Assembly (NCBI GenBank): GCA_947632175.1
Contig: CANROC010000002.1
Coordinates: forward strand, 124,001-188,000
Reading direction: 5' to 3'
DNA: 64,000 nucleotides
DNA from: an uncultured Oscillospiraceae bacterium
GTDB lineage: Bacteria > Bacillota > Clostridia > Oscillospirales > Oscillospiraceae
Shown here: positions 1 through 64,000 of the stretch, piece after piece
Layout of the letters: the number at the start of each line of letters is the position of its first letter
Numbering within the stretch: the first letter of the stretch is position 1
The notes under the pieces: generated by a model
The model's input: the letters and a program-made list of their open reading frames with translations, nothing else
Database searches by the model: none
What the model was told of the DNA's origin: nothing
Made by a program: the position numbers and the translations under genes

Positions 1-737
1 TAATAACAGCGGCTGAGAAGCTCCGTCAGGAGCGTTGTGAACGCCGTGGCGGGAGCGCCGGCGCGGCTCACCGCGCTCATGAGCACGAAGCCCCCGTCCT
101 GGCTCTCCTCGCAAAGCTGGTAGGCGACCACCCGTCCCTCCAGGACCAGCGCCACGGAAAGCTCCGGGTCCGCCCGGTCCCGCAAAAGACGCCAGGACAG
201 CATCTCCGGGATGTCCTCCGCCGACAAAAGCTCCGCAAGCTGCTCCTCGGAAAGCTGTGAAAAGGCCCGGACGTTCTTGGGCGTCTTCCACTCCGGCGTG
301 AAGCCCTCGCCCAGGATCCCGTGGTCCTTGTAGTCTCTCGCGTGGGCCATAAAGGCCCTGGATCTGAGCGCGGGGGCCGTGAACCCGGCGGACACCAGGA
401 GCGCGTCCATCGCCTTGAGCTCCTCCCCCTTGAGGGTGTAGTCCGCGGAAAGGGTGTCTATCCCCACCTCCGCCAGGCCCTCCATGAGCTCCGCGAGGAG
501 CGCCGCGCCTATCCCATTGCCCCGCACGGCCTCGTCCACGAAGAGATCCGTCAGCGCCGCGCTGTTGGGCCCGGTCGAGGCCACCGCCGCCGCGCCCACC
601 GAGTGACGCCCCGAGACCGCCCCGATGGCCAGCACGTCCTCGTCATCCTGCTCGACGGCCCTCACCGTGGCGGGGAGAAGATACTGCCGAAAGCCCGGCA
701 GCTCCCGCCGGTCAATGTATCTGAGAGTTATCTCCAT
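1..737 (-). CDS. GNAT family N-acetyltransferase (3' end outside window)
   Basis: Open on the minus strand from an ATG at 737 to the window edge, so the C-terminus is missing. The ATG follows a strong ribosome-binding site (AAGGAGAG). The translation begins MEITLRYIDRRELPGF and contains a GNAT acetyl-CoA-binding signature, FVDEAVRGNGIGAALLAEL, at about residues 75-93. This is the pyrophosphate-binding loop of the acetyltransferase fold. A second stretch after about residue 150 (SWRLLRDRADPELSVALVLEG) looks like the start of another GNAT-like half, so this may be a tandem GNAT protein. The substrate cannot be predicted. The call to the superfamily is firm, and the specific role is unknown. Confidence 0.75.
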   Translation of the reverse strand, partial: MEITLRYIDRRELPGFRQYLLPATVRAVEQDDEDVLAIGAVSGRHSVGAAAVASTGPNSAALTDLFVDEAVRGNGIGAALLAELMEGLAEVGIDTLSADYTLKGEELKAMDALLVSAGFTAPALRSRAFMAHARDYKDHGILGEGFTPEWKTPKNVRAFSQLSEEQLAELLSAEDIPEMLSWRLLRDRADPELSVALVLEGRVVAYQLCEESQDGGFVLMSAVSRAGAPATAFTTLLTELLSRCY

Positions 738-883
738 TTTTCTCTCCTTAGGTGAAAGCCCTTAAAGGGATACTCCTGCCCACTCCATCATTCTATTTCA
801 AATTATACCACTGCCTTCGGGTTTTTTGGATGATTTCCAGTCCGTTTCAGCCCCGTTTGCGTCGCTCCCCTCTCCGGGGGACT

Positions 884-1723
884 TTACGGCTTTCTCCTGT
901 ACGCCCCCGGGGTGACGCCGTATTTCTTTTTGAAGGCGTCCTTGAAATAGTTGCTGTCGGAGAAGCCGCAGCGGAAGGCAACGTCGGTGATGCGGTCGTC
1001 TGTGGTCAAAAGCTCGCAGGCGGCGTGCTGGAGGCGGATGAACATGAGGTACTCATGGACGCCGATGCCCACGGCGCTTCGGAACTTGCGGCTCAGGTAG
1101 TTGGGGCTGTAGCCCGCGGCGGCGGCGATATCCGCGGCGGTGACGCGCTCCATGTAATGCTCGCTGATGAACCGCGCCGCCTGGAGGATCTGGCTGTCGG
1201 TGGTGTGGATCTCCTCCGGGATGCCGTTGAGGAGCCGGCACTCCCGGTCGCAGAGCAGGAAAAGCTCCTGCAGGAGGGCGTGGAGCATGGGCTGGGAGCG
1301 CCTGTCGCGGAGCCTTTTCTCGTTCACCATCTTTGTGAAGTGGGCGCTCATCTGCCCGCGGTATTCCTCGGGCGTCTGGAGGATGCGGATGGCCGTGAGG
1401 AACTCCTCCCGCCCGGGCAGGAGCCCGATCACGCGGTCCTCCAGGTCCGTCCCGCGGAAGTGGACCACGTGCCTCCTGCACTGGCCGGAGAGGTAGCGCG
1501 TGTAGTGGAAGATCTCCGGCGGGATCAGCATGAAATCCCCGGCGTGGATGTCGTACAGACGGTTTTCGATGAAAAAGCGGCACGTGCCGCTCTCCACGTA
1601 AAAGAGCTCAAAGCACGTGTGGCAGTGGGGATGGGGCATGACGTAGCCGGCGCTGCGCACGGCTGTTTCCGCGCTGACCGTCTCAAGGGGATCTTGGGAC
1701 GCCGCGGCCTCGTTTTTTACCAT
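884..1723 (-). CDS. AraC family transcriptional regulator
   Basis: 279-residue regulator. Residues about 30-110 form a cupin-like sensor (PHPHCHTCFELFYVESGT, then LYDIHAGDFMLIPPEIFH), with the histidine-rich strand typical of AraC ligand-binding domains. Residues about 180-278 contain two helix-turn-helix motifs (VTAADIAAAAGYSPNYLSRKF and ITDVAFRCGFSDSNYFKDAFKK) and end in YGVTPGAYRRKP, the AraC signature. The start ATG at 1723 follows AGGTGATCCT. It is divergent from the MATE exporter gene, and the shared promoter region contains a perfectly placed palindrome, so this protein probably controls the exporter and itself. The ligand is unknown. Confidence 0.92.
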   Translation of the reverse strand: MVKNEAAASQDPLETVSAETAVRSAGYVMPHPHCHTCFELFYVESGTCRFFIENRLYDIHAGDFMLIPPEIFHYTRYLSGQCRRHVVHFRGTDLEDRVIGLLPGREEFLTAIRILQTPEEYRGQMSAHFTKMVNEKRLRDRRSQPMLHALLQELFLLCDRECRLLNGIPEEIHTTDSQILQAARFISEHYMERVTAADIAAAAGYSPNYLSRKFRSAVGIGVHEYLMFIRLQHAACELLTTDDRITDVAFRCGFSDSNYFKDAFKKKYGVTPGAYRRKP

Positions 1724-1741
1724 AGGATCACCTACTCATTG

Positions 1742-1794
1742 TTGAAAAAACAGTATTTTTGGGATATTATATTCCAAAAACAGTGGAAAAGCAA
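1742..1794. promoter_or_regulatory. Overlapping divergent promoters on a 25-bp palindrome (AraC/MATE)
   Basis: Plus strand: TTGAAA (1742-1747), 17-nt spacer, TATTAT (1765-1770), reading toward the MATE gene. Minus strand: TTGCTT (1789-1794), 17-nt spacer, TATAAT (1766-1771), reading toward the AraC gene. The two -10 boxes overlap by 5 bp. Both lie inside a near-perfect palindrome at 1756-1780 with arms TTTTTGG and CCAAAAA. One protein bound to the palindrome would block both promoters. Confidence 0.8.
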
Positions 1795-1836
1795 GAAAAA
1801 CCGTTGTAAGCTATCGTTGGTTCAAGTCGAAGCCGT

Positions 1837-3345
1837 TTGACGGCGCGGGAGGGATCGGATACGGAAACGGCGAAACGAAAATACACGCTTTTTACGGCCA
1901 AACAGCTTCTCTGGCTGGTCGCGCCCATTGTGATCGAGCAGATCTTCTCCACCTCTCTGGGCTTCTTCGATTCGCTGATGGTGTCCAACATGGCCGCCAC
2001 TCAGGCGGTGCGGAGCAACGCCAGCAACGCCATCGGGAACGTGGATTACATCAACAACCTGATCATCCAGCTGTTCTCCGCCTTCGCCACCGGCGGCGCC
2101 ATCGTCACCTCCCAGGCCCTGGGGGCCGGCGACAGGGAGCGGGCCAACAAGGTGGCCAAGCAGCTGGTCATGCTGGTCGTGTGCGTCTCCCTGGGCGTGG
2201 GCGGGGCGTGCCTTTTGTTGAACAAGCCCATCCTGCGGCTCTTTTACGGCAACGTGGACGCTTCCACCTTCGCCTACCAGCGGACGTATTTTTACGTGAC
2301 CGCCGTCTCCTTCCCGTTCATCGGGCTCTTCAACGCCTGCGCGGCGCTGCTGCGGGCCCAGAGGAAGAGCTTTTCCACCATGGCCAGCGCGGCCATCAGC
2401 TGCGTGGTCAACGTGGGGCTCAACGCCGTCTTCCTGTTCGTATTGAAGATGGGCGTCCTGGGCGCGGGGCTGGCTACCCTCTTCTGCCGGGCGATCCCGG
2501 CGGTCTTCATGCTGGCGTTGCTGGGCAAAAAGGACAACACCGTGCGGGTGCGCCTTGCGGAGCGGTTCCGCTTTGACGGGCCGATGGTGCGGAGCATTTT
2601 GAAGCTGGCCGTGCCCAGCGGCGTGGAGTCGGCGCTCTTCCAGCTGGGGAAGCTGATGACCAACACCTTCGTCAACGCCGGCGTGTACGCCACCGGCGCC
2701 AAGAGCATCACGGGGATCGACGAGGCGGGCGAGCTTATCCACATCAACATCCAGGCCAACGGGAACGCCATTGCCAACCAAATCAACAACTTCGCCTCGG
2801 TGGTGGGCAGCGGCATCGGGACCTCCTGCCTCACCGTCATCGGCCAGTCGGTGGGCGCGGGCGACCCGGACCAGGTCAAGTTCTACATGAAGCGGATGTT
2901 CGTCATCTCCTATGTGGCCAACGGACTGTGCGTGGGGACGATCCTGGCGCTCATGCCGTTTTTGACACAGCTCTACGGGTACGCCGAGGAGGCCAAGGAG
3001 ATCGGGCGGCATTGCCTCTATCTATGTCTCATTTTCCAGTTCTTTACCTATCCCCTCTCTTTCACCGCGCCCTCCGTTTTGAAGGCCACCAGCGACGTGA
3101 AGTACGTAATGGTCAGCGCCGTGGCGTCCATGTTCCTCATGCGCGTGAGCCTGGCGTTCCTGCTCACCACGGACCGCATCCCGGGACTTCCGGAGCTGGG
3201 CGCCATGGGGTATTGGATCGGCATGTGTTCCGACTGGGTCCTGCGTTCCATCCTCTTCTCCACGCGCCTGCTGTCCGGCCGCTGGAAAAAGGCCTCCGGC
3301 CTCATCCGCGACCCCTCCGAGCCCGCCGAACAAAACGCCGGGTAA
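1837..3345 (+). CDS. MATE family multidrug/cation antiporter
   Basis: About 500-residue polytopic membrane protein with the two MatE halves. The N-terminal half has LVAPIVIEQIFSTSLGFFDS and an early GGAIVTSQALGAG motif, and the second half repeats the pattern with GSGIGTSCLTVIGQSVGAG. About 12 hydrophobic segments are visible. Family members export drugs or metabolites in exchange for Na+ or H+. The reading frame has no ATG near its beginning. A TTG at 1837 is the first usable codon after an in-frame stop at 1807 and lacks a strong ribosome-binding site, so the exact start is uncertain. It is transcribed from the divergent promoter shared with the AraC regulator. Confidence 0.9.
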   Translation: MTAREGSDTETAKRKYTLFTAKQLLWLVAPIVIEQIFSTSLGFFDSLMVSNMAATQAVRSNASNAIGNVDYINNLIIQLFSAFATGGAIVTSQALGAGDRERANKVAKQLVMLVVCVSLGVGGACLLLNKPILRLFYGNVDASTFAYQRTYFYVTAVSFPFIGLFNACAALLRAQRKSFSTMASAAISCVVNVGLNAVFLFVLKMGVLGAGLATLFCRAIPAVFMLALLGKKDNTVRVRLAERFRFDGPMVRSILKLAVPSGVESALFQLGKLMTNTFVNAGVYATGAKSITGIDEAGELIHINIQANGNAIANQINNFASVVGSGIGTSCLTVIGQSVGAGDPDQVKFYMKRMFVISYVANGLCVGTILALMPFLTQLYGYAEEAKEIGRHCLYLCLIFQFFTYPLSFTAPSVLKATSDVKYVMVSAVASMFLMRVSLAFLLTTDRIPGLPELGAMGYWIGMCSDWVLRSILFSTRLLSGRWKKASGLIRDPSEPAEQNAG

Positions 3346-3357
3346 CCTGTATACTGA

Positions 3358-3386
3358 AAGCCGCGCCGGTTGGGCGCGGCTTTTTT
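3358..3386 (+). terminator. Intrinsic terminator after the MATE gene
   Basis: GC-rich stem AAGCCGCGCC / GGGCGCGGCTT followed by a run of T, 15 nt after the MATE stop codon. Confidence 0.85.
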
Positions 3387-3407
3387 CTATCAAAAGAGGC
3401 CTGTTTC

Positions 3408-4214
3408 TTAACCTTCCACCGGCACCACCAGGCGGGAGACGTAGTTTTCCGAGTCGATGTCCCGCCCGGTGTAGGAGGCGACGAGGCCCAGGACGCGGAC
3501 AAAGCCCGTGGGCTTCAGGCCGCGCTCCCGGATCTCCCGGCCGAACTCGTTGAAGGCGTAGGCTCTGCGGGAGTAGCCGCCGTAGCTCAGGCACGAGAAG
3601 CCCCGGCAGGCGGGGATGGTCACCGCCTCCTCCGGCGGCTTGTCCGGCTCCAGCGGGATACAGCAGACAAAGTCCATCTCCTTGTCCTCAAAGGCGCTGT
3701 CCAGATAATCGGTGCGCTTGTTGATGATAAAGAGCGGCTCGGACGCCAGCAGCCGAAGCCCTTTCTCCACCGCCTCGTGGTAGAGCCGGTACATGGCCCA
3801 GTAGCGGTCCTCCGCCGTCGTCCCCTGGTATTCCCGGCAGTAACAGACGTACTCCGGCAGGTCCACGAAGGAAAAGCTCAGATGGTCCTGCCTGTCCACC
3901 CGGAGCTTGATCTCCTCGTAGGCCCGTTTGAGAAGCAAAAACCGCTCCTCGACCCGCTCCAGAAGCTCCCGGGACGTCCCGTTGGCGCGGTAGTAGAGGG
4001 CGGCGTCGTCGTAGGTCATGCCCATCTGCAAAAAGGACCGGATCTGCATGACCTGGCTGACGTTGTGGTTGTCATACCAGCGGTAGCCTGTCTCGCCGTC
4101 CACCTTGGCCGGGGTAAGCAGTCCGCGCTCCTCCAGCCGCAGAAGCGTAGACCGGGATACCCCGCAGCTGCGGCTCACCTGATTGATCGAGAAAAATGTA
4201 TCCAACTTTTTCAT
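3408..4214 (-). CDS. MerR family regulator with GyrI-like effector domain
   Basis: 268 residues. Residues about 8-75 are a MerR winged helix (FSINQVSRSCGVSRSTLLRL, then GYRWYDNHNVSQVMQIRSFLQMG). A coiled coil follows at about 85-110 (RELLERVEERFLLLKRAYEEI). The remainder resembles the GyrI/BmrR multidrug-binding fold. Members twist promoters with 19-bp spacers on binding a ligand. A promoter of exactly that type lies just upstream (4224-4254), facing away from this gene. The ATG at 4214 follows AGAGGGGAG. Regulation of its own gene and of the divergent surface-protein gene is inferred from position and from the dyad. Confidence 0.88.
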   Translation of the reverse strand: MKKLDTFFSINQVSRSCGVSRSTLLRLEERGLLTPAKVDGETGYRWYDNHNVSQVMQIRSFLQMGMTYDDAALYYRANGTSRELLERVEERFLLLKRAYEEIKLRVDRQDHLSFSFVDLPEYVCYCREYQGTTAEDRYWAMYRLYHEAVEKGLRLLASEPLFIINKRTDYLDSAFEDKEMDFVCCIPLEPDKPPEEAVTIPACRGFSCLSYGGYSRRAYAFNEFGREIRERGLKPTGFVRVLGLVASYTGRDIDSENYVSRLVVPVEG

Positions 4215-4223
4215 TCTCCCCTC

Positions 4224-4281
4224 TTGACTTGTTCATGGGTGAACATGATATGATGATACATGTCGAAGAATCATTTGTCAA
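4224..4281. promoter_or_regulatory. MerR-type 19-bp-spacer promoter (+) and divergent SigA promoter (-)
   Basis: Plus strand: TTGACT (4224-4229), 19-nt spacer, TATGAT (4249-4254). The spacer holds the 16-bp dyad TGTTCATGGGTGAACA (4230-4245). This is the hallmark architecture of a MerR-activated promoter. Minus strand: TTGACA (4276-4281), 17-nt spacer, TATCAT (4253-4258), reading into the MerR gene. The dyad lies downstream of that second promoter, where it could repress it. Confidence 0.8.
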
Positions 4282-4386
4282 GCATGAAATGAACGGTTTA
4301 TCAGGGCTGGGCTGGCCCAGCCCTGTCCGTGGGGTCCCCACGGAGCGAGCGGACTGAAACGGTCGAGAGAAAGAGAGGATAAGAGG

Positions 4387-7300
4387 ATGAAAAAGCGGTT
4401 CATAAGCGTACTTCTGGCCGTGGGGATGGTCTTTGGCCTCCTGCCCGCGGCGGTGGGGGCGGATCAGCCAGATGGAATGAAGGAAATAGCCGCGTCGGCG
4501 GAGTTTGTCGGCTCGGGCGGTGACGGCACGGATGAGGACCCGTATCTTATTTCCAATCTTGACGACCTTGAGGCATTCCGGGACTATATCAACGTGATGC
4601 TGACGGCGGCAGCGGCGAGTATTTCAAGCTGACGGCGAATATAGATATGACCGACAAGTACGGCTCGGGCGGTACAACGTGGACGCCGATAGGAACGTTG
4701 TCAACAGGGTTTAACGGTGAATTTGACGGAGCCGGTCATACGGTAAAAGTGTCGTTGTCATATACCGATAGTACCTTTTATTATATAGGCTTATTTGGAA
4801 CGGTGGGCAACTACATCAGCGACGGCGACGGCGCGATAAGAAATCTCGGCGTATCGGGTTCAATAAACAGTACTGCCGCTGTAACTGCTATCGGCGGCAT
4901 CGTGGGACAGATCAGCGGTCATGGCAAAATAGAAAGCTGTTACAGCAGCGTAAATATAACCGGAAACGCTGCGATTGGTGGTATTGCGGGAATGAATACT
5001 CTGGGATTAATAAGTAACTGTTATAATACGGGTGATATTACAAACAGTTCGACATCCGAAGAGAACGGAGCGGGCGGTATTGTCGGGAGAAATTTCAGTG
5101 GGATAATGAGCTGCTATAACACGGGCAAGATAACGCTTGCCGAAAGCGGGGCTGCTCCCGTCGGTGGTATTGCGGGAACGGGAAACAGCGGAACGATATC
5201 AAACTGCTATTATCTTACAGGTACAGCGGAAAAGGGTGTCGGCAATGAAGAGGGTACGGCGGAAAAGGTTGAGGTAAAGACAGCCGAGGAGTTTAAGAAG
5301 CTCGCGTCGGCACTGAACGACGGATGGGGGGACACGTGGAAAGATTCCCTTTTCCTCGGGAGACCAGTGTTCACCGCTTTTCCTGAGGGCGGCGACGGCA
5401 AGGAGGCTACTCCGTATACGATCCCCGACCTCGCCACGCTGGAGGCGTTTCGGGACTATATCAACGCCGGCAAAGGCAGCGGCGAGTATTTTAAGCTGAC
5501 GGCGAATATAGATATGTCCGACAAGTACGGTCTGAGAAAGACATCTTGGACGCCGATCGGCTCAACGTCGTTTTCGTTTAAAGGCACATTTGACGGGGAC
5601 GGGCACACGATCAGCGACCTTTACATAAGCACTACAGATTTCAACCAAGGTTTGTTTGGAAATTCCTCCGGTACGATCAAAAATCTCACTGTTTCGGGCA
5701 GCGTCACCGGCGGCACAAATACGGGTGGTATCGCGGGCAAGAACAACGGTGTTATCACAGACTGCATCAACAATTGCAGTGTCACGGGCAACAGTGATTA
5801 TGTGGGCGGCATTGTGGGATACAACTACTACAGCATTATAAACTGCTATAACACCGGTACAGTAAGCAATAGCAAAGGTACTTATGACGATTATGTAGGC
5901 GGCATTGCGGGATTCAACAACAGCACCGGCAGCATTGAAAATTGCCATAACAAGGGTACAATAACAGGCGTGGGCGACTATACCGGCGGCATTGCGGGAA
6001 ACAACGACGGCAGCGCCAGAATTGAAAATTGCTATAACACGGGTAAGGTAAGCGGTGCTAGCTGCGTAGGCGGCATTGCGGGAAGCAACCAAAGCAGCAA
6101 TTTTAGAAATTGCTATAACACGGGTGAAGTAAGCGGCACCGGAGATTCCGTTGGCGGCATTGTGGGATCAAACAGCAGCAGCGTTAAAAATTGCTACTAC
6201 CTCGGTACCGGCACGGAAAGTGAAGGCACGGCGAAAACCGCCGACCAATTTGCCTCCGGCGAGGTGGCGTGGCTGCTGCAAAACGAGCAGAGCGCCCAGG
6301 CGTGGGGGCAGACTGTAGGCGACGGCTACCCCGAGCTGACGGACGAGGAGGCCAAAAAGGTTTATAAGGTCACCTTTATGACGGACGGCGAGGAACACGC
6401 CACGCGGTACGCGAACCCCAACGGAACAGTGACGCTGCCGAGTGAGCCCGTAAATGATGATCATAAGTTTCTAAAGTGGTCGCAAAGCGAAGGAGCGAAT
6501 GGCGCGGAATTTAACGCGAGTACAAACGTTAACAGCGATATGACCGTATACGCGGTGTGGGACGAGTCCCCCTTTGATGGCTCCGGCACGGCGGAAGACC
6601 CCTACCGCATCCCCGACCTGGCCACGCTGGAGGCGTTCCGGGACTATATTAACAGCGGCAAAGGCGGCGGAGAGTATTTCAAGGTGACGGCGGAGATTGA
6701 TATGTCGGCAACGTACAACGGGGACGGCAGCACATCATGGACGCCGGTTGGAACGAGTTCAAAGCCGTTTAACGGCATATTTGACGGTGGCGGGCACACG
6801 ATCAGCGGGCTTTACATAAATGTTGAAAGTTCCTACCAAGGTCTATTTGGGTATTCCTCTGGCACGATCAAAAATCTCACCGTTTCGGGCAGCGTCACGG
6901 GCGACGCATACACGGGCGGTATCGTGGGATCGAACCATGGCGTTATCTCAGACTGTATCAGTAATTGCGCTGTCAGCGGTAGTACTGATAAGGATTATAT
7001 AGGCGGTATTACGGGATACAATGACTACAGCGGCAGCATTAAAAATTGCTATAACACGGGAACGGTGAGCAGCACAAACACCTATATTGGCGGCATCGCG
7101 GGATCCAGCGACGGCAGCATTGAAAATTGCTACTACCTCGATACCTCTTGCAATGCTGGAGGCGGCGGCACGTCAAAAACCGCCGGGCAATTCTCCTCCG
7201 GCGAGGTGGCGTGGCTGCTGCAAAATGGGCAGGACGCGCAGGTGTGGGGGCAAAAGCTTGGTGGCGGCGCGGACGAGTACCCCGTGCTGACAAGTGATGC

Positions 7301-10300
7301 AAATAAAAAGGTTCTGAAAGTCACGTTCGCAGCGATAGGATATGATAATTACGCCGCACGGTACGCGAACCCCAACGGAACGGTGACGCTGCCGGAAAAT
7401 CCCCCAAAGACTAATTATACGTTTGTAAAATGGGCAACGACGCAGGCGGCGGACGGTGCAAAGTTTGACGAGAAGACCCCTGTCACCGGCGATATGACCG
7501 TGTACGCCGTGGGGCGCGAACACTTCGGCGGCGACAGCAGTGAGATCGTGCTGAACGGAACTTACGGTTACGGAGCGCCGCTTACGGTCAATTTGGACGA
7601 GCATATGAAGTACGCGAACACAGGCATTTCGTCCGAGGGTAAGTTTGAGTACAGCATAGCGAGTGATGAAAAGCGTACCGGCGCAAGTATAAGCGGAAGC
7701 ACGCTGACAGTCCCCACAGGGCTGGGCGCGGGGGAATATACCATTCAGATCACCGCCAAAGAGAAAGCGCCGCAGTATGCGCTGATGAGCATGGGGAGCT
7801 ATGGCACGGAGGCTGTGACGCTCACGGTCAAGGTGAGCATTGCGAAAGCCAACGCCACCGTGACCGCGCCCACGGCAAACGCGGGCCTCACCTACACCGG
7901 CGCGGCGCAGGCGCTGGTGACGGCGGGAAGCGCTGTCGGCGGGGTGATGCGGTACAGCCTTGACGGGAGCAGTTATTCCGCCGACATCCCCACGGGCACA
8001 GAGGCGAAGACGTATACCGTCTGGTACAAGGCGGTGGGCGACGGCAACCACAACGACACCGAGCCCGCCCAGGTGACGGTCACCATCGGCAAGGCCTCCC
8101 CCACCGTAACCGCGCCCGTGGCGCGGGAGCTGACCTACACCGGCGCGGCCCAGCAGCTGATCACGGCGGGCAAAACCGCCCACGGTGCCTTGAAGTACGC
8201 CGTCGGCGTCGCGGCCCCCAGTGACGACAGCCAGTGGGAGACGAACGCCAGCCAGATCACCGGCGCCAACGCCGGGACCTACTCAGTCTGGTACAAGGTG
8301 GTGGGCGACGCCAACCACAACGACACGGCGGCCCGGTCCATATCCGTTGCTATCGGCAAAGCCTCGGCCGCAGTGACCGCGCCCGAGGCGAATACGCTGA
8401 CCTACAACGGCGAGGCGCAGGAGCTGATCACCGGGGGCAGTGTCACAAGTGACGTTGCGGGCTGCGGAGAGATGTGGTACAGCCTGGATGCCGAGAGCGG
8501 TTTCGGCACCGCGATCCCAACGGGCGAGAAGGCCGGGACGTACACCGTCTACTGGAAAGTGAACGGTGCGGACACGGTGAATTATGACTATTCCGCCGCG
8601 ACCGACGGCCAAATCACCATCACCATTGGCAAGGCCGCCCCGGAAGTGACCGCGCCCAAGGCGAAAAATCTGACCTATACCGGCGAAGAGCTGGAGCTGG
8701 TGACGGCGGGAAGTGTCAACGGCGGCACGATGGAGTACAGTCTTGACGGGAACAGTTATTCCACCGGCATACCAAAGAGCGCCAGCGCCGGAGACTACAC
8801 GGTCTGGTATAAAGTGGTGGGCGACGCCAACCATACCAACGCCGAGCCCGCCCGGGTGACGGTCACCATCGGCAAGGCCCAGGCGGCGGTCACCGAGGCC
8901 CCCACGGCCAAGGAGCTGACCTATACCGGCGAAGCACTGGCGCTGGTGACGTCGGGAGAGGCCAACTTTGGCTCGCTGGTGTATAGTCTGGATAACCCGG
9001 CCGGGCCGTTCAACGACGTCGTCCCCACCGGCAAGGAAGCGGGGACGTACACCGTCTACTATAAGGTGGAGGGGTCGGAGAACTGGGACGCCTCCGACGT
9101 GGGGAGCGTTCAGGTGGAGATCAAGAAAGCCGCCTCCGCCGCCACAGTGACGGGGAACACCGACCTCACCTACTCCGGTGAGGCGCAGGCGCTGGTGACA
9201 GTGGGAAGCTTCACCGGCGGCACGGTGGTCTATGCCCTGGGCGACAATACCGCCGAAGCCCCGGCGGAAGGCTATCAGGAGACCGTCCCCACCGGCACCA
9301 ACGCCGGGACCTATTACGTCTGGTGGAAGGTTCAGGGGGACGCCAACCACAACGACACGGCGGCCCAGTCCGTCACCGTCACCGTCGCCCCCTTTGCCCT
9401 CACCCTTGAGCCGGTGGCGGCGGAGACGCCCTACACCGGCGCGGCGATTTCCGTCACGGTGTCGCAGACCGCCGGCGAGGCCCCCGCCATTGACCCGGCG
9501 AAAATCGCCGTCTCCTATGAGCAGGACGGCGCGGCGGCGGAGCCGGTCCTGCCGGGGACCTATGACGTGCTGGTCACCGTCACCGACCCCAATTTCACAC
9601 TGGCCGGGACGGCCAAGGTGGGCACGCTGACCGTCACCCACGTCCATGTCTACGCCGAGGCGTGGACCCACGACACAGAGGACCATTGGCACGTCTGCCA
9701 GGGCGTGGGCGAGTGCGACGCGCCCCGGAGCGGCCTGGCCGCCCACGTCTGGGACGAGGGCGTGGTGACCCTGGAGCCCACCGCGGAGGCGGAGGGGAAC
9801 CGGCTCTACACCTGCGGCGTCTGCGGGGCGATTAAAAACGAGCCCATTTCCAAGCTGGACACCTTCCGGATCTCCGGCGTCGTCACCAACAGCGACGGGA
9901 ACCCCCTGGCTCAGGCGGCCGTCCGGCTCACACGGGGCCAGGTCATAGTGGCGGAGACCGTCACCGACAGTCAGGGCCGGTACAGCTTCTCCAGCGTCCC
10001 GGCGGGGCTCTACAACGTGGCCGCCACCTGGGAGACGGTCACCAAGACCATCCTGGTGGAGCTCTCCGACGCCGACGCCAACGAGCGGGACATTCAGATG
10101 CCGGAGGGCAAGGTCAGCAGCGTGGTGGAGGTACTGGGCGAGGATACCCCGGACGTGGTAGTCGGCGGCGTGGACGCCGCAGCCGAGGCGGAGGCGGCGG
10201 CCTCCTCCTCCGGGTCAGTCACCGTCACTCTGACGGTGGAGAAAAAGGATACGCCCGACGACAAGGAGGCTCTTGAGGCCGCCGCGTCCTCCCAGGCGGC

Positions 10301-11444
10301 GCATCTCACCTATCTGGATATGACCCTGACCAAGACGACTACCGGTACCGGGAGCTCGGAAGAACCGATCACGGAAACCGGCGTGGTCCTGGAGATCGTC
10401 ATTCCGTTCGACTTCACGAGCAAGAACAATGTGACTGTCTACCGCAGCCACGGCAACGAGGCGGCGGCCCTCACGAAAGCCGACGGCGATGCCAGGATCG
10501 ACGGCACCTTCCGGCTGGACGAGGCGGGCGGCAAGATCTACATCTATGCCAGCAAGTTCTCCACCTATGCCATCGGGTACACCCCGGCGCCCCCGGCGCT
10601 TCCCCCCTACCCCGCCGACGTGGTCCAGACGGAGCACGGAAGTCTGGAGGTCAGCCCGTCACCGGCCGCCGCCGGCAGCCGCGTGACGGTGACCGTCACG
10701 CCCGATGAGGGCTACGAACCGGGCACCCTGACCGTCACCGACCGCAGCGGCAATGCCGTGTCGGTCGAGGACAACGGCGACGGCACCTTTACTTTCGTCA
10801 TGCCCGCCGGCGGCGTGGAGGTGGAGGCCATCTTCGTGCCGGCCTGCAAGCGGGACGAGACCTGTCCCCTCGCCAAATTCACCGACGCCGCGCCCACGGC
10901 GTGGTATCACGACGGCGTTCATTACTGCGTGGAGCACGGCCTGATGGTGGGCACCTCCGCCACGGAATTTGCCCCCGACATGCCCGCCAGCAGGGCCATG
11001 ATCGTCGTGATCCTGTGGCGGGAGGAGGGCTGTCCGGTGGTCAACTACCTGATGCCATATGACGATGTGGCGCCGGAGACATGGTACACCGAGGCTGTCC
11101 GTTGGGCGACCAGCGAGGGGATCGTGGGCGGCTACGGCAACGGGCATTTCGGCCCTGACGACCCCATCACCAGGGAGCAGCTTGGCGTCATGCTCTGGCG
11201 GTACGCCAAAAACAAAGGCCGGAGCGTTTCCCTGGGGGAGGACACCAACATTTTGAGCTTTAAGGACTTCGGCCAAATCAGCGAGTGGGCTGTTCCCGCC
11301 CTCCAGTGGGCGGCAGGCTGCGGCATCCTGCAGGGCAAGGACGGCGTCCTCGACCCGCAGGGACAGATAACGCGCGCGCAAGCGGCGGACATGCTTCAGC
11401 GGTTTTTCACTTCCAAAAAAGTCGCGCCGTTGACGACCGGTTGA
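4387..11444 (+). pseudogene. Giant SLH-anchored surface protein with GLUG and MBG-like repeats, one frameshift
   Basis: A signal peptide (KKRFISVLLAVGMVFGLLPA) starts at 4387, and the reading frame closes at 4632. The rest continues in another frame to 11444. Comparing the first FRDYIN...GEYFKLTA segment with its repeat at about 5450-5510 shows that one base is missing near 4594-4597. Restored, the protein has about 2350 residues. Three copies of a module (DPYxIxxLxxLEAFRDYIN, SWTPIG, FDGxGHTI, then GLUG strands with the recurring NCYNTG) fill residues about 35-970, with Listeria-Bacteroides repeats (YANPNGTVTLP...AVW) after modules 2 and 3. Then come seven MBG-like repeats (LTYTGAAQ... / TYTVWYK...GDGNHND; about 1155-1750), a carboxypeptidase-regulatory-like fold (about 1830-1905) and three SLH domains (about 2160-2345) that bind secondary cell-wall polymer. 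Probably an adhesin or S-layer protein. The frameshift may be a real inactivation, phase variation or an assembly error. Confidence 0.85.
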
Positions 11445-11488
11445 CTGCTCATTTCAGGGAACCGTCTGCCAACGAATATAAAACTTCA

Positions 11489-11522
11489 CCGCCCCGAGGC
11501 TTGGCCTTCCGGGGCGGTTTTT
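11489..11522. terminator. Bidirectional terminator between convergent genes
   Basis: Stem CCGCCCCG / CGGGGCGG with an inner GGC/GCC pairing, followed by TTTTTG on the plus strand. It separates the SLH protein gene from the convergent esterase gene. Confidence 0.75.
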
Positions 11523-11528
11523 GCGGCT

Positions 11529-12524
11529 TTAATCAATGCCTTTGAAAAAGAGCGGCAGGGCGTTGTAGAGGTATTCTAAGACGGCGTTGAAGTCGTGGTA
11601 GCCGCCGTCCTTTTGGTAGAAGACGTAGTGGTCGGGGGTGAAGGTGGGCCTTTGGAGCATCTCGTCTGCCATGTTGACGGACTGGCTCTTGACGGCATCC
11701 TGGGTGCCCACGGCGTGGTAGATGAAATAGCCGCGCTCGGCGAGGTTCTCGTCCTTGACGAGCTGTTCGATAAAGTCCACGTTCTCCTCAAACCGGAAGT
11801 CCCCGTAGGTGCCGTAATACCAGCAGGAGCCGCTCATGGGGAGGAACCAGCGGATGGTATCATAGTCATAGCAAAACTGGAGCCAGGTGGTGACGGACCC
11901 CAGGGAGAAGCCGCCAAAGGCCCGGTGGTCCCGGGAGGCGGCCAGGTCCTCGGGCGAGGCGGAGGCGGCGTAGGTGTGGTACTGCCCCTCCACGGCGGGC
12001 ATCAGGTGCGTCTCAAAGTCCTGATGGAACTCACGAAACTCCTGAATGGAACTGCTGAAATCCCGGTTGCTGTTGTCGTTATAGAAGGTGGCGGAGACGA
12101 TGATGAGGGGCGGGATGTCGCCGCGCTCGATGAGGTTGTCAAAGAGGTTCTGTCCGTAGTCGAAGTACTCCCCGGCCCGGCCTCCCCAGCCGTGCATCAG
12201 GTAGAGGATGTTGTACCGGGTTTCGGTGTCCTCCGCGTCGTACCCGTAGGGGGTGTAGACGTAGGCGGTCTTGGTGACGGCCGCGCCGTCCCGGACGTAG
12301 TCCTCGGACTCGTAATCGAGGCGCGTGACGGTTCCTGGGTGGTCGGAGGGCTCAAAATATGCGCTCGGCACGGCGGCGGTCCAGCCGGTCTGGGCCATGG
12401 TGGTTTCATCTCCTGTCTCGTCAGGCTCAATGTCAGGTTCCGACGGCGTGGGCTGCCGTGAACAGCCAACCAGGACCGTCAGCAAAAGAGCGGCTGTCAG
12501 TAAAATCAAGATCGTGTCTCTCAT
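11529..12524 (-). CDS. Esterase-family lipoprotein (alpha/beta hydrolase)
   Basis: 331 residues starting at the ATG at 12524, which follows GGGGAGGG and overlaps the previous stop as ATGA. The N-terminus is a lipoprotein signal (ILILLTAALLLTVLVGC), so the mature enzyme is anchored outside the membrane. The oxyanion-loop region reads YLMHGWGG, and the nucleophile elbow FGGFSLGSV is a GxSxG motif. A late GGYHDFNAV supplies the probable catalytic histidine. These match the putative esterase/feruloyl-esterase (esterase D-like) family. Last gene of the flavodoxin-DUF4405-esterase operon, which begins at the LysR-type promoter at 13894. The substrate could be an acyl or feruloyl ester, but this is not shown. 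Confidence 0.82.
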   Translation of the reverse strand: MRDTILILLTAALLLTVLVGCSRQPTPSEPDIEPDETGDETTMAQTGWTAAVPSAYFEPSDHPGTVTRLDYESEDYVRDGAAVTKTAYVYTPYGYDAEDTETRYNILYLMHGWGGRAGEYFDYGQNLFDNLIERGDIPPLIIVSATFYNDNSNRDFSSSIQEFREFHQDFETHLMPAVEGQYHTYAASASPEDLAASRDHRAFGGFSLGSVTTWLQFCYDYDTIRWFLPMSGSCWYYGTYGDFRFEENVDFIEQLVKDENLAERGYFIYHAVGTQDAVKSQSVNMADEMLQRPTFTPDHYVFYQKDGGYHDFNAVLEYLYNALPLFFKGID

Positions 12525-13207
12525 GGTTCCCTCCCCTTTCGTGGTTTTTTTCTGCCAAGTCTCTTTGCCCCCACGCTGAGATAGTGGCCGATGATGACAA
12601 AGAGGGCCAGGATCGCAATGTAATCCAAAAGGAACCGCAACAGCCCCTCCTCCCAATCGAAGAATACGAAGTGGTAGCGCAGGAGCATATAGTTTTCAAA
12701 GTCCCGCCGCCAGAAGGCGTAGAGGCCGTAGGCGGCCAGGACACCCGCCAGGGTCCGCAAAAGCCAGCGGGGCGGCTTTTTCTTTATGAGCTTCCCGGCC
12801 ATGCCCATTATGGCAGCCCAGTGTGCCCCCAGGTGCATCCCCATAAAGGCAAAGCCCCAGTAGGCGCACAGCATATGGACAGTGCGGGCCTCGCTTGAAA
12901 GGCCCCGGATGTCCAGCCTCAGGGCGTACCGGGAGAGGACGACGCCGCTTAACATGGAGCCCAGCATGGAGACGAGCACCAGCCCGGCCAGGACCGTCTG
13001 GAGGACCCGAAAGGGCGTGTACCGCCCCCGGCCAAGGCTCTTTGTCCACTTGAGGTTAAGCCCGTGGTGGAGCACAAAGAGCGCGAACATGGCTATCCCC
13101 ACCCACTCGTGGGCCGCCTCGCCTAAGAGACTGTATGACATGAGGAGCAGCAGCCCCACTGTCATCAGCGCGTCCACGATAAGCTTCAAAACCGCTTTTT
13201 TCGACAT
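12521..13207 (-). CDS. DUF4405 membrane protein, probable b-type cytochrome-like
   Basis: 228 residues from the ATG at 13207 (a longer frame exists, but this start has GAGG upstream and follows the flavodoxin stop by 8 bases). At least five hydrophobic helices. Histidines lie inside or next to helices: EAAHEWVG, FVLHHGLN, ARTVHMLC and GMHLGAHW. DUF4405 is, from memory, grouped with diheme cytochrome b-like membrane proteins, and the paired histidines fit haem ligation. It overlaps the esterase gene by 4 bp and lies directly after a lipoprotein flavodoxin. The same gene pair recurs at 39329-40181. Inferred role: passing electrons across the membrane to the exported flavodoxin. Confidence 0.78.
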   Translation of the reverse strand: MSKKAVLKLIVDALMTVGLLLLMSYSLLGEAAHEWVGIAMFALFVLHHGLNLKWTKSLGRGRYTPFRVLQTVLAGLVLVSMLGSMLSGVVLSRYALRLDIRGLSSEARTVHMLCAYWGFAFMGMHLGAHWAAIMGMAGKLIKKKPPRWLLRTLAGVLAAYGLYAFWRRDFENYMLLRYHFVFFDWEEGLLRFLLDYIAILALFVIIGHYLSVGAKRLGRKKPRKGREP

Positions 13208-13215
13208 GGCGCGCC

Positions 13216-13869
13216 TCAAAACCCAAGGCCCCGAAGCCACTCCGCCACGTCCCCGGCGGCGTTGGCGGCGTTCTGCATACTGACCGTAAACCCGTCGGCA
13301 ATCACCGTGGCGTCGGGCTCCAGCTCGGCGATCTTCGCCGGTGTGCCGGAGAGACGGCTGCCGTTGTGGACGGTGAAGGGGATGATGGTCTTCCCGGCAA
13401 AGTCATACTCGTCAAAAAAGCTGTACATCACCTGTGGCATATCGTACCACCAGATGGGAAAGCCCACGAAAACCGTGGCGTAGTCGTCCAGATTGTCAAT
13501 ACTGCTGGTGAGCTCCGGTCTTACGTCGTCGTCCTGCTCCTTATCGGCGTAGTCGATGAGCTCCCCCATGTTCGCGGGGTAGACGGTGCTGGTGCGGATG
13601 GAGAAAAGATCCGCGCCGGTATCTTCGGCGATCATCTCCGCCACGGCCTGGGAGACGCCCTTGGCCTCCCCGTCCACGGTGACAACGCTGGCCGAGGACA
13701 CGGCGTCCACTCCGCTGTTCTCCGCGGCGGTGAAGTAGACCACCAAGATCTTGCCCTCCGTGTCCACGTCCACATCCCCGGAGTTCACCGCGTCCCCGCT
13801 GCCGCCGCAGGAGGCGAGGGACAGGATAAGGACCACGGCCAAAAGTACACAAGAAATCGTCTTTTTCAT
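13216..13869 (-). CDS. Flavodoxin-like lipoprotein (flavodoxin_4 type)
   Basis: 217 residues from the ATG at 13869 after AAAAGGAGGG. A lipoprotein signal (SCVLLAVVLILSLASC) is followed by a Gly/Asp-rich linker and a flavodoxin fold. KILVVYFTAAENS is the first strand and FMN-phosphate loop, FVGFPIWWYDMPQVMYSFFDEY is the isoalloxazine-binding WW segment, and the C-terminus ends VAEWLRGLGF. Unlike ordinary flavodoxins it is exported and anchored. It heads an operon with DUF4405 and an esterase lipoprotein, and its promoter belongs to the four-member LysR-type set. Paralogues lie at 39513 and in the SLH fusion at 17314. Confidence 0.88.
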   Translation of the reverse strand: MKKTISCVLLAVVLILSLASCGGSGDAVNSGDVDVDTEGKILVVYFTAAENSGVDAVSSASVVTVDGEAKGVSQAVAEMIAEDTGADLFSIRTSTVYPANMGELIDYADKEQDDDVRPELTSSIDNLDDYATVFVGFPIWWYDMPQVMYSFFDEYDFAGKTIIPFTVHNGSRLSGTPAKIAELEPDATVIADGFTVSMQNAANAAGDVAEWLRGLGF

Positions 13870-13893
13870 AGGATTCGCCCTCCTTTTACCCCC

Positions 13894-13957
13894 ATTATAA
13901 AACCAAACGGGACTCCCAAGAAGTCCCGTTTGGTTTATCAGTATTAACTTATGGTTA
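13894..13957 (-). promoter_or_regulatory. LysR-type promoter A (flavodoxin-DUF4405-esterase operon)
   Basis: Minus strand. The T-N11-A dyad TAACCATAAGTTA (13945-13957) is centred 54.5 bp from the centre of TATAAT (13894-13899). A conserved GACTTC overlaps a poor -35 (TTCTTG, 13917-13922; 17-bp spacer). Between dyad and -10 there is also a 15-bp inverted repeat (13900-13936). The -10 lies 25 bp before the start codon. Aligns without gaps with the promoters at 16343, 20017 and 26596. Confidence 0.78.
13900..13936 (-). terminator. Hairpin within LysR-type promoter A, possible terminator of the upstream GNAT gene
   Basis: 15-bp perfect stem (AAACCAAACGGGACT and its complement) with a 7-nt loop. 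The same hairpin recurs with compensating changes at 20021-20060 and, shorter, at 26606-26633. The minus strand ends in TTTTAT, so it may terminate transcripts arriving from the GNAT gene. Confidence 0.5.
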
Positions 13958-14029
13958 TTACTTTCCGGTATACTGATCGGCCTCATCCCTCGTGAAGGGA
14001 TTCATAAAACGAATAATCCACCATACCCC

Positions 14030-14536
14030 TCATGTTATCCAAGGCCCTTGCGCCAGCTCCTTCACCATCAGGCAATCAGCGTGTGGCAGATGGATTGCAG
14101 GGCCAGCCACGATCCCATAGCGATAGCTGGGTTCAAAACCACGTGAAGTATAGTTTTGGGGATTTCCCTCCACAAGCACCGCTTTGAACCCAAGCTCTCT
14201 CGCCCGCTCAAATCCGTATTCCAGCAGTTCCTTTGAGATATGCCGCCGTTGCAGATCGGTCCTGACAGCAACAGGCGACAGCAGCAGAAGCTCGTCCTCA
14301 TATTTTCCTTCGATGTGGAAACGTGAAAACATGGCGTAGCCGATGATTTGGTCTTGTTCATCCGTCATGATCAGTTCCAGCTCCGGGACATAATATTTCT
14401 TTGACCTGATCTCCTCCACCAATCTGCGCACAAGCCGGCCTTCCTCCGGGCTGTCCCAATCAGAGAAAACCTTTTCAACCAACTGCAAAGCGGCGAGCTT
14501 ATATGCTTCCGAGCAAATCTTGATATTTTTCTCCAT
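14030..14536 (-). CDS. GNAT family N-acetyltransferase
   Basis: 168 residues. The acetyl-CoA loop is LSPVAVRTDLQRRHISKELLEYGFE at about residues 87-111, followed by GFKAVLVEGNPQNYTSRGFEPS, which resembles the YhbS-like GNAT subgroup. Start ATG at 14536 after GAGGAGG. The gene stands alone upstream of the flavodoxin operon, which has its own promoter, so no functional link is evident. The substrate is unknown. Confidence 0.87.
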   Translation of the reverse strand: MEKNIKICSEAYKLAALQLVEKVFSDWDSPEEGRLVRRLVEEIRSKKYYVPELELIMTDEQDQIIGYAMFSRFHIEGKYEDELLLLSPVAVRTDLQRRHISKELLEYGFERARELGFKAVLVEGNPQNYTSRGFEPSYRYGIVAGPAIHLPHADCLMVKELAQGPWIT

Positions 14537-14623
14537 TTTTTGACCTCCTCAATGGTTCTAATTGAAGTGTAGCACATAGAGAAAGTCCACGCAACAAACA
14601 ACACGGTTGTGAAAAGAAGAGTA

Positions 14624-14654
14624 GAGGGCGGAACGCTTTTTTGCGTCCGCCCTC
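14624..14654. other. GC-rich hairpin in intergenic region
   Basis: Stem GAGGGCGGAACGC / GCGTCCGCCCTC around a T6 loop. No U-run follows on either strand, so it is not an obvious terminator. It lies just downstream of the helix-turn-helix remnant at 14658. Confidence 0.5.
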
Positions 14655-14657
14655 CGG

Positions 14658-14760
14658 TTACCGTTTTTTGTGTGCTGACAGGATCTTATAGACTCCCTGT
14701 GGGGAAAGGCAGTATTTTTCAGAAAGCTGCCTCACGGATATGCCGCGTCACGCGCCAGCC
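14658..14760 (-). pseudogene. Remnant of a small helix-turn-helix (Mor-like) protein
   Basis: Read from the minus strand, the last 30 codons before the stop at 14658 give ISVRQLSEKYCLSPQGVYKI, a helix-turn-helix like the C-terminus of Mor-type regulators often carried by mobile elements. Just upstream the same frame has two stops (TAG and TGA near 14755-14775), and no start is recognisable. The remaining bases of 14537-14888 hold no other gene that I can see. Confidence 0.5.
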
Positions 14761-14888
14761 TATGCCGCGCGAAGGACGCTCCCACTGATCATATTACGCA
14801 AACATTTATCCTCCTGATAAGATTACGGGAAATGCCCGCAGAATCATGATAGCACACGAATATAAGTATTTCAATAGAAATTCATCAC

Positions 14889-15743
14889 TCACTTCTGCGT
14901 GTCCACCGGCGGGACCATCTCGGCGTAGGCCTTCAGCATCTCCGGGGTGGAGTGGTAGTAGCGGCGCTCGCGGTCAAGGGCGTTGATGCGGGCCATCTCC
15001 TCCGCTGTCAGGGCGAAGTCGAAGATGTCGAAGTTGGCCCGGATGTGGGCGGGGTTCTTGGAGCCGGGGATGACGATGTTGCCGGACTGGGTGTGCCAGC
15101 GCAGGATCACCTGGGCGTTGGACTTGCCGTACTTGGCCGCAAGCTCGGTGAACACGTCCTCCTCTATGAGCGCCCTGTCCCCGTGGCCCAGGGGGTACCA
15201 GGCCTGGATCAGGATGCCCTCGCTCTGCAGGAAGGCCTTCAGCTCCTTCTCCTGAGAGTAGGGGTGGACCTCCGTCTGGAGGATGGCGGGCTTGACCTCG
15301 CAGATGGCGAGAATTTCCTTTATTTGCTCCACGCTGAAGTTGGAAAGGCCGATGGCCCGGACCTTGCCCGCCTTCACCGCCGCCTCCATCAGCCGGTAGC
15401 CGGCGACGTAGTTCCCGGCGGGTTGGTGGATGAGAAGGAGGTCGATGTAGTCGGTGTCCAGCCGCTCCAGCGTCTTTTCCACCGCGTCGGGCTGCTCGTA
15501 GAAAGAGGGCCACAGCTTTGTTTCAAGGAAGATCTCATTACGGGGGATGCCGGAGGCCTTGATGGCCCGGCCCACGGCCTTTTCGTTCATATAGGCGTTG
15601 GCGGTGTCGATGAGGCGGTAGCCGTCCTTCAGTGCGGACAGGACCGACGCCTCTGCCTCGTCCGGGGAGAGCATGAAGGTGCCGATACCCACCATGGGCA
15701 TGCACACGCCGTTGTTGAGACCCACACACGCTTGATTGCTCAT
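14889..15743 (-). CDS. Aldo/keto reductase (AKR5-like)
   Basis: 284 residues. Cytoplasmic NADPH-dependent carbonyl reductase. The catalytic tetrad is visible: Asp and Tyr in RLIDTANAYMNEKAVG, Lys in FLETKLWPSF and His in LLIHQPAGNY. Cofactor loop VIPGSKNPAHIRANFDIFDF is near the C-terminus. Start ATG after AAGGAGGAAG. It follows the flavin reductase gene by 13 bp, so the two form an operon driven by the promoter at 16343. Three further aldo/keto reductases occur in this window. The physiological carbonyl substrate is not indicated. Confidence 0.93.
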   Translation of the reverse strand: MSNQACVGLNNGVCMPMVGIGTFMLSPDEAEASVLSALKDGYRLIDTANAYMNEKAVGRAIKASGIPRNEIFLETKLWPSFYEQPDAVEKTLERLDTDYIDLLLIHQPAGNYVAGYRLMEAAVKAGKVRAIGLSNFSVEQIKEILAICEVKPAILQTEVHPYSQEKELKAFLQSEGILIQAWYPLGHGDRALIEEDVFTELAAKYGKSNAQVILRWHTQSGNIVIPGSKNPAHIRANFDIFDFALTAEEMARINALDRERRYYHSTPEMLKAYAEMVPPVDTQK

Positions 15744-15756
15744 TTTTTCTTCCTCC

Positions 15757-16308
15757 TTATTTCAGCTTCGCCCCGTCGGAGAAGGCGTTTCCGGCCTTGT
15801 CCCCCAGGACGTAATATTCCGCGTTCACCGGGTCGAAGAGGATGGGCGCGAATTTGCCGTGGTCCAGCTTCCCGTCCGTGAGCACAGATTCGTCGATGCT
15901 GGCGTTGACGATCTCGCCGATGAGAATGCCGTCCTCATTGTACTTGAGGAATTTGCACTCCAGGGCCATAGGCAGCTCGTCGATGAGGGGCGCGTCCACA
16001 TGGGCGCTTTTCGTGGCGTGCCAACCGGCGTACTTAAACTTCTGGGGCTCGGCGTGGGCGGAGACGATGCCCACATAGTCCGCCGGGACGGTCTGCTCCC
16101 GGGTGGCAAAGCTCACGGTGAAGGCCCCGCGCTTTTCGATGTTCTCGGTGGTCTTGTGGGAGCTTATGGAGATCATGATTTTATTGCCCCCGTACTGTCC
16201 GCCCCAGGCGGCGTTCATGGCGTCGGGGACGCCGTTCTCGTCGTAGGTGGCGATGATGAGCACGGGCTGGGGATACACCCAAGGCTTGGGTCCGAAATCT
16301 TTGCGCAT
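15757..16308 (-). CDS. Flavin reductase domain protein (FMN-binding split barrel)
   Basis: 183 residues. The sequence shows the flavin-reductase-like fold: PVLIIATYDENGVPDAMNAAWGG at the N-terminus, then ISISSHKTTENIEKRGAFTVSFA, and DYVGIVSAH. These proteins bind FMN and act as flavoproteins or supply reduced flavin. First gene of a two-gene operon with the aldo/keto reductase, immediately after LysR-type promoter D. A more distant paralogue (42599) heads the TetR-controlled operon. Confidence 0.87.
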   Translation of the reverse strand: MRKDFGPKPWVYPQPVLIIATYDENGVPDAMNAAWGGQYGGNKIMISISSHKTTENIEKRGAFTVSFATREQTVPADYVGIVSAHAEPQKFKYAGWHATKSAHVDAPLIDELPMALECKFLKYNEDGILIGEIVNASIDESVLTDGKLDHGKFAPILFDPVNAEYYVLGDKAGNAFSDGAKLK

Positions 16309-16342
16309 AGCGTTTTCCTCCCGTTTTTTTTATGATGGTTCT

Positions 16343-16406
16343 ATTGTATATCAGGTTCTCTCGCTTTGGAAGTCTCAAAAAGTTATAGGCTTTTAACCTC
16401 TGGTAA
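16343..16406 (-). promoter_or_regulatory. LysR-type promoter D (flavin reductase-AKR operon)
   Basis: Minus strand. Dyad TTACCAGAGGTTA (16394-16406), conserved GACTTC 19 nt downstream of it, and -10 TACAAT (16343-16348) at the same 54.5-bp centre distance as in the other three copies. It lacks the inverted-repeat hairpin of copies A-C. That shows which positions are constrained: the dyad, the ATAA and GACTTC blocks, and the -10. Confidence 0.75.
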
Positions 16407-17321
16407 TTACACCACCAAATTGACGATTAGCCCCGTCACCAGGGAGAAGGCCATCACAAAGGCGATGTAGAGGATGAAGCGCTTCATACCCAGGACGATT
16501 TTTAAGGCGCCGAGGTTCGTGATCTTGGTGGCCGGGCCGGTGATCATAAAGGCCGAGGCGCTGCCCATGCTCATACCCATAGCCAGCCACTCCCGGATGA
16601 GCGGGATCGTCTCGCCGCCGCAGGCGTAGAGGGGGACGCCGATGGTGGCCGCCATCAGGACGCCAAAGCCCTCGTTTGTCTTTCCGAACAATTCCGCGAA
16701 CTTGTCCGCCGGGACATACCGCTGAAAGAGAGCAGACAGCAGGACGCCCAGGAGGAAGTAAAGCCCCGTGGCCTTGAGGTTGCGGCCCAGGTTGAAGATA
16801 AACCGCAGAAACAGATTGGGGTGGGTGTCGTGGCTGGCTCTCGGCTCAAAGCCCTCGAAGTTGAAAAAGGGCTTGTCCTTGTAAACGATGTGTACCACCA
16901 GCCCCGCCACCACGCCGCAAACGGTGCAGGAGACGATGCGGATGGTCAGCGCCGTCGCTCCCAGGGCCGTGGAGTACATGATGAGCTGGGGGTTTAAGAG
17001 GACGCTGGACATCATGAAAGCCGCCAGCCAGTCGTGGCGCATCCCGTGCTTGGAAAACGACGCGGCTATGGGAATCGTGCCGTACATGCAAAGGGGCGAC
17101 GCCACGCCTAAAATAGACGCCGGGATCAGCCCCCAGAGGCCCCACTTTTTGTCCCGGATCTTCTCAAAGGCCCCGTGGATGGCGTCCTTGGCGAAGACCG
17201 ATACCAAAGAGCCGATGACCATGCCCAGCACCCAGTACCAGAAGATCTGCCGGAGCTGGACGGTGAAGTAGTACCAGACGTAGATAAACTCCCGGCGGAG
17301 GACGTCCATGACCTCACGCAT
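16407..17321 (-). CDS. ArsP/SaoE-type permease (DUF318 family)
   Basis: 304 residues with about eight membrane helices arranged as two related halves. Conserved Cys-containing motifs are SPLCMYGTIPIAASFSKHG in the first half and VPLYACGGETIPLIREW in the second, as in the ArsP_1 permease family (PF03773), which includes methylarsenite/organoarsenical exporters and other permeases. The start overlaps the end of the SLH-flavodoxin-DUF362 gene by 8 bp, so the two are translationally coupled. The substrate is uncertain. The coupling to a redox protein suggests that the cargo may be a metal(loid) or a redox-active compound. Confidence 0.85.
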   Translation of the reverse strand: MREVMDVLRREFIYVWYYFTVQLRQIFWYWVLGMVIGSLVSVFAKDAIHGAFEKIRDKKWGLWGLIPASILGVASPLCMYGTIPIAASFSKHGMRHDWLAAFMMSSVLLNPQLIMYSTALGATALTIRIVSCTVCGVVAGLVVHIVYKDKPFFNFEGFEPRASHDTHPNLFLRFIFNLGRNLKATGLYFLLGVLLSALFQRYVPADKFAELFGKTNEGFGVLMAATIGVPLYACGGETIPLIREWLAMGMSMGSASAFMITGPATKITNLGALKIVLGMKRFILYIAFVMAFSLVTGLIVNLVV

Positions 17322-19350
17322 TGATGTTTACCAAGGTGTAGGTCCGGCTGCCGAGGCCGATCTCCTCGGCGTGCTCTAAGGTGTGGAGGCCCATCTGACG
17401 GTCGATGCGGTTCATGAGAGTCTCGCTGCCCTCGGCGGCTTTGCAAAGGTCGTAGGCCGCCTGGTCAATGGCCACGGGGTCCGTGGAGGCCAGGATGCCG
17501 ATGTCGTGGATGTCCGGCGCGGCGGGGTTGCCGTCACAGTCGCAGTCAATGGAGATGTTGTTGAGGACGCTGATGTAGATGATGCGCTCGCCGTTCCCAA
17601 GGTAATCCGAGACGGACTTGCCCGCCTCGGCCATGGACTCCGTGAATGCCGTCTGATCCCCGCCCCAGGGGGAGGTGTGGGATTTTCCGCCCGTGTGGAT
17701 GAGGCATTTGCCCTCCTTGGAGCCGAGGCCGATGGAGATGTTCTTGATGGCTCCGCCAAAACCCGCCATAGCGTGGCCCTTGAAGTGGGACAGCACCACA
17801 TAGGAGTCATAATTCCCGAAGTGAGAACCCACCAAATTGGTGGAGAGAACGGTTTCCGCGCCCTCGCCGTCCACGGGCAGCTCCATACTCCCTTCCGCGT
17901 CCAGGATGTCCACGTTGGCGATGGCCGTAAATCCGTGGTCCTCCGCCACCTGCATGTGCATGGCCGTCTCGGTGCGGGAGCCGCCGTAGGCGGTGTTGCA
18001 CTCCACGATGGTGCCGTTCACAGCCTTGACCACGCCCTCAATGAGCTCGGGGCGCAGATAGTTGCTGGCGGGGGGCTCGCCGGTGGAGAGCTTCACGGCC
18101 ACATTCCCGGTGGGCGTCCAGCCCAGGGCCTCAAAGACGGCCAGCATCCCCTCGGAGCTTATGTCCGTGGTGAAGTAGACGACGCTTCCGGTGATCTCCC
18201 CGCCGGAGGGCAGGTTCAGAGAGTTCACCCACTCGGTGACATCGTCCTCAGAGACATTGGAGGAGAACCTCCGGCCCTCCTGCCAGTCGCCCTCTCCGGC
18301 CATTGCCGCCAGATCCGTTCCGCTCTGGCCCATGCCGGAGCTGGAGGAGGTGCAGAAGGGGATGACGGTCTTGCCGGTGAAGTCGTTTGAGGTGATGAAC
18401 TCATTGACAGGCCACGCCGCGCCGCCCCACCAGATGGGGTAGCCCACAAAGACGGTGTCGTAGCTGTCCCAGTTGTCCGGAACGGCGCTCACAAGCTCCA
18501 CATCCCGGAGGCTCACGTCGTTGTGCTCCCGAGATACGCGGCTCTGGCTGTTGCTCCAGTTGAGATCAGCGGAGGTGTATGGCTCCACCGGCTCTAATTC
18601 AAAGATGTCCGCGTTCAGAGTGTCCGCGATGATTCGCGCCACGCGCTGGGTGTTGTCCGTGGCTGAATAGTACACAACTAAGGTGCCGCTCCCGGCGGGC
18701 TCAGTGGGCTCTTCCATCTTGTCCCGCAGGAACCGGGCCAAAATGGTGGCGGCCTGGGCGCGGGTCAGGCCGTCCTTGGGGGCGAAGCGGTTATTCTCCA
18801 CGCCGCTGACCACGTCGTTTTCCTTGGCCCAGGCCACGGCGGGCAGGGCGTAGGAGGCGATGCCGGCCTCATCCGCAAAGCCGGTGGCTGTCCCAACGTC
18901 GGGGCTGTCGGCATACCGCCAGAGGATGGTGACGGCCTGCTCGCGGGTCAGCTTGTCCTCCGGCCCGAAGTTCCCGTTGTCGTAGCCGTCCACAATATTG
19001 TTTTTCGCGGCCCAGGCAACAGCGTCGGAATACCACTGTCCCGCCGGCACATCCGGGAAGGAGGGCGCGTCCGTCACTGTGGGGGTATTTTCCACCCGGT
19101 GAAGCATCGTCACCAGCATAGCCCGCTCCATGGCCCCATCCGGGTCAAACTTGCCGTCTCCGACACCGCCCATAATGTTGTTTTCCGTGCACCAGAGGAC
19201 GTCGTCGGTGAACCACTCCCCATCCGGCACGTCGGAGTAGGGATTCTCCCCCGCCGCCTCCGCCGTCCCGGACCCCAGCGCCGTAAGGCCAATGTTGTAG
19301 ACCAGCACCAGCGCCAGAATAGCGCATCCGTATTTCAAAAGCCTTTTCAC
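17314..19350 (-). CDS. SLH-flavodoxin-DUF362 fusion protein, surface anchored
   Basis: 678 residues from a GTG at 19350, chosen because GGGAGGCG lies 7 nt upstream (an ATG at 19383 is possible but has no such site). Signal anchor at about 1-30. Three SLH domains follow (YSDVPDGEWFTDDVLW, FPDVPAGQWYSDAVAW, FADEAGIASYALPAVAW; about 35-215). A flavodoxin_4 domain spans about 222-385 (GTLVVYYSATDNTQRVARII, FVGYPIWWGGAAWPV). DUF362 fills about 400-670 (VLSHFKGHAMAGFGGAIKN, CDCDGNPAAPDIHDIGI). DUF362 proteins are often iron-sulfur linked. The combination puts a redox domain on the cell wall. An IS200-type remnant separates it from promoter B. Confidence 0.88.
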   Translation of the reverse strand: MKRLLKYGCAILALVLVYNIGLTALGSGTAEAAGENPYSDVPDGEWFTDDVLWCTENNIMGGVGDGKFDPDGAMERAMLVTMLHRVENTPTVTDAPSFPDVPAGQWYSDAVAWAAKNNIVDGYDNGNFGPEDKLTREQAVTILWRYADSPDVGTATGFADEAGIASYALPAVAWAKENDVVSGVENNRFAPKDGLTRAQAATILARFLRDKMEEPTEPAGSGTLVVYYSATDNTQRVARIIADTLNADIFELEPVEPYTSADLNWSNSQSRVSREHNDVSLRDVELVSAVPDNWDSYDTVFVGYPIWWGGAAWPVNEFITSNDFTGKTVIPFCTSSSSGMGQSGTDLAAMAGEGDWQEGRRFSSNVSEDDVTEWVNSLNLPSGGEITGSVVYFTTDISSEGMLAVFEALGWTPTGNVAVKLSTGEPPASNYLRPELIEGVVKAVNGTIVECNTAYGGSRTETAMHMQVAEDHGFTAIANVDILDAEGSMELPVDGEGAETVLSTNLVGSHFGNYDSYVVLSHFKGHAMAGFGGAIKNISIGLGSKEGKCLIHTGGKSHTSPWGGDQTAFTESMAEAGKSVSDYLGNGERIIYISVLNNISIDCDCDGNPAAPDIHDIGILASTDPVAIDQAAYDLCKAAEGSETLMNRIDRQMGLHTLEHAEEIGLGSRTYTLVNINA

Positions 19351-19379
19351 AGTTTTGCGCCTCCCTATATTGATAACAA

Positions 19380-20000
19380 TCATAACCCCCGGTAAACCGG
19401 GGGGTTGACTTACCCCTATAAGGGGTAAATGCAGGCTTAGCCCCTGGAAGGGGCTCTGAAAGTTTAGCACCGCATTACAATCTCAAGCCGCCGCTCACGT
19501 GCGGCTTTTTTCTTTGCTTACTTATTCTTGGCACCCGTAAACGGGTCCATGTACTCCTTGATGCTTATCTGGTCTGACGCGTAGTCCTCCTCCAACTGAT
19601 TCCTGATGTACTCCGCTATGACCTTTTTATTCCTTCCCACTGTGTCCACGTAGTACCCTCTGCACCAGAACGTCCTCTGTCCATACTTATATTTCAAATT
19701 CGCGTGCCGGTCGAAGATCATCAGACTGCTTTTCCCCTTGAGATATCCCATGAATTGTGATACACTTATGTGCGGTGGGATACTCACCAGCATGTGGACA
19801 CTGAGCTTCTTATCTCGTTATCTTTTTCTGCTTTCGTGAATTAGCCTCCTTGTATTTTTAGTAATGCGGCTGCCAAACCGTTACTATTATACTTGGAGGC
19901 TTAATTCCTCTCAATCACCTTTCGGGCTTGCATTAAGCTCGCCCATTTTGTCTTTGCTGAAGCTTTCTTCGCCCCCGGTAGAACCGGGGGTTGTATTGTT
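19380..20000 (-). mobile_element. IS200/IS605-type insertion remnant
   Basis: Near-identical subterminal hairpins in the same orientation mark both ends: CCCCCGGTAAACCGGGGG at about 19385-19402 and CCCCCGGTAGAACCGGGGG at about 19973-19991, each followed by TTG. Same-orientation end hairpins are typical of IS200/IS605 elements, which lack inverted repeats. Two more hairpins follow the first end (TTACCCCTATAAGGGGTAA and AGCCCCTGGAAGGGGCT). The interior contains a truncated tnpA. The element lies between LysR-type promoter B and the gene that promoter presumably drove. Exact ends are approximate. Confidence 0.72.
19518..19793 (-). pseudogene. tnpA: Truncated IS200 transposase TnpA
   Basis: The 91-residue frame matches the C-terminal part of the Y1 transposases: SVHMLVSIPPHISVSQFMGY (with the HxH-type metal site just before and at its start), FWCRGYYVDTVGRN, and the helix VIAEYIRNQ with the nucleophilic tyrosine. 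The normal N-terminal half (about 50 residues) is missing and a TAA stop lies a few codons upstream, so the gene is an internal deletion. Not expected to be active alone. Confidence 0.78.
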
Positions 20001-20016
20001 GCATAAATGCACCAAC

Positions 20017-20080
20017 AGAATAAACCAATCGGGACCCCGAGAGAAGTCCCGATTGGTTTATGAGTTATAACCTACGGTAA
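20017..20080 (-). promoter_or_regulatory. LysR-type promoter B (upstream of the IS remnant and SLH-flavodoxin-DUF362 gene)
   Basis: Minus strand. Dyad TTACCGTAGGTTA (20068-20080), GACTTC block, weak -35 TTCTCT (20040-20045) and -10 TATTCT (20017-20022). An inverted repeat (20021-20060) overlaps it as in copies A and C. The spacing is identical to the other three. It follows the CMD-cupin stop codon by 6 bp and reads into the insertion-element remnant. Confidence 0.72.
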
Positions 20081-20086
20081 GCAGTG

Positions 20087-20824
20087 TCAGGGGAGCAGAT
20101 TGTATTCCTTGTCTGTCACGGGCTCGCACCACTCGGTCCGGGTCTCCTCGCCGGGGACCTCGACGGCAAGGTGCTGGAACCAGCAGTCCTTCGCCGCGCC
20201 GTGCCAGTGCTTCACATTGGCGGGGATGTTCACCACATCTCCCGGATGGAGCTCCTGGGCTTCTTTCCCCTCCTCCTGATACCAGCCCCGGCCGGCCACG
20301 CAGATGAGCATCTGTCCGCCGCCGGTTTTGGCGTGGTGGATGTGCCAGTTATTGCGGCATCCGGGCTCAAAGGTCACGTTGAATACCGGAACCTGCGTGG
20401 TGGAAATGGGGGCAAGCCAGCTCTGCCCGATGAAATATTGGGCGAAGGCGTCATTTTTATGGCCCACGGGGAACACGGAAAGATCCTTGGCTGGAGCACC
20501 CTCCTCATCGCCGTAGACCTCCGCAATCACGGGAAACGTACTCCAGGCCTTGGGCCAGCCGCAGTAAAAGGCCAGCTGGGTGACGATCTCCACCGCCTCG
20601 GTCCTTGTCACGCCGTGTTCACGGCCCAAAACCAGGTGGCTCTTGAGCTGCGGGTATAGCCCCGCGGAGAACAGCGCCGCAATGGTGACCATGCTCCTGT
20701 CTCTGGGCGAAAGCTTATCCTCCCGAGACCACACCTCACCGAACAGCACGTCGTCGTTAAGTTCCGCGAATTTGGGAGCGAGAGTGCCGAGCGCGTCCCG
20801 TCCCGCCGTTTGTTTCTTTGCCAT
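20087..20824 (-). CDS. Carboxymuconolactone decarboxylase-cupin fusion protein
   Basis: 245 residues from the ATG at 20824, which has AAGGAGG at the right distance (a second ATG two codons earlier lies too close). Residues about 10-105 are a CMD domain (FGEVWSREDKLSPRDRSMVTIAAL..., TRTEAVEIVTQLAFYCGWPKAW), lacking an obvious CxxC redox pair. Residues about 140-245 are a cupin with metal-binding histidines (NNWHIHHAKTGGGQ and KHWHGA). Last gene of the operon running from 26563. A paralogue at 40178 lies in the TetR operon. Such fusions are common beside oxidoreductases, and the reaction is unproven. Confidence 0.88.
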   Translation of the reverse strand: MAKKQTAGRDALGTLAPKFAELNDDVLFGEVWSREDKLSPRDRSMVTIAALFSAGLYPQLKSHLVLGREHGVTRTEAVEIVTQLAFYCGWPKAWSTFPVIAEVYGDEEGAPAKDLSVFPVGHKNDAFAQYFIGQSWLAPISTTQVPVFNVTFEPGCRNNWHIHHAKTGGGQMLICVAGRGWYQEEGKEAQELHPGDVVNIPANVKHWHGAAKDCWFQHLAVEVPGEETRTEWCEPVTDKEYNLLP

Positions 20825-20836
20825 GTCCATTCCTCC

Positions 20837-21997
20837 TTATCTGCACTCCAGGAGAACCGCCAGCAGCTCGTCCCTGGTGAATTTCTTACAGCAGCCGCCC
20901 GTGAGGACGGTGGTGTCCGCGATGGACTTGAAGTCCGTGTCCGCCGGGATGTGCATCTCGGTGAAGGTGGTGGGCAGGCCCGCCTCCCTGATGAAGTCCG
21001 CAAGAGCGTCAATAAAAGCGTTTGCCAGCTCCGTCTCCGTCTTTCCGGCGGGGTCCACGCCCCAGACGTTGACGGCGAGACGCGCAAACTGGGGCGCGGC
21101 CTCCAGGAGCATGTGGCGGTATAGGACGGGGTGGATCACCGCCAGGCCCTGGCCGTGGTTGCAGTCGGTGTACGCCCCCAGCTGGTGCTCCAGCATGTGG
21201 GCCTGGAAGTCCGTGACCTTGCCGATCTTCAGCATCCCGTTCTCGCCCATGGCCGCCGCCCACACAAGCTCGCTCCGGGCCTTGATGTCCTGCGGGTCTT
21301 TCAGCGTCGCCCGGAGGTTGCGGATGATATTGCGCTGGCAGGCCTCGTTGATCTCGTCGGACAAGTTTGTCTCTCTCGGCGACCCCATATACGTCTCCAT
21401 GCAGTGGGAGAGGGCGTCAAAGGAGCCGGATATGACCTGGCCCATGGGCATGGTCATGGTGTAAGCCGGGTCGAGAATGGCGAAGTCGTAGAAGGCGCCC
21501 CACAGCGGGCCCTTGACCTTTTTCTCCTCATTGGTGATGACGGCGCCGTTGTTCATCTCCGCACCGGTGCCGAAGGCCGTCACCACGGCGCCCATGGGGA
21601 TAAATCCGGTGGGCGACCCGCGCAAAACCGTCTCAAGCTCCCAAAGGTCCTCCTCCGTCTTTGCTTGAGCGGACACAACTTTGCAGCAGTCGATGACGCT
21701 GCCGCCGCCCACGGCCAGAATGAAGTCGATATTGTTCTCCCTCGCCAGCCGCGCCCCCTCCTGCACCTTGGCGTAGGTGGGGTTGGACATGATGCCGGAA
21801 AACTCCGTGACAGTCTTCCCGGCGGCCTTGAGAATATCCATCAGTGCATCGTAGACGCCGTTTCGCTTGATGGACCCGCCGCCGTAGGCCAGCATCACGT
21901 TCTGCCCCACCTTGGCAAGTTCCGCTGGAAGGTTCTTTTCCGCCGCCTTCTCCCCGAAATAGACGGTAACGGGATAGCGGTATGTGAATGTGTTCAT
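20837..21997 (-). CDS. Iron-containing alcohol dehydrogenase (BDH/YqhD-like)
   Basis: 386 residues from the ATG at 21997 after GGAGGAAAAAG. NAD(P)-binding GGGSVIDCCKVVSA and metal-binding SGSFDALSHCMETY, HMLEHQLGAYTDCNHGQGLAV give the Asp/His ligand set of group III alcohol dehydrogenases, specifically the butanol dehydrogenase/YqhD type that reduces aldehydes with NADPH. Separated from the upstream EFR1 gene by 13 bp and from the downstream CMD-cupin gene by 12 bp. Probably detoxifies or ferments aldehydes in the same pathway as the aldo/keto reductases. Confidence 0.92.
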   Translation of the reverse strand: MNTFTYRYPVTVYFGEKAAEKNLPAELAKVGQNVMLAYGGGSIKRNGVYDALMDILKAAGKTVTEFSGIMSNPTYAKVQEGARLARENNIDFILAVGGGSVIDCCKVVSAQAKTEEDLWELETVLRGSPTGFIPMGAVVTAFGTGAEMNNGAVITNEEKKVKGPLWGAFYDFAILDPAYTMTMPMGQVISGSFDALSHCMETYMGSPRETNLSDEINEACQRNIIRNLRATLKDPQDIKARSELVWAAAMGENGMLKIGKVTDFQAHMLEHQLGAYTDCNHGQGLAVIHPVLYRHMLLEAAPQFARLAVNVWGVDPAGKTETELANAFIDALADFIREAGLPTTFTEMHIPADTDFKSIADTTVLTGGCCKKFTRDELLAVLLECR

Positions 21998-22010
21998 AAC
22001 TTTTTCCTCC

Positions 22011-22772
22011 TTATCTGGTGGATTTCGGATTATAGTACTGCCCGCGGCCAACGGTGGCCTTTGTGTAGGCGATGGCGTTTTTGGGGCAGACGTGCAGACA
22101 GCCCAGACACAGCGTGCAGCTCGCCTTGCTCCAATGGGGCCGCCCCTCGCTCAGTGTGATGGCCCCCAGGGGACATTGGGCCGCGCACTGGCCGCACCCC
22201 ACGCAACTGTCATTTACAGTGAAATTCTTCGTCCGGCTCGCCGATTTATATGCCTTTTTCATCATCAGGAGCATGGGCGCCGGCCACTCGCCCTTGACCC
22301 GGACGCGCTTCTTTTGGGAAATAGCCTCGATGATGCCGGGAAGCGCCTCGTCCGCCTTGTCCAAGGCCGACTGCACGTAGGTCTCATCGGTGAGGTCAAA
22401 GTTCGGCACCCAGTTGTCCACGGATTGCAGAAGGAAGTCCGCATCCTGCTCCCGGCCGGTCTTTCTGCGGAGAATCTTCGCCAGCTCCGCCGCCACGTTG
22501 CCGTAATGGAAACCGTAGGTGTCCACGGTGTAGACGTAGCTGCCCTCGTCAAGGCGCAGCTCCGCCTTTTCCAGAAACTCCGCCACAACGGACGGCAGAA
22601 CGCCGAAATAGGTGGGCAGGACAAAGCCAAGGGATTCGTCCTCGGCGGGCAGGATGCTGAAATTTTCGCTCTGCCAGGCATCCGTTATGGACATGACACG
22701 GTCGCCCGTCCTGGCCGCGATCCGTTCCGCCGCGTATTTGCAGTTGCCGGTGGATGAAAAATAGAGGATCAT
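22011..22772 (-). CDS. EFR1 family flavodoxin-ferredoxin protein
   Basis: 253 residues. An N-terminal flavodoxin domain (ILYFSSTGNCKYAAERIAAR, then VLPTYFGVLPSVVAEFL) is joined to a C-terminal 2[4Fe-4S] ferredoxin with two CxxCxxCxxxCP clusters (SCVGCGQCAAQCP and SCTLCLGCLHVCP). This is the EFR1 arrangement, a cytoplasmic electron carrier joining one-electron iron-sulfur and flavin chemistry. ATG at 22772 after GGGAGGG. Operon member between an aldo/keto reductase and the Fe-alcohol dehydrogenase. It could supply electrons to reductases of the cluster. Confidence 0.92.
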   Translation of the reverse strand: MILYFSSTGNCKYAAERIAARTGDRVMSITDAWQSENFSILPAEDESLGFVLPTYFGVLPSVVAEFLEKAELRLDEGSYVYTVDTYGFHYGNVAAELAKILRRKTGREQDADFLLQSVDNWVPNFDLTDETYVQSALDKADEALPGIIEAISQKKRVRVKGEWPAPMLLMMKKAYKSASRTKNFTVNDSCVGCGQCAAQCPLGAITLSEGRPHWSKASCTLCLGCLHVCPKNAIAYTKATVGRGQYYNPKSTR

Positions 22773-22793
22773 GCGGTGCCCTCCCTTTAAATT

Positions 22794-23642
22794 TTATCTG
22801 GCGAAGCGCCCGTGGAGCGCCCGGACAAAGTTCGGATCAAAATGGTCCACGATCTCGCTGTGCCCGATGTCCAGGGGCGCGATGGCCGCCATGTCCTCGT
22901 CCGTGAGCCGGAAATCCCAGATGTCCAGATTCTGCTCCATCCGTGCCCGGTGGGTGGACTTGGGAATCACCGTGACGCCCCGCTGGACGTTCCACCGCAG
23001 GGCTACCTGAGCGGCGGACTTGCCGTACTTGGCGCCGATCTCTGTCAGCACCGGGTGGGAGAATATCCCATGCTTCCCCTCGGCGAAGGGCCCCCAGGCC
23101 TCCGGCTGGACCTCGTATTCCTTCATAAGCTCCAGCGCCTTTGGCTGTTGGAAGAAAGGGTGAAGCTCCACCTGATTTACCGCCGGGACGATCTCCACCG
23201 TCTCGCAGAAGTCCGCCAGGACATGGGGGTAGAAGTTGCACACGCCGATGGCCCGGATGCGGCCCTCCTTGTACAGCTCCTCCAGCGCCCTCCAGGCCCC
23301 GTAGTAGTCGCCCATGGGCTGGTGCAGAAGATAGAGGTCCAGGTACTCAAGCCCCAGCTTCCGGCAGGAGTCCTCAAACGCCCGCTTGGCACCGTCATAG
23401 CTGGAGTCCGCCACCCACAGCTTGGTGGTGATAAACAGGTCCTCCCTGGCCACACCGCAGCTCCGTATGGCCGCGCCAACGGCCTCCTCGTTCCCATAAG
23501 ACGCCGCCGTGTCGATGAGCCGGTAGCCCACGTCGATGGCTTCCCGGACCGCCTGCTGACAAACCGCCGTGTCCCGCACCTGAAAGACCCCGAAGCCCTC
23601 CATGGGCATCTTCACGCCGTTATTGAGTATTGTGTATTCCAT
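22794..23642 (-). CDS. Aldo/keto reductase
   Basis: 282 residues. Tetrad residues lie in RLIDTAASYGNEEAVG (Asp, Tyr), FITTKLWVAD (Lys) and YLLHQPMGDYYG (His). The cofactor segment VIPKSTHRARMEQNLDIWDF is near the C-terminus. ATG at 23642 after GGAGGGACG. A 292-bp gap containing a MITE-like element separates it from the upstream SDR gene, but the orientation and tight spacing downstream keep it in the same operon. Cytoplasmic and NADPH-dependent by family. Confidence 0.93.
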   Translation of the reverse strand: MEYTILNNGVKMPMEGFGVFQVRDTAVCQQAVREAIDVGYRLIDTAASYGNEEAVGAAIRSCGVAREDLFITTKLWVADSSYDGAKRAFEDSCRKLGLEYLDLYLLHQPMGDYYGAWRALEELYKEGRIRAIGVCNFYPHVLADFCETVEIVPAVNQVELHPFFQQPKALELMKEYEVQPEAWGPFAEGKHGIFSHPVLTEIGAKYGKSAAQVALRWNVQRGVTVIPKSTHRARMEQNLDIWDFRLTDEDMAAIAPLDIGHSEIVDHFDPNFVRALHGRFAR

Positions 23643-23675
23643 ATTCGTCCCTCCTTATTTTGTTTTGCGCTTTTA

Positions 23676-23934
23676 TACTAATATCTATTAAAAGAAGACA
23701 CCGAGCGGCGAGGATTTTTTGCGTCAGGCAAGGAAGACGCCGCAGGGAATACCCATTGGTATTTCCAAGGCGGCTGACGCAACCGGGGGTCCCCGGCGGG
23801 CAAAGCCCGCTGGGGAGAGGAGGAGCCGAGCCAGCGCCTGAGGGCGACCAAAGGGAGCCCGAGGTAAAGCGGCTCGAGCGACGACGACGCGAAAAAGACC
23901 GTCGCAAATGTCTTATTTTAATTAGATATTAGTA
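23676..23934. repeat. MITE-like element with 25-bp terminal inverted repeats
   Basis: TACTAATATCTATTAAAA at 23676-23693 continues to AGACA at 23700 and is matched in inverted orientation by 23909-23934 (one indel, one or two mismatches). The 259-bp interior is GC-rich, has no plausible gene, and contains a second inverted repeat TTGCGTCAG (23719-23727) / CTGACGCAA (23774-23782) and a palindrome around 23798-23815. It abuts the SDR stop codon. It fills the only large gap in the operon. Confidence 0.7.
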
Positions 23935-24690
23935 TTAAGCCGCGCCCTGACCGCCATCCACGGCGTAGACAGCGCCGCTGACGTAGCTCGCCTCATCGGA
24001 CGCCAGGAACGCCGCCACGCTGGCGATCTCCTCGGGCGCGCCGAACCGTCCGCAGGGAATGGTCGCCGCGATGCCCTCCTCGTGGGCCTTCGCCGCCTCG
24101 TCGGAGAGATTGGTGACGTTCCAGATATCGGTGCGGATCGCGCCGGGAGCGATGGCGTTGACCCGCACGCCGTCCGGGGCCAGCTCCAGCGCCCAGCAGC
24201 GGGTGAAATTCTCCACCGCCGCCTTGGCGCCCACGTACATGGACAGATTTGGCGCGCGGTGTGTCGCTCCCACCGTGGAAATGTTGATGATGTTTCCCTT
24301 CGCGTTCAGAATGAGCGGCAGCGACTGGATCGTCACATCCACCAGCGCCCGCACATCGAGGTCAAAGGCCCTGTCGTAGTCGGCCAGGGTAATCTCCTTG
24401 AGCGGCTGGACAGGACACCAGCCCGCGTTGTTCACAAGAATATCCAGTTTCTCCCCGTATTTTTCTTTCATCGTGTCGATCACTTTTTCGACCTGCCCGG
24501 TTTTGGTGATGTCCGCCGCCACATAGGAGATTTTTTCATCTGCTTGCGCGGTCTCCTGAAGGGCGCTTTCACGCCTGCCGACGATCATCACATGAGCGCC
24601 CTCTTTGGCGAACCTGATTGCCATGGCGCGTCCGATGCCCGAACCGCCGCCGGTAATCAGCGCAACTTTACCTTCTAATTTTTTGCTCAT
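23935..24690 (-). CDS. SDR family oxidoreductase
   Basis: 251 residues. Classical short-chain dehydrogenase: cofactor motif LITGGGSGIGRAMA at about 11-24, NNAG (VNNAGWCPV), a serine in NIISTVGA, the catalytic MYVGAK (Tyr and Lys) and a C-terminal YVSGAVYAVDGGQ. ATG after AGGAGGAAAAG. The gene ends exactly at the MITE-like element. Substrate unknown. Third gene of the LysR-type promoter C operon. Confidence 0.93.
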   Translation of the reverse strand: MSKKLEGKVALITGGGSGIGRAMAIRFAKEGAHVMIVGRRESALQETAQADEKISYVAADITKTGQVEKVIDTMKEKYGEKLDILVNNAGWCPVQPLKEITLADYDRAFDLDVRALVDVTIQSLPLILNAKGNIINISTVGATHRAPNLSMYVGAKAAVENFTRCWALELAPDGVRVNAIAPGAIRTDIWNVTNLSDEAAKAHEEGIAATIPCGRFGAPEEIASVAAFLASDEASYVSGAVYAVDGGQGAA

Positions 24691-24705
24691 TTTCTTTTCC
24701 TCCTA

Positions 24706-25419
24706 TTATTTTAATATGTACCTGAGCCACAGAGTATCGTTTTCGATGACCTCCACCGCCTTCAGGGAAAACGCCTTGGGAATCACCGGCGACAGCTTAC
24801 CCGCCTCAAAAAGGGATGCGGCCTCGCTGTCTCCGTCCGCCGCTGGGACCAGGACGACGCTGAGCTCGTCCACGAGGCCCTGGGCGGCGAAGGCCCAGTT
24901 GGTGATGCCGCCGCCCGCCAAAAGGACGCTTTCAATCCCGAAGAGTTCCTTCAGCTTATGAAGCAGCAACCCGCAGTCGATCTGCCGCTTACCGGCAAAG
25001 ACATAGGAGACACCCAGGTTTTTAAGGTAGGCGATGTAGCTCGCGGACGCCCGCTCCGTCAGCGCCTCGATGACGTGGGCCTTGGGGCGGCCCTTTTTCT
25101 CCACATAGTTTCCGCTCCATTTAAGCGTCCCCTCCGGGTCCATAGCGACGATGAAGTTTTCCGCGCCGCGTTCGCCCACATAGTCTTTTCGGGGGACGCT
25201 CTCCCCCTTATCGGGAGGATCGGAGACAAAAACAGTCCCGTCCGCGTACCCCTCCGCCACCGTGGTGGTCCCGTAAATGGTGGCGGGACAGCCGTAAAAC
25301 CCGCGCAACTCCCCATATTTCCGAAGTCCCGGCCGCGTCTCCGGCAGAGCGAAATACCGCCCGTCGATTTTCCCGTCCAGGGACATCAGCATGTGACAAA
25401 TCACTCTCGGCCTGTCCAT
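24706..25419 (-). CDS. RibD C-terminal domain (dihydrofolate reductase-like) protein
   Basis: 237 residues from the ATG at 25419 after AAGGAGGAAG. The RibD_C reductase fold shows MLMSLDGKIDGRYFALPE at the N-terminus, and VLLAGGGITNWAFAAQGLVDEL and ENDTLWLRYILK near the C-terminus. RibD_C proteins reduce pyrimidine intermediates in riboflavin synthesis or other carbonyl/imine substrates with NADPH. Without a deaminase half or riboflavin genes nearby, a stand-alone reductase is more likely. Starts 10 bp after the lipoprotein aldo/keto reductase and precedes the SDR by 15 bp. Confidence 0.85.
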   Translation of the reverse strand: MDRPRVICHMLMSLDGKIDGRYFALPETRPGLRKYGELRGFYGCPATIYGTTTVAEGYADGTVFVSDPPDKGESVPRKDYVGERGAENFIVAMDPEGTLKWSGNYVEKKGRPKAHVIEALTERASASYIAYLKNLGVSYVFAGKRQIDCGLLLHKLKELFGIESVLLAGGGITNWAFAAQGLVDELSVVLVPAADGDSEAASLFEAGKLSPVIPKAFSLKAVEVIENDTLWLRYILK

Positions 25420-25429
25420 AGCTTCCTCC

Positions 25430-26563
25430 TTATTCAAAGTCGCCCTCCCACTCTCTGGGAGCGCCGCTGAACATTCCGCCCATAAAGTCGTAATTGATGT
25501 TGAAATACCGCCCGGACTCCCCCTGGTCCATGGCGCGGATAAGCTCCATCTCCTCGTCCGTCAGCTCAAAATCGAAAATCTCGATGTTCTCCTGGATGTG
25601 GTCCGGGTTTGTGGAGCCGGGGATCACCGAAAAGCCCTCCTGGATATGCCAGCGGACGATGATCTGCACCACGCTCTTATCATGGGCGGCGGCGATGGAC
25701 TCCAGCGTCTCCGCGTTCAAAAGCCGCTGATCCCCGTGGCCCAGGGGATACCAGCACTCCACCTGGATGTTGTACTGCTCCGCAAGCTCCCTTGTCCCCT
25801 GCCGCTGGGCAAAGGGGTGGCACTCGATCTGCATGATTTGGGGCTTGATCTCCTGCTCCATGATGGCATTGAAAGCGTCCATGCGGTTGTCGAAGTTGCT
25901 GATGCCCAGGGCCCGTATCTTGCCCTCCCGATAGGCCCGCTCCATGTCCTTCCAGGCCGCCACGATGGTGTCGATGTCCCCCGCCGGGTGATGGAGGTAG
26001 ACCAGGTCCAGGTATTCAACGCCCAGCCGCTCCAGCATCCCGTCGATGGCGTTGTAGGCGTCGCCGTACTCGCTGGGCCACAGCTTGTCCGTGATCCAAA
26101 TCTCCTCCCTGGGCACGCCGCTGTCCCGGATGCCCTGACCCACGCCGCGCTCTTGAAGATACCCGTGGGCGTCGTCCAGGTGGCGGTAGCCGGACCTCAG
26201 CGCCGCCGCCACAGCCTCACGGGAGGTCTCGTTGAGTACGCCCAGGTCGCCGTTCTCCAAGCTCTGGATCTGTGTGCCAAGCCCAAACTGGGGCATCTGC
26301 ACGCCGTTATTGAGGGTGATGAAGGGGACGCCCTCCACGGACGTGATGCGGGAACCGTCCGCAGGGCCGCTGCCGGGGGCCTCGACAAGGGTGTCAGCGT
26401 CAGGAGCTGGCGGCTCGTCACTTTGGGTCGGTCCATCACTTTGGGCTGGCTCCGTACTTTCCTGCGATTCGGGGGCCGTATCGGTGTTTTCCGTTGCCCC
26501 TCCGCAGGCGGTCAGGGAGATGGCGAGAGCAAGCGCGAGCAACAGCGCGACTGTTTTCCTCAT
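25430..26563 (-). CDS. Lipoprotein aldo/keto reductase
   Basis: 377 residues. A lipoprotein signal (VALLLALALAISLTAC, lipobox LTAC) precedes a 60-residue acidic Ser/Pro/Glu linker. The complete aldo/keto reductase fold follows from about residue 75, with catalytic Asp/Tyr in RHLDDAHGYLQERG, Lys in WITDKLWPSE and His in VYLHHPAGDID. Export of an NADPH enzyme is unusual. First gene of the eight-gene-interval operon to 20087, behind promoter C. Either it works outside with another electron donor, or it has become a binding protein. The tetrad is intact. Confidence 0.88.
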   Translation of the reverse strand: MRKTVALLLALALAISLTACGGATENTDTAPESQESTEPAQSDGPTQSDEPPAPDADTLVEAPGSGPADGSRITSVEGVPFITLNNGVQMPQFGLGTQIQSLENGDLGVLNETSREAVAAALRSGYRHLDDAHGYLQERGVGQGIRDSGVPREEIWITDKLWPSEYGDAYNAIDGMLERLGVEYLDLVYLHHPAGDIDTIVAAWKDMERAYREGKIRALGISNFDNRMDAFNAIMEQEIKPQIMQIECHPFAQRQGTRELAEQYNIQVECWYPLGHGDQRLLNAETLESIAAAHDKSVVQIIVRWHIQEGFSVIPGSTNPDHIQENIEIFDFELTDEEMELIRAMDQGESGRYFNINYDFMGGMFSGAPREWEGDFE

Positions 26564-26595
26564 GGAGCTGTCCTCCTTTTACTTCTTATATCAAT

Positions 26596-26659
26596 AGTAT
26601 AAAAAAATCGAGACCTCCTGAGAAGTCTCGATTGGTTATCTGATTCTTACTTAAGGTTA
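26596..26659 (-). promoter_or_regulatory. LysR-type promoter C (lipoprotein AKR operon)
   Basis: Minus strand. Dyad TAACCTTAAGTAA (26647-26659) begins right at the LysR stop codon, with the GACTTC block, weak -35 TTCTCA (26619-26624) and -10 TATACT (26596-26601). A hairpin (26606-26633) with a T7 run on the minus strand makes the same segment a good terminator for the LysR gene. Same geometry as promoters A, B and D. Confidence 0.78.
26606..26633 (-). terminator. Terminator of the LysR gene embedded in promoter C
   Basis: AATCGAGAC / GTCTCGATT stem followed by TTTTTTT on the minus strand, 25 nt after the LysR stop. Confidence 0.65.
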
Positions 26660-27565
26660 TAACTGATTCTCCGCCAGAACTTTCCCCAGCGCCTCCATGA
26701 ACCGGGCCACCGTCTCGGAGGGCTCAGGGGAGTAGAGGATGCCCACCGGCATTTTGTGCTCCCATTGGACGGGGATGACCTTTAAAAGCGGGTGGACCAC
26801 GTTCCAGCTCTTGATGACCGTCAAAATATCCCGGCGCTGTTCGCACTGGTTGAAGATGTCGATGCTGTAGTAATCGAAGTCCTCAATCTCGATTTGCGGG
26901 TGGTTCTCCTTAAGGTCCCGGCGCAGCTCGTCCATGTTCCGGCACCAGCCGCGCTTTGCCATCAGGAGATTCCTGCCGTAAAGGTCCTCCACCGCGAGAC
27001 TGTCCTTTGATGCCAGTGGGTCATAGATGGACACGGCGCAGCAGATCGGTTCCATAGTAATGACAAGCCCCTGACAGTTTCGGTTTTTCATGAGAAGCTC
27101 GTCCGGGAAGCCGGTTACCACGTCGATGTTCTGTCCAAGATTCTTCAATATCTCCACGGCGTTGTCCTGGGTATTCTCAAAGGGCACCAGCTTGAAGCTC
27201 ACATCGGCGCAGTACTCGTGGATGCGGGGCCACAGGTCCATGAGCATCTGGGCGGGCATCATGGGCGAGGTGCCGATGCGCACCACTTTGTCCGCCTCCA
27301 GCATGGCGTTTCGTGCCCGCAGGACCGCCTCCTCGCAAAAGCCGGTGATGTACTTGGCGTCCTTGTAGAGCGACACCCCCGCCTTCGTCAGCGTCAGCCC
27401 CCGGTGGGTCCGATCAAAGAGCCGCACGCCGATGTCGTTCTCCAGCTGGTTTATCTGCTTGATCAGCGCCGCCGATGTAATAAACAGCTCCTCCGCCGCC
27501 TTATTGAAGCTCCCCGCCTCCGCCGTGCGGATGAAGGAGGTGAAGTTCAGGTTGTTGATGTTCAT
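26657..27565 (-). CDS. LysR family transcriptional regulator
   Basis: 302 residues from the ATG at 27565. The N-terminal winged helix reads FIRTAEAGSFNKAAEELFITSAALIKQINQLENDIGVRLFDRT, the family signature, and is followed by GLTLTKAGVSLYKDAKYI. The rest is the periplasmic-binding-like effector domain (VRIGTSPMMPAQMLMDLWPRI...). It lies immediately upstream of promoter C, in the same orientation. Four promoters of the block carry T-N11-A dyads at the position where LysR proteins bind, so this gene product is the obvious candidate activator. Its effector may be a redox-active or carbonyl compound, by inference only. Confidence 0.93.
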   Translation of the reverse strand: MNINNLNFTSFIRTAEAGSFNKAAEELFITSAALIKQINQLENDIGVRLFDRTHRGLTLTKAGVSLYKDAKYITGFCEEAVLRARNAMLEADKVVRIGTSPMMPAQMLMDLWPRIHEYCADVSFKLVPFENTQDNAVEILKNLGQNIDVVTGFPDELLMKNRNCQGLVITMEPICCAVSIYDPLASKDSLAVEDLYGRNLLMAKRGWCRNMDELRRDLKENHPQIEIEDFDYYSIDIFNQCEQRRDILTVIKSWNVVHPLLKVIPVQWEHKMPVGILYSPEPSETVARFMEALGKVLAENQL

Positions 27566-27749
27566 CAAAACACCCCGCTGTATGGTTTTTTCTACATTTC
27601 ATCATAAAAAATCTGTCATTAAAAATCAAGTAAAAGATGTAAATAAGTTGTAAACTTCATACGACCTCCAAAAATTCTCTCTTAAAAATCCGATTTACTC
27701 TTGAAATTCCCTCCCCAATCTGTTATATTACTACTTGCGCCAAGCAAAT

Positions 27750-27826
27750 GCGCCCGTAGCTCAGCTGGATAGAGTGTCAGACTCCGACTCTGAAGGTCGT
27801 GCGTTCGAATCGCATCGGGCGTACCA
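27750..27826 (+). tRNA. tRNA-Arg (anticodon CCG)
   Basis: Cloverleaf of 73 nt plus ACCA: acceptor GCGCCCG/CGGGCGT (first pair G-U), D arm GCTC/GAGT, anticodon stem TCAGA/TCTGA around CTCCGAC (anticodon CCG, at 27784-27786), and T arm GTGCG-TTCGAAT-CGCAT. The 3' CCA is encoded. An integrase gene starts a short distance downstream, so the 3' end is a plausible integration site. I see no second copy of the tRNA end in the window. Confidence 0.93.
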
Positions 27827-27861
27827 AAATCCCCGGATTCCGTAAGGATTCCGGGGATTTT
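27827..27861 (+). terminator. Terminator after tRNA-Arg
   Basis: AAAATCCCCGGA stem paired with TCCGGGGATTTT, directly after the CCA end. Confidence 0.8.
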
Positions 27862-27887
27862 ACTGTCTATTTGTTGCTATTTTGTGG

Positions 27888-28205
27888 TCATGTCTCATCG
27901 TGCTGTGTCTCATCGGAGAGTATCTCCATCATTATTCTCGCGCCGAGGATGAACGCGTCTTTGAAACGCTCCAGTGTGACGAGGTAATTTACCTCATCCC
28001 TGCCCGCTTGGTAGGTGCGGAGGGTTTCGGCGGTGTTTTTGTCCAGCTGGGACAGGAGCTGCTCCTCCTGTATCACCACCTCTTTCATAAGCCCTGATGC
28101 CTCCGGGATGAGCCTGCCGGACTGCTCGAAGGGCCGGATGTTGCCGTCAAAGAGGAATTTGAGTATGTCTATTTCACACCTCCAGCGCTTCCTGAAGCTT
28201 CTCAC
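27888..28205 (-). CDS. Small protein next to integrase (DUF6809-like)
   Basis: Up to 105 residues. The stretch ILKFLFDGNIRPFEQSGRLI and a following helical region (EEQLLSQLDKNTAETLRTYQ) resemble small uncharacterised proteins found beside integrases and in mobile elements of Clostridia. The frame overlaps the integrase end. The only standard start is a GTG at 28205, but the family-like part begins near an ATA codon about 28167, so the start is uncertain. It lies between the integrase and the tRNA. Function unknown. Confidence 0.55.
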   Translation of the reverse strand: MRSFRKRWRCEIDILKFLFDGNIRPFEQSGRLIPEASGLMKEVVIQEEQLLSQLDKNTAETLRTYQAGRDEVNYLVTLERFKDAFILGARIMMEILSDETQHDET

Positions 28206-29349
28206 TGGCGGCGCGTTTGTTCTTGTCGAAGGCGTGGGTGTAGATGTCCAGGGTCGTGCTGACTTGAGAGTGACCCAGGAGGCCGGCGACGGTGGCGGGG
28301 TCGGTGCCGCCCGCGATCATCAGGCTCGCCGCTGTGTGGCGGAGGCTGTGGACGCTGAGGTTGTCCGGGAGACCATATTTGCGGAGGATATTCTTGAACC
28401 GCCACGTGAAGGATGTGGGCGTCATCGGGAGGCTCGTCCCCTTGCGGCGGAAGAGATAGTCGTCATCGGTGATTTGCCTTTTCTCGTACTACTCCGCCTC
28501 GTCCTCGCAGTATTTTCGGTAGTCCTCCAGCAGAGATTCCATCTCGGCGGAGAAGTACACGTACCTGTCCCCGGCGGCGGTCTTTGGCGGCTTCACGATG
28601 ATGTCCTCGCCTGTGAGCTTCACCACATTGCGGTGGATGTGGATGGTATGGTCGTTGCGGTCGAAGTCGCTCCACTTGAGCCCACAGCACTCCCCTCGCC
28701 GCATGCCCGTGGAGATAACCAGCTTGAAGTACGTCTCGTACTTGATGTTCTCCTGCCCCAAGGCCGCGATGATCTGCGCCGCTGTCTCCTCATCGGCGAC
28801 GGGACGCTTGAACTTCTTCCCGGCGTATTTGAAGGTCCGCCACGCCGGGTTCCTGTCAATAAAACCGCCCTCCACGGCGTCGGAGAGGATTCCACATAGA
28901 CACGCGTGGACACCCTCGATGGTCGCCTCGGAGAGCGGTTTTCCTGTGTTCTTATTCTTTTTGCGTCGCATATCCGCGTAGAGCTTGCGGAAGTGGTCGG
29001 CGGTCAGCTCTGTGAGCTTGTACCCGCCGAGGACAGGGAGAAAGCGTTCCGTGTCCTGCCTTTCCCGTATGACGGTGGATTTCGCCAGCTTCGTGGGCGC
29101 TATGTCCCGAAGCCAGATTTCCGTGTACTCGGCTAATGTGGTATTGGGGTTTCTTTTCGGGGTGATGTTCTTGCAGGTCATCTCAAACAACGGCGCTTGT
29201 TCCTGGAGCCATTTGTCCGTCTGCTTTTGTGTCAGGCCCTCCGGCGGGTGGACGGTCTTCTGCTGGGGTGGGCGGCGCTTGCCGTTGTGGTCGTAGCCCA
29301 TGGATACGATGATCAGGTACCCGCCGCCCCTTTTTCTGATGCTTGCCAT
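28174..29349 (-). pseudogene. int: Tyrosine integrase interrupted by an in-frame TAG
   Basis: Start ATG at 29349 (GAGGG upstream). The core-binding domain (TTLAEYTEIWLRDIAPTKLA) and the first catalytic Arg (STGMRRGECCGLKW) lie before a TAG at 28489-28491. In the same frame the protein continues with DDDYLFRRKGTSLP, then HSLRHTAASLM (His, Arg), LLGHSQVSTTLDIYTH (His and nucleophilic Tyr). All catalytic residues are present and no frameshift exists. Only the amber codon separates the parts, about 391 codons in total, which is the normal length of a Tn916/phage-type integrase. A recent nonsense mutation is most likely. Confidence 0.85.
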
Positions 29350-29465
29350 ACTGTAGCCCTCTTTTCTCTTGTAATTTGCCCTCGTGTGGCAAACACACAA
29401 TACCCCAAGCATCGAGAAATAGCTACTATTTTTTTACTTTTCTACATAACCAACAAAGCTGTCCC

Positions 29466-30077
29466 TCAAGCCTGACCCGCTTCCCGGTCAGGCTTCAAAT
29501 TCACTGTGGGATTCGCCTCATTGATTCTCCCATAACACAGGCAGTCAGAGGCGTGGTCGTTGATAATGCCGCAGGCCTGGAGGTGCGAGTAGATGGTCAC
29601 CGACCCCACGAACTTGAAGCCACGCTTTTTGAGGTCCCGGCTGATCTCATCCGAAAGGCCGTTGCTGACGGGAATTCTCCCCTCCGCATGGCCATCGTAG
29701 AGGACGGTTTTCCCTTCCGTATAGCCCCACAGGTACGCGCAGAAGCTGTCAAACTCTGCCCGGACCGTTTGATAACACCGGGCGTTATTTATAACGGCCC
29801 GGGCCTTCCGCTCGGACCTCAGCATCCCCGGCGTGCGCAAAATGCGCTGTATGTCCTCCTCGCCGTAGGCGGCGATCTTGTCGTATTCGAAATTCTCAAA
29901 GCATTGCCGAAAAATCTCCCGTTTTTTCAGCATCAGCCCCCAGCTCAGCCCGCACTGGAGACACTCCAGCGTCAGATGCTCGAACATCTGCCTGTCGTCA
30001 TGTACCGGCACGCCCCACTCGTTGTCGTGGTAAGCCCGCATAGTCTCATCGACAAGCGCCCAATCGCAATGTCCCAT
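29466..30077 (-). CDS. tag: DNA-3-methyladenine glycosylase I
   Basis: 203 residues from the ATG at 30077 after AGAAGGAGGG. Tag-specific features: CDWALVDETMRAYHDNEWGVP at the N-terminus, LECLQCGLSWGLMLKKREIF with the catalytic Glu region, and a C-terminal zinc site HLQACGIINDHASDC. Removes 3-methyladenine from alkylated DNA in the cytoplasm. A single gene with no operon partner, divergent from the metallophosphoesterase gene. Length agrees with the family (about 190 residues). Confidence 0.93.
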   Translation of the reverse strand: MGHCDWALVDETMRAYHDNEWGVPVHDDRQMFEHLTLECLQCGLSWGLMLKKREIFRQCFENFEYDKIAAYGEEDIQRILRTPGMLRSERKARAVINNARCYQTVRAEFDSFCAYLWGYTEGKTVLYDGHAEGRIPVSNGLSDEISRDLKKRGFKFVGSVTIYSHLQACGIINDHASDCLCYGRINEANPTVNLKPDREAGQA

Positions 30078-30138
30078 AAAAATCCCTCCTTCTCTCTCAA
30101 TCATACCACAAAATCCGCCTTCTGCCTATCCGCAAGCT

Positions 30139-30166
30139 TGATTTTATTGAATTAACCGTTATAATG
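30139..30166 (+). promoter_or_regulatory. SigA-type promoter of the first metallophosphoesterase gene
   Basis: TTGATT (30139-30144), 16-nt spacer, TATAAT (30161-30166). The upstream ATG at 30164 falls inside the -10, which rules it out as the start and favours the ATG at 30191. Confidence 0.7.
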
Positions 30167-30190
30167 GGTACAAAGGCGGTGAGAGCTTCG

Positions 30191-32026
30191 ATGGATCGGA
30201 ACGTTTACGATTTAAAACGCATGGAAAAGGCGCTGGCCCGGGTTTCCTACGCCGGGGCGGCGCTGGGCGGCGCGGCTGCGCTGCTCACCGCTTGGGCCGT
30301 GAGCGCGCGGCAGGCGCGCACGGTCACGGAGCTTGAACCGGTCCTGCGGTTTTTCGTGAGCGGCGGCTTTCTGGCCATTCCGGCCTTTGCGGCGTTCTTT
30401 GCCGTCCTCTGGTTTCGCTGCTCCTTCGTGGGAAAAATCAAGGTCACCCACGCTGCGGCGGACTATTTGCGCTTCGAGCGCTCCCGTCTGAGCCGTGGGA
30501 GGTTCCTGACGGCGTGCGTCGTCTGGGCGGCGTCCTTCCTGACGGCGCTGCTGGCCGGGGACCGGGTGGTACCCGTCATCGCGCTGGGCCTTTCCTGCAT
30601 TGCGGCGTTTTTGGCCGCGTTCTGGGGCCTGGGGCGGCTTCGGCTCGCCCGCGTGAAGCCGGAGCTTGTGCCGGACGGGGACGTTTCGGACGCCCCGGAC
30701 CCGGTCCGGGAGCGGCGGCGGGCCCTTACGCGCTGGGCCATATACTGGGCCGTTGTGCTGGCGCTCTACGGGGCCAGCGCTGTCATTTTTGAAAGCCTCG
30801 TCCTCTACCTCCCCATCCTCCTGCTGGCAGCGGGGTATTTCATCGTGAGAATTCTCATCAACCCGCCCTTCCGGCCCTACGCCTCCCTCAAGCGCAAACG
30901 CCTGACGGTGCGGCTTACGAGCCTTGCGTCCCTGGCGGTACTCTTGTTGGCGGGCCTCTCCGTCATCCTGGACGGCACCAACTACAATGGGCGCTACATC
31001 GGGACCATGGACTACTCGGTTTTTGAGCATCACAGCACGGCCTCCTACGACCCAGAGACCGGCGTCTACACCCTCCGGGCCGACCATGAGGGGTTCAAGA
31101 TCCTCCAGCTCACGGACACCCACATCGGCGGGAGCGTCACCACCATCGGCCTCGACCGGCGGGCCTTCGACGCCTGCTATGACCTCATAAAAAGGACCAA
31201 ACCGGACCTCATTATCCTCACCGGGGACCTGGTCTACCCCATCCCCATCCAGAGCTTCAGCACCAACAATCTGGTACCCCTGTGGCAGCTGGCGGAGTTT
31301 ATGAACAGCGTGGGCATCCCCTGGGCCATGGTCTACGGAAACCACGACACGGAGCTCATCGCCAAATACGACGTGAAGACCCTGAACGGCATCTTCCGTC
31401 AAATGAAAAACGACCCGGCCTGTCCCCTGCTCTACGCCGACACCCAGCCGGATATCTACGGGCGGTATAACCAGCTCCTGCGCATCGAAAACCCGGACGG
31501 GAGCCTGGAGCGTGTGTGCTTCCTCATCGACTCCAACGACTACGTGGCGGGCAGCTCCGAGGTCAACGACTACGACTCCGTCCACGCCGACCAGATCGAC
31601 TGGTACCGCGAAACGGTGGACGCCCTCGAGGGCGAGGAGGGGCGTACCGTGCCCTCCTTCGTCTTCATGCACATCCCCTTCCGCGCCTTTGCCGACGCCG
31701 CCGATGCCCTGGAGCGAGGCGACCCGGAGGCACGGTATCTCTTTGGGGAAAACGGCGAGGGCGTGAGCTGTCCGGACCATGACAGCGGCTTTTTCGAGGC
31801 CATTTTGGAGAAGAAGAGCACCCAGGCCGTCTTCGTGGGCCATGACCACTTGAACAACCTGGGCGTCAACTATAAGGGCGTGGACCTCGTCTACTCCAAA
31901 TCCATCGATTTCCTCGCCTACCCCGGCATCGCCCACGAGACCGCCCAGCGCGGCGGGACGCTCATCACCCTGGACGGTCGGGGCGGGTATGTGATCGAGC
32001 AGATTGAGTATAAGCAACAGGGGTAA
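30191..32026 (+). CDS. Membrane-anchored metallophosphoesterase (copy 1)
   Basis: 611 residues. The N-terminal 280 residues contain about six hydrophobic helices with a charged loop (VRERRRALTRWAIYW). The C-terminal half is a calcineurin-like phosphoesterase: LQLTDTHIGG (about 303), LTGDLVYP, VYGNHDTE (about 383), FMHIPFRAFADA and FVGHDHLNN (about 550), giving all metal ligands. The start at 30191 is preceded by GGCGGTGA, also conserved in the paralogue at 45487. The domain could act on phosphodiesters or cell-envelope phosphates at the membrane surface. Function unknown. The C-terminal half is nearly identical to copy 2 while the membrane part diverges. Confidence 0.88.
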   Translation: MDRNVYDLKRMEKALARVSYAGAALGGAAALLTAWAVSARQARTVTELEPVLRFFVSGGFLAIPAFAAFFAVLWFRCSFVGKIKVTHAAADYLRFERSRLSRGRFLTACVVWAASFLTALLAGDRVVPVIALGLSCIAAFLAAFWGLGRLRLARVKPELVPDGDVSDAPDPVRERRRALTRWAIYWAVVLALYGASAVIFESLVLYLPILLLAAGYFIVRILINPPFRPYASLKRKRLTVRLTSLASLAVLLLAGLSVILDGTNYNGRYIGTMDYSVFEHHSTASYDPETGVYTLRADHEGFKILQLTDTHIGGSVTTIGLDRRAFDACYDLIKRTKPDLIILTGDLVYPIPIQSFSTNNLVPLWQLAEFMNSVGIPWAMVYGNHDTELIAKYDVKTLNGIFRQMKNDPACPLLYADTQPDIYGRYNQLLRIENPDGSLERVCFLIDSNDYVAGSSEVNDYDSVHADQIDWYRETVDALEGEEGRTVPSFVFMHIPFRAFADAADALERGDPEARYLFGENGEGVSCPDHDSGFFEAILEKKSTQAVFVGHDHLNNLGVNYKGVDLVYSKSIDFLAYPGIAHETAQRGGTLITLDGRGGYVIEQIEYKQQG

Positions 32027-32041
32027 TTAAGCTCTGCATCA

Positions 32042-32840
32042 TCACGATGCCAACAAACTCTGCGTCATGACTTCCGCGGCGTGGCGTTTAAGCTCCATCT
32101 GCGGATGACAGTAGGTGCGCTCCAGGAAAGACGTGTCGCCGTGTCCGGCAAGCTCCGCTACGGTCTGCTTATCCACGCCGCTGTGGAGGAGGGTCGTGAC
32201 AAAGTAATGGCGGAGGGTGTGAAGGTGAAACTCGCTGGGGAAGCCCAGCTCTTCGTAGATCGTCCGCAGGTGCTTTGTGAAGGTGTCCGGGTGGATGAGA
32301 GTTCCGTCGTCGTTCGTGAACAGGTAGTCGCTGGACTCGATGCCCTGCTCCTCCGCTACGCGGATCTGGTAGTAGCAGTAGCCCTTTATAAAGGATGTGA
32401 TGTCCTCGTCGATGGCGAGGACCCTGATCTTGCCGTTCTTGGTGGGGCCCCCCTCACCCCCTCCCCTGCCACGACGCTCCGGGAGCGACTGACGGTGAGG
32501 ATACAGCGGTCGCCGTCCATGATGAAATCCGACCACTTGAGAGCGCACAGCTCGCCGCGCCGGCAGCCGGTGTAGATGGCCAGCAGATAGTAGGCTTTGT
32601 ACTGCCACGGCTCGTCCACGAGCCCGTCGAGGAACTCCTTCGCCTGCTCCGGCGTGGGGATGAATTGCTCCCGCCGCTCGGTGTCAGGGAGGTCGATCAT
32701 CCGCGCCGGGTTCTTCTGGATGATTTTGTTGCGCTTGGCATCCGAGAGGACAGCGGAGACGACAGTGAGGTACTTTTGCACCGTGGCCTCCTGGATGGGC
32801 TTGCCCCGGCGTGTCCACTTGCGAAGCAAAGGGGGGCCTC
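32042..32840 (-). pseudogene. Decayed tyrosine integrase, frameshifted and N-terminally truncated
   Basis: One frame (32386-32829) has KYLTVVSAVLSDAKRNKIIQ and YTGCRRGELCALKWSDF with the first catalytic Arg. The other frame (up to about 32450) has GKIRVLAIDEDI, LHTLRHYFVTTLLHSGV (His, Arg) and AGHGDTSFLERTYCH (His, Tyr). They join across a G6 run near 32447-32452, where one G appears lost. The usual N-terminal arm-binding domain is missing. It differs clearly from the integrase at 28174, so it is the trace of a second mobile element. Confidence 0.8.
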
Positions 32841-32879
32841 GAAAGTCATCCTCTCCGCATTGCCGTCAATGCAATATGT

Positions 32880-34619
32880 TCAATCTGAGAAAGCGGCGGC
32901 CTGGGTTTTCCACAGTGAGGCGTAAATTCCGTTTTCCGCCAAAAGCTCCTGGTGTGTGCCGTTTTCCACAATTCTTCCTTGTTGACATACAATGATGCGG
33001 TCCGCGAGCTTTACGGCACCCAAACGATGTGTCACAATAATGCCGGTTTTACCCTGAAGCTCCTTTTGAAAACTGCCATAAATCGCTTTCTCCCGCAGCG
33101 GATCGATGGCGGAGGTTGGTTCATCGAGGACTATAAAATCACCGTCCTTATAGAAGCCTCTAGCACAGGAAAGCTGCTGCCACTGACCGCCTGAGAGCTC
33201 CCTTCCGCCGAACTCCTTTCCGAGAAGAGTGTTCTGACCGACCTCCCCGTTTGGAAAAATCCCTGCGATCCTCTGATTAATCTCTTTACCGTCCTGTTTG
33301 GAAAAATTGCCAATGGCGATGTTGTCGCCCACTGTTATTTTATATCGGCAAAAACTCTGGGACACGGCGGACTGGCGGAGATGCAGGGCCGCTTCCTTCA
33401 CTTTGGAAATATCCGCGCCGTCGTAGCATACGCTTCCGGAGGAAGGCCGATATAGTCCCAGAATTACATTGACAAGTGTGGACTTTCCCGCTCCGTTCTC
33501 CCCGACAATCGCTATGGTTTCGCCCTTATGGATTGTCAGGTTGATGCCGTCAAGGGCTTTCCCGGTTTGATTTGGATAGGTAAAGGACACATCTGACAGT
33601 GTGACAGACTTTTCAAAGGTACACTGATCAGATTCCCCGCCTCTCTCGGGTAAATTCCAATACCGGAAATAGGGCTGGATCATGCGACGGAATTGGATCT
33701 CATTGCCCACAGTACCGGTAAGCCCTTTCAGAATCGCGGTCAGGGAGGAATAGGCCATAACACCGGCGGTAAAGGTCGGCAAGTCGATATGATCTAAAAA
33801 GAACAAGAAAATTGAGACGGCAAATCCCCCTATGTTTCCGGCACATTCGAGTATGCAGAGGGACAGCTTCAGAATTAACATTTTCTTTGATTTGCTGTTT
33901 TCAATCGCATCTCGTTTCATTCGGCTGTTCTTCCATTTCTTGAACAGCAGTGCGTTTGCACCGGTAATGCGGCTCTCTTTGCAGGCGACTTCATCTATGA
34001 CAGCCTTCTCATATTCCGTCTCCTCCCGCTGGCACTGCGTCACGGTTTCATAGCCACGTTTCCACAGCCGGGCGTCATACAGCATTTCCAGCAGCGTCGG
34101 GATAGCGGACAGGGGAAGGAACAGGAGAAATACAATATTGAACGACGAGATATACGCCGTTACCATTGCCGTCTGGAGCAAGGTCATGACAGCCTCCACA
34201 TAAATCTGACCGTAGCGGAACAGATTTTGACGAGAGCTATCCGCCTGACGGATAAAAGCGTAAGCGTTGGGCGTCTCCAAATCCTCGTTGGAGATGCGCC
34301 GGCTTTTGGCGTGGAGCATCCGGCGGATATTGCTTTCAAAATCTATGATTGCGAAAAACTGCACATGGTATCTCATGTACCACACCGAGTATCCTGCGGA
34401 AAGGATAAACGCTGCCGCATATACCGCAAGGGAAGAAAAAAGCTCTGCCCCGTAACCAGCTTGGATATGTGAGAAAATGCGCTGCGTTGCCCAGACGCTC
34501 ATAATCGCAGATGCCCCATTGAGCAGTCCCATGAGAGCCATAAACACATAGCTTCGCGGGGCGGCTCTAAAAATATACAGGAGAGCCTTTCGGGCGCTCA
34601 ATTGTTCATGGCTCATCAT
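32880..34619 (-). CDS. ABC transporter, fused permease-ATPase, subunit 2
   Basis: 579 residues. Six-helix exporter membrane domain (about 1-310) followed by a nucleotide-binding domain: Walker A GENGAGKSTLVNVILG, Q-loop region SAVSQSFCRYK, signature RELSGGQWQQL, Walker B FIVLDEPTSAID, and the H-loop IVTHRLG. Its ATG overlaps the previous stop (ATGA), so it is made with the upstream half-transporter as a heterodimer. No dedicated substrate genes are recognisable. A 20-codon frame just upstream of the pair is a candidate peptide cargo. Confidence 0.92.
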   Translation of the reverse strand: MMSHEQLSARKALLYIFRAAPRSYVFMALMGLLNGASAIMSVWATQRIFSHIQAGYGAELFSSLAVYAAAFILSAGYSVWYMRYHVQFFAIIDFESNIRRMLHAKSRRISNEDLETPNAYAFIRQADSSRQNLFRYGQIYVEAVMTLLQTAMVTAYISSFNIVFLLFLPLSAIPTLLEMLYDARLWKRGYETVTQCQREETEYEKAVIDEVACKESRITGANALLFKKWKNSRMKRDAIENSKSKKMLILKLSLCILECAGNIGGFAVSIFLFFLDHIDLPTFTAGVMAYSSLTAILKGLTGTVGNEIQFRRMIQPYFRYWNLPERGGESDQCTFEKSVTLSDVSFTYPNQTGKALDGINLTIHKGETIAIVGENGAGKSTLVNVILGLYRPSSGSVCYDGADISKVKEAALHLRQSAVSQSFCRYKITVGDNIAIGNFSKQDGKEINQRIAGIFPNGEVGQNTLLGKEFGGRELSGGQWQQLSCARGFYKDGDFIVLDEPTSAIDPLREKAIYGSFQKELQGKTGIIVTHRLGAVKLADRIIVCQQGRIVENGTHQELLAENGIYASLWKTQAAAFSD

Positions 34620-36346
34620 ACATACATTCCTTTCTGCGTATTGAAAAGCTCTGCATAATAGTCACATTCGACCATGAGCTTCTCATGGGGAGCTTTTGCG
34701 ATCAGCGCCCCGTCTTTAAGCACCAGTATTTCGTCAGCCATACGCACAGACCCCAGGCGATGGGAGATAAAGAGCGTCATCCTTTGGGCGAGAAGTCCGC
34801 GATATGCCTCATAAACCTTGGCCTCCGCAATCGGGTCAAGCGCAGCGTTTGGCTCGTCGAGAATGGCTATCGGCGCTGTTGAAAGGACGCAGCGGGCTAC
34901 TGTCATCTTCTGCCACTCGCCGCCCGAAAGTCCCGCGCTGGTCTTGTAAAGAGGCATGAGATCGCTGTCATATCCGACCTCACGGCTCGCGGCCATGGGA
35001 TGAAAATCGAGCCGGTCGAACACACTGTCCAACATTTTATCGTCCGCCGGGACGTCCATGCACAGTGACACATTCTCGCGGATGGTCAGGGGGTATTGGT
35101 AGAAATCCTGAAAGACCACGGAGAAGAGACGCCGGCGGTCAGCCGGCAAAAGCAAGTGGACCGGTTTGCCGTTCACTAAGACTTCTCCACTGTCAGGCTG
35201 GTATAGTCCCACAAGAAGTTTTACCAGAGTCGATTTGCCGCAGCCGTTTTCTCCCACCAACGCGTAGTGCCGGCCTGGTTCCAGCCGGAAGCTGATATGC
35301 TCCAGTACCGGCTTGTTCATTCCGGGATACGTAAAGGTGACATCGCAAAACTCAATGCCCTCATTTGTCTCATCTGCAAAGGAGCCCTTCGCCGGAGTAT
35401 CCTCCTCAAGATTCAGAAAAGAGGAAAGGCCGCCGATTCGGTGTACTGAACCAATGAGGTCATAAACCGCAGCATACATCTGCTTGCAGCTCTGCTCAAG
35501 TCCCACCGCGGCATAAAACGCGGATGTGAACAGTCCGATTGTGATTGTCCCGGACATGAGGGGCCGCAGGAGGAGCAGCACGATCATGACGCCGTAAAAC
35601 GCAAATAAGAGTTGCATGACCGCCTCAATTTGAAAACGTCCCCGTCCGAGCTTTGCGTTTTCTTGTTTTGCATTGGAGAAGGACGCCCTGTAACGGCGGT
35701 CTATCTCATCATCAAAGGAAAAAATCTTCCTCTCTGCGGCATATTCGCGCTGCATGAGGAGAGACGAAAAGTAATTTGTGCGGCGCATGTTTTCCCTGTA
35801 CTTGACCCAGAACCCATCGGTTTTCCGCGCCAGCGTTCTGTTCAAAAGAATTCCTATGGTTAGAAGGAAAATGATCCCTATGGCTGTCCAGGCATCCATG
35901 GACCACAGGGCAAAGAGCGACAGCGCGAGCTTTACGAAGAGATTGACAATATCCCCCGATGCGGCAAAGATCTGAGCGTCCAGCTCCGGGGCGTCGGCGG
36001 AGCTTTGCCACAGAGAGTGGAAGCGTTCGGTTTCCGTCACGGGAAATGCTATTTTTGAGGCTTTTTCCAAGCGGGCGGCGTCCAGCCTGGCGGATTGTCG
36101 GATTCGGTGCCGTTCCAATGTGCGGTTCATGACTGCTCCACAGACCGTTTGCAAAAGGGACAGAGCCATGAAAACGGCCAGACCTATGAAAAAGCCCTGG
36201 TTCCCGCCGCCTGCCGCACCGTCAATTAAATCGCCGCGAAGATTGATGGTCACGGCGGGAATCGAGCCGGTAACGGCGGCAATGAGAAGATATGGCACAT
36301 ATTCCTTCCAACTTATGTACCGGCTTAAGTATGTTCGAAGTTCCAT
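34616..36346 (-). CDS. ABC transporter, fused permease-ATPase, subunit 1
   Basis: 576 residues with a signal-anchor-like first helix and an exporter-type membrane domain, then an ATPase with Walker A GENGCGKSTLVKLLVG, Q-loop VVFQDFYQYP, signature AGLSGGEWQKM, Walker B IAILDEPNAALD and H-loop FISHRLG. In both subunits the catalytic Glu after Walker B is present. ATG at 36346 after AAAGGAG. Transcribed with subunit 2. A bidirectional hairpin (36451-36485) separates it from the small frame upstream. Family members export peptides or drugs. Confidence 0.92.
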   Translation of the reverse strand: MELRTYLSRYISWKEYVPYLLIAAVTGSIPAVTINLRGDLIDGAAGGGNQGFFIGLAVFMALSLLQTVCGAVMNRTLERHRIRQSARLDAARLEKASKIAFPVTETERFHSLWQSSADAPELDAQIFAASGDIVNLFVKLALSLFALWSMDAWTAIGIIFLLTIGILLNRTLARKTDGFWVKYRENMRRTNYFSSLLMQREYAAERKIFSFDDEIDRRYRASFSNAKQENAKLGRGRFQIEAVMQLLFAFYGVMIVLLLLRPLMSGTITIGLFTSAFYAAVGLEQSCKQMYAAVYDLIGSVHRIGGLSSFLNLEEDTPAKGSFADETNEGIEFCDVTFTYPGMNKPVLEHISFRLEPGRHYALVGENGCGKSTLVKLLVGLYQPDSGEVLVNGKPVHLLLPADRRRLFSVVFQDFYQYPLTIRENVSLCMDVPADDKMLDSVFDRLDFHPMAASREVGYDSDLMPLYKTSAGLSGGEWQKMTVARCVLSTAPIAILDEPNAALDPIAEAKVYEAYRGLLAQRMTLFISHRLGSVRMADEILVLKDGALIAKAPHEKLMVECDYYAELFNTQKGMYV

Positions 36347-36406
36347 TGCGTTTCTCCTTTCTTTTCAACAGGCTTATTATAGCCGAAAACAATCGCATTT
36401 CCAGTC

Positions 36407-36435
36407 TTGTTCTTCATTAGAATTTCTGCTATAAT
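36407..36435 (+). promoter_or_regulatory. SigA-type promoter on the plus strand
   Basis: TTGTTC (36407-36412), 17-nt spacer, TATAAT (36430-36435). Predicted transcription starts about 36442, only a few bases before a strong hairpin, so the default transcript would be about 45 nt. Confidence 0.6.
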
Positions 36436-36448
36436 ATATACAAGAAAA

Positions 36449-36490
36449 AAGGTACAGAGCAGGGAATTATCCCATACTCTGTACCTTTTA
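36449..36490. terminator. Bidirectional intrinsic terminator
   Basis: AAGGTACAGAG / CTCTGTACCTT with an inner GGG/CCC pairing. TTTT follows on the plus strand and TTTTTT on the minus strand. Confidence 0.78.
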
Positions 36491-36550
36491 TTCTTTGAAT
36501 AAGTGGATGTCCATCAGACTTTCGAACAACCATTCATCTTTCTCGCTCAT
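36488..36550 (-). CDS. Candidate 20-residue peptide gene upstream of the ABC exporter
   Basis: Reads MSEKDEWLFESLMDIHLFKE from an ATG at 36550 that follows CGGAGGTGGG, a near-perfect ribosome-binding site though close to the start. The stop codon sits at the base of the terminator hairpin, and the ABC exporter genes follow in the same orientation. The peptide is acidic and amphipathic, without cysteine, resembling a signalling or modified-peptide precursor in size, but I do not recognise it. The other strand carries the decayed start of a DUF6076-like gene, so chance cannot be excluded. Confidence 0.4.
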   Translation of the reverse strand: MSEKDEWLFESLMDIHLFKE

Positions 36551-36939
36551 CCCACCTCCGGTTCTCTGGATACAACATCCGCCGGTGTCTCATATGCCAC
36601 CGGTACTTCCTGGTAAAGTCCGGCATCCACGCGCTCTACTGTGAGGGGGCCTGTCCCCACGCACCCCAGTACACCTGCCGTCAATTCGGCTCCTATGAGA
36701 GACAGAAGGAGGACAACCCGGATCACACCATCTATCGGCTGTTCTCAACCCGCACCAACACCATCCGCAAGCACGCCGAGCAGAGGAAGATTGACGCCGA
36801 GACAAGAGCGGCGGCGCTGGAACTGGCACGGGAGTACAGAAACAAGGCGCTTATGGACAGGGAGTACTTCCTCAACAGCTACGCCGGGGATATGGAGCTA
36901 GAGAATATCTACGTGGAGGCAAAAAAGAGACTGAGCTGA
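36541..36939 (+). pseudogene. N-terminally truncated zinc-ribbon protein (DUF6076-like)
   Basis: An open frame without start codon ending at the TGA at 36937. It reads RRCLICHRYFLVKSGIHALY, CEGACPHAPQYTCRQFGSYE and then a charged helical tail (NTIRKHAEQRKIDAETRAAA). The Cys pattern CxxCxxxF...YC...C suggests a small zinc ribbon, as in uncharacterised mobile-element proteins. Overlapping frames on the other strand are not convincing. The stop lies 15 bases before the sigma-like gene, with AAAGGAGG between, so they were one operon. Confidence 0.55.
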
Positions 36940-36954
36940 AAGGAGGCGCGGCCG

Positions 36955-37786
36955 GTGGATGCGGAGCTTCTCATAAAAGAAAATATGCGCCTCATCATGG
37001 CCGCGCGGAAGCTCAGCCGAAATTTTGGCGTCCCGGATATGACAGATGATTTGAATCAGGAGGGGTCGCTGGCGCTGATGGAGGCGGCGGAGAGATACAA
37101 CACGTCGGGTGATACCCCATTCGACATTTATTCGGATAGAATCATTAAGTCTGCTATGCTCGACTACATATACCGCAACGCCACTCAGTTCACCATGTCG
37201 CCGGACAGGTTCCGGGTGTTGCGGCGTGTCGCAAGGCTTTTGACGGACGGCGGAGACGTTCGGGAGATTTGCGGTGATTTGAGCGTATCGCCTGCCGTCG
37301 CACGTAAGCTGATTTTGGAATACCGTGAGACATTCAACACCGACCCCTTAGACGACGCTGATGCCGATACCGGCGATTACGGGAACCCGGAGCAAATCTA
37401 TACCGAGAAGCTCCAAAGGGGTGACCCTCGAAGCTCTCAATTCCCTCTCCTCACGTTCCCGCACGATCATCAAGTACCACCTCGGCCTTGACCAGCCGGA
37501 CGAGCAGACCATGACCTTTCAGGACCTGGCCGTCCGCCTCAACTACAATAGCCCCGGCGCGGCGGACAAGGCGTACAAACGCGAGGAGGCCGAGCTGCGG
37601 AAAATCATAGATGCCGGAGAGTACGGTCAGTGGAGGTCGGCGCTCCAAGCTGTCCACAGGGCAAATGCGGAGGCGCCTCAAACAAATTGCCATATCCCAT
37701 GGTCAGAGGTCAACGATTTGGCTGAACAGTTCGTCGCCCACGTCGCAATACTGCAACGGGTCTATTATGTTTTGTCTGACCAATGA
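36955..37786 (+). pseudogene. Sigma-70-like factor of a mobile element, frameshifted
   Basis: Starts with GTG at 36955 after AAAGGAGG. Frame 1 gives a region-2-like part (LNQEGSLALMEAAERYN, DIYSDRIIKSAMLDYIYRNA) and a middle helix-turn-helix. Frame 2 (from about 37418) gives TLEALNSLSSRSRTIIKYHL and TFQDLAVRLNYNSPGAADKA, a region-4-like part. They join at a G4 run at 37414-37418, where one base is extra, and would give about 276 residues. Probably a remnant of the same mobile element as the fragment upstream. Confidence 0.7.
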
Positions 37787-37832
37787 ATTTTGTTTTCCCA
37801 TATTCAAAATACTCAAATTATGGAGTGTGTAA

Positions 37833-38723
37833 ATGCAAAAGACCAAATCAATTTTCTACGCCCTGCTTGCCGCGGCGTTTTATGCTGTCAACGTGCCGTT
37901 TTCAAAGCTCCTTTTGGCTCACGTGGGGCCCACGACTATGGCGGCTCTGCTCTACCTGGGAGCCGGGGTGGGGATCGGGTTTCTGTCCATTTTTGATAAG
38001 GCGGAAAAGCGCGAGAGGCTTGATAAGAAGGACCTGCCCTTCGTGCTTGGCATGATCGTTCTGGACATCGCCGCGCCTATTTTCCTCATGCTTGGGGTAA
38101 GCCTCGGTTCCTCCTCCAACGCCTCCTTACTCGGCAATTTTGAGATCGTGGCCACCACGGTCATCGCCCTTGTGATCTTCAAGGAGGCCGTGTCCCGGAG
38201 GCTCTGGGCCGCCATCGGCCTCATCACCCTCTCCAGCATCCTGCTCTCCTTTGAGGGAACCGACAGTCTGCGCTTCTCCACCGGCTCCCTCTTTGTCCTG
38301 CTGGCCACGGTCTGTTGGGGCTTTGAGAACAACTGCACAAGGATGATTTCCGCAAAGAGCACCTATGAGATCGTCATCCTCAAGGGCATCTTCTCCGGCC
38401 TCGGCTCTCTTTTGATAGCCATTTTCAAGGGCGAACCCGTGCCGGAGCTTCGCTGCATTGTCTTTGCCCTGCTCCTGGGATTCGTGGCCTATGGACTCAG
38501 CATCTTTCTGTATGTCCGGGCGCAAAACACCCTTGGCGCTACAAAAACCAGTGCCTACTATGCGGTGGCGCCCTTCATCGGCGTTTTCCTCTCCTTCGTT
38601 TTCCTGCGGGAGCGCCTGACGTGGATGTATCTGGCCGCCCTGACGGTCATGGTGGTCGGCGCCGTCCTTGTCGTGGCGGACACACTGGCTGGCAATCAAT
38701 CTGATGATTTCTCTAACGATTGA
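37833..38723 (+). CDS. EamA/DMT family transporter
   Basis: 296 residues with about ten membrane helices in two EamA repeats: YALLAAAFYAVNVPFSKLLL with GVSLGSSSNASLLGNFEIVATT in the first, and LATVCWGFENNCTR with ALGATKTSAYYAVAPFIGVF-like sequence in the second (the YYAVAPFIGVFLSFVFLRE segment). Start ATG at 37833 with GGAG 7 nt upstream. A metabolite exporter by family. It stands alone and ends in a terminator facing the redox operon. Confidence 0.9.
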   Translation: MQKTKSIFYALLAAAFYAVNVPFSKLLLAHVGPTTMAALLYLGAGVGIGFLSIFDKAEKRERLDKKDLPFVLGMIVLDIAAPIFLMLGVSLGSSSNASLLGNFEIVATTVIALVIFKEAVSRRLWAAIGLITLSSILLSFEGTDSLRFSTGSLFVLLATVCWGFENNCTRMISAKSTYEIVILKGIFSGLGSLLIAIFKGEPVPELRCIVFALLLGFVAYGLSIFLYVRAQNTLGATKTSAYYAVAPFIGVFLSFVFLRERLTWMYLAALTVMVVGAVLVVADTLAGNQSDDFSND

Positions 38724-38741
38724 TCGGTCTTGACCGCATAA

Positions 38742-38782
38742 GAAGAGCCCCGAACGGTCCTGGTCGGACCTGTCGGGGCTCC
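38742..38782. terminator. Terminator between the DMT transporter and the TetR-controlled operon
   Basis: GAGCCCCGA / TCGGGGCTC outer stem enclosing GGTCC/GGACC pairing. It lies between convergent genes. Confidence 0.72.
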
Positions 38783-38792
38783 TATTGTATAA

Positions 38793-39332
38793 TCAGTCCG
38801 TCAGGCTTTTACCCAGCTCATACGCGAGCTTGGGATACCTGGAATGCCGCGTCATGGACGGGGTGCCGCAGCCCTTGCCCAGCACCGTGCCCTGATCTCT
38901 CAAATTCAGATACCGCACCAGCGTGTGGTAGTGCGCCTCCAGGGCATCAAAGGTCCAACCGTCGCTGTTCCACGCCACCGACAGAAGCGCGGACTTCATG
39001 CGCTTTCTCTGGATGCTGCTGTTGAACGCGCAGAAGCGGTCTATCAGCGTCTTGAGCTGGGCGCTCATGCCGTAATAGTAGAGCGGCGTCACAAAGACCA
39101 TCATATCCGCGTCCAATATTTCCTGCCGTATCTCGTTCACATCATCCTTTTGAACGCATGGCCCCTCATATCCGCAGTGGATGCAGCCGGTGCAGGGGTG
39201 GATGTTGGCGTGGGCGGCGTCGATCACTCGGACGCTGTGTCCGGCCTCCGCCGCTCCCCGGGCGAACTCGGATGCCAGCATATTGGAGGAGCCGTTTTTG
39301 TTGGGACTTCCCTCTAATACGACAATCTTCAC
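38793..39332 (-). CDS. Flavodoxin-family NAD(P)H-dependent FMN reductase
   Basis: 179 residues from a GTG at 39332, which has GGAG six bases upstream and overlaps the preceding stop as GTGA. Starts VKIVVLEGSPNKNGSSNML, the phosphate-binding loop of the iron-sulfur-flavoprotein/FMN reductase group. A Cys-containing CTGCIHCGYEGPC could hold a cluster or a disulfide. PLYYYGMSAQLKTLIDRF is the flavin-binding segment. Last gene of the seven-gene TetR-type operon (43153 to 38793). Cytoplasmic, with no signal peptide. Confidence 0.85.
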   Translation of the reverse strand: MKIVVLEGSPNKNGSSNMLASEFARGAAEAGHSVRVIDAAHANIHPCTGCIHCGYEGPCVQKDDVNEIRQEILDADMMVFVTPLYYYGMSAQLKTLIDRFCAFNSSIQRKRMKSALLSVAWNSDGWTFDALEAHYHTLVRYLNLRDQGTVLGKGCGTPSMTRHSRYPKLAYELGKSLTD

Positions 39333-39511
39333 AGCGTCTCCACCCACTTCTTCAAAGCGTCACGGGAGAGATGGCCGTTCAAGGCCTTGCCCTCCAGAAT
39401 AACCGCGCCGAGCCATTCGTGCGTCTCCTGCCCGATGAGTATTTCCAGCATCAAAAGTGGCAGGAGAACGATCATGGCAAGGTCCACAATTCTTTTTGCG
39501 ATTTGTTTCAT
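39329..39511 (-). CDS. Chimeric small membrane protein: DUF4405 N-terminus joined to a flavodoxin C-terminus
   Basis: 60 residues. The first 35 (KQIAKRIVDLAMIVLLPLLM, then QETHEWLGAV) match the start of DUF4405 as in the gene at 12521 (LIVDALMTVGLLLLMSYSLLGEAAHEWVG), including the HEW motif. The last 20 (LEGKALNGHLSRDALKKWVE...) match the C-terminus of a flavodoxin, e.g. TEGLAVNGDNAATCDRELEKWVKK at 43256. It follows the lipoprotein flavodoxin exactly as DUF4405 does at 13207. An in-frame deletion or recombination product; it retains one helix and is unlikely to function as a cytochrome. Confidence 0.65.
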   Translation of the reverse strand: MKQIAKRIVDLAMIVLLPLLMLEILIGQETHEWLGAVILEGKALNGHLSRDALKKWVETL

Positions 39512-39512
39512 G

Positions 39513-40181
39513 TCAGTTGATCCCAAGCCCGTTTGCCCACGCCATCACGTCATCCGCGGAGGCGTTGGCGGAGAAACGGTGTCCGTCCAGCCAAGTGGCG
39601 CCGCTGGCGGCGGAGCGAAGCGCGGAATCGCTCCTGCCGAAGCCGCTGCTGGCGGAGGTGCAGAAGGCCACCAACATCTTGCCGGAGAAGTCGTAGCTCT
39701 CGATGAAGGTACTCATGATACGCGGCGCTTCACCCCACCAGATGGGGTAGCCGATGAACACCACGTCGTACTGCTCCATATTCTCCACCGCACCGGAGAT
39801 TTCGGGCCGGGCGCTGGGGTCGTCCATCTCCACGGAGGAGCGGCTTTTGGAGTTGCCGTAGTCTAAATCTGCGTTCGTGTAGGGCTCAGACGGCGTGATC
39901 TCATAGATGTCCGCGCCCAGGCCCTCCGCCAGCTTCTGGGCGATGCCCTCGGTGTTGTTGGTGGCGGAGAAATAGGCAACAAGGATCCTTTTGCCGCCCT
40001 CCGAGGCCTCGCTGGGCTCAGAGGGCGCTTTTTCCGGCGTTGTATCCGGCGTTTGTGTGTCCCCCGTGCCGGTCCGGGGCGGTTCGGTGTTGTCAGGAGC
40101 CTCATGTTCCCCGCCGCAGGCCGCCAGGGACAGGACCATCATGGCCGTCAGCAGAATCGCTGTGAATTTTTTCATTTTCAT
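39513..40181 (-). CDS. Flavodoxin-like lipoprotein (copy 2)
   Basis: 222 residues. Lipoprotein signal (FTAILLTAMMVLSLAAC), Pro/Glu/Thr-rich linker of about 40 residues, then a flavodoxin_4 domain: ILVAYFSATNNTEGIAQKLA, ITPSEPYTNADLDYGNSKSR, FIGYPIWWGEAPRIMSTFIE and a C-terminal DDVMAWANGLGIN. Equivalent to the lipoprotein at 13216, but under different control. ATG overlaps the CMD-cupin stop (ATGA). Its presumed membrane partner downstream is reduced to a fragment. Confidence 0.9.
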   Translation of the reverse strand: MKMKKFTAILLTAMMVLSLAACGGEHEAPDNTEPPRTGTGDTQTPDTTPEKAPSEPSEASEGGKRILVAYFSATNNTEGIAQKLAEGLGADIYEITPSEPYTNADLDYGNSKSRSSVEMDDPSARPEISGAVENMEQYDVVFIGYPIWWGEAPRIMSTFIESYDFSGKMLVAFCTSASSGFGRSDSALRSAASGATWLDGHRFSANASADDVMAWANGLGIN

Positions 40182-40933
40182 TTCAAACCTCCGTATTGCT
40201 CATCATCCACCGGCTCCAGCCACTCATTGGAGCTGTTTTCTCCGGGGACTTCAATCGCCAGATGGCTAAACCAACTGTCCGGCGCGGCCCCGTGCCAGTG
40301 CTTGACGCCGGCGGGGATGTTGATACAGTCCCCGGGCTTCATCTCCACGGCTTCTTTGCCCCACTCCTGATAATAACCGCGACCGCCGACGCAGATGAGA
40401 ATTTGCCCGCCGCCCTTGTCGGCGTTGTGGACGTGCCAGTTGTTCCGGCATCCCGGCTCGAAGGTCACGTTGAAAATACCCACCTGCTCGTGGGATACCG
40501 GCGCAAGGTAGCTCTGACCAGAAAAATACTGCTTAAAGCCGTCATTCGGCGCGCCGATGGGGAAAAGGATGGTGTTCTGATATTTGTCCTTCTCCGTCAG
40601 CGCCTGTTCTTCCTCGTTCCACACGTCCTTGGCCAGCCTGAACACCGCCCACGCCTTGGGCCAACCCACATAGAACCCCACGTGGGTGACAATGGCGGCG
40701 ATCTCCGCCCTCGTCACGCCATGCGTCTTGGCGTTTTCGAGATGATACGTCAGCGACGAGTCGGTGATGCCCGAAGACATCAGCGCAACAACGGTGATGA
40801 TACACCGGGTCTTTAGGTCGATGTCCCGGTTGTTCCAGTTCTCGCCAAAGAGAACGTCGTCGTTGAAGTGGGCGAAGTCCGGGGCGAAAGCGCCAAGCTG
40901 ATTTCTACCGGCGGTTTGAGTGATTTTTTCCAT
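40178..40933 (-). CDS. Carboxymuconolactone decarboxylase-cupin fusion (copy 2)
   Basis: 251 residues. CMD half (VLFGENWNNRDIDLKTRCII, TRAEIAAIVTHVGFYVGWPKAW) followed by a cupin (NNWHVHNADKGGGQILI, VKHWHGA). Very similar to the gene at 20087. ATG at 40933 after AGGAGG. In the TetR operon between an aldo/keto reductase (15 bp) and the lipoprotein flavodoxin (overlap). That this fusion accompanies both redox operons supports a shared pathway. Confidence 0.9.
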   Translation of the reverse strand: MEKITQTAGRNQLGAFAPDFAHFNDDVLFGENWNNRDIDLKTRCIITVVALMSSGITDSSLTYHLENAKTHGVTRAEIAAIVTHVGFYVGWPKAWAVFRLAKDVWNEEEQALTEKDKYQNTILFPIGAPNDGFKQYFSGQSYLAPVSHEQVGIFNVTFEPGCRNNWHVHNADKGGGQILICVGGRGYYQEWGKEAVEMKPGDCINIPAGVKHWHGAAPDSWFSHLAIEVPGENSSNEWLEPVDDEQYGGLK

Positions 40934-40948
40934 GATAGGATCCTCCTT

Positions 40949-41959
40949 TTAAACTACATTTCCTGCTTTTTGTTTGCCGTTTTGCGCCATCACGCCGACC
41001 AAGGCGTGGGGCACATACAATTCTTCGAGATAGTCAATTTCGTCCTGTGTCAGCTCCAAATCCACGGCCTTCGCCGCGCCCTCCACATGGGAAAACTTTG
41101 TCGCGCCAACAACGGGTGAGGTCACTTTTGTCAGCAGCCACGCCAGAGAGATCTCCGTCATGGACACGCCCCGCCGGTCAGCCAGCTCCACCACACGAGA
41201 GATAATCTTCCCGTCCGCGTTGGCGGTGGCGTCGTATTTAAATTTCGCGTAGGCGTCCTGCTCCAGCCGCTTGGAGGTCTCGCCGGGGCGCTTGGAGAGC
41301 CGCCCACCCGCCAGGGCGCTGTACGGCGTCATGGCGATATTCTGATCGGCGCAGAAGGGAGCCATCTCCCGCTCCTCCTCCCGGGCAATCAGGTTGTAGT
41401 GCCCCTGGATAGACACAAACTCCGCAAGGCCGTGTTCGCGGGCGTAAAAATTGACCTTGGCAAGCTGCCACGCGAAGCAGTTGGAGATGCCGATGTACCG
41501 CGCTTTCCCCGCCTTCACCGCGTTATGGAGCCCCTCCATGATCTCCTCCATGGGCGTGTGGTAGTCCCACATATGGTAGATGTAGAGGTCCACATAGTCC
41601 AAACCCAGGTTGCGGAGGCTCTGATCAAGGTAATTCTCAATATGCTTCTGCCCGCTGACGCCGGCGTCGATCTCCTCCTGCGTCCGGGGCGTGAACTTCG
41701 TTGCGATCACAAAATCGTCCCGCTTTGCGAAATCCCGCAGCGCCTTGCCCACATACTGCTCACTGGTGCCGTTCTGGTAGGCAATGGCGGTGTCGTAGAA
41801 GTTGATGCCCAAATCCAACCCATGCTTGACGATCTCCCTCGTCTGCGCCTCGTCCACCGTCCAGCTGTGCTGTCCCGTGGCGGCGTTGCCGAAACCCATA
41901 CAGCCCATGCAGATACGGGAGACTGTCAAGTCAGATTTTCCAAGCTTCGTATATTTCAT
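40949..41959 (-). CDS. Aldo/keto reductase (Tas/YajO-like)
   Basis: 336 residues, longer than the other three in the window and of the Tas/YajO-like type: LGKSDLTVSRICMGCMGFGN, catalytic Asp/Tyr in INFYDTAIAYQNGTSEQ, Lys in FVIATKFTPR, His in LYIYHMWDYHTPME, and VVGATKFSHVEGAAKAV near the C-terminus. Three bases separate it from the TetR gene upstream. Third gene of the TetR operon. Cytoplasmic NADPH-dependent reductase; substrate unknown. Confidence 0.93.
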   Translation of the reverse strand: MKYTKLGKSDLTVSRICMGCMGFGNAATGQHSWTVDEAQTREIVKHGLDLGINFYDTAIAYQNGTSEQYVGKALRDFAKRDDFVIATKFTPRTQEEIDAGVSGQKHIENYLDQSLRNLGLDYVDLYIYHMWDYHTPMEEIMEGLHNAVKAGKARYIGISNCFAWQLAKVNFYAREHGLAEFVSIQGHYNLIAREEEREMAPFCADQNIAMTPYSALAGGRLSKRPGETSKRLEQDAYAKFKYDATANADGKIISRVVELADRRGVSMTEISLAWLLTKVTSPVVGATKFSHVEGAAKAVDLELTQDEIDYLEELYVPHALVGVMAQNGKQKAGNVV

Positions 41960-41962
41960 CTT

Positions 41963-42586
41963 TTATTCTCCTAACAGCGTTCTCGCGCAGTTGTAGACGA
42001 TCTCATAAATGGACATAAACACATAGTTGACCCCCGCCTCCTCCATGGCCGCCCGCTGCTTTTCGGTCACAAACGTGTAGGGATAAATCCCGAACATGAA
42101 CGGGAAAAAGGTGTAGAGAAACCGCTGCTTTTCTGTGATCGGCATCTCCGGGAAGTACTTCTCCAAACAGCGCATGACCGTTTTTAAGGAGTTGCCGTAG
42201 GCGACCTTAAATTCCACAAGCCGCTCGGGGCGGCTGCCGGTCTCCATGTCGTAATGGTTCATGGACATAATTTTCAAAAGCTGACTGCGCTTTTCCAGAG
42301 AATGAGCCAGCTTGTCCGCAAACTCGTCCTTGGTAAGGGCGGCGTTCTCCGCCATGATTCGCTCAAGGTCCGCGATCCACAGCTCATTTTCCCGTTGCAG
42401 GAGCGCCAGGAAAATTTCCTCCTTCGTCTGAAAGTAGTTGTAGATCGAGGTCCGGGTAAAGCTGGTGGCGTTTCCGATGTCCTTCAGCGTGATCTCCTTA
42501 AAACTTTTCGTCTTATACAATTCCTCGCAGGCGTTGATGATTTCCTCCTTCCGGGCATTTGTCAGCTCCGGCGATCCCTTTGGCAT
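41963..42586 (-). CDS. TetR family regulator of the second redox operon
   Basis: 207 residues. N-terminal helix-turn-helix: EIINACEELYKTKSFKEITL followed by IGNATSFTRTSIYNYFQTKE. Second gene of the operon, 12 bp after the flavin reductase. Two copies of the palindrome TGACACCGTGTCA flank the operon promoter (43184-43232), so autorepression is very likely. An inducing ligand, perhaps an electrophile or quinone, would release the redox genes downstream. Confidence 0.92.
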   Translation of the reverse strand: MPKGSPELTNARKEEIINACEELYKTKSFKEITLKDIGNATSFTRTSIYNYFQTKEEIFLALLQRENELWIADLERIMAENAALTKDEFADKLAHSLEKRSQLLKIMSMNHYDMETGSRPERLVEFKVAYGNSLKTVMRCLEKYFPEMPITEKQRFLYTFFPFMFGIYPYTFVTEKQRAAMEEAGVNYVFMSIYEIVYNCARTLLGE

Positions 42587-42598
42587 ATTGTGTCCTCC

Positions 42599-43153
42599 TT
42601 ATTTTCCCGGCGTCTTTTTGAAAGACAAGCATTTTCCGATCACATCTCCGGTCCTGAGATACTGATAGGTGGGGAACTCAAACAGCACCGGCTTCAGTGT
42701 GTCATAATTGACTTTGTTCTTTTCAGTGAGATGCTCCTCCGCCACGTATGTGTTGTCGATGGCGCAGATGAAGCTCTCAAAATTGGGCGTGTTGTAAACA
42801 TCCACAACGCTGCACTCCATCGTCAGGGGAGATTTGCGGATAACCGGCGTACCGGCATCCCCAAGGTCGTACGCAAACACATCGGACTTATCCGCCTTTG
42901 CCCCGCTGACCGAGCCCACATAATCTGTCTCCGGCAGCATGGCCTCGTCCACAAGGTTGACAGAGAGCTTTCCCGTCTCCTTGATGCGCCCACTGATAAA
43001 GTGCGGCGCGGCAAGGCTGACCAGCACCCGGTCATGCCCAATGATCCCGATATGCGCCACCAACGTCCACGTGGGCTTCTCCCCGTTCATCGCCCCGATC
43101 ACCGTCACCGGCGTAGGATAAAGCGCCAGCAACGAGCCGACATTTTTCTTCAT
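42599..43153 (-). CDS. Flavin reductase domain protein (copy 2)
   Basis: 184 residues from the ATG at 43153, the first codon with an AAGG site and matching the family start (GSLLALYPTPVTVIGAMNGE). An upstream in-frame start at 43189 would lie inside the promoter/operator region. Flavin-binding pieces: HIGIIGHDRVLVSLAAPHFI, TGKLSVNLVDEAM, DYVGSVSGAKADKS. First gene of the TetR-controlled operon. It corresponds to the flavin reductase at 15757 in the LysR-controlled block. Confidence 0.87.
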   Translation of the reverse strand: MKKNVGSLLALYPTPVTVIGAMNGEKPTWTLVAHIGIIGHDRVLVSLAAPHFISGRIKETGKLSVNLVDEAMLPETDYVGSVSGAKADKSDVFAYDLGDAGTPVIRKSPLTMECSVVDVYNTPNFESFICAIDNTYVAEEHLTEKNKVNYDTLKPVLFEFPTYQYLRTGDVIGKCLSFKKTPGK

Positions 43154-43183
43154 AAAGCAAACCTTCTGACCCGAAAAATATTC

Positions 43184-43233
43184 TGACACCGTGTCAGTAT
43201 TGTTAGTATAGCACTATGCTGACACGGTGTCAA
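43184..43233 (-). promoter_or_regulatory. SigA promoter flanked by two TetR operators
   Basis: Minus strand: TTGACA (43228-43233), 17-nt spacer, TATACT (43205-43210). Identical palindromes TGACAC(C/G)GTGTCA at 43220-43232 (over the -35) and 43184-43196 (just after the start point), 36 bp centre to centre. Confidence 0.85.
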
Positions 43234-43255
43234 TACCTTTATCTTTTAAAAGTCT

Positions 43256-43777
43256 TTATTTCAACCCGATTTTCTTCACCCATTTTTCAAGCTCCCGGTC
43301 GCAGGTTGCGGCGTTGTCGCCGTTGACAGCAAGGCCCTCGGTGATTTTCGCGTTGGGGCAGAGACGCGCGATGTCCCGCAGAGAACCTGAAAAGCCGCTG
43401 CCGCCGTGGGTGATGAGCGGGCAAATGATTTTGCCGGAAAAGTCGTAGCTCTCAAGAAAGGTGAACACCGCCATGGGCATGGTCGCCCACCAGTTGGGAA
43501 ATGCAAGGATGACTGTATCATATTCGTCCATGTTCTCCACCCGTGTCGTCAGCTCCGGGCGGGCGTTCTGCTCGTATTCCCGCTTGGCGATCTCGATTTT
43601 CTTCATGTGGTTATCAGGGTATTTTTGTACCGTGTCGATATAAAAGAGGTCGCCCCCCAACATCGCATGGAGCTTTTTCGCAACCACCTCGGTATTGCCC
43701 ACCGGCAGGTTTCGAATCCCGCCGTGGGAGTAATTCTGTCCCGCATGGGAAAAGTACGCGATCAATGTTTTTGCCAT
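43256..43777 (-). CDS. Flavodoxin
   Basis: 173 residues, no signal peptide. KTLIAYFSHAGQNYSHGGIR is the FMN-phosphate loop, ILAFPNWWATMPMAVFTFLE the isoalloxazine-binding segment, and the C-terminus reads DRELEKWVKKIGLK. Flavodoxin_4-type, cytoplasmic counterpart of the lipoproteins. ATG at 43777 after AGGAGGAT. Follows the SDR gene at 43802 by 24 bp in the same direction, so probably cotranscribed with it, and ends just upstream of the TetR-type promoter. Confidence 0.9.
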   Translation of the reverse strand: MAKTLIAYFSHAGQNYSHGGIRNLPVGNTEVVAKKLHAMLGGDLFYIDTVQKYPDNHMKKIEIAKREYEQNARPELTTRVENMDEYDTVILAFPNWWATMPMAVFTFLESYDFSGKIICPLITHGGSGFSGSLRDIARLCPNAKITEGLAVNGDNAATCDRELEKWVKKIGLK

Positions 43778-43801
43778 AATAAATATCCTCCTGTTTTATT
43801 T

Positions 43802-44656
43802 TTATCTTACACGAAGATTAAATCTGCCGCTTTTCAGGGACGCGATCACGCCGCCGTCGATCAGCAGATCGGTTCCCGTGATAAATCCGGCATCCGGCCC
43901 TAAGAGGAACGCGCCCGCTGCCGCAATCTCGTCCGATGTCCCGGCGCGGCGGACAGCGGAACAGTCGATCATGTTCTGATAGGTGTTGCCAGGTGCGTTG
44001 AACTCGTCATAGGCCAGCGGCGTCACGATGATGCCGGGGCTGATGGTGTTGATCCTGGCGCCCCGATTCGCCCAGGTGGTGGCCGCCGCCGTGCGGACAC
44101 GAAGCTGGTTCACCCGTTTGGAGACGATGTAGGCCGCGCCGGAATTGGGCGTCTTGCTTCCATTAAGGCAAGGAAGCGCGGCAAGCTGGGCCGTCGGTGT
44201 CATGGCGAGGGCTTCCTCGTCCTCAGCGGTGAGCGCATGGGGCATATACCCGGTCTGGCTGGAGACGATGAGACCCGCGCCGCCCCGGGCCATCACCTCG
44301 CCAAAGGCGTCAATGGCATAGGAGGTGCCGATTAGGTCGAGCTTGATGATGTGTTCGGGGCTCGCCTGACTGGGAGACGCGCCCGCCGTGTGGATATAGT
44401 ACATCACCGGGCCCATCGATGCCGCCTTTGCCGCGAAGGCCCGGATGGACTGCTCGTCGCAGGCGTCCACGATCTGCGTCTCCACGTCATACCCGCTGTA
44501 GGTAAATTCACGGGACACCCGCTCCAGCGCCTTTTCACTGATGTCACCCAGTAAAATCTTCTTCCCCGCGGCAATGCGGCGGACGATGGCGGTCCCCATG
44601 CTGCCCGCGCCCAAAAGGACAACAACCTCTTTATGCTCGTTTCTGTCAAGAATCAT
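43802..44656 (-). CDS. SDR family oxidoreductase
   Basis: 284 residues. Cofactor loop VVLLGAGSMGTAIVRRIAAG (a GxGxxG variant), active-site region GLIVSSQTGYMP, catalytic SGAAYIVSKRVN (Tyr, Lys) and a C-terminal FITGTDLLIDGGVIASL. It has an insert between Ser and Tyr compared with the gene at 23935. ATG at 44656 after AGGAGGATG. Divergent from a TetR gene whose product is a candidate regulator. Substrate unknown. Confidence 0.9.
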   Translation of the reverse strand: MILDRNEHKEVVVLLGAGSMGTAIVRRIAAGKKILLGDISEKALERVSREFTYSGYDVETQIVDACDEQSIRAFAAKAASMGPVMYYIHTAGASPSQASPEHIIKLDLIGTSYAIDAFGEVMARGGAGLIVSSQTGYMPHALTAEDEEALAMTPTAQLAALPCLNGSKTPNSGAAYIVSKRVNQLRVRTAAATTWANRGARINTISPGIIVTPLAYDEFNAPGNTYQNMIDCSAVRRAGTSDEIAAAGAFLLGPDAGFITGTDLLIDGGVIASLKSGRFNLRVR

Positions 44657-44775
44657 TTTAACATCCTCCTTTTACGGATATTATACCGCTTGTGCGATTG
44701 AGCCGCCACACCAATTTCACAGCAAAAGTGGTTTACGCCACACTTCCCGCAAAAATGCGGCGTACTACACACGGG

Positions 44776-44804
44776 TTGATTTTTCCACACAAATGGCGTA
44801 TCAT
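44776..44804 (+). promoter_or_regulatory. SigA-type promoter of the second TetR gene
   Basis: TTGATT (44776-44781), 17-nt spacer, TATCAT (44799-44804), 37 bp before the ATG at 44842. ACGCCA (near 44729) and TGGCGT (near 44794) form a loose inverted pair that could be an operator. Confidence 0.6.
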
Positions 44805-44841
44805 AAAGGCAAGCACGATTTGCACAGCGGGAGGTGGCATT

Positions 44842-45414
44842 ATGAACGACACAGGAAGAGAAGATCTGCGTGTGAGGCGCACGAAAGAGGCGATCCGCAA
44901 AACCTTTGAGGAAATGATCTGCGAGATGGACTATGAGCAGATCTCCATCAAGGAACTGACGGAGCGGGCCAGAATCAACCGTAAGACCTTTTATCTGCAT
45001 TACAATTCCCTGGACGACCTTTTGCGGGAGCTGCAAAACGAGATGGCAAAGAGCTTCATCGAGCGCACCCGTGACCTTGAACGCCCCCGCGATATGGATA
45101 AGATCACGCGGGAGTTCTTCCTGGTGAGCGAGGGCGCGGGGCGGCTCCACGAGAGGCTCCTGTGCAGCGGCAGCTACCACTACATCAGCCGCCGTATTAC
45201 AAACGAGATCATGTCGGAGACCTGGGGCGCCGACGGAAAGCAGAAGAACGTCGATCCGTATGTCCAGAACATCATCATGACTTTCGTCTCCCAAAGCACC
45301 ATTGAGATCTACAAGCAGTGGGTGGCCGACGGCAAAATGATTCCCCTGGACGACATCATCGCGCTGACGACAAAGCTGATCTGCGACGGTCTAAACAGCC
45401 TGTCCCTCACATGA
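44842..45414 (+). CDS. TetR family regulator
   Basis: 190 residues from the ATG at 44842 after GGGAGGTGG (the frame is open further upstream but that part lies in the promoter). Helix-turn-helix: EAIRKTFEEMICEMDYEQIS and KELTERARINRKTFYLHYNS. The C-terminal half resembles the TetR_C dimerisation domain of regulators next to oxidoreductases. Divergent from the SDR-flavodoxin pair, which it likely controls. Confidence 0.9.
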   Translation: MNDTGREDLRVRRTKEAIRKTFEEMICEMDYEQISIKELTERARINRKTFYLHYNSLDDLLRELQNEMAKSFIERTRDLERPRDMDKITREFFLVSEGAGRLHERLLCSGSYHYISRRITNEIMSETWGADGKQKNVDPYVQNIIMTFVSQSTIEIYKQWVADGKMIPLDDIIALTTKLICDGLNSLSLT

Positions 45415-45486
45415 GACTGACCACAGTCTTCGCAACAATCGATATTGACAATCAATTTTTGATGTGTTCTGGCGGTGAGAGCTTCG

Positions 45487-47313
45487 ATGGAGCGGGACGT
45501 TTACGATTTAAAACGCATGGAAAAGGCGCTGGCCCGGATTTCCTACGCAGGAGCGGCGCTGGGCGGGGCGGCGGCGCTGGGCTGTACGATTCTTATGAGC
45601 CTCACACAGCTTGTGCTGGGCGGGAACTTTGAGGCCCTGGGGAGGCTCCTCGCGGGCGCGGGGACATGGGCGGCGCTGGGGCTTTTGGCGGTGTTTTTTG
45701 TTCTCCGGGCGAGGATATCTCTCTCGGGGAAGGTCAGGGCGTACAGGTACGCGGCGGACTATTTTGAGGTCTCCCGCCGGGGACCGGCGCGGGCGGTTGT
45801 CGCGGGGATCGTCTGGGCGGCGGGGTTTTTCGCGGCGGTCTACATGGGGGCGAGCTTTTCGGGAAGCGGCTATTGGGCACAAATCTGTAGGGATCTTGCC
45901 GCCGTCGCGGCGTTTTTGACGGCGCTTTGGGGGTTCGAATGCCGGAAAACGTGGAAAACGGCGCTGGAGCGGGTCGAGGGCGGGGAGGATTATGACCCGG
46001 TCCGGGAACGGCGGCGGGCCCTCCGGAGGTGGGGCCTTTATTGGGCGGCGGTGCTGGGGCTTTACGCCGTGACCGTCGTGGCGTTCAAAAGCTTCGTCTT
46101 ATACGCGCCGGTGCTGGTCCTCGCCGGGATAAACTGCGCCTTGCGGCTGGCGGTTCTGAGGCCGGGGCCCTACGCCTCCTTAAAAAGGCGGCGGGTGACG
46201 GTGCGGGTATTGAACCTTATGGCCCTCGCCGTCACGGCGCTGGCGGCGGCGTTTGTGATCTTCACCGGCGTGGAGCTCAACAACTACTACATCGCGCGGC
46301 TCGACTACTCAGTGTTTGAGCACCACACGTCTGTAAGCTATGACCCGGATACCGGCGTCTACACCCTCCGTGCCGACCATGAGGGGTTCAATATCCTCCA
46401 GCTCACGGACACCCACATCGGCGGGAGCGTGACGACCGTGGGACTTGACAGGCAAGCGTTTGACGCTTGCTACGACATCATAAAAAGGACCCAGCCGGAC
46501 CTCATTATCATCACCGGGGACCTTGTCTACCCCGCGCCGGAGCAGAGCTTCAGCACGAACAACATGGCGTCCATGAACGAGCTTGTGTTTTTCATGAACT
46601 GCGTGGGCATCCCCTGGGCCATGGAGTACGGAAACCACGATACCCAAAGCTCGGCCAACTACGACGGGACAGGGATAAGCCGGTGGATGCGCCAGTGGGC
46701 GACGGACGTATACAAGTACGGTTCTCTCCTGTACGCCGGAGTCCAGCCGGACGTCTACGGGCGGTATAATCAGTATATCCGCATCGAAAACCCGGACGGG
46801 AGCCTGGAGCGGGTATGCTTTTTGATAGATTCCAACGACTACCTGCCTGGCGTTGTGGAAATAAGCGGCTACGACTCCGTCCACGCCGACCAGATCGACT
46901 GGTATTGCCAGACGCTGGACGCCCTCGCGGGTGAAAATGGCCGGACCGTGCCCTCCTTTGTCTTCATGCACATCCCCTTCCGCGCCTTCGCCGACGCCGC
47001 CGACGCCCTGGAGCGCGGCGACCCGGAGGCCCGGTACCTTTTCGGGGCAAACGGCGAGGGCGTGAGCTGCCCGGACCACGACAGCGGCTTTTTCGAGGCC
47101 ATTTTGGAGAAAAAGAGCACCCAGGCCGTCTTTGTGGGCCATGACCACTTGAACAACCTGGGCGTCAACTACAAGGGCGTGGACCTCGTCTACTCCAAAT
47201 CCATCGACTATCTCGCCTACCCCGGCATCGCCCACGAGACCGCCCAGCGGGGCGGAACGCTCATCGCCCTGGACGGCCGGGGCGGGTACGTCATCGAACA
47301 GATCGGGTATTGA
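45487..47313 (+). CDS. Membrane-anchored metallophosphoesterase (copy 2)
   Basis: 608 residues, same design as the gene at 30191. About six membrane helices, then LQLTDTHIGGSVTTVG, ITGDLVYPAPEQS, EYGNHDTQSS, FMHIPFRAFADA and VFVGHDHLNNLG supply the calcineurin-like metal ligands. The start and the first 50 bases (GGCGGTGAGAGCTTCGATGG...) match copy 1 almost exactly, as does the last third, while the membrane part diverges. The 3' end overlaps the convergent racemase gene by 23 bp. Function unknown. Confidence 0.88.
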   Translation: MERDVYDLKRMEKALARISYAGAALGGAAALGCTILMSLTQLVLGGNFEALGRLLAGAGTWAALGLLAVFFVLRARISLSGKVRAYRYAADYFEVSRRGPARAVVAGIVWAAGFFAAVYMGASFSGSGYWAQICRDLAAVAAFLTALWGFECRKTWKTALERVEGGEDYDPVRERRRALRRWGLYWAAVLGLYAVTVVAFKSFVLYAPVLVLAGINCALRLAVLRPGPYASLKRRRVTVRVLNLMALAVTALAAAFVIFTGVELNNYYIARLDYSVFEHHTSVSYDPDTGVYTLRADHEGFNILQLTDTHIGGSVTTVGLDRQAFDACYDIIKRTQPDLIIITGDLVYPAPEQSFSTNNMASMNELVFFMNCVGIPWAMEYGNHDTQSSANYDGTGISRWMRQWATDVYKYGSLLYAGVQPDVYGRYNQYIRIENPDGSLERVCFLIDSNDYLPGVVEISGYDSVHADQIDWYCQTLDALAGENGRTVPSFVFMHIPFRAFADAADALERGDPEARYLFGANGEGVSCPDHDSGFFEAILEKKSTQAVFVGHDHLNNLGVNYKGVDLVYSKSIDYLAYPGIAHETAQRGGTLIALDGRGGYVIEQIGY

Positions 47314-48436
47314 GCCGCACCACCGGCAGGTCCGGGCTGAGCCTGCCAAAAAGCTCCGGAGTAAAAGCCCCGGCCTGCTCCGCCACCAGGGGCGCCGGGA
47401 GCGGTCCGCCGATGACCGTGGCCGTGTCCCCCACTCGAACGTCCGGGATGGCGGAGGCGTCCACGGTCATGTTGTCCATGCAGATCTTGCCCACGATGGG
47501 CGCGAGGCGGCCCCGGATGGCCACATGACCCATCCCGGAGAGAGGCCTCGGTACGCCGTCCCGGTAGCCGACGGCCAGGGTTGCGACGACGGCGTCCCGC
47601 GGGGCCGTATACGCCCGCCCGTACCCCACTGCCTCCCCGGCGCGGACGGTCCGGAGGGCCGTAACCACCGTCTTCAGGGCCAGCACCGGCCGCAGATCCG
47701 GCGTTACTCGTGTAGGTCGGTTTACATAACTCAGCACTCCATAGAGGGCGACGCCCACCCGGACGTAGTCGCAGGCTAGGTCCGGGTAGTTGAGAAGACC
47801 GTAGGTGCTCTGGACGTGGATCTTCGGAATGGGAATGCCCCGGCGCTTCACCGCGTCCAGGATCCCCCAAAACCGCTTCAGCTGCTCCCCCGTCCACGCC
47901 GCGTCCTCCGGCTCCAGGCTGTCCGAACAGCTCAGGTGCGTATAGATTTGTGTGACGCGGATGCCTGGGAGGGTAAGTATCTCCGCCGCCCCGGCCTCAT
48001 CCTCCCAGGAAAGCCCCGAGCGGTGCATCCCGGTGTCGATCTCCAGGGCGCACTTCGCCGACAGTCCCCGGAAGGAGAGGGCCCTGGCGTGGTCCGGGCT
48101 CCCCACCGTCTGCGTCAGGTCCATGGCCGCCAGCGTGGCCGCCCGCCCCGGCGGCGTGTAGCCGAAAATCAGGATCTCCCCCCGGACGCCCAGCCGCCGG
48201 AGGCGCACGGCCTCGTCGATGTTCGCCACGGCATAGGCCCTCACGCCCAGCGCGTCCAGCGCCGGGGCAATGGCGTCCGCCCCGTGGCCGTAGGCGTCGG
48301 CCTTCAGCACCGCCATGAGCTCGCATCCCGGCCGCAGGAGGCCCTTCAGCGCGGAGACATTGTGCTCCAGCGCCGCCATACTGAGCTCGATCCACGCCCG
48401 CTCCCTGGCGTGGGCGTCGGGATTTTGGTATGTCAT
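47291..48436 (-). CDS. vanT: Alanine/serine racemase (VanT-like soluble form)
   Basis: 381 residues. PLP-lysine motif LMAVLKADAYGHGAD near residue 45 and the second catalytic region GYGRAYTAPRDAVVATLAVG are as in alanine racemases, and VGKICMDNMTVDA is in the C-terminal barrel. VanT proteins that make D-Ser usually carry an N-terminal membrane domain, which is absent here. Placed last in a vanR-S-W-ligase cluster whose ligase has a D-Ser-type motif, so D-serine supply is the likely role. Ordinary alr cannot be excluded. AGGTGA lies upstream of the ATG. Confidence 0.82.
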   Translation of the reverse strand: MTYQNPDAHARERAWIELSMAALEHNVSALKGLLRPGCELMAVLKADAYGHGADAIAPALDALGVRAYAVANIDEAVRLRRLGVRGEILIFGYTPPGRAATLAAMDLTQTVGSPDHARALSFRGLSAKCALEIDTGMHRSGLSWEDEAGAAEILTLPGIRVTQIYTHLSCSDSLEPEDAAWTGEQLKRFWGILDAVKRRGIPIPKIHVQSTYGLLNYPDLACDYVRVGVALYGVLSYVNRPTRVTPDLRPVLALKTVVTALRTVRAGEAVGYGRAYTAPRDAVVATLAVGYRDGVPRPLSGMGHVAIRGRLAPIVGKICMDNMTVDASAIPDVRVGDTATVIGGPLPAPLVAEQAGAFTPELFGRLSPDLPVVRLNTRSVR

Positions 48437-48443
48437 ACGGTTT

Positions 48444-49064
48444 TCACCTGTCTTTCAATGTATCGGAATCATAATCGACCATGTCCTGGACGGACTTGAC
48501 GGCCCGCTCGGGATAGAGGGAGGGGTCGAAGACGTGGGACCCGCCGTGGGCCTCGGAGTAGGCCGCCAGCTCCGCGTCCGTTAGCAGGAAGAAGTTGTCC
48601 CCCTCCCCCACGCGGGGCGTGGCGTCCAAGTGATACCAGCCGCCGTTCACCTTGACCAGGTTCCAGTAGTGCCGGGAATGGGAGGTGTCGGACTTGACGA
48701 CGTCCAGGTTCTCGATGCCGGCGGCGGTGAGGAGCGCCTTGCACGCGGCGAAGTACACAAAGCAGTCGCCGCGCCCCGTGGTGAACGCCTGATGCGCCCC
48801 GCTCAACCAGTCGGACTTGTCCGAGGCGCCGATGTAGCTTATGTGGGACCTGGCCCAGCGGTATATGGCCCAGGCCGTGTCCATGTCGTCCATGGAGCTT
48901 TCGGTGATCTCACCAAGGATCGCTCTCGCCTCCGCCAGCACCGAGGACTCCCCGTCGTCGCCGGCGAGATGGGCGTAGGCCAGCTCCTCCACGGGGAAGA
49001 TGAGGACGAAGGAAAGGAGGGCGCAAAAGACCAGCGGGGTCCGCGCCGGACGGTGTCTGGTCAT
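48444..49064 (-). CDS. Transglutaminase-like exported protein in the van-like cluster
   Basis: 206 residues from the ATG at 49064 that overlaps the ligase stop (ATGA). A signal/anchor (TPLVFCALLSFVLIFPVEEL) is followed by a transglutaminase-like cysteine-protease fold: Cys in GRGDCFVYFAACKALL, His in SHSRHYWNLVKV and Asp in WYHLDATPRVGEG form the triad. It stands between the ligase and the racemase, where VanXY or VanX/VanY dipeptidases are found in classical clusters. A peptidase acting on cell-wall precursors or stem peptides is conceivable but not shown. Confidence 0.83.
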   Translation of the reverse strand: MTRHRPARTPLVFCALLSFVLIFPVEELAYAHLAGDDGESSVLAEARAILGEITESSMDDMDTAWAIYRWARSHISYIGASDKSDWLSGAHQAFTTGRGDCFVYFAACKALLTAAGIENLDVVKSDTSHSRHYWNLVKVNGGWYHLDATPRVGEGDNFFLLTDAELAAYSEAHGGSHVFDPSLYPERAVKSVQDMVDYDSDTLKDR

Positions 49065-50122
49065 TTGGACGCCTCCGGCCCCAGGGCGTCGGTGATGAGG
49101 CGGTCCAGCACCTCCCGGAGGGACAGCCCGACGCCCTCCAGCATCCGGGGGAAGCGGCTGTGGGCGGTGAAGCCGGGGATGGTGTTGACCTCGTTGAAGA
49201 CGATCCGCCCCTCCGGCGTCAGGAACATGTCCACCCGCGCAAACCCGGCGCACCCCAGCGCCCGGTAGATCCTGACGGCGGTGTCCTGAATTTCCCGCTC
49301 CTTCTCCGGGCTTATCCGGGCGGGCATGTGGATTTGGGAATCGCGGCCTTGGTACTTCTCCTCAAAGCCAAAAAAGCCGCCGGATACCTCCACCTCGTCC
49401 ACCCGCCCCACGGTGAGCTTCTGCGTCCCCATGACGGCGCATCCCACCTCGAAGCCGGGGATCTCCTCCTCCACGGTGACGGCGGTATCGTAGGCAAACG
49501 CCGCGTCAAGGGCGGGCCGAAGCCCCTCCGGCGCGGCGACGCGGGTAACGCCAAAGGAGGACCCCGCCCGCAGAGGCTTGACGTAGAGGGGATATACAAG
49601 GCCCTCCAGGAGGGCAGGAGCCTTGTCCCGGTCGCCCTTGTCAAAGGTCACCGCCCTGGGCACCGCCACGCCGGCCTCGTGGACCAACCGGTGGGCCCGG
49701 TCCTTGTCCATGCACAGGGCCGAGGCCAGCACGCCGCACCCCACCAGGGGGATGTCGGCCAGCTCCATGACCCCCTGCACCGTCCCGTCCTCGCCGTTTC
49801 GCCCGTGGAGCACGGGAAAGACCGCGTCCACGGGGAGGGGCGTACAGCACCCGCCGCGCAGCTCCAGAAAGCCCCGCGACCACCGGCTCAAGCTCACGGT
49901 GACCGGGGTAAGGTTGTCGCTGTCGGACGCCCAGGCGTCCGACCTAATCTTCTCCAACGGCCCGTCGTAGCGGTACCAGTCCCCCGCCCTGGTGATACCC
50001 ACAGGGAGGGGAATAACTTTGTCCCTGTCCAGGTTCTCCAGCACCGCGGCGGCGGATTCCAGGGATACGCCGTGCTCCGGGGACACGCCGCCGAAGAGCA
50101 CGGCCACCGTCTTTTTCGTCAT
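49061..50122 (-). CDS. vanG: D-Ala-D-Ser-type ligase (VanG/VanC family)
   Basis: 353 residues with the ATP-grasp fold: VLFGGVSPEHGVSLESAAAV at the N-terminus, KPLRAGSSFGV nucleotide loop, and NEVNTIPGFTAHSRFP at the C-terminus. The omega-loop segment GFEEKYQGRD carries EKY, the motif that distinguishes D-Ala-D-Ser ligases (VanC, VanE, VanG) from D-Ala-D-Ala and D-Ala-D-Lac ligases. It would make dipeptide ends with weakened vancomycin binding. In operon with vanW (6 bp upstream) and the transglutaminase-like gene. The VanG assignment among D-Ser ligases is tentative. Confidence 0.85.
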   Translation of the reverse strand: MTKKTVAVLFGGVSPEHGVSLESAAAVLENLDRDKVIPLPVGITRAGDWYRYDGPLEKIRSDAWASDSDNLTPVTVSLSRWSRGFLELRGGCCTPLPVDAVFPVLHGRNGEDGTVQGVMELADIPLVGCGVLASALCMDKDRAHRLVHEAGVAVPRAVTFDKGDRDKAPALLEGLVYPLYVKPLRAGSSFGVTRVAAPEGLRPALDAAFAYDTAVTVEEEIPGFEVGCAVMGTQKLTVGRVDEVEVSGGFFGFEEKYQGRDSQIHMPARISPEKEREIQDTAVRIYRALGCAGFARVDMFLTPEGRIVFNEVNTIPGFTAHSRFPRMLEGVGLSLREVLDRLITDALGPEASK

Positions 50123-50128
50123 AGATTT

Positions 50129-50947
50129 TCACTCTCCTTGTATTTCCGTATTGTCCGGCAAAGGGTACCGCACCTCGCAGACGTTGGTGTAGAGATGCCG
50201 CGCCTGCTTTTCGCCGGTGACGACGTCCGTCTCCGTCCGGGAAACCTCTGCGTACTCGTAGACGCGTCCCTCCTCCCGGCGGTAGAGGACGGAGGGGTTG
50301 TAGACCTGATAGCTCCTCCCCACGGGCGTGAGGGAGAGAAGCCGAACGCGCAAAAGCGCTCCCTCCGGCCCCGCCTCCACCTGAAAGGTGTTCCCCGTGT
50401 CGTTCCGGACCCGCAGGTCCAGCCGCCCCTCGTTCACCGTGGCGTCCGTGCCCCGCAGCGCCGCGCCGGGGTTGGGCGGCAGGTCCTCCGTGGGATGCCC
50501 GTGGCGCTCCGTCACTGTCAGCGGCGAGTGGAGGAAGACGAGGTGCAGAAGGCTCGAGAGCTGGCAAAGCCCGCCGCCGTAAGCCGGGACGATCCGGCCA
50601 TTGACCAGCTCCAACCCGTCCAGATACGGCTCCTCCCGGTCCGCGTCCCGGACGAGCCGCCAAAAGGAGAAGGTCTCCCCCGGCCGGATGAGCACGCCGC
50701 TGAGGCTCTTCGCCGCCAGCGTCAGGTTGTGGACCTTGTTGTGCTGGTAGCGGATATCCTGGCCCGTATGGGGGTTGACCATGACCTCCCCGGCCTCGAA
50801 AACGCAAAAGGGCAAGGGCGCGGCGGACCGCTCCACGGCGTAGCGGCATTTGTCCAGCCGCATTTTCCCGTAAAAAATTTTCTTCCTCTCCCACCGCCGC
50901 AGGGGCAGGAGGGCTGGGATGAGCTGCGTGAGCCGTTTTCTCGGCAT
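50129..50947 (-). CDS. vanW: VanW family protein
   Basis: 272 residues. VanW core: SLSGVLIRPGETFSFWRLVR and GRIVPAYGGGLCQLSSLLHL (with the invariant GGGLCQLS), then LPLPDNTEIQ-like tail. Found in vanB, vanG and vanI clusters; its biochemical function is unknown. No signal peptide is evident. The start is 24 nt after a strong hairpin that separates this gene from vanS, so the structural genes may be made from a separate or attenuated transcript. Confidence 0.9.
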   Translation of the reverse strand: MPRKRLTQLIPALLPLRRWERKKIFYGKMRLDKCRYAVERSAAPLPFCVFEAGEVMVNPHTGQDIRYQHNKVHNLTLAAKSLSGVLIRPGETFSFWRLVRDADREEPYLDGLELVNGRIVPAYGGGLCQLSSLLHLVFLHSPLTVTERHGHPTEDLPPNPGAALRGTDATVNEGRLDLRVRNDTGNTFQVEAGPEGALLRVRLLSLTPVGRSYQVYNPSVLYRREEGRVYEYAEVSRTETDVVTGEKQARHLYTNVCEVRYPLPDNTEIQGE

Positions 50948-50970
50948 AAGACCCCTTCTTCACAAAAATT

Positions 50971-51010
50971 CTCCCGTTTCCGGTATGTCCCATGATACCG
51001 GAAACGGGAG
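50971..51010 (-). terminator. Terminator/attenuator between vanS and vanW
   Basis: 16-bp perfect stem (CTCCCGTTTCCGGTAT and its complement) with an 8-nt loop, followed by AATTTTTG on the minus strand. It is 24 nt from the vanW start, leaving no room for a full promoter between, hence a possible attenuator. TTGACA (51024-51029 on the minus strand) lies just upstream. Confidence 0.75.
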
Positions 51011-51063
51011 AAAAATGTTTTATGTCAACATGAAAGACCCATGAAGATTTTCTTCGCAAAAGC

Positions 51064-52218
51064 TTACGATTTTCTAACGATGGGAAGCCGGACGGTGAAA
51101 GCGGTGACGCCGCCTTCGCTGCGGGCCTCGATGTGCCCGCCGTGGAGCTCCACGATTTGCTTGGCGATGGCCAGTCCCAGCCCCGCCCCGCCGGTGCGGG
51201 AGCTCCGGGCGGCGTCCAGCCGGTAGAACTGCTCGAAGAGCCTATTGAGCTTCTCCGGCGGGATGTCGTCCCCCTGGTTTGCGACCTCCACCACGGCGAA
51301 GCCCTCCTCCATGTGGGCGGCGACGGCGATCTCCGTCCCCTCCTTCCCGTAGAGCACGGCGTTCCTGAGGAGGTTATCGAAGACCCGCTGGAGCTTGTCC
51401 GCGTCGCACCGGAGGGGCAACGTCTCGGGAAGCCGCAGGGCGCAGGTGAAGCCCTTTTCCCGGAAAAGCGGTCCGAACTCGTAGACCAGCTGCTCTAAGA
51501 GCCTCACCAGGTCGATGTCCCCATACTGAAGCTCGATGTGGCTTAAATTGAACCGGGTGATCTCGAAAAACTCGTTGATCAGGTCCTCCAGCCTCTGGGC
51601 CTTGTCCAGCGTGACGGACAAATAATGCTCCCTCAGCTCCGGGGCGATGCGCTGTTCGTCCCGCAGAAGCTCCAGATACCCGATGACAGATGCCAGGGGC
51701 GTCTTCAGGTCGTGGGCCAGGTACATGATGAGATCGTTCTTGCGCTGTTCCGCGTCCTCCAGCGCCCGCTTCCGGTCCCGGAGGGAGCGCTTGGCGGCGT
51801 TGAGCTTTTTCTCCACCGCCTCCAGCTCCGGCAGAAGCTGGATCTCGGCGTCGTCCTCCCGCAGGAGCCCATCGATGCCCCGGTTGATATTCTTGAAGTA
51901 TTTGACAAAGCTCCTGACATAGAAGCTCAGGGCGATGAGGGCGATGAACAGCACCCCCAGCAGGAAGGTGAGCCCCCGGTACTCCCGGAAGACCGTCTGA
52001 TACACCGCGGCGGCGGTCTTGTAGTCCCCCAGCACCACCTCCAAAGCCCCCACGACAGAGTCGGTGATGACCCCGGAGCCCACAAGGCCGCTGATGAGGC
52101 TGGAGTAGAGGAAAAGCATCCCCGCCGCCGTTACCGCCGCGACGAGGGCCGCGCGGCGCAGGAGCTTCGTCTTGAGGTACCGGTACTCGTCCGGCTTTTT
52201 CGGCGTCTTATTTTTCAA
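51064..52218 (-). CDS. vanS: VanS-like sensor histidine kinase
   Basis: 384 residues. Two membrane helices (about 28-48 and 87-108) flank a short external loop of about 40 residues. A coiled linker leads to the H-box YLAHDLKTPLASVIGYLELL, N-box VFDNLLRNAVLYGKEG, and G-boxes EVANQGDDIPPEKL, GGAGLGLAIAKQIVELHGG. The H-box wording is that of VanS kinases. It overlaps vanR by 11 bp. Probably senses glycopeptides or envelope stress and phosphorylates VanR. Confidence 0.87.
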   Translation of the reverse strand: MKNKTPKKPDEYRYLKTKLLRRAALVAAVTAAGMLFLYSSLISGLVGSGVITDSVVGALEVVLGDYKTAAAVYQTVFREYRGLTFLLGVLFIALIALSFYVRSFVKYFKNINRGIDGLLREDDAEIQLLPELEAVEKKLNAAKRSLRDRKRALEDAEQRKNDLIMYLAHDLKTPLASVIGYLELLRDEQRIAPELREHYLSVTLDKAQRLEDLINEFFEITRFNLSHIELQYGDIDLVRLLEQLVYEFGPLFREKGFTCALRLPETLPLRCDADKLQRVFDNLLRNAVLYGKEGTEIAVAAHMEEGFAVVEVANQGDDIPPEKLNRLFEQFYRLDAARSSRTGGAGLGLAIAKQIVELHGGHIEARSEGGVTAFTVRLPIVRKS

Positions 52219-52912
52219 CGGTGTACCCCACCCCCCAGACGGTCTTCACGAATTTCGGCTTTCGCGCCGGCTCGTGCAGCTTCTCCCGGAGCCGTCCCAC
52301 GTGGGCCATGACGGTGTTGGCGCTGTTTTGCAGGTACTTCTCCCCCCACACCGCCTCAAAAAGCTCCTCCGAGGGCACCACGGTCCCCTGCCGCTCGCAC
52401 AAAACCCATAAAATGGAGAACTCCAGGGGCGTCAGGTGGATTTCCTCCCCGTAGAGCGTACACCGGTGGGTCTCCCGGTTGATGACCAGCCCCCGGATGT
52501 CGTACTCCTCCCGGGGCCCGCTCTCCCCCGCCCCGGCGCTGTTGTACCGCCGGTAGCGGCGCAGCTGGGTCTTCACCCTGGCCGCCACCTCCAGCGGGTT
52601 GAAGGGCTTGGTGATATAGTCGTCCGCCCCCATGGTCAGCCCCATGATCTTGTCCCCGTCCTGGACCCGGGCGGTGAGCATGATGACGGGGAAGAAATAC
52701 CGCTCCCGGATCTTTCTCAGCAGCTTAAATCCGTCCGTATCCGGGAGCATCACGTCCAGAAGCGCCAGATCCGGCTCCTCCCGCTCGATATCCGCCAGGG
52801 CCTCCGCGCCCGTGTAGAACTTCCGGACCGTATACCCGTCGTTGGTGAGATAGAGCTCTAAAAGGTCCGCGATCTCCCGCTCGTCGTCCACCACCATGAT
52901 CCGCTCCGCCAT
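52208..52912 (-). CDS. vanR: VanR-like response regulator (OmpR type)
   Basis: 234 residues. Receiver domain with acidic cluster DDERE, phosphorylation Asp in LALLDVMLPDTDGF and Lys in GADDYITKPFNPLE. OmpR/PhoB winged helix at the C-terminus (LTPLEFSILWVLCERQGTVV, LREKLHEPARKPKFVKTVWG). First gene of the van-like cluster. ATG after AGGAGGGG. Its promoter at 52945 is of the ordinary SigA type. The assignment as VanR rests on the neighbours. Confidence 0.87.
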   Translation of the reverse strand: MAERIMVVDDEREIADLLELYLTNDGYTVRKFYTGAEALADIEREEPDLALLDVMLPDTDGFKLLRKIRERYFFPVIMLTARVQDGDKIMGLTMGADDYITKPFNPLEVAARVKTQLRRYRRYNSAGAGESGPREEYDIRGLVINRETHRCTLYGEEIHLTPLEFSILWVLCERQGTVVPSEELFEAVWGEKYLQNSANTVMAHVGRLREKLHEPARKPKFVKTVWGVGYTVEK

Positions 52913-52944
52913 CCGTTGCCCCTCCTTTTTCTCCCTTTCGTCTC

Positions 52945-52973
52945 ATTATACCCCCTCCGCCCCCGTTTTTCAA
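52945..52973 (-). promoter_or_regulatory. SigA-type promoter of vanR
   Basis: Minus strand TTGAAA (52968-52973), 17-nt spacer, TATAAT (52945-52950), 33 bp before the vanR ATG. Confidence 0.8.
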
Positions 52974-53093
52974 CCCGGTATAGCTCCCGGCGTGATTTTG
53001 TGGTATCCTGATATCGGGCCCGCAAAAAAATCAACTTTTTTTGCAATGAAATGCAAAATGGCCGCACTATATGGGTGAAAGCGAGGTGAGCGC

Positions 53094-54686
53094 ATGACGG
53101 GAAACGAAAAGGATTTTGATCTGCAAGTCCTTTTGGGGACGTACGCGGAGAAGATCTTCTACTTCTGCCTGAAAAAGACGGGCAACAGCCACGAGGCGGA
53201 GGACCTGACCGGCGATATCCTCCTGAACGCCGTGGCGGCCCTCAAAAAGGGCGTCGCGCCGAAGCACTTCTCCGGCTGGGTGTGGAGGATCGCCCGCAAC
53301 CGGTACAGCGTCTGGGCGGACAAAAAGCACCGCCGCGCCCAGCTGGAGACCGGCCTTGAGGACCGGGAGCCGGCGGACGAGAGCGCCGACCCGGAGCGGG
53401 CGCTGATCCACGGCGACGAGCTCAGGCTCCTGCGCCAGGAGCTGGCGTTCATCTCGGCGGACTACCGGGATATCGTCCTGGCCTACTACATGCGCGGGCA
53501 GAAGCTGCGCGACATTGCCCGCGCCCTCGGCGTCCCCGAGGGGACCGTCACCTCACGGCTCTACCGCGCCAGACAAACGTTGAAGGAAGGTATGACTATG
53601 GCAAGAGAATTTGGCAAAAGAAGCTACGACCCGGAGACGATCTCCTTTATTGCCTCCGGAAGCCAGCCCTCCGGGCTCCCCTGGACGGCTGTGGAGCGGA
53701 AGATCCCCGTGAACATTCTCTGCGAGGCCCACAACAACCCCTGCACCGTCCGGGAGCTGGCCCTGGAGCTGGGCATCGCCGCCCCCTACATGGAAGAGGA
53801 GGTGGAGCTGCTCGTAAGGGCGGAGCTTCTGAAAAAGCTGGAGGGCGGGAAGGTCCTGACCGGCTTTTTCATCACCCCCAGGGAGTGCCAGGACGAGATC
53901 GGCGAGCTCGTCTGCGCCTTTACGGAGCGCCACGCTAAGGGACTTTGGGACCTGGCGGAGAAGGCCCTGCGGGAGGCCCGGGCGCTGGGCGTGACCACCA
54001 GCGATTATGACGAGCAGGACGCGCGGATGTTCTTCGTCTTCTACCTCGAACAGCTTATCGAGATGTCCCGGTTCACAAAGGGCATCCACACCAGGTTCCG
54101 CCGGGCCGACGGCGGGAACTGGGGCATCATCGGCTTTGAGCAGGGCGCCTCCTGCCGCCTGCCGAAGTCGTTCTTCAACAACAACGGCAACGAGTGGGGC
54201 GGCATAAGCTGGCTGGGCTATCAGGCCATGCCGGAGGACGCCGTCTTCCATGAGCGCCGCTACCGCCAGGACGCGCCCGCCGCCCTCCTCACCCTCCGTT
54301 CGGTGGCGGAGGGGACCGACCCGGAGCATTTCTCCGAGGCCGACAAAGAGAGCCTCCGCGCCCTCACCGCCGACGGCTTCTGCGCCACGGACGATACCGG
54401 CCGGCCGTATGTAAACGCCCTGGTCTTCCGGGGCGATATGGAGGCCCGCCTGCAGGAGGCCCTGAAGGCCCTCCCGGACTACGCCCGCCTCTCCGAGGCC
54501 ATGGGCCGCCTCACCGACGAGGCCAAGGAGATCGTCGCCCGGTACTCCAACCCCTACTTAAAGGACGACTTTGAATACTATGTGATGATGTCCCTCACCG
54601 GCCTTCGCTCCACCCTCTCCCGCCGCTTAAAGGACGCCTCCCTCTACTCCGGCTCCAGCGCCCAATTCTGCGCCTTCCGGTATTGA
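53094..54686 (+). CDS. ECF sigma factor with a large C-terminal extension
   Basis: 530 residues. Residues about 8-170 are an ECF sigma factor: region 2 GTYAEKIFYFCLKKTGNSHE and FSGWVWRIARNRYSVWADKK, region 4 RDIVLAYYMRGQKLRDIARA with GVPEGTVTSRLYRARQTLKE. The other 350 residues have no standard name to me. They include a possible winged helix (NNPCTVRELALELGIAAPYM) and a mixed alpha/beta part ending SSAQFCAFRY. ATG at 53094 after GAGGTGA. Divergent from the vanRS promoter. Long C-terminal extensions in ECF factors usually regulate activity in cis, so no separate anti-sigma would be needed. Confidence 0.85.
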   Translation: MTGNEKDFDLQVLLGTYAEKIFYFCLKKTGNSHEAEDLTGDILLNAVAALKKGVAPKHFSGWVWRIARNRYSVWADKKHRRAQLETGLEDREPADESADPERALIHGDELRLLRQELAFISADYRDIVLAYYMRGQKLRDIARALGVPEGTVTSRLYRARQTLKEGMTMAREFGKRSYDPETISFIASGSQPSGLPWTAVERKIPVNILCEAHNNPCTVRELALELGIAAPYMEEEVELLVRAELLKKLEGGKVLTGFFITPRECQDEIGELVCAFTERHAKGLWDLAEKALREARALGVTTSDYDEQDARMFFVFYLEQLIEMSRFTKGIHTRFRRADGGNWGIIGFEQGASCRLPKSFFNNNGNEWGGISWLGYQAMPEDAVFHERRYRQDAPAALLTLRSVAEGTDPEHFSEADKESLRALTADGFCATDDTGRPYVNALVFRGDMEARLQEALKALPDYARLSEAMGRLTDEAKEIVARYSNPYLKDDFEYYVMMSLTGLRSTLSRRLKDASLYSGSSAQFCAFRY

Positions 54687-54707
54687 CCCCGTCCCGCATC
54701 ACGCCAA

Positions 54708-54736
54708 AAGCCCCCACGGCGAGGCCGTGGGGGCTT
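54708..54736. terminator. Bidirectional terminator between convergent genes
   Basis: 13-bp perfect stem AAGCCCCCACGGC / GCCGTGGGGGCTT with a 3-nt loop. Confidence 0.78.
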
Positions 54737-54751
54737 CCAAGGTTATTGAAG

Positions 54752-56272
54752 TCACGCTTTTTTCTTCTCAACGGCGTGGACGATAATCTTGATGACGATG
54801 AAGAGAACGCCGCAGCCGGCCAGACCGGCGCCGGTGAGGAGGACAATATGGCTCACATGGCCAAGGGCCGTACCCAGCAGATTTTCATTCAGGGCCGGGT
54901 AGAACTGCAGGGCGCACCAGCCGGCCAAATAGATGAGGCCCAGGATGAGCGCCGGGATGCCGACGCAGGTGAGGACCGCGGAGATACGGTGGCGGTTGAC
55001 AACGATCAGCAGAACGATCAACAGCGCCGTGAGCGCCCACAGGCCGTAGAAGAGCCAGGGGGAGAAGACGAGGCGGAGGGAGCTGACGATCTGCTCATTC
55101 TCCTTGTTCAGCTCCTCGACCACCTTCTCCGGGGTGATCGTGGCGATCTCCTCCGGCATATTATCGCGGATGGCCTTCTCCAGCTTGCTCTCGTCGAGCT
55201 CCAGGGTACCGGTAAAGCCGGCGTCCCGGGCCAGACTCTCCACATCTTCCTTGTTCTCCATGATGTAATCCGTGAGCTTCTCGGTGAGGTCCATTCCGTC
55301 GGACTCTTTCCCCTCCAGGATAACGGAGGTGTAGTCCTCGGCCAGGTCCCCGGCCACCTGGTTCAGAAAATCATCCACCACGGGGCTGTCCAGGGCATCC
55401 CGGATCCTGTCGCGGCTGGTGTCCTCCCAGCCCGGCTCGTCCTTCGCCATGTCATAGAGGTAATCGGCCAGGCCCTCCAGGTCTGTCAGACCATCTATAC
55501 CGCTCACGTCAGGAGTGCTCAGAGAGGCGGCCACGCGCCGGTCGGTGAAAGACGCGACCATGGGGGCGGCGGTGTGGGGCTTCATGGCCACGGCAGTGCG
55601 CGCGGGGGTGGAGGAACCCGTATTGAGGGAGGAGAGGAGGCCGGGGTTCTTGACAATATCCGTGACGATCGCGGCGAGGCGCTCCGGGGTGACGGAGAAC
55701 TTCAGGACTGTCACCAGCGTGGAGGCCAGGAGCGAGACGCACAGGAGGATGCTCAAAAAGACGCTGAGCACGATGCGTCCGGCGTTATGCTTGGTCTTCT
55801 TTTTCCCCGTCTTCGCCGGGGCGGGCGCGGGAGCATCGGTATGTACGGCCTCGGCCACGGCGGTCGCGGTCTGGGCGGCGCTTGTCCATTGGGGCTCAGA
55901 CGCGGCAGGCCCCGCCTGGTCCGCCGGGGTCTCCGGCTCCACCGGAATCACCGGCTCCGCCGGGACCGCGGGCTCCGCGGGAACGGCCTCTTCCGCCGAA
56001 ACAGCAGGTTCGGCGGGAACAGCCGGCTCAGCCGGGACTGCGGGCTCCTCAAGTACCACGGCCTCCTCAGACGCCGCAGACTCTTCGGAGGCCGCCGGCT
56101 CTACCGGCTCCGCCGGGGCCACGGGCTCCACCTGCGCCACCGGCTCTACAAGCGTCACGGGCTCTTCCGGGGCCGCAGGCGCGGCGGGGACCACGGGCTC
56201 GACCCGCGTTCCACAGCTGGTGCAGAATTTGGCGCCGTCGGGAAGCCGGGCGCCGCATTTATGACAAAACAT
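54752..56272 (-). CDS. Zinc-ribbon membrane protein with an Ala/Glu/Pro-rich spacer
   Basis: 506 residues. N-terminal zinc ribbon with two CxxC pairs (MFCHKCGARLPDGAKFCTSC). A low-complexity spacer of about 110 residues repeats EPAVPAEP-like units. A membrane helix follows at about 165-195 (RIVLSVFLSILLCVSLLAS), then an extracellular part of about 220 residues and three more helices near the C-terminus (LFYGLWALTALLIVLLIVVN...). Resembles zinc-ribbon envelope proteins of Firmicutes with unknown roles. It ends in EKKKA. The region 56273-56649 upstream is a stem-loop array, not a gene. Confidence 0.75.
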   Translation of the reverse strand: MFCHKCGARLPDGAKFCTSCGTRVEPVVPAAPAAPEEPVTLVEPVAQVEPVAPAEPVEPAASEESAASEEAVVLEEPAVPAEPAVPAEPAVSAEEAVPAEPAVPAEPVIPVEPETPADQAGPAASEPQWTSAAQTATAVAEAVHTDAPAPAPAKTGKKKTKHNAGRIVLSVFLSILLCVSLLASTLVTVLKFSVTPERLAAIVTDIVKNPGLLSSLNTGSSTPARTAVAMKPHTAAPMVASFTDRRVAASLSTPDVSGIDGLTDLEGLADYLYDMAKDEPGWEDTSRDRIRDALDSPVVDDFLNQVAGDLAEDYTSVILEGKESDGMDLTEKLTDYIMENKEDVESLARDAGFTGTLELDESKLEKAIRDNMPEEIATITPEKVVEELNKENEQIVSSLRLVFSPWLFYGLWALTALLIVLLIVVNRHRISAVLTCVGIPALILGLIYLAGWCALQFYPALNENLLGTALGHVSHIVLLTGAGLAGCGVLFIVIKIIVHAVEKKKA

Positions 56273-56380
56273 AATGTACCCCCTATCTACCGGTCTTGAC
56301 CGGTATCGATCTATGTATACTATACTACTTTTTGAGAATTTTACAAGAACTTTCTCCCCTCTTTTCTCAGAAAATGCAAA

Positions 56381-56637
56381 AGGACCGCCGAAAGGCGGTC
56401 CTCAGTCTGTCGAAAAAGGCCTGCGGCCTTTTCCGACAAAGGGGAACGTGCGAAAAAGATTTCGGAAATGTCTGCGGACATTTCTGAAATCTTTTTCTGC
56501 TGTTTTGCTCCGCGCACGGCCCCGTTGGGGCCGCACACTCCGCAAAACAAAAGGTATTTTTTCCGACGTACATGCCGCCGGAAAAAATACTCGATTTGAG
56601 TTTTTTGACAACCTGAGGACCGCCGAGGGGCGGTCCT
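56381..56637. repeat. Array of six consecutive stem-loops
   Basis: Hairpins at 56381-56402, 56408-56438, 56452-56497, 56502-56548, 56554-56590 and 56616-56637. The first and last are the same 9-bp stem AGGACCGCC/GGCGGTCCT with loops GAAA and GAGG. Adjacent bases (CAGTCTGTC and its match GACAACCTG) also make the ends an inverted repeat of about 37 bp. The third has a 21-bp stem with one mismatch. No plausible coding frame. Confidence 0.82.
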
Positions 56638-56649
56638 TGGATGGGTTTT

Positions 56650-58164
56650 TTACGGCTCGCTGATGAGGCCGGTGAAGAGGGAGACGCCCTCCTCCATAAC
56701 GGAGAAGAGGAACGGCCGGTCGAAGACGAGATCGACCTTTTCCTCCGGGGGCGGGGCGGCTCCGGGGGCTTCAATCAGAACGGTGTAAGACGCCGCCTCA
56801 CAGCCCTCCTCGTCCACCCGCACCCGGGCGGAGTGGAGCGCTGTGCGGATATAGAGCTCCCCCGGCAGGCCCGCAAGGCCGCTGAGGTCCGCCTTATCGG
56901 GGTCAAAGGCGTCCTTCACACCCAGGCTTTGGAGGGTTTCGATGAGGTCAGCGTCGCTGGTCACATCGAACTTGGGCAGGGACAGACTGACCTGGGCCTC
57001 CCGGCCCTCCGTCCCGTTGAGGTCCGGGCTCAGGAGGAACTCCAGGGCCTCCCGGCTTTTCAAAAGCGTCTGCGGGTCCGTGCCCTCTCCGGGGAGGATA
57101 AGGCGCATAGCGCCGCCCAGCCCGAAAGCCAGCTCCACGCCGGTGAAGTCCTCAAAGGGGTAATAGCGGATATAAAAGACGCCGTTCATGAAGTCCGCCT
57201 CCCGGTCCCCCTTGGGGGCGTGGAAGGTCCGGGGCGCGGTGTCGGACACGGAGAACATCCGGTCCCACTTGGCGCTGAAATAGACGGCGGAGGCCAGAGC
57301 CGCCGCGGTGTCGGGCTCGAGCTTCACGTTTGCCACGCTGTCCCGGAGTAGTCCCCCGGTCTGTTCATTGAGCCAGCCCTGGAGGGCCTTGTCCATCTCC
57401 TCCGTCCCCGGCCTCCCGGCGTAGGCGGAGGCGTAATAGTCCCCGGCCAGGGTCGTCAGCGTCTCCTCGTTGTAAAAGTCGTCTCCCACGTCGTCCCGAA
57501 GCCACAGGGAGCTTGCCAGCCGCACTACCTCCGCGCCGTCGTCGTTATAGAGGTCGGTCATAAGCTCACTTGTCACGGCCCGGAGCGTCTCCGCGTCCTC
57601 AAACCCCAGCAGGTCCAAGATCTGCGCGCGCGTCTCCCCCCGGGCCGTCTCGCAGAGCATGGCCAGCGCCGTGAAAACGCTCACCGGGGAGCAGACAGCG
57701 TTGCCGGACCCGTCCAAAAGCGCCGGGACGGCGGCGTTGAGGTAGCCGCCCAGGGCCTCGGCGACGTCGGGGCTCAGGCGATGCTCATATTGGTAGTCGC
57801 TCCAGTCCGCCGAGTAATTCCCGTCCTTTGGGTACGGCACGGTCTGGGGAAAGACGGCCTCACACAGGGCCGCCACATGGTTCCCCGACCCGGAGGGCTC
57901 GGAGGACCCGGGGCCCCCGCCCGACACATTGGCAGGTTCGGTGGGCGGTTCCGAGACACCGCCGCCGGTATAGCCGCCTGGGGCTTCGCCGCGCCCCATG
58001 CCGTGGGACAGCGCCGCCAGGGTCCCCCCGGCGATGAGCGCCAGGGCCAGACACGCCGCCACGACCCCCCGCCAGGGGAAACGCTTCCCGCGCCGCTCCC
58101 CCGCCGCCTCCACAAGGTCGGCGCGGATGTCGGTGATGCCGTTATAGATGTCCTCTTTCTTCAT
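56650..58164 (-). CDS. Membrane-anchored serpin (copy 1)
   Basis: 504 residues from the ATG at 58164 after GGAGGTGA. A 30-residue cytoplasmic tail (KKEDIYNGITDIRADLVEAA), a membrane helix (about 32-52), a Gly/Ser/Pro linker, then a serpin fold at about 110-504. The inhibitory hinge VDEEGCEAASYT has small residues at P12-P10, and the reactive loop runs to APPPEEK. Counting from the hinge Gly as P15, P1 falls near APGA, a small residue. The C-terminus FDRPFLFSVMEEGVSLFTG is the serpin signature strand. Third gene of the ECF sigma operon, 16 bp after copy 2. Likely traps an external serine protease. Confidence 0.88.
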   Translation of the reverse strand: MKKEDIYNGITDIRADLVEAAGERRGKRFPWRGVVAACLALALIAGGTLAALSHGMGRGEAPGGYTGGGVSEPPTEPANVSGGGPGSSEPSGSGNHVAALCEAVFPQTVPYPKDGNYSADWSDYQYEHRLSPDVAEALGGYLNAAVPALLDGSGNAVCSPVSVFTALAMLCETARGETRAQILDLLGFEDAETLRAVTSELMTDLYNDDGAEVVRLASSLWLRDDVGDDFYNEETLTTLAGDYYASAYAGRPGTEEMDKALQGWLNEQTGGLLRDSVANVKLEPDTAAALASAVYFSAKWDRMFSVSDTAPRTFHAPKGDREADFMNGVFYIRYYPFEDFTGVELAFGLGGAMRLILPGEGTDPQTLLKSREALEFLLSPDLNGTEGREAQVSLSLPKFDVTSDADLIETLQSLGVKDAFDPDKADLSGLAGLPGELYIRTALHSARVRVDEEGCEAASYTVLIEAPGAAPPPEEKVDLVFDRPFLFSVMEEGVSLFTGLISEP

Positions 58165-58180
58165 GTTGTCACCTCCGGGC

Positions 58181-59635
58181 TCACTCCCGCACCGCGCCGG
58201 CGAACAGCGGCACGCCGTCGGACATGAGGCTATAGAGGAAAGGCCGGTCCAGGTCGATCTCGATGAACTCCACGTCATCCGCGGGCGCGGCGGCGCCGGC
58301 CATAGCCATGAGGGTATAGGCCGCCGCCTCGCACCCCTCCTCGTCTACCTTGACCCGGGCGCCGTGGAGCAGCTGGGAGACATAAAGGGGGTTGCCCATG
58401 AGCCGGCTGTCCTTCAGGACAGGAGAGAAATCCGCCAGATTCGGGTCAAAGACGTCGGTGACGCCCAGGGACTTGAGCGCGTCGATGAGCTTGAGATCGC
58501 TTGTCACGTCGAATTTCGGCAGGCTCATGGTGATCATCATCGTCCTGCAGCTGTCCTCAAAGGTATCCCAGGGGTCGCCCTCCGTGAGGAAGGCCACCGC
58601 CATGGGGTCACTCAGGACCTCCTCGATGCTCACGCCCTCGTCCGGCAGGAGAAACCGCATGTGCCCGCCGGATTCAAAGCTCAGCGTCACGCCGGCGAAC
58701 CTGTCCGACCAGAAGTAAGTCCCCGTGTAGGTCTTGTGCATGAAGTCCCGCTGGTAGTCGCCGCTCTCCCCGTGGAAGGTCATTTTGTCCGTATATTCCG
58801 GGACAAATTTTGCCTCCCACCTGTCGGCGAAGTAGGCGGTGCTCACCAGCGCCAGCGCCGTCTCCGGCTCCAGGGAGATGCCGTTGATCTGATCGGTGAG
58901 AAGCCCCCCGGTCTGGCGGTCCATCCAGTCCCGCAGGGCATCGTTGAGCTTGTCCCCGCCCATTTTCCCGGCAAAGGAGGAGGCGTAGTAGTCCTCCGCC
59001 AGGGTCCTGAGGGCCTCCTGCTCGTAGTCCGTGTCGTCCCGGAGCCACAGGGAGTTGGCCAGACGGCACTGGTACGTCCCGTCGTCGTTATAAAGGGCGT
59101 TCCACAGGCGCTTTGTGAGCGCCCGCTGGTCCTCCACGCTCTCCGTGCCCAGAAAGTCCAGGATCTGCTTTTGGGAATCCCCCGCCGTGGTCTCCGCCAG
59201 CATGGAGAGGGCGATATACACGTTGGCCGGGGAACAGGCCGCGTCCTCCTCCCCCGCCGCGCCGATGAGCGCCGGCAGGAGGGCGGCCCAGGGCTTGTCC
59301 ATGGCGTCCAGCTCCTCCTGGGTCAGCCGTCTCGCGCTCGTCTCCTCCCACCACTTGTCCCACGTGTCCTCGTCCACGCCGAAGACGCCCTCCTTGGGGT
59401 ACTGCGTACGCTGAGGGTATTTGGCCTCCTGCTGGACCAGGGCGGCGTATTTGCCGCTCACGGTCCCCGACCCGAACCCTCCGTTCCACCAGACGATCCC
59501 CACGGCGCCCGCCGCCAGAATAAGCGCCGAGGCGAGGCCGATGAACAGGCCCTTCTTCCTTTTCCCGTTTTTCGCGGCTGTCACATGGCCGTCGTTCACG
59601 TCCGTGACGCCGTCGTAGATGTCATCCTTCCTCAT
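58181..59635 (-). CDS. Membrane-anchored serpin (copy 2)
   Basis: 484 residues. Cytoplasmic tail RKDDIYDGVTDVNDGHVTAA, closely related to that of copy 1, then a helix (GLFIGLASALILAAGAVGIV) and a serpin domain from about 85. Hinge VDEEGCEAAAYT and reactive loop LMAMAGAAAPADD differ from copy 1, so the targets probably differ. P14 is Cys in both, where Thr or Ser is usual. Start overlaps the end of the ECF sigma gene by 14 bp, implying translational coupling. The position right after the sigma gene is where an anti-sigma factor is expected. Confidence 0.88.
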   Translation of the reverse strand: MRKDDIYDGVTDVNDGHVTAAKNGKRKKGLFIGLASALILAAGAVGIVWWNGGFGSGTVSGKYAALVQQEAKYPQRTQYPKEGVFGVDEDTWDKWWEETSARRLTQEELDAMDKPWAALLPALIGAAGEEDAACSPANVYIALSMLAETTAGDSQKQILDFLGTESVEDQRALTKRLWNALYNDDGTYQCRLANSLWLRDDTDYEQEALRTLAEDYYASSFAGKMGGDKLNDALRDWMDRQTGGLLTDQINGISLEPETALALVSTAYFADRWEAKFVPEYTDKMTFHGESGDYQRDFMHKTYTGTYFWSDRFAGVTLSFESGGHMRFLLPDEGVSIEEVLSDPMAVAFLTEGDPWDTFEDSCRTMMITMSLPKFDVTSDLKLIDALKSLGVTDVFDPNLADFSPVLKDSRLMGNPLYVSQLLHGARVKVDEEGCEAAAYTLMAMAGAAAPADDVEFIEIDLDRPFLYSLMSDGVPLFAGAVRE

Positions 59636-60188
59636 TGGTAAGTCCCTCCTTCTCCAAAGTGTCCCGTAAAGCCAGTCTCAGTCTCCGCAGCCGCTGGGAG
59701 ACGGTGTTGGGCTTCAACCCCAGCTCCCGTCCCAGCGTCTCCGGGCTCTCGGCGTACCAGTACCGCCGGATGAAGAGATCCCTGTCGCCCTGTGGGATGG
59801 TATCGAGCCACGCGGAAATACGCCGTCCCAGCTCCCGCCGCTCATATTCCCGCTCTACGCTGGCCTCCGAGGGGACGCAGTCGGCAAGCTCGTCCAGCTG
59901 CAGCTCCAGCGCGGCGTAGCGCTTCGCCGCCCGGTTCTTCCGCCAGCGGCTTATGGCCAGATTCCTGGTGATCCGCCCTAAAAACACCCGCAGCACGTTG
60001 GGCCGCTCCGGGGGGATGGTGTTCCAGGCCGCCAGATACGTGTCCTGGACGCACTCCTCCGCGTCCTCCCGAAGCCCCAGAAGCCTCTGTGCCAGCGCGG
60101 AGCAGTAGCCGCCGTATTTCCGCCGGGTCTCGTCGATGGCCCGCTCGTTCCGGGCAAAGTAGAGCTCAATGATTGCCTCGTCCCTCAT
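59622..60188 (-). CDS. ECF sigma factor of the serpin operon
   Basis: 188 residues. Region 2: YCSALAQRLLGLREDAEECV QDTYLAAWNTIPP (read as one stretch), ITRNLAISRWRKNRAAKRYA. Region 4: DTIPQGDRDLFIRRYWYAES and GRELGLKPNTVSQRLRRLRL. First gene of the operon, translationally coupled to serpin copy 2. The two serpins share a cytoplasmic tail with an aspartate-rich motif, so they are candidates for the regulators of this sigma factor. Confidence 0.9.
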   Translation of the reverse strand: MRDEAIIELYFARNERAIDETRRKYGGYCSALAQRLLGLREDAEECVQDTYLAAWNTIPPERPNVLRVFLGRITRNLAISRWRKNRAAKRYAALELQLDELADCVPSEASVEREYERRELGRRISAWLDTIPQGDRDLFIRRYWYAESPETLGRELGLKPNTVSQRLRRLRLALRDTLEKEGLTNEEG

Positions 60189-60283
60189 GGGCGCATCCGC
60201 TCCCTTCGTGTGATCTCTTCACTTACATAGTCGCAAAAGGGGCCGGCTTATGACACAGTTTTTCCCTTTCCCGGACTATTTTA

Positions 60284-60997
60284 TCACACCCGCTCCTCGT
60301 CCTCAAGGAGAGTCTTCAGCTTTTCCAGCGCCTTTTTCTCGATGCGCGAGACATAGGAGCGGGAGATGCCCAGCTTTTCCGCCGTCTCCTTCTGCGTCAG
60401 CCGCCGTCCGCCGGCAAGGCCGTAGCGGAGTGTGACGATCTCCCGCTCCCGGGGCTCCAGCCCCTCCCGCACATGGCGGCGCAGGCGTACGTACACGTCC
60501 TGGGAACTCAGGCGCTCGAAGACGTCGTCCTCGGCGCAGACCACGTCCATGAGGGAGAGATTCCCCCCGTCGGCGTCGGAGTCGATGGTCTCCGACAGCG
60601 ACACGTCCCCGGCGGACTTGCGCTGAGCCCGGAAATACATGAGAATCTCGTTTTCGATGCACCGACTGGCATACGTGGCCAGCCGTACCCCCTTGTCGGG
60701 CTTGTAGGTGGAGATACCCTTGATGAGGCCGATGGTGCCGATGGAGATGAGGTCGTCCTGGTCCCGTGTCTTGGTGTAGTATTTCTTGACGATGTGCGCC
60801 ACCAGCCGCAGATTGTGCTCGATGAGCGTGCTCCGGGCCTCCTCGTCCCCCTGAGAAGCCCGCTCCAAACAGTCCCTCTCCTCCTGCGCCGTCAGAGGCC
60901 GGGGAAAGGACCCGGCGTGATCGTCCAGCCTCAACAGCAGCAGCGGATACGACAGCAGCGCCGCGAAAGTCAGTGCGAGAATCTTGATCGCCCCCAT
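60284..60997 (-). CDS. sigK: Sporulation sigma factor SigK
   Basis: 237 residues. An N-terminal hydrophobic pro-sequence (ALTFAALLSYPLLLLRLDDH) precedes a sigma-70 body that follows the B. subtilis SigK pattern: STLIEHNLRLVAHIVKKYYT, DLISIGTIGLIKGISTYKPD, KGVRLATYASRCIENEILMY, and region 4 ETAEKLGISRSYVSRIEKKA. Directs late mother-cell gene expression in endospore formers after removal of the pro-sequence. The gene is continuous with no skin-type insertion. It implies a spore-forming lineage. Confidence 0.92.
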   Translation of the reverse strand: MGAIKILALTFAALLSYPLLLLRLDDHAGSFPRPLTAQEERDCLERASQGDEEARSTLIEHNLRLVAHIVKKYYTKTRDQDDLISIGTIGLIKGISTYKPDKGVRLATYASRCIENEILMYFRAQRKSAGDVSLSETIDSDADGGNLSLMDVVCAEDDVFERLSSQDVYVRLRRHVREGLEPREREIVTLRYGLAGGRRLTQKETAEKLGISRSYVSRIEKKALEKLKTLLEDEERV

Positions 60998-61166
60998 TCT
61001 TTTTGTCTCTAGAGTATATTCCGCCCCGATTTGTCCGTATTCGCCCTTGTCGTTTTATGTCCGGGGACTTGAAGTTTCCGGGAAAAAGAGGTAAAATAAA
61101 AAACGGGAGCGCCGCCCCCGCAAACAGGTTTTTTCAAAATTTTATCTGCAAAAGGAGTGTATTTTT

Positions 61167-62315
61167 ATGGCATCGCGCATCGTCCTCAACACCGTCTCCT
61201 ACCACGGCCACGGGGCCGTCGAGAACATCGTCCCCGAGCTCACCGCCCGGGGGTACAAGAAGGCCTTTGTGGCCACGGACCCGGACCTTCTCAAGTTCGG
61301 CGTCACCCAGAAGGTCACCGCCCTCCTGGACGCGACCTCCTTCCCCTATGAGGTCTACTCCGACATCAAGGCCAATCCCACCATTGAGAACGTCCAACAC
61401 GGCGTGGAGTGCTTCAAGAAAAGCGGCGCGGACTGCATCGTGGCCGTGGGCGGCGGCTCCGCCATGGACACCGCCAAGGCCATCGGCATCATCGCGGAGA
61501 ACCCGGAGTTTGCCGACGTACGCTCCTTAGAGGGCGTAGCGCCCACCAAGAAACACGCCACCTTCACCATCGCCGTCCCCACCACCGCCGGCACCGCCGC
61601 CGAGGTCACCATCAACTACGTCATCACCGACGTGGAGAAGAAGCGTAAGTTCGTCTGCGTGGACGTGAACGACATCCCGGAAATCGCCGTCGTCGATCCC
61701 GACATGATGTCCACCATGCCCAAGTCCCTCACCGCCGCCACCGGTATGGATGCCCTGACCCACGCTATCGAGGGCTATATCACCGCCGGCCACTGCGCCA
61801 TTTCCGACATGTTCCACCTGGAGGCCATTCGGCTCATCTCCGCGAACCTCCGCGCCGCCGTCCAAAACGACCCCGACGGGCGCGAGGGCATGGCTCTGGG
61901 GCAGTATATCGCCGGCATGGGCTTTAGTAACGTCGGCCTCGGCATCGTCCACTCCATGGCCCACGGCCTTTCCGCCCTCTACGACACCCCCCACGGCGTG
62001 GCCTGCGCCATCATCCTGCCCACGGGCCTTATGTATAACGCCCCCGTGGCCGGCGAGCGCTACCGGGCCATTGGTAAAGCCATGTGCGTCCCCGGCATCG
62101 ACAGCATGAACGATAAAGACGCCGCCGACGCCACCATCGCCGCCGTGAAGAAGCTCTCCGCCGACGTGGGCATCCCCGCCGACCTCAAGGGCATCCTGAA
62201 GGAGGAGGACATCGACTTCCTCTCCGAGTCCGCCTACGCCGACGCCTGCCGCCCCGGCAATCCGAGAGAGACAAGCGTGGAGGAGATAAAGGAGCTCTAT
62301 AAGTCCCTGCTGTGA
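61167..62315 (+). CDS. fucO: Iron-containing alcohol dehydrogenase (lactaldehyde reductase-like)
   Basis: 382 residues, as in E. coli FucO (383). NAD-binding GGGSAMDTAKAIGIIAEN, PTTAGTAAEVT, and metal ligands Asp/His in TGMDALTHAIEGYITAGHCA, HSMAHGLSALYDTPHGVACA. ATG at 61167 after AAAAGGAG. Interconverts lactaldehyde and 1,2-propanediol or related short diols/aldehydes by family. It stands alone, without fucose genes in view, so the symbol describes the family more than a proven role. Confidence 0.85.
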   Translation: MASRIVLNTVSYHGHGAVENIVPELTARGYKKAFVATDPDLLKFGVTQKVTALLDATSFPYEVYSDIKANPTIENVQHGVECFKKSGADCIVAVGGGSAMDTAKAIGIIAENPEFADVRSLEGVAPTKKHATFTIAVPTTAGTAAEVTINYVITDVEKKRKFVCVDVNDIPEIAVVDPDMMSTMPKSLTAATGMDALTHAIEGYITAGHCAISDMFHLEAIRLISANLRAAVQNDPDGREGMALGQYIAGMGFSNVGLGIVHSMAHGLSALYDTPHGVACAIILPTGLMYNAPVAGERYRAIGKAMCVPGIDSMNDKDAADATIAAVKKLSADVGIPADLKGILKEEDIDFLSESAYADACRPGNPRETSVEEIKELYKSLL

Positions 62316-62319
62316 GGCG

Positions 62320-62762
62320 ATCCCCCCACCGCCAGCCCCCTCTCTCTGGAAGGTGGCTTCTCCCATCAGCCCCTCCCTCTGGGAGGGGGCAGGGGGTGGG
62401 TGTGCTTTGCTGATTTCACTCCCTCATCCAACGCTCGCTTCCCCCCTGCCCCCCTCCTACGAGGAGGGGGCTTAAAAAGGTTTGCGCCGCGTTGCGGCGC
62501 ATTCTTTAATTATCCGCGCGGCGGGGACGGAGGAACAAAGAACGGGCGGACACATGGGTCCGCCCCTACATTTTCCAAATTACGTTCCATCAACGCCGTA
62601 CGGGCCGCCACTCCTGGCGGCCCGCGTTGTTGTTTCGGACCGGCCCCGTTCACCGCCGTAGGGGTCGCCGTTCTCGGCGACCCGCGTTTCGATACCCTCC
62701 GGCGTTGGTTGAATGGGATTGCCTTCCATATTCCCCGTAGGGGCGGACCCATGTGTCCGCCC
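62320..62762. repeat. Intergenic GC-rich palindromic repeat cluster
   Basis: Four stem-loop units: 62544-62569, 62595-62628, 62654-62687 and 62735-62762. Units 1 and 4 are inverted copies of one another (GTAGGGGCGGACCCATGTGT...). Units 2 and 3 are direct copies of a second type (GCCGTA, GGG, CGCC, then GGCG, CCCGCGTT). From 62320 to 62480 there are also CCCCTCC/GGAGGGGG inverted runs. No coding frame. Typical of intergenic repeats in Oscillospiraceae, from memory. Confidence 0.75.
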
Positions 62763-62798
62763 GTGCCACGTTGCGGGACGGGAACGGTTCCGATAAAA

Positions 62799-62840
62799 CG
62801 GAAAAGCGGCCTGGATTGTTGGATCCGGACCGCTTTTCCG
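62799..62840 (-). terminator. Terminator of the sugar-ABC ATPase gene
   Basis: CGGAAAAGCGG / CCGCTTTTCCG stem followed by TTTTATC on the minus strand, 14 nt after the stop codon. Confidence 0.8.
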
Positions 62841-62853
62841 TATTGCCCCAAAG

Positions 62854-63933
62854 TTATTTGATGACCATTTCCGTCTCGCCGTCGAAGAGGTAGACGCTCT
62901 CCAGGGGGATGGAGAAATCAATGGTGCTGTCGGTCTTGGGGGTGTCGTGGGGATCGACCTTCAGAATGGCCTTATCCTCACCGGCCGTGATGTAGACGTT
63001 GGTGTTGTCGCCCAGCATCTCGGTAAGCTCCACATCGGCCTTGACCACGTAGGCATTGGGCTTGGAGCCCAGCTCGATGGCCTCGGGACGGAAGCCGAAG
63101 ACGATCTCCTTGCCCTCGTACTTCCCGGCCTTGTTGCCCAGCTTCTTGGCCACGTCCAGCTGGTTGGCTCCGAAGGGGAGCTTGCCGTCCTTGAGGACGC
63201 CGCGGACGAAGTTCATGGGGGGCTCGCCGATGAACCCGGCCACGAAGACGTTGACCGGCTCATAGTAGAGGTCATAGGGGGTGCCGACCTGCTGGATGTA
63301 GCCGTCCTTCATAACGACGATGCGGTCAGCCAGGGTCATGGCCTCGGTCTGGTCATGGGTGACGTAAATGGTGGTGGCGCCGGTGTTGCGGTGGATCTGG
63401 GCGATCTCGGAGCGCATGGTCACGCGCTGCTTGGCGTCCAGGTTGGAAAGCGGCTCGTCCATGAGGAACACGCCCACCTTGCGGATGATGGCGCGGCCAA
63501 TGGCCACACGCTGTCTCTGGCCGCCGGAAAGCGCTCTGGGATACCGGTCCAGGTAGTCGGTGAGGCCCAGAATGCGGGCGGTGTTCTTGACCTTTTCCTC
63601 GATGACGTCCTCGTCCACGCCCTGGAGGGTGAGGCCGAAAGCGATGTTGTCGAAGACGGTCATCTGGGGATAGAGGGCGTAGCTCTGGAAGACCATGGCG
63701 ATCTCACGCTCACGGGGGCCCATCTCATTGGCGCGCTTGCCGTTGATGAGGAACTCGCCATTGGAGATGTCCTCAAGGCCGGCCACCATGCGGAGCGTGG
63801 TGGACTTGCCGCAGCCGGAGGGGCCGACGAAGACGATGAACTCGCCCTTTTCGATCTCCAGGTTGAAGTCGTGGACGGCGTGGAAGCCGTTGGGGTAGAT
63901 CTTGTTGATGTTCTTAAGGGTCAAGTATGACAT
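62854..63933 (-). CDS. ugpC: ABC transporter ATPase of the UgpC/MsmK/MalK type
   Basis: 359 residues. Walker A FVGPSGCGKSTTLRMVAGLE, Q-loop MVFQSYALYP, signature ALSGGQRQRVAIGRA, Walker B VFLMDEPLSNLD, H-loop YVTHDQTEAMTLADRI. A C-terminal TOBE/MalK regulatory domain follows from about 240 (NFVRGVLKDGK..., VFGFRPEAIEL). Such ATPases power several sugar or glycerol-phosphate importers at once, which fits the lack of permease genes nearby. Start ATG at 63933 after AAGGAGAC. Confidence 0.93.
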   Translation of the reverse strand: MSYLTLKNINKIYPNGFHAVHDFNLEIEKGEFIVFVGPSGCGKSTTLRMVAGLEDISNGEFLINGKRANEMGPREREIAMVFQSYALYPQMTVFDNIAFGLTLQGVDEDVIEEKVKNTARILGLTDYLDRYPRALSGGQRQRVAIGRAIIRKVGVFLMDEPLSNLDAKQRVTMRSEIAQIHRNTGATTIYVTHDQTEAMTLADRIVVMKDGYIQQVGTPYDLYYEPVNVFVAGFIGEPPMNFVRGVLKDGKLPFGANQLDVAKKLGNKAGKYEGKEIVFGFRPEAIELGSKPNAYVVKADVELTEMLGDNTNVYITAGEDKAILKVDPHDTPKTDSTIDFSIPLESVYLFDGETEMVIK

Positions 63934-64000
63934 AGATTTGTCTCCTTACACATGTTTTTTGCTGTGGGGTCAGGAAACAAGGTTTATTCTCGATCCGCGT

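Follow-up and report, generated by a model that had tools for sequence, protein, structure and literature searches.

Promoters activated by LysR-type transcriptional regulators (LTTRs) follow a T-N11-A rule and place the regulator's site immediately upstream of the -35 element, where it meets RNA polymerase, according to one published account (PMC5002191). In the window—the whole 64,000-nucleotide stretch of Oscillospiraceae DNA analysed here—four blocks resemble such promoters, each with a T-N11-A dyad, a second block by a weak -35, and a good -10, and the regulator encoded beside them has HTH_1 and LysR_substrate domains. LTTR genes are commonly divergent from their targets; here, on the contrary, lysR lies in tandem upstream of its predicted target, with its stop codon within the dyad. 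Unlike LTTR promoters, moreover, three of the four copies hold a terminator-like hairpin inside the operator-promoter, and nearly identical 64-bp stretches are common to four operons. The second comparison is with the E. coli YqhC regulon of yqhD and dkgA, as presented in PMC4132294, with which this locus shares YqhD- and DkgA-like aldehyde reductases and one neighbouring regulator. It differs in its LysR-type regulator and its place in Clostridia, and goes beyond that regulon with flavodoxins, DUF362, EFR1, RibD-C, SDR, CMD-cupin, an esterase-like protein, and a permease. YqhC itself is of the AraC family, and we rejected membership in a YqhC-type aldehyde regulon, as the YqhD and DkgA matches fall under NCBIfam cut-offs and the regulator is LysR-type. 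Within the titles and abstract beginnings of the open-access PMC papers that our searches listed, neither this regulon nor such an overlap of operator and hairpin was recognised. We consider it very probable, judging from sequence comparison, that the four blocks serve as promoters for a single regulon under the LysR encoded in the window, with a proposed lysR terminator nested in the next promoter (Table 1).

Table 1. Coordinates of the elements, operons, and associated features in the window
Feature	Positions	Strand	Details
Operon A	11529..13869	minus	flavodoxin, DUF4405 membrane protein, esterase-like protein
Element A	13894..13957	minus	dyad 13945-13957; -10 TATAAT 13894-13899; hairpin 13900-13936 (17 pairs)
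Operon B	14889..16308	minus	flavin reductase, DkgA-like AKR
Element B	16343..16406	minus	dyad 16394-16406; GACTTC 16369-16374; -10 TACAAT 16343-16348; no hairpin
Operon C	16407..19470	minus	SLH-flavodoxin-DUF362 protein, ArsP-type permease
IS200/IS605-like remnant, ~630 bp	19380..20012	minus	Y1_Tnp fragment 19518-19793 (Pfam); between promoter C and its operon
Element C	20017..20080	minus	dyad 20068-20080; -10 TATTCT 20017-20022; hairpin 20021-20060 (18 pairs)
Operon D	20087..26563	minus	DkgA-like AKR, RibD-C, SDR, DkgA-like AKR, EFR1-type flavodoxin-ferredoxin, YqhD-like Fe-ADH, CMD-cupin
Element D	26596..26659	minus	dyad 26647-26659; GACTTC 26622-26627; -10 TATACT 26596-26601
Hairpin in element D	26601..26633	minus	stem-loop 26606-26633, 12 pairs, 4-nt loop; T-run 26601-26605; proposed lysR intrinsic terminator
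lysR	26657..27568	minus	HTH_1 3.5e-19, LysR_substrate 8.9e-09 (Pfam)

Four gap-free 64-bp blocks had been claimed in the original prediction, together with their dyads, a GACTTC 19 nt past each dyad, the -10 hexamers, and a spacing of 54.5 bp between dyad and -10 centres, and all of these are present. Invariant columns number 25 of 64, where base composition would lead one to expect ~1.2. The motif TWACCNNARGTWA-N17-21-GACTTC has four matches in the 3,543,571-base genome, namely blocks A to D (0 for the reversed control), and a more permissive 38-nt pattern, for which 3 mismatches were allowed, again finds only these four sites, with 0 in controls. Leave-one-out matrices regain each copy at 29-42 bits, versus 16.6-18.6 bits for the best non-member within the window. 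A mobile-repeat reading was dropped because there are only four genome copies, every one in an operon-leading position. The lysR gene, which had been said to end at copy C, instead ends in copy D (at 26659), its TAA stop forming the first three bases of that dyad; element C sits 3' of the CMD-cupin gene. Among the best 25 of 51 NCBIfam matches to this LysR none attains its cut-off, the top one being HcaR (82 bits of 356).

The second conserved block covers the -35 region and ends at the -35. Across 113 unique elements—a set partly picked by a pattern that includes TANNNT—the -35 agrees with TTGACA at 2-4 of 6 positions; since that selection partly used TANNNT, we restricted the count for the -10 to 97 unique elements chosen without it, 84 of which match TATAAT at 5-6 of 6 positions. 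The poor -35 that had been described, and with it a good -10, is found in the window and in relatives. In 89 of 98 elements, likewise chosen without using the -10, this hexamer is placed 20 bp past GACTTC. The T-N11-A dyad, claimed for all four window copies and found in each, is less strict among relatives, its ends being just 71-73% conserved over 75 unique 38-mers (T1 73%, A13 71%), and the core (ACC...GGT, AACT, AAC, ACTTC) is conserved better than these ends. Taken as sequence, the layout, whose 54.5-bp spacing would place the dyad centre near -65, fits a putative LysR operator with an activated promoter.

A search with a matrix built from the four copies, as the original prediction had proposed for related genomes, found the element beside LysR orthologues of other Clostridia, with 83 matches above 20 bits in 50 loci (controls ~1); a refined matrix gave 89 matches above 22 bits in 71 loci, the top reversed-control score being 4.2 bits. 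Locus gene maps show elements co-oriented with lysR and heading the same enzyme families; a copy similar to element B precedes a flavin reductase in a same-genus genome (G020, locus L108). For 59 LysR rows the fetched DNA contains an element, and every one of them sits in a single 73-row group (support 100/100, midpoint root), in which the other 14 rows are without one; the fetched DNA of the 10 LysR rows outside the group (<42% identity) holds no element. This tie to one LysR subfamily, along with the same oxidoreductase families, supports the regulon reading of the four blocks.

Co-occurrence was also counted in two sets of drawn genomes, one of 300 and one of 391, using a 63-nt pattern with up to 2 mismatches, composed after inspecting elements from the matrix searches, and LysR matches at E<=1e-60; figures are raw counts, whose significance genome relatedness would inflate. 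An earlier pattern, fitted too tightly to near relatives, had been discarded; it occurred in 6 of 300 genomes, with 2 control matches, and its match in G183 looked like chance. The 63-nt pattern occurs in 26 distinct genomes, with LysR in 21, lysR pieces within ~60 nt in 4, and neither in 1, and the reversed controls gave 0 and 2 matches. Conversely, 21 of the 35 genomes with a LysR match have the element and 14 are without the pattern at up to 2 mismatches, 8 of them having only LysR matches at <=45% identity and the other 6 matches at 48-52%. Versions with 3, 4, 4, and 6 mismatches lie within 1.5 kb in G269, G492, G638, and G555, respectively, and G448 has only a 7-mismatch version, no better than reversed controls (7-9). 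The G571 contig is too short to judge. At locus L017 a dyad-like piece is all that remains behind lysR, and no element was seen in L032. Most elements share lysR's cluster; those on separate contigs (G505, G622, G020, G374) may reflect assembly breaks, and in G505 ~6 kb separates LysR from the end of its contig and two of the three elements are no more than 3.3 kb away from the ends of their contigs.

Copies A, C, and D fold as RNA at -26.2 kcal/mol (z -7.4), -28.7 (z -9.1), and -17.4 (z -4.65), respectively, with the left arm of each hairpin formed by the GAGACTTC block; copy B has no hairpin (z +0.6). The original prediction did not include these hairpins, and part of the 64-bp similarity is the overlapping hairpin, read as a terminator. 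In element D the T-run and the -10 overlap by one base, the run's last T, with which the hexamer begins; this hairpin was picked up by a terminator scan, which over the region hardly exceeds chance (22 found versus 16.1 expected, sd 4.2); after the stems of A and C, 5 of 8 nt are T, interrupted, and neither was flagged.

We tabulated 83 elements from 41 loci plus the window at a 24-bit cut, including three of the four window copies (B is missing because the iterated matrix scores it 20.6 bits). A hairpin was found in 36 of the 39 lysR-adjacent elements, and in each of these the 8 nt that follow contain 4-7 T, a count that includes T's of the -10. The hairpin occurs in 0 of 15 elements directly after Est (among them L031, whose downstream gene is off contig), 0 of 6 before AKRc, and 16 of the 23 remaining ones, which lie behind non-lysR genes; four of these precede Est behind unrelated genes. 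These counts use a stricter, near-fixed register (36/39 lysR-adjacent, 16/44 other); the looser count (at least 8 pairs, free fold) is 37/39 and 22/44. We rejected the hairpin as a universal promoter part because copy B and the after-Est and before-AKRc elements lack it. Five pairs show two-sided changes, with 19 such cells versus 4.0 in shuffles and G-U tolerated, and the covariation score was matched by 0 of 500 shuffles, although its significance is exaggerated both by relatedness and by the selection of segments that pair. The alignment holds 41 of 43 segments, after dropping L035:12975 (fortuitous pairing) and L012:17276 (an indel), and its rows exclude window copies A, which pairs in another register, and D, whose segment is the same as L009's; the figure of 93.9% paired is inflated because segments were selected for at least 9 of 12 pairs. 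We read the hairpin as a putative lysR terminator nested in the next promoter.

If the blocks were mainly terminators between tandem operons, their similarity would be that of a terminator and not of an operator, which would suit the strong folds of three window copies and the hairpins with T's beside lysR in relatives. We regard this as very unlikely, however, as copy B and all 21 after-Est and before-AKRc elements are without a hairpin, and those 21 nonetheless keep ACTTC in 20 (GACTTC in 14) and TANNNT at the same 20-bp distance in 21; the upstream dyad and fixed -10 would also go unexplained. Least probable of all, to the point of being remote, is a role for the hairpin as regulatory RNA, an attenuator or riboswitch in the leader of the downstream operon. 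The stem does covary, has G-U pairs, and is followed by U's, as in such a leader, but it sits 5' of the -10 and therefore outside the transcript that this promoter would produce, hairpin-free copies head operons of the same kinds, and across 11000-31000 only a tRNA attains an Rfam gathering score, with no known RNA family at the elements.

That the inverted repeat acts instead at the DNA level, as the operator of a second regulator or as a second LysR dyad, and not as an RNA hairpin, seems improbable. The left arm does belong to the conserved block of hairpin-free copies too, and hairpins stand behind non-lysR genes as well; against this, hairpin-free copies have no right arm, the arms co-vary with frequent G-U pairs that break DNA symmetry, and the hairpin is most constant directly 3' of lysR. 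Other regulator-like clusters, with a small HTH protein and two response regulators, were noticed by eye and recur in only 4-5 loci each. Only slightly less doubtful is binding of the element by another regulator, the lysR link being inherited neighbourhood: most copies are in lysR's cluster, so linkage alone could yield the co-occurrence, and G315 has the element and regulon-type genes with no LysR orthologue found. Yet the element adjoins LysRs of ~46-98% identity in several families despite rearranged neighbourhoods, no element was seen next to members of the remoter LysR group, and four of the five exception genomes have lysR pieces at the element.

Under the preferred reading of a LysR regulon with a nested terminator, LysR, probably tetrameric as regulators of this family are, would recognise a dyad of the TAACC-N3-GGTTA type, with its centre near -64, and also the downstream block AACTgaT-AAC--aT-GAGACTTC, ending at the weak -35; once induced, it would bring RNA polymerase to the well-conserved -10. 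As lysR stands directly upstream of a target operon and in tandem with it, the lysR transcript would be stopped by a built-in intrinsic terminator inside the next promoter, with GAGACTTC as the 5' arm of the stem and the spacer beside the -10 as the U-tract. A regulatory part for this terminator beyond mere insulation, as a roadblock or a termination-linked autoregulatory switch, is a speculative and rather unlikely extension, by which LysR at the dyad over its own stop codon and a lysR transcript folding over the activator site would link termination to promoter firing; if true, one 64-bp stretch would be stop codon, operator, terminator, and promoter together. The preferred reading predicts the operator, promoter geometry, and targets of a LysR subfamily that occurs in several Clostridia families and is fitted by no NCBIfam equivalog, making its inducer and function directly testable. 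The locus also provides a conserved example of dual use, the block that the activator is predicted to bind serving at the same time as stem of a likely intrinsic terminator just 5' of the -10, an overlap that bears on the insulation of tandem regulator-target pairs.

The predicted regulon combines reductases that depend on flavin, Fe-S, and probably NAD(P)H (DkgA-like AKRs, a YqhD-like Fe-ADH, flavodoxins, flavin reductase, EFR1) with an esterase-like protein and a permease, so its likeliest job is to detoxify reactive carbonyls or other electrophiles by reduction. The best NCBIfam matches, PRK15138 (229.7 of 645 bits), which we take to be YqhD, and PRK11565 (213.5, 271.6, and 241.7 of 425), are under their cut-offs. 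The esterase-like protein of operon A has no Pfam match at E<=0.001 and a weak NCBIfam feruloyl-esterase match (49.7 bits of a 1200 cut-off). We infer that the operon D genes are co-transcribed. The IS200-like insertion splits copy C from its operon, whose listed start is a mechanical ORF start inside the insertion, the true one probably being near 19383 or further in; in relatives without the insertion (L009, L010, L052), the -10 runs straight into the SLH region.

The four 64-bp blocks of the original prediction, each comprising a dyad, GACTTC, and a -10 and each heading an operon, lie on the minus strand where they had been placed and align without gaps, with 25 of 64 columns invariant versus approximately 1.2 expected. 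The LysR-type regulator gene presumed to control the four operons (lysR), described there as ending at copy C, instead enters copy D, its TAA stop forming the first three bases of that dyad. Within the 3.54-Mb assembly as a whole, A-D are the only four matches to the dyad-GACTTC pattern; its reversed control gave 0 matches, and a looser pattern permitting 3 mismatches revealed no further sites. Leave-one-out matrices retrieved each copy, with scores well over those of every other site in the window.

Elements, operons, and neighbouring features in the window
Feature	Position	Strand	Remarks
Element A	13894-13957	minus	64-bp block; operon A: flavodoxin, DUF4405, esterase-like protein
Element B	16343-16406	minus	64-bp block; operon B: flavin reductase, DkgA-like AKR
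Element C	20017-20080	minus	64-bp block, follows CMD-cupin gene; operon C: SLH-flavodoxin-DUF362 protein, ArsP-type permease
Element D	26596-26659	minus	64-bp block, lysR runs into dyad; operon D: two DkgA-like reductases, YqhD-like Fe-ADH, RibD-C, SDR, EFR1, CMD-cupin
lysR	26657-27568	minus	LysR-type regulator gene
IS200/IS605-like remnant	~19380-20012		sits roughly where transcription from promoter C would start; missing from three relatives
Promoter-like site	19914-19886		inside the remnant
tRNA-Arg(CCG) region	27750-29412		tRNA beside split tyrosine-recombinase-like gene (28174-28425 + 28489-29412)

The 50 loci obtained by scanning with the LysR protein (63-98% identical) belong to MAGs assigned to Oscillospiraceae, Lachnospiraceae, and unplaced Clostridia; 'Lapin' in the isolate names points to a probable rabbit-gut source. 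The proposed search of relatives with a matrix from the four copies did retrieve the element, yielding 83 hits above 20 bits in these 50 loci versus about 1 in the shuffled and reversed controls, and a refined matrix gave 89 hits above 22 bits in loci L009-L079 (top reversed control, 4.2). The refined matrix makes copy B the weakest member, at 20.6 bits; a copy resembling it is kept upstream of flavin reductase in a genome of the same genus (G020). At least one element was found in 41 of the 50 loci, and among the nine element-free loci, seven have the lysR match at or near the contig end (L046, L048, L049, L054, L056, L057, and L058), one keeps a dyad-like piece (L017), and one showed no element (L032). 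The consensus reads TAACCTnnGGTWAgAACTGATgAACgAATCGAGACTTC, followed by 20 bp and TATAAT. Picking elements on nothing beyond their first 38 bases, we found the best TATAAT match exactly 20 bp past GACTTC in 89/98, with a mean match of 5.2/6 at that offset and at most 3.2 at offsets -12 to +6. The predicted 54.5 bp between dyad and -10 centres holds, as does the poor -35, which at a 17-bp spacer is of TTCTNN or TTCCNN type (2-4/6 matches to TTGACA). LTTR promoters, as described in PMC5002191, combine a T-N11-A motif with a further site, just upstream of the -35, at which the regulator contacts RNA polymerase; we infer by comparison that the elements share this layout.

Co-occurrence of element and regulator was assessed in two draws, scoring the element by a 63-nt pattern at ≤2 mismatches and LysR at E≤1e-60. 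Among 300 genomes from the window's family, the pattern was present in 17 (0 control hits), LysR in 21, and both in 14; among 391 from the class, the corresponding numbers were 11 (2 control hits), 16, and 9. The 26 distinct element-bearing genomes thus comprise 21 with LysR, four with pieces of it, and one without. Three of the four with pieces, all from the family draw and without a LysR match at this threshold, have lysR-orthologue fragments no more than ~60 nt from the element (G157, locus L099; G284 and G298, L098/L101 and L100), and the other, from the class draw, has them alongside (G664, L115/L117), which suggests that the regulator was lost while the element persists. In G315 (99% complete), also from the class draw, no LysR orthologue was found; its element (L118, G315:C41:862-924), 862 bases from the contig start, accompanies regulon-type genes (Fe-ADH/SLH/SDR). 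Conversely, the pattern at ≤2 mismatches was missing from 14/35 LysR-bearing genomes. Eight of these have LysR matches at ≤45% identity only, and the remaining six at 48-52%: four carry 3-, 4-, 4-, and 6-mismatch versions ≤1.5 kb downstream (G269, G492, G638, and G555, respectively), G448 has only a 7-mismatch version, a level that reversed controls attain (7-9), and the G571 contig is too short for the comparison. Of 83 LysR proteins placed in a midpoint-rooted tree, the 59 whose fetched DNA contains an element all belong to a single 73-row group (100/100); no element was present in fetched DNA for the group's other 14 rows, several owing to a short contig, or for the 10 rows outside it.

Elements on a contig other than LysR's (G505, G622, G020, and G374) match the expectation for a trans-acting regulator, but contig breaks could account for them. 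Those of G505 head esterase and aldo-keto reductase genes; its LysR lies ~6 kb from a contig end, two of its three elements lie ≤3.3 kb from theirs, and the third has a more distant LysR-type ORF nearby. Separately, G547 (L123-L124) holds an expanded version of the cluster, with six elements and two LysR copies in ~35 kb, all in one direction.

Nested in A, C, and D is a strong hairpin whose left arm contains a GAGACTTC or GGGACTTC block; copy B has no hairpin. Across 41 unique segments, 93.9% of cells were paired, the segments having been preselected for ≥9/12 pairs. Two-sided changes occurred at five pairs (19 such cells versus 4.0 in shuffles). G-U pairs were common, which speaks more for a stem formed in RNA than for a palindrome in DNA. 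The stem was present in 36/39 elements within 450 nt after lysR, 0/15 directly after the esterase gene, 0/6 before the aldo-keto reductase gene AKRc, and 16/23 others. The 8 bases after each of the 36 lysR-adjacent stems include 4-7 T, counting those of the -10, and the lysR stop codon lies within the dyad in 14/39 (gap -3). In L025 and L027, whose esterase gene does not follow lysR, the hairpin is missing at the esterase element and kept behind lysR; in L018, L047, L050, and L055 it precedes an esterase gene lying behind another small gene after lysR. We conclude that the hairpin most likely acts as the terminator for whichever unit lies upstream, usually lysR, and is built into the promoter after it. 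A simple terminator scan of the region found 22 versus 16.1 (sd 4.2) expected, hardly over chance. The stems of A and C, which follow genes other than lysR, are longer, and we are less sure of their terminator role because the U-run is interrupted.

In three relatives (L009, L010, and L052) the -10 of C abuts the SLH region with no insertion. The window has instead acquired ~630 bp beginning a few bases past this -10, including an IS200-type transposase fragment and a strong promoter-like site (11/12 matches). With this insertion in between, transcription of operon C from its own promoter may be impaired in this strain.

Among the NCBIfam matches listed, no LysR equivalog attains its cut-off for lysR. 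From its gene content, the regulon would serve to detoxify carbonyl or electrophilic compounds by reduction, and the closest functional parallel known to us is the E. coli yqhD-dkgA pair, which is under YqhC control according to PMC4132294. Beyond lysR, the tRNA-Arg(CCG) region likely preserves what is left of an element that had integrated at the tRNA; its recombinase was called by reading the ORFs.
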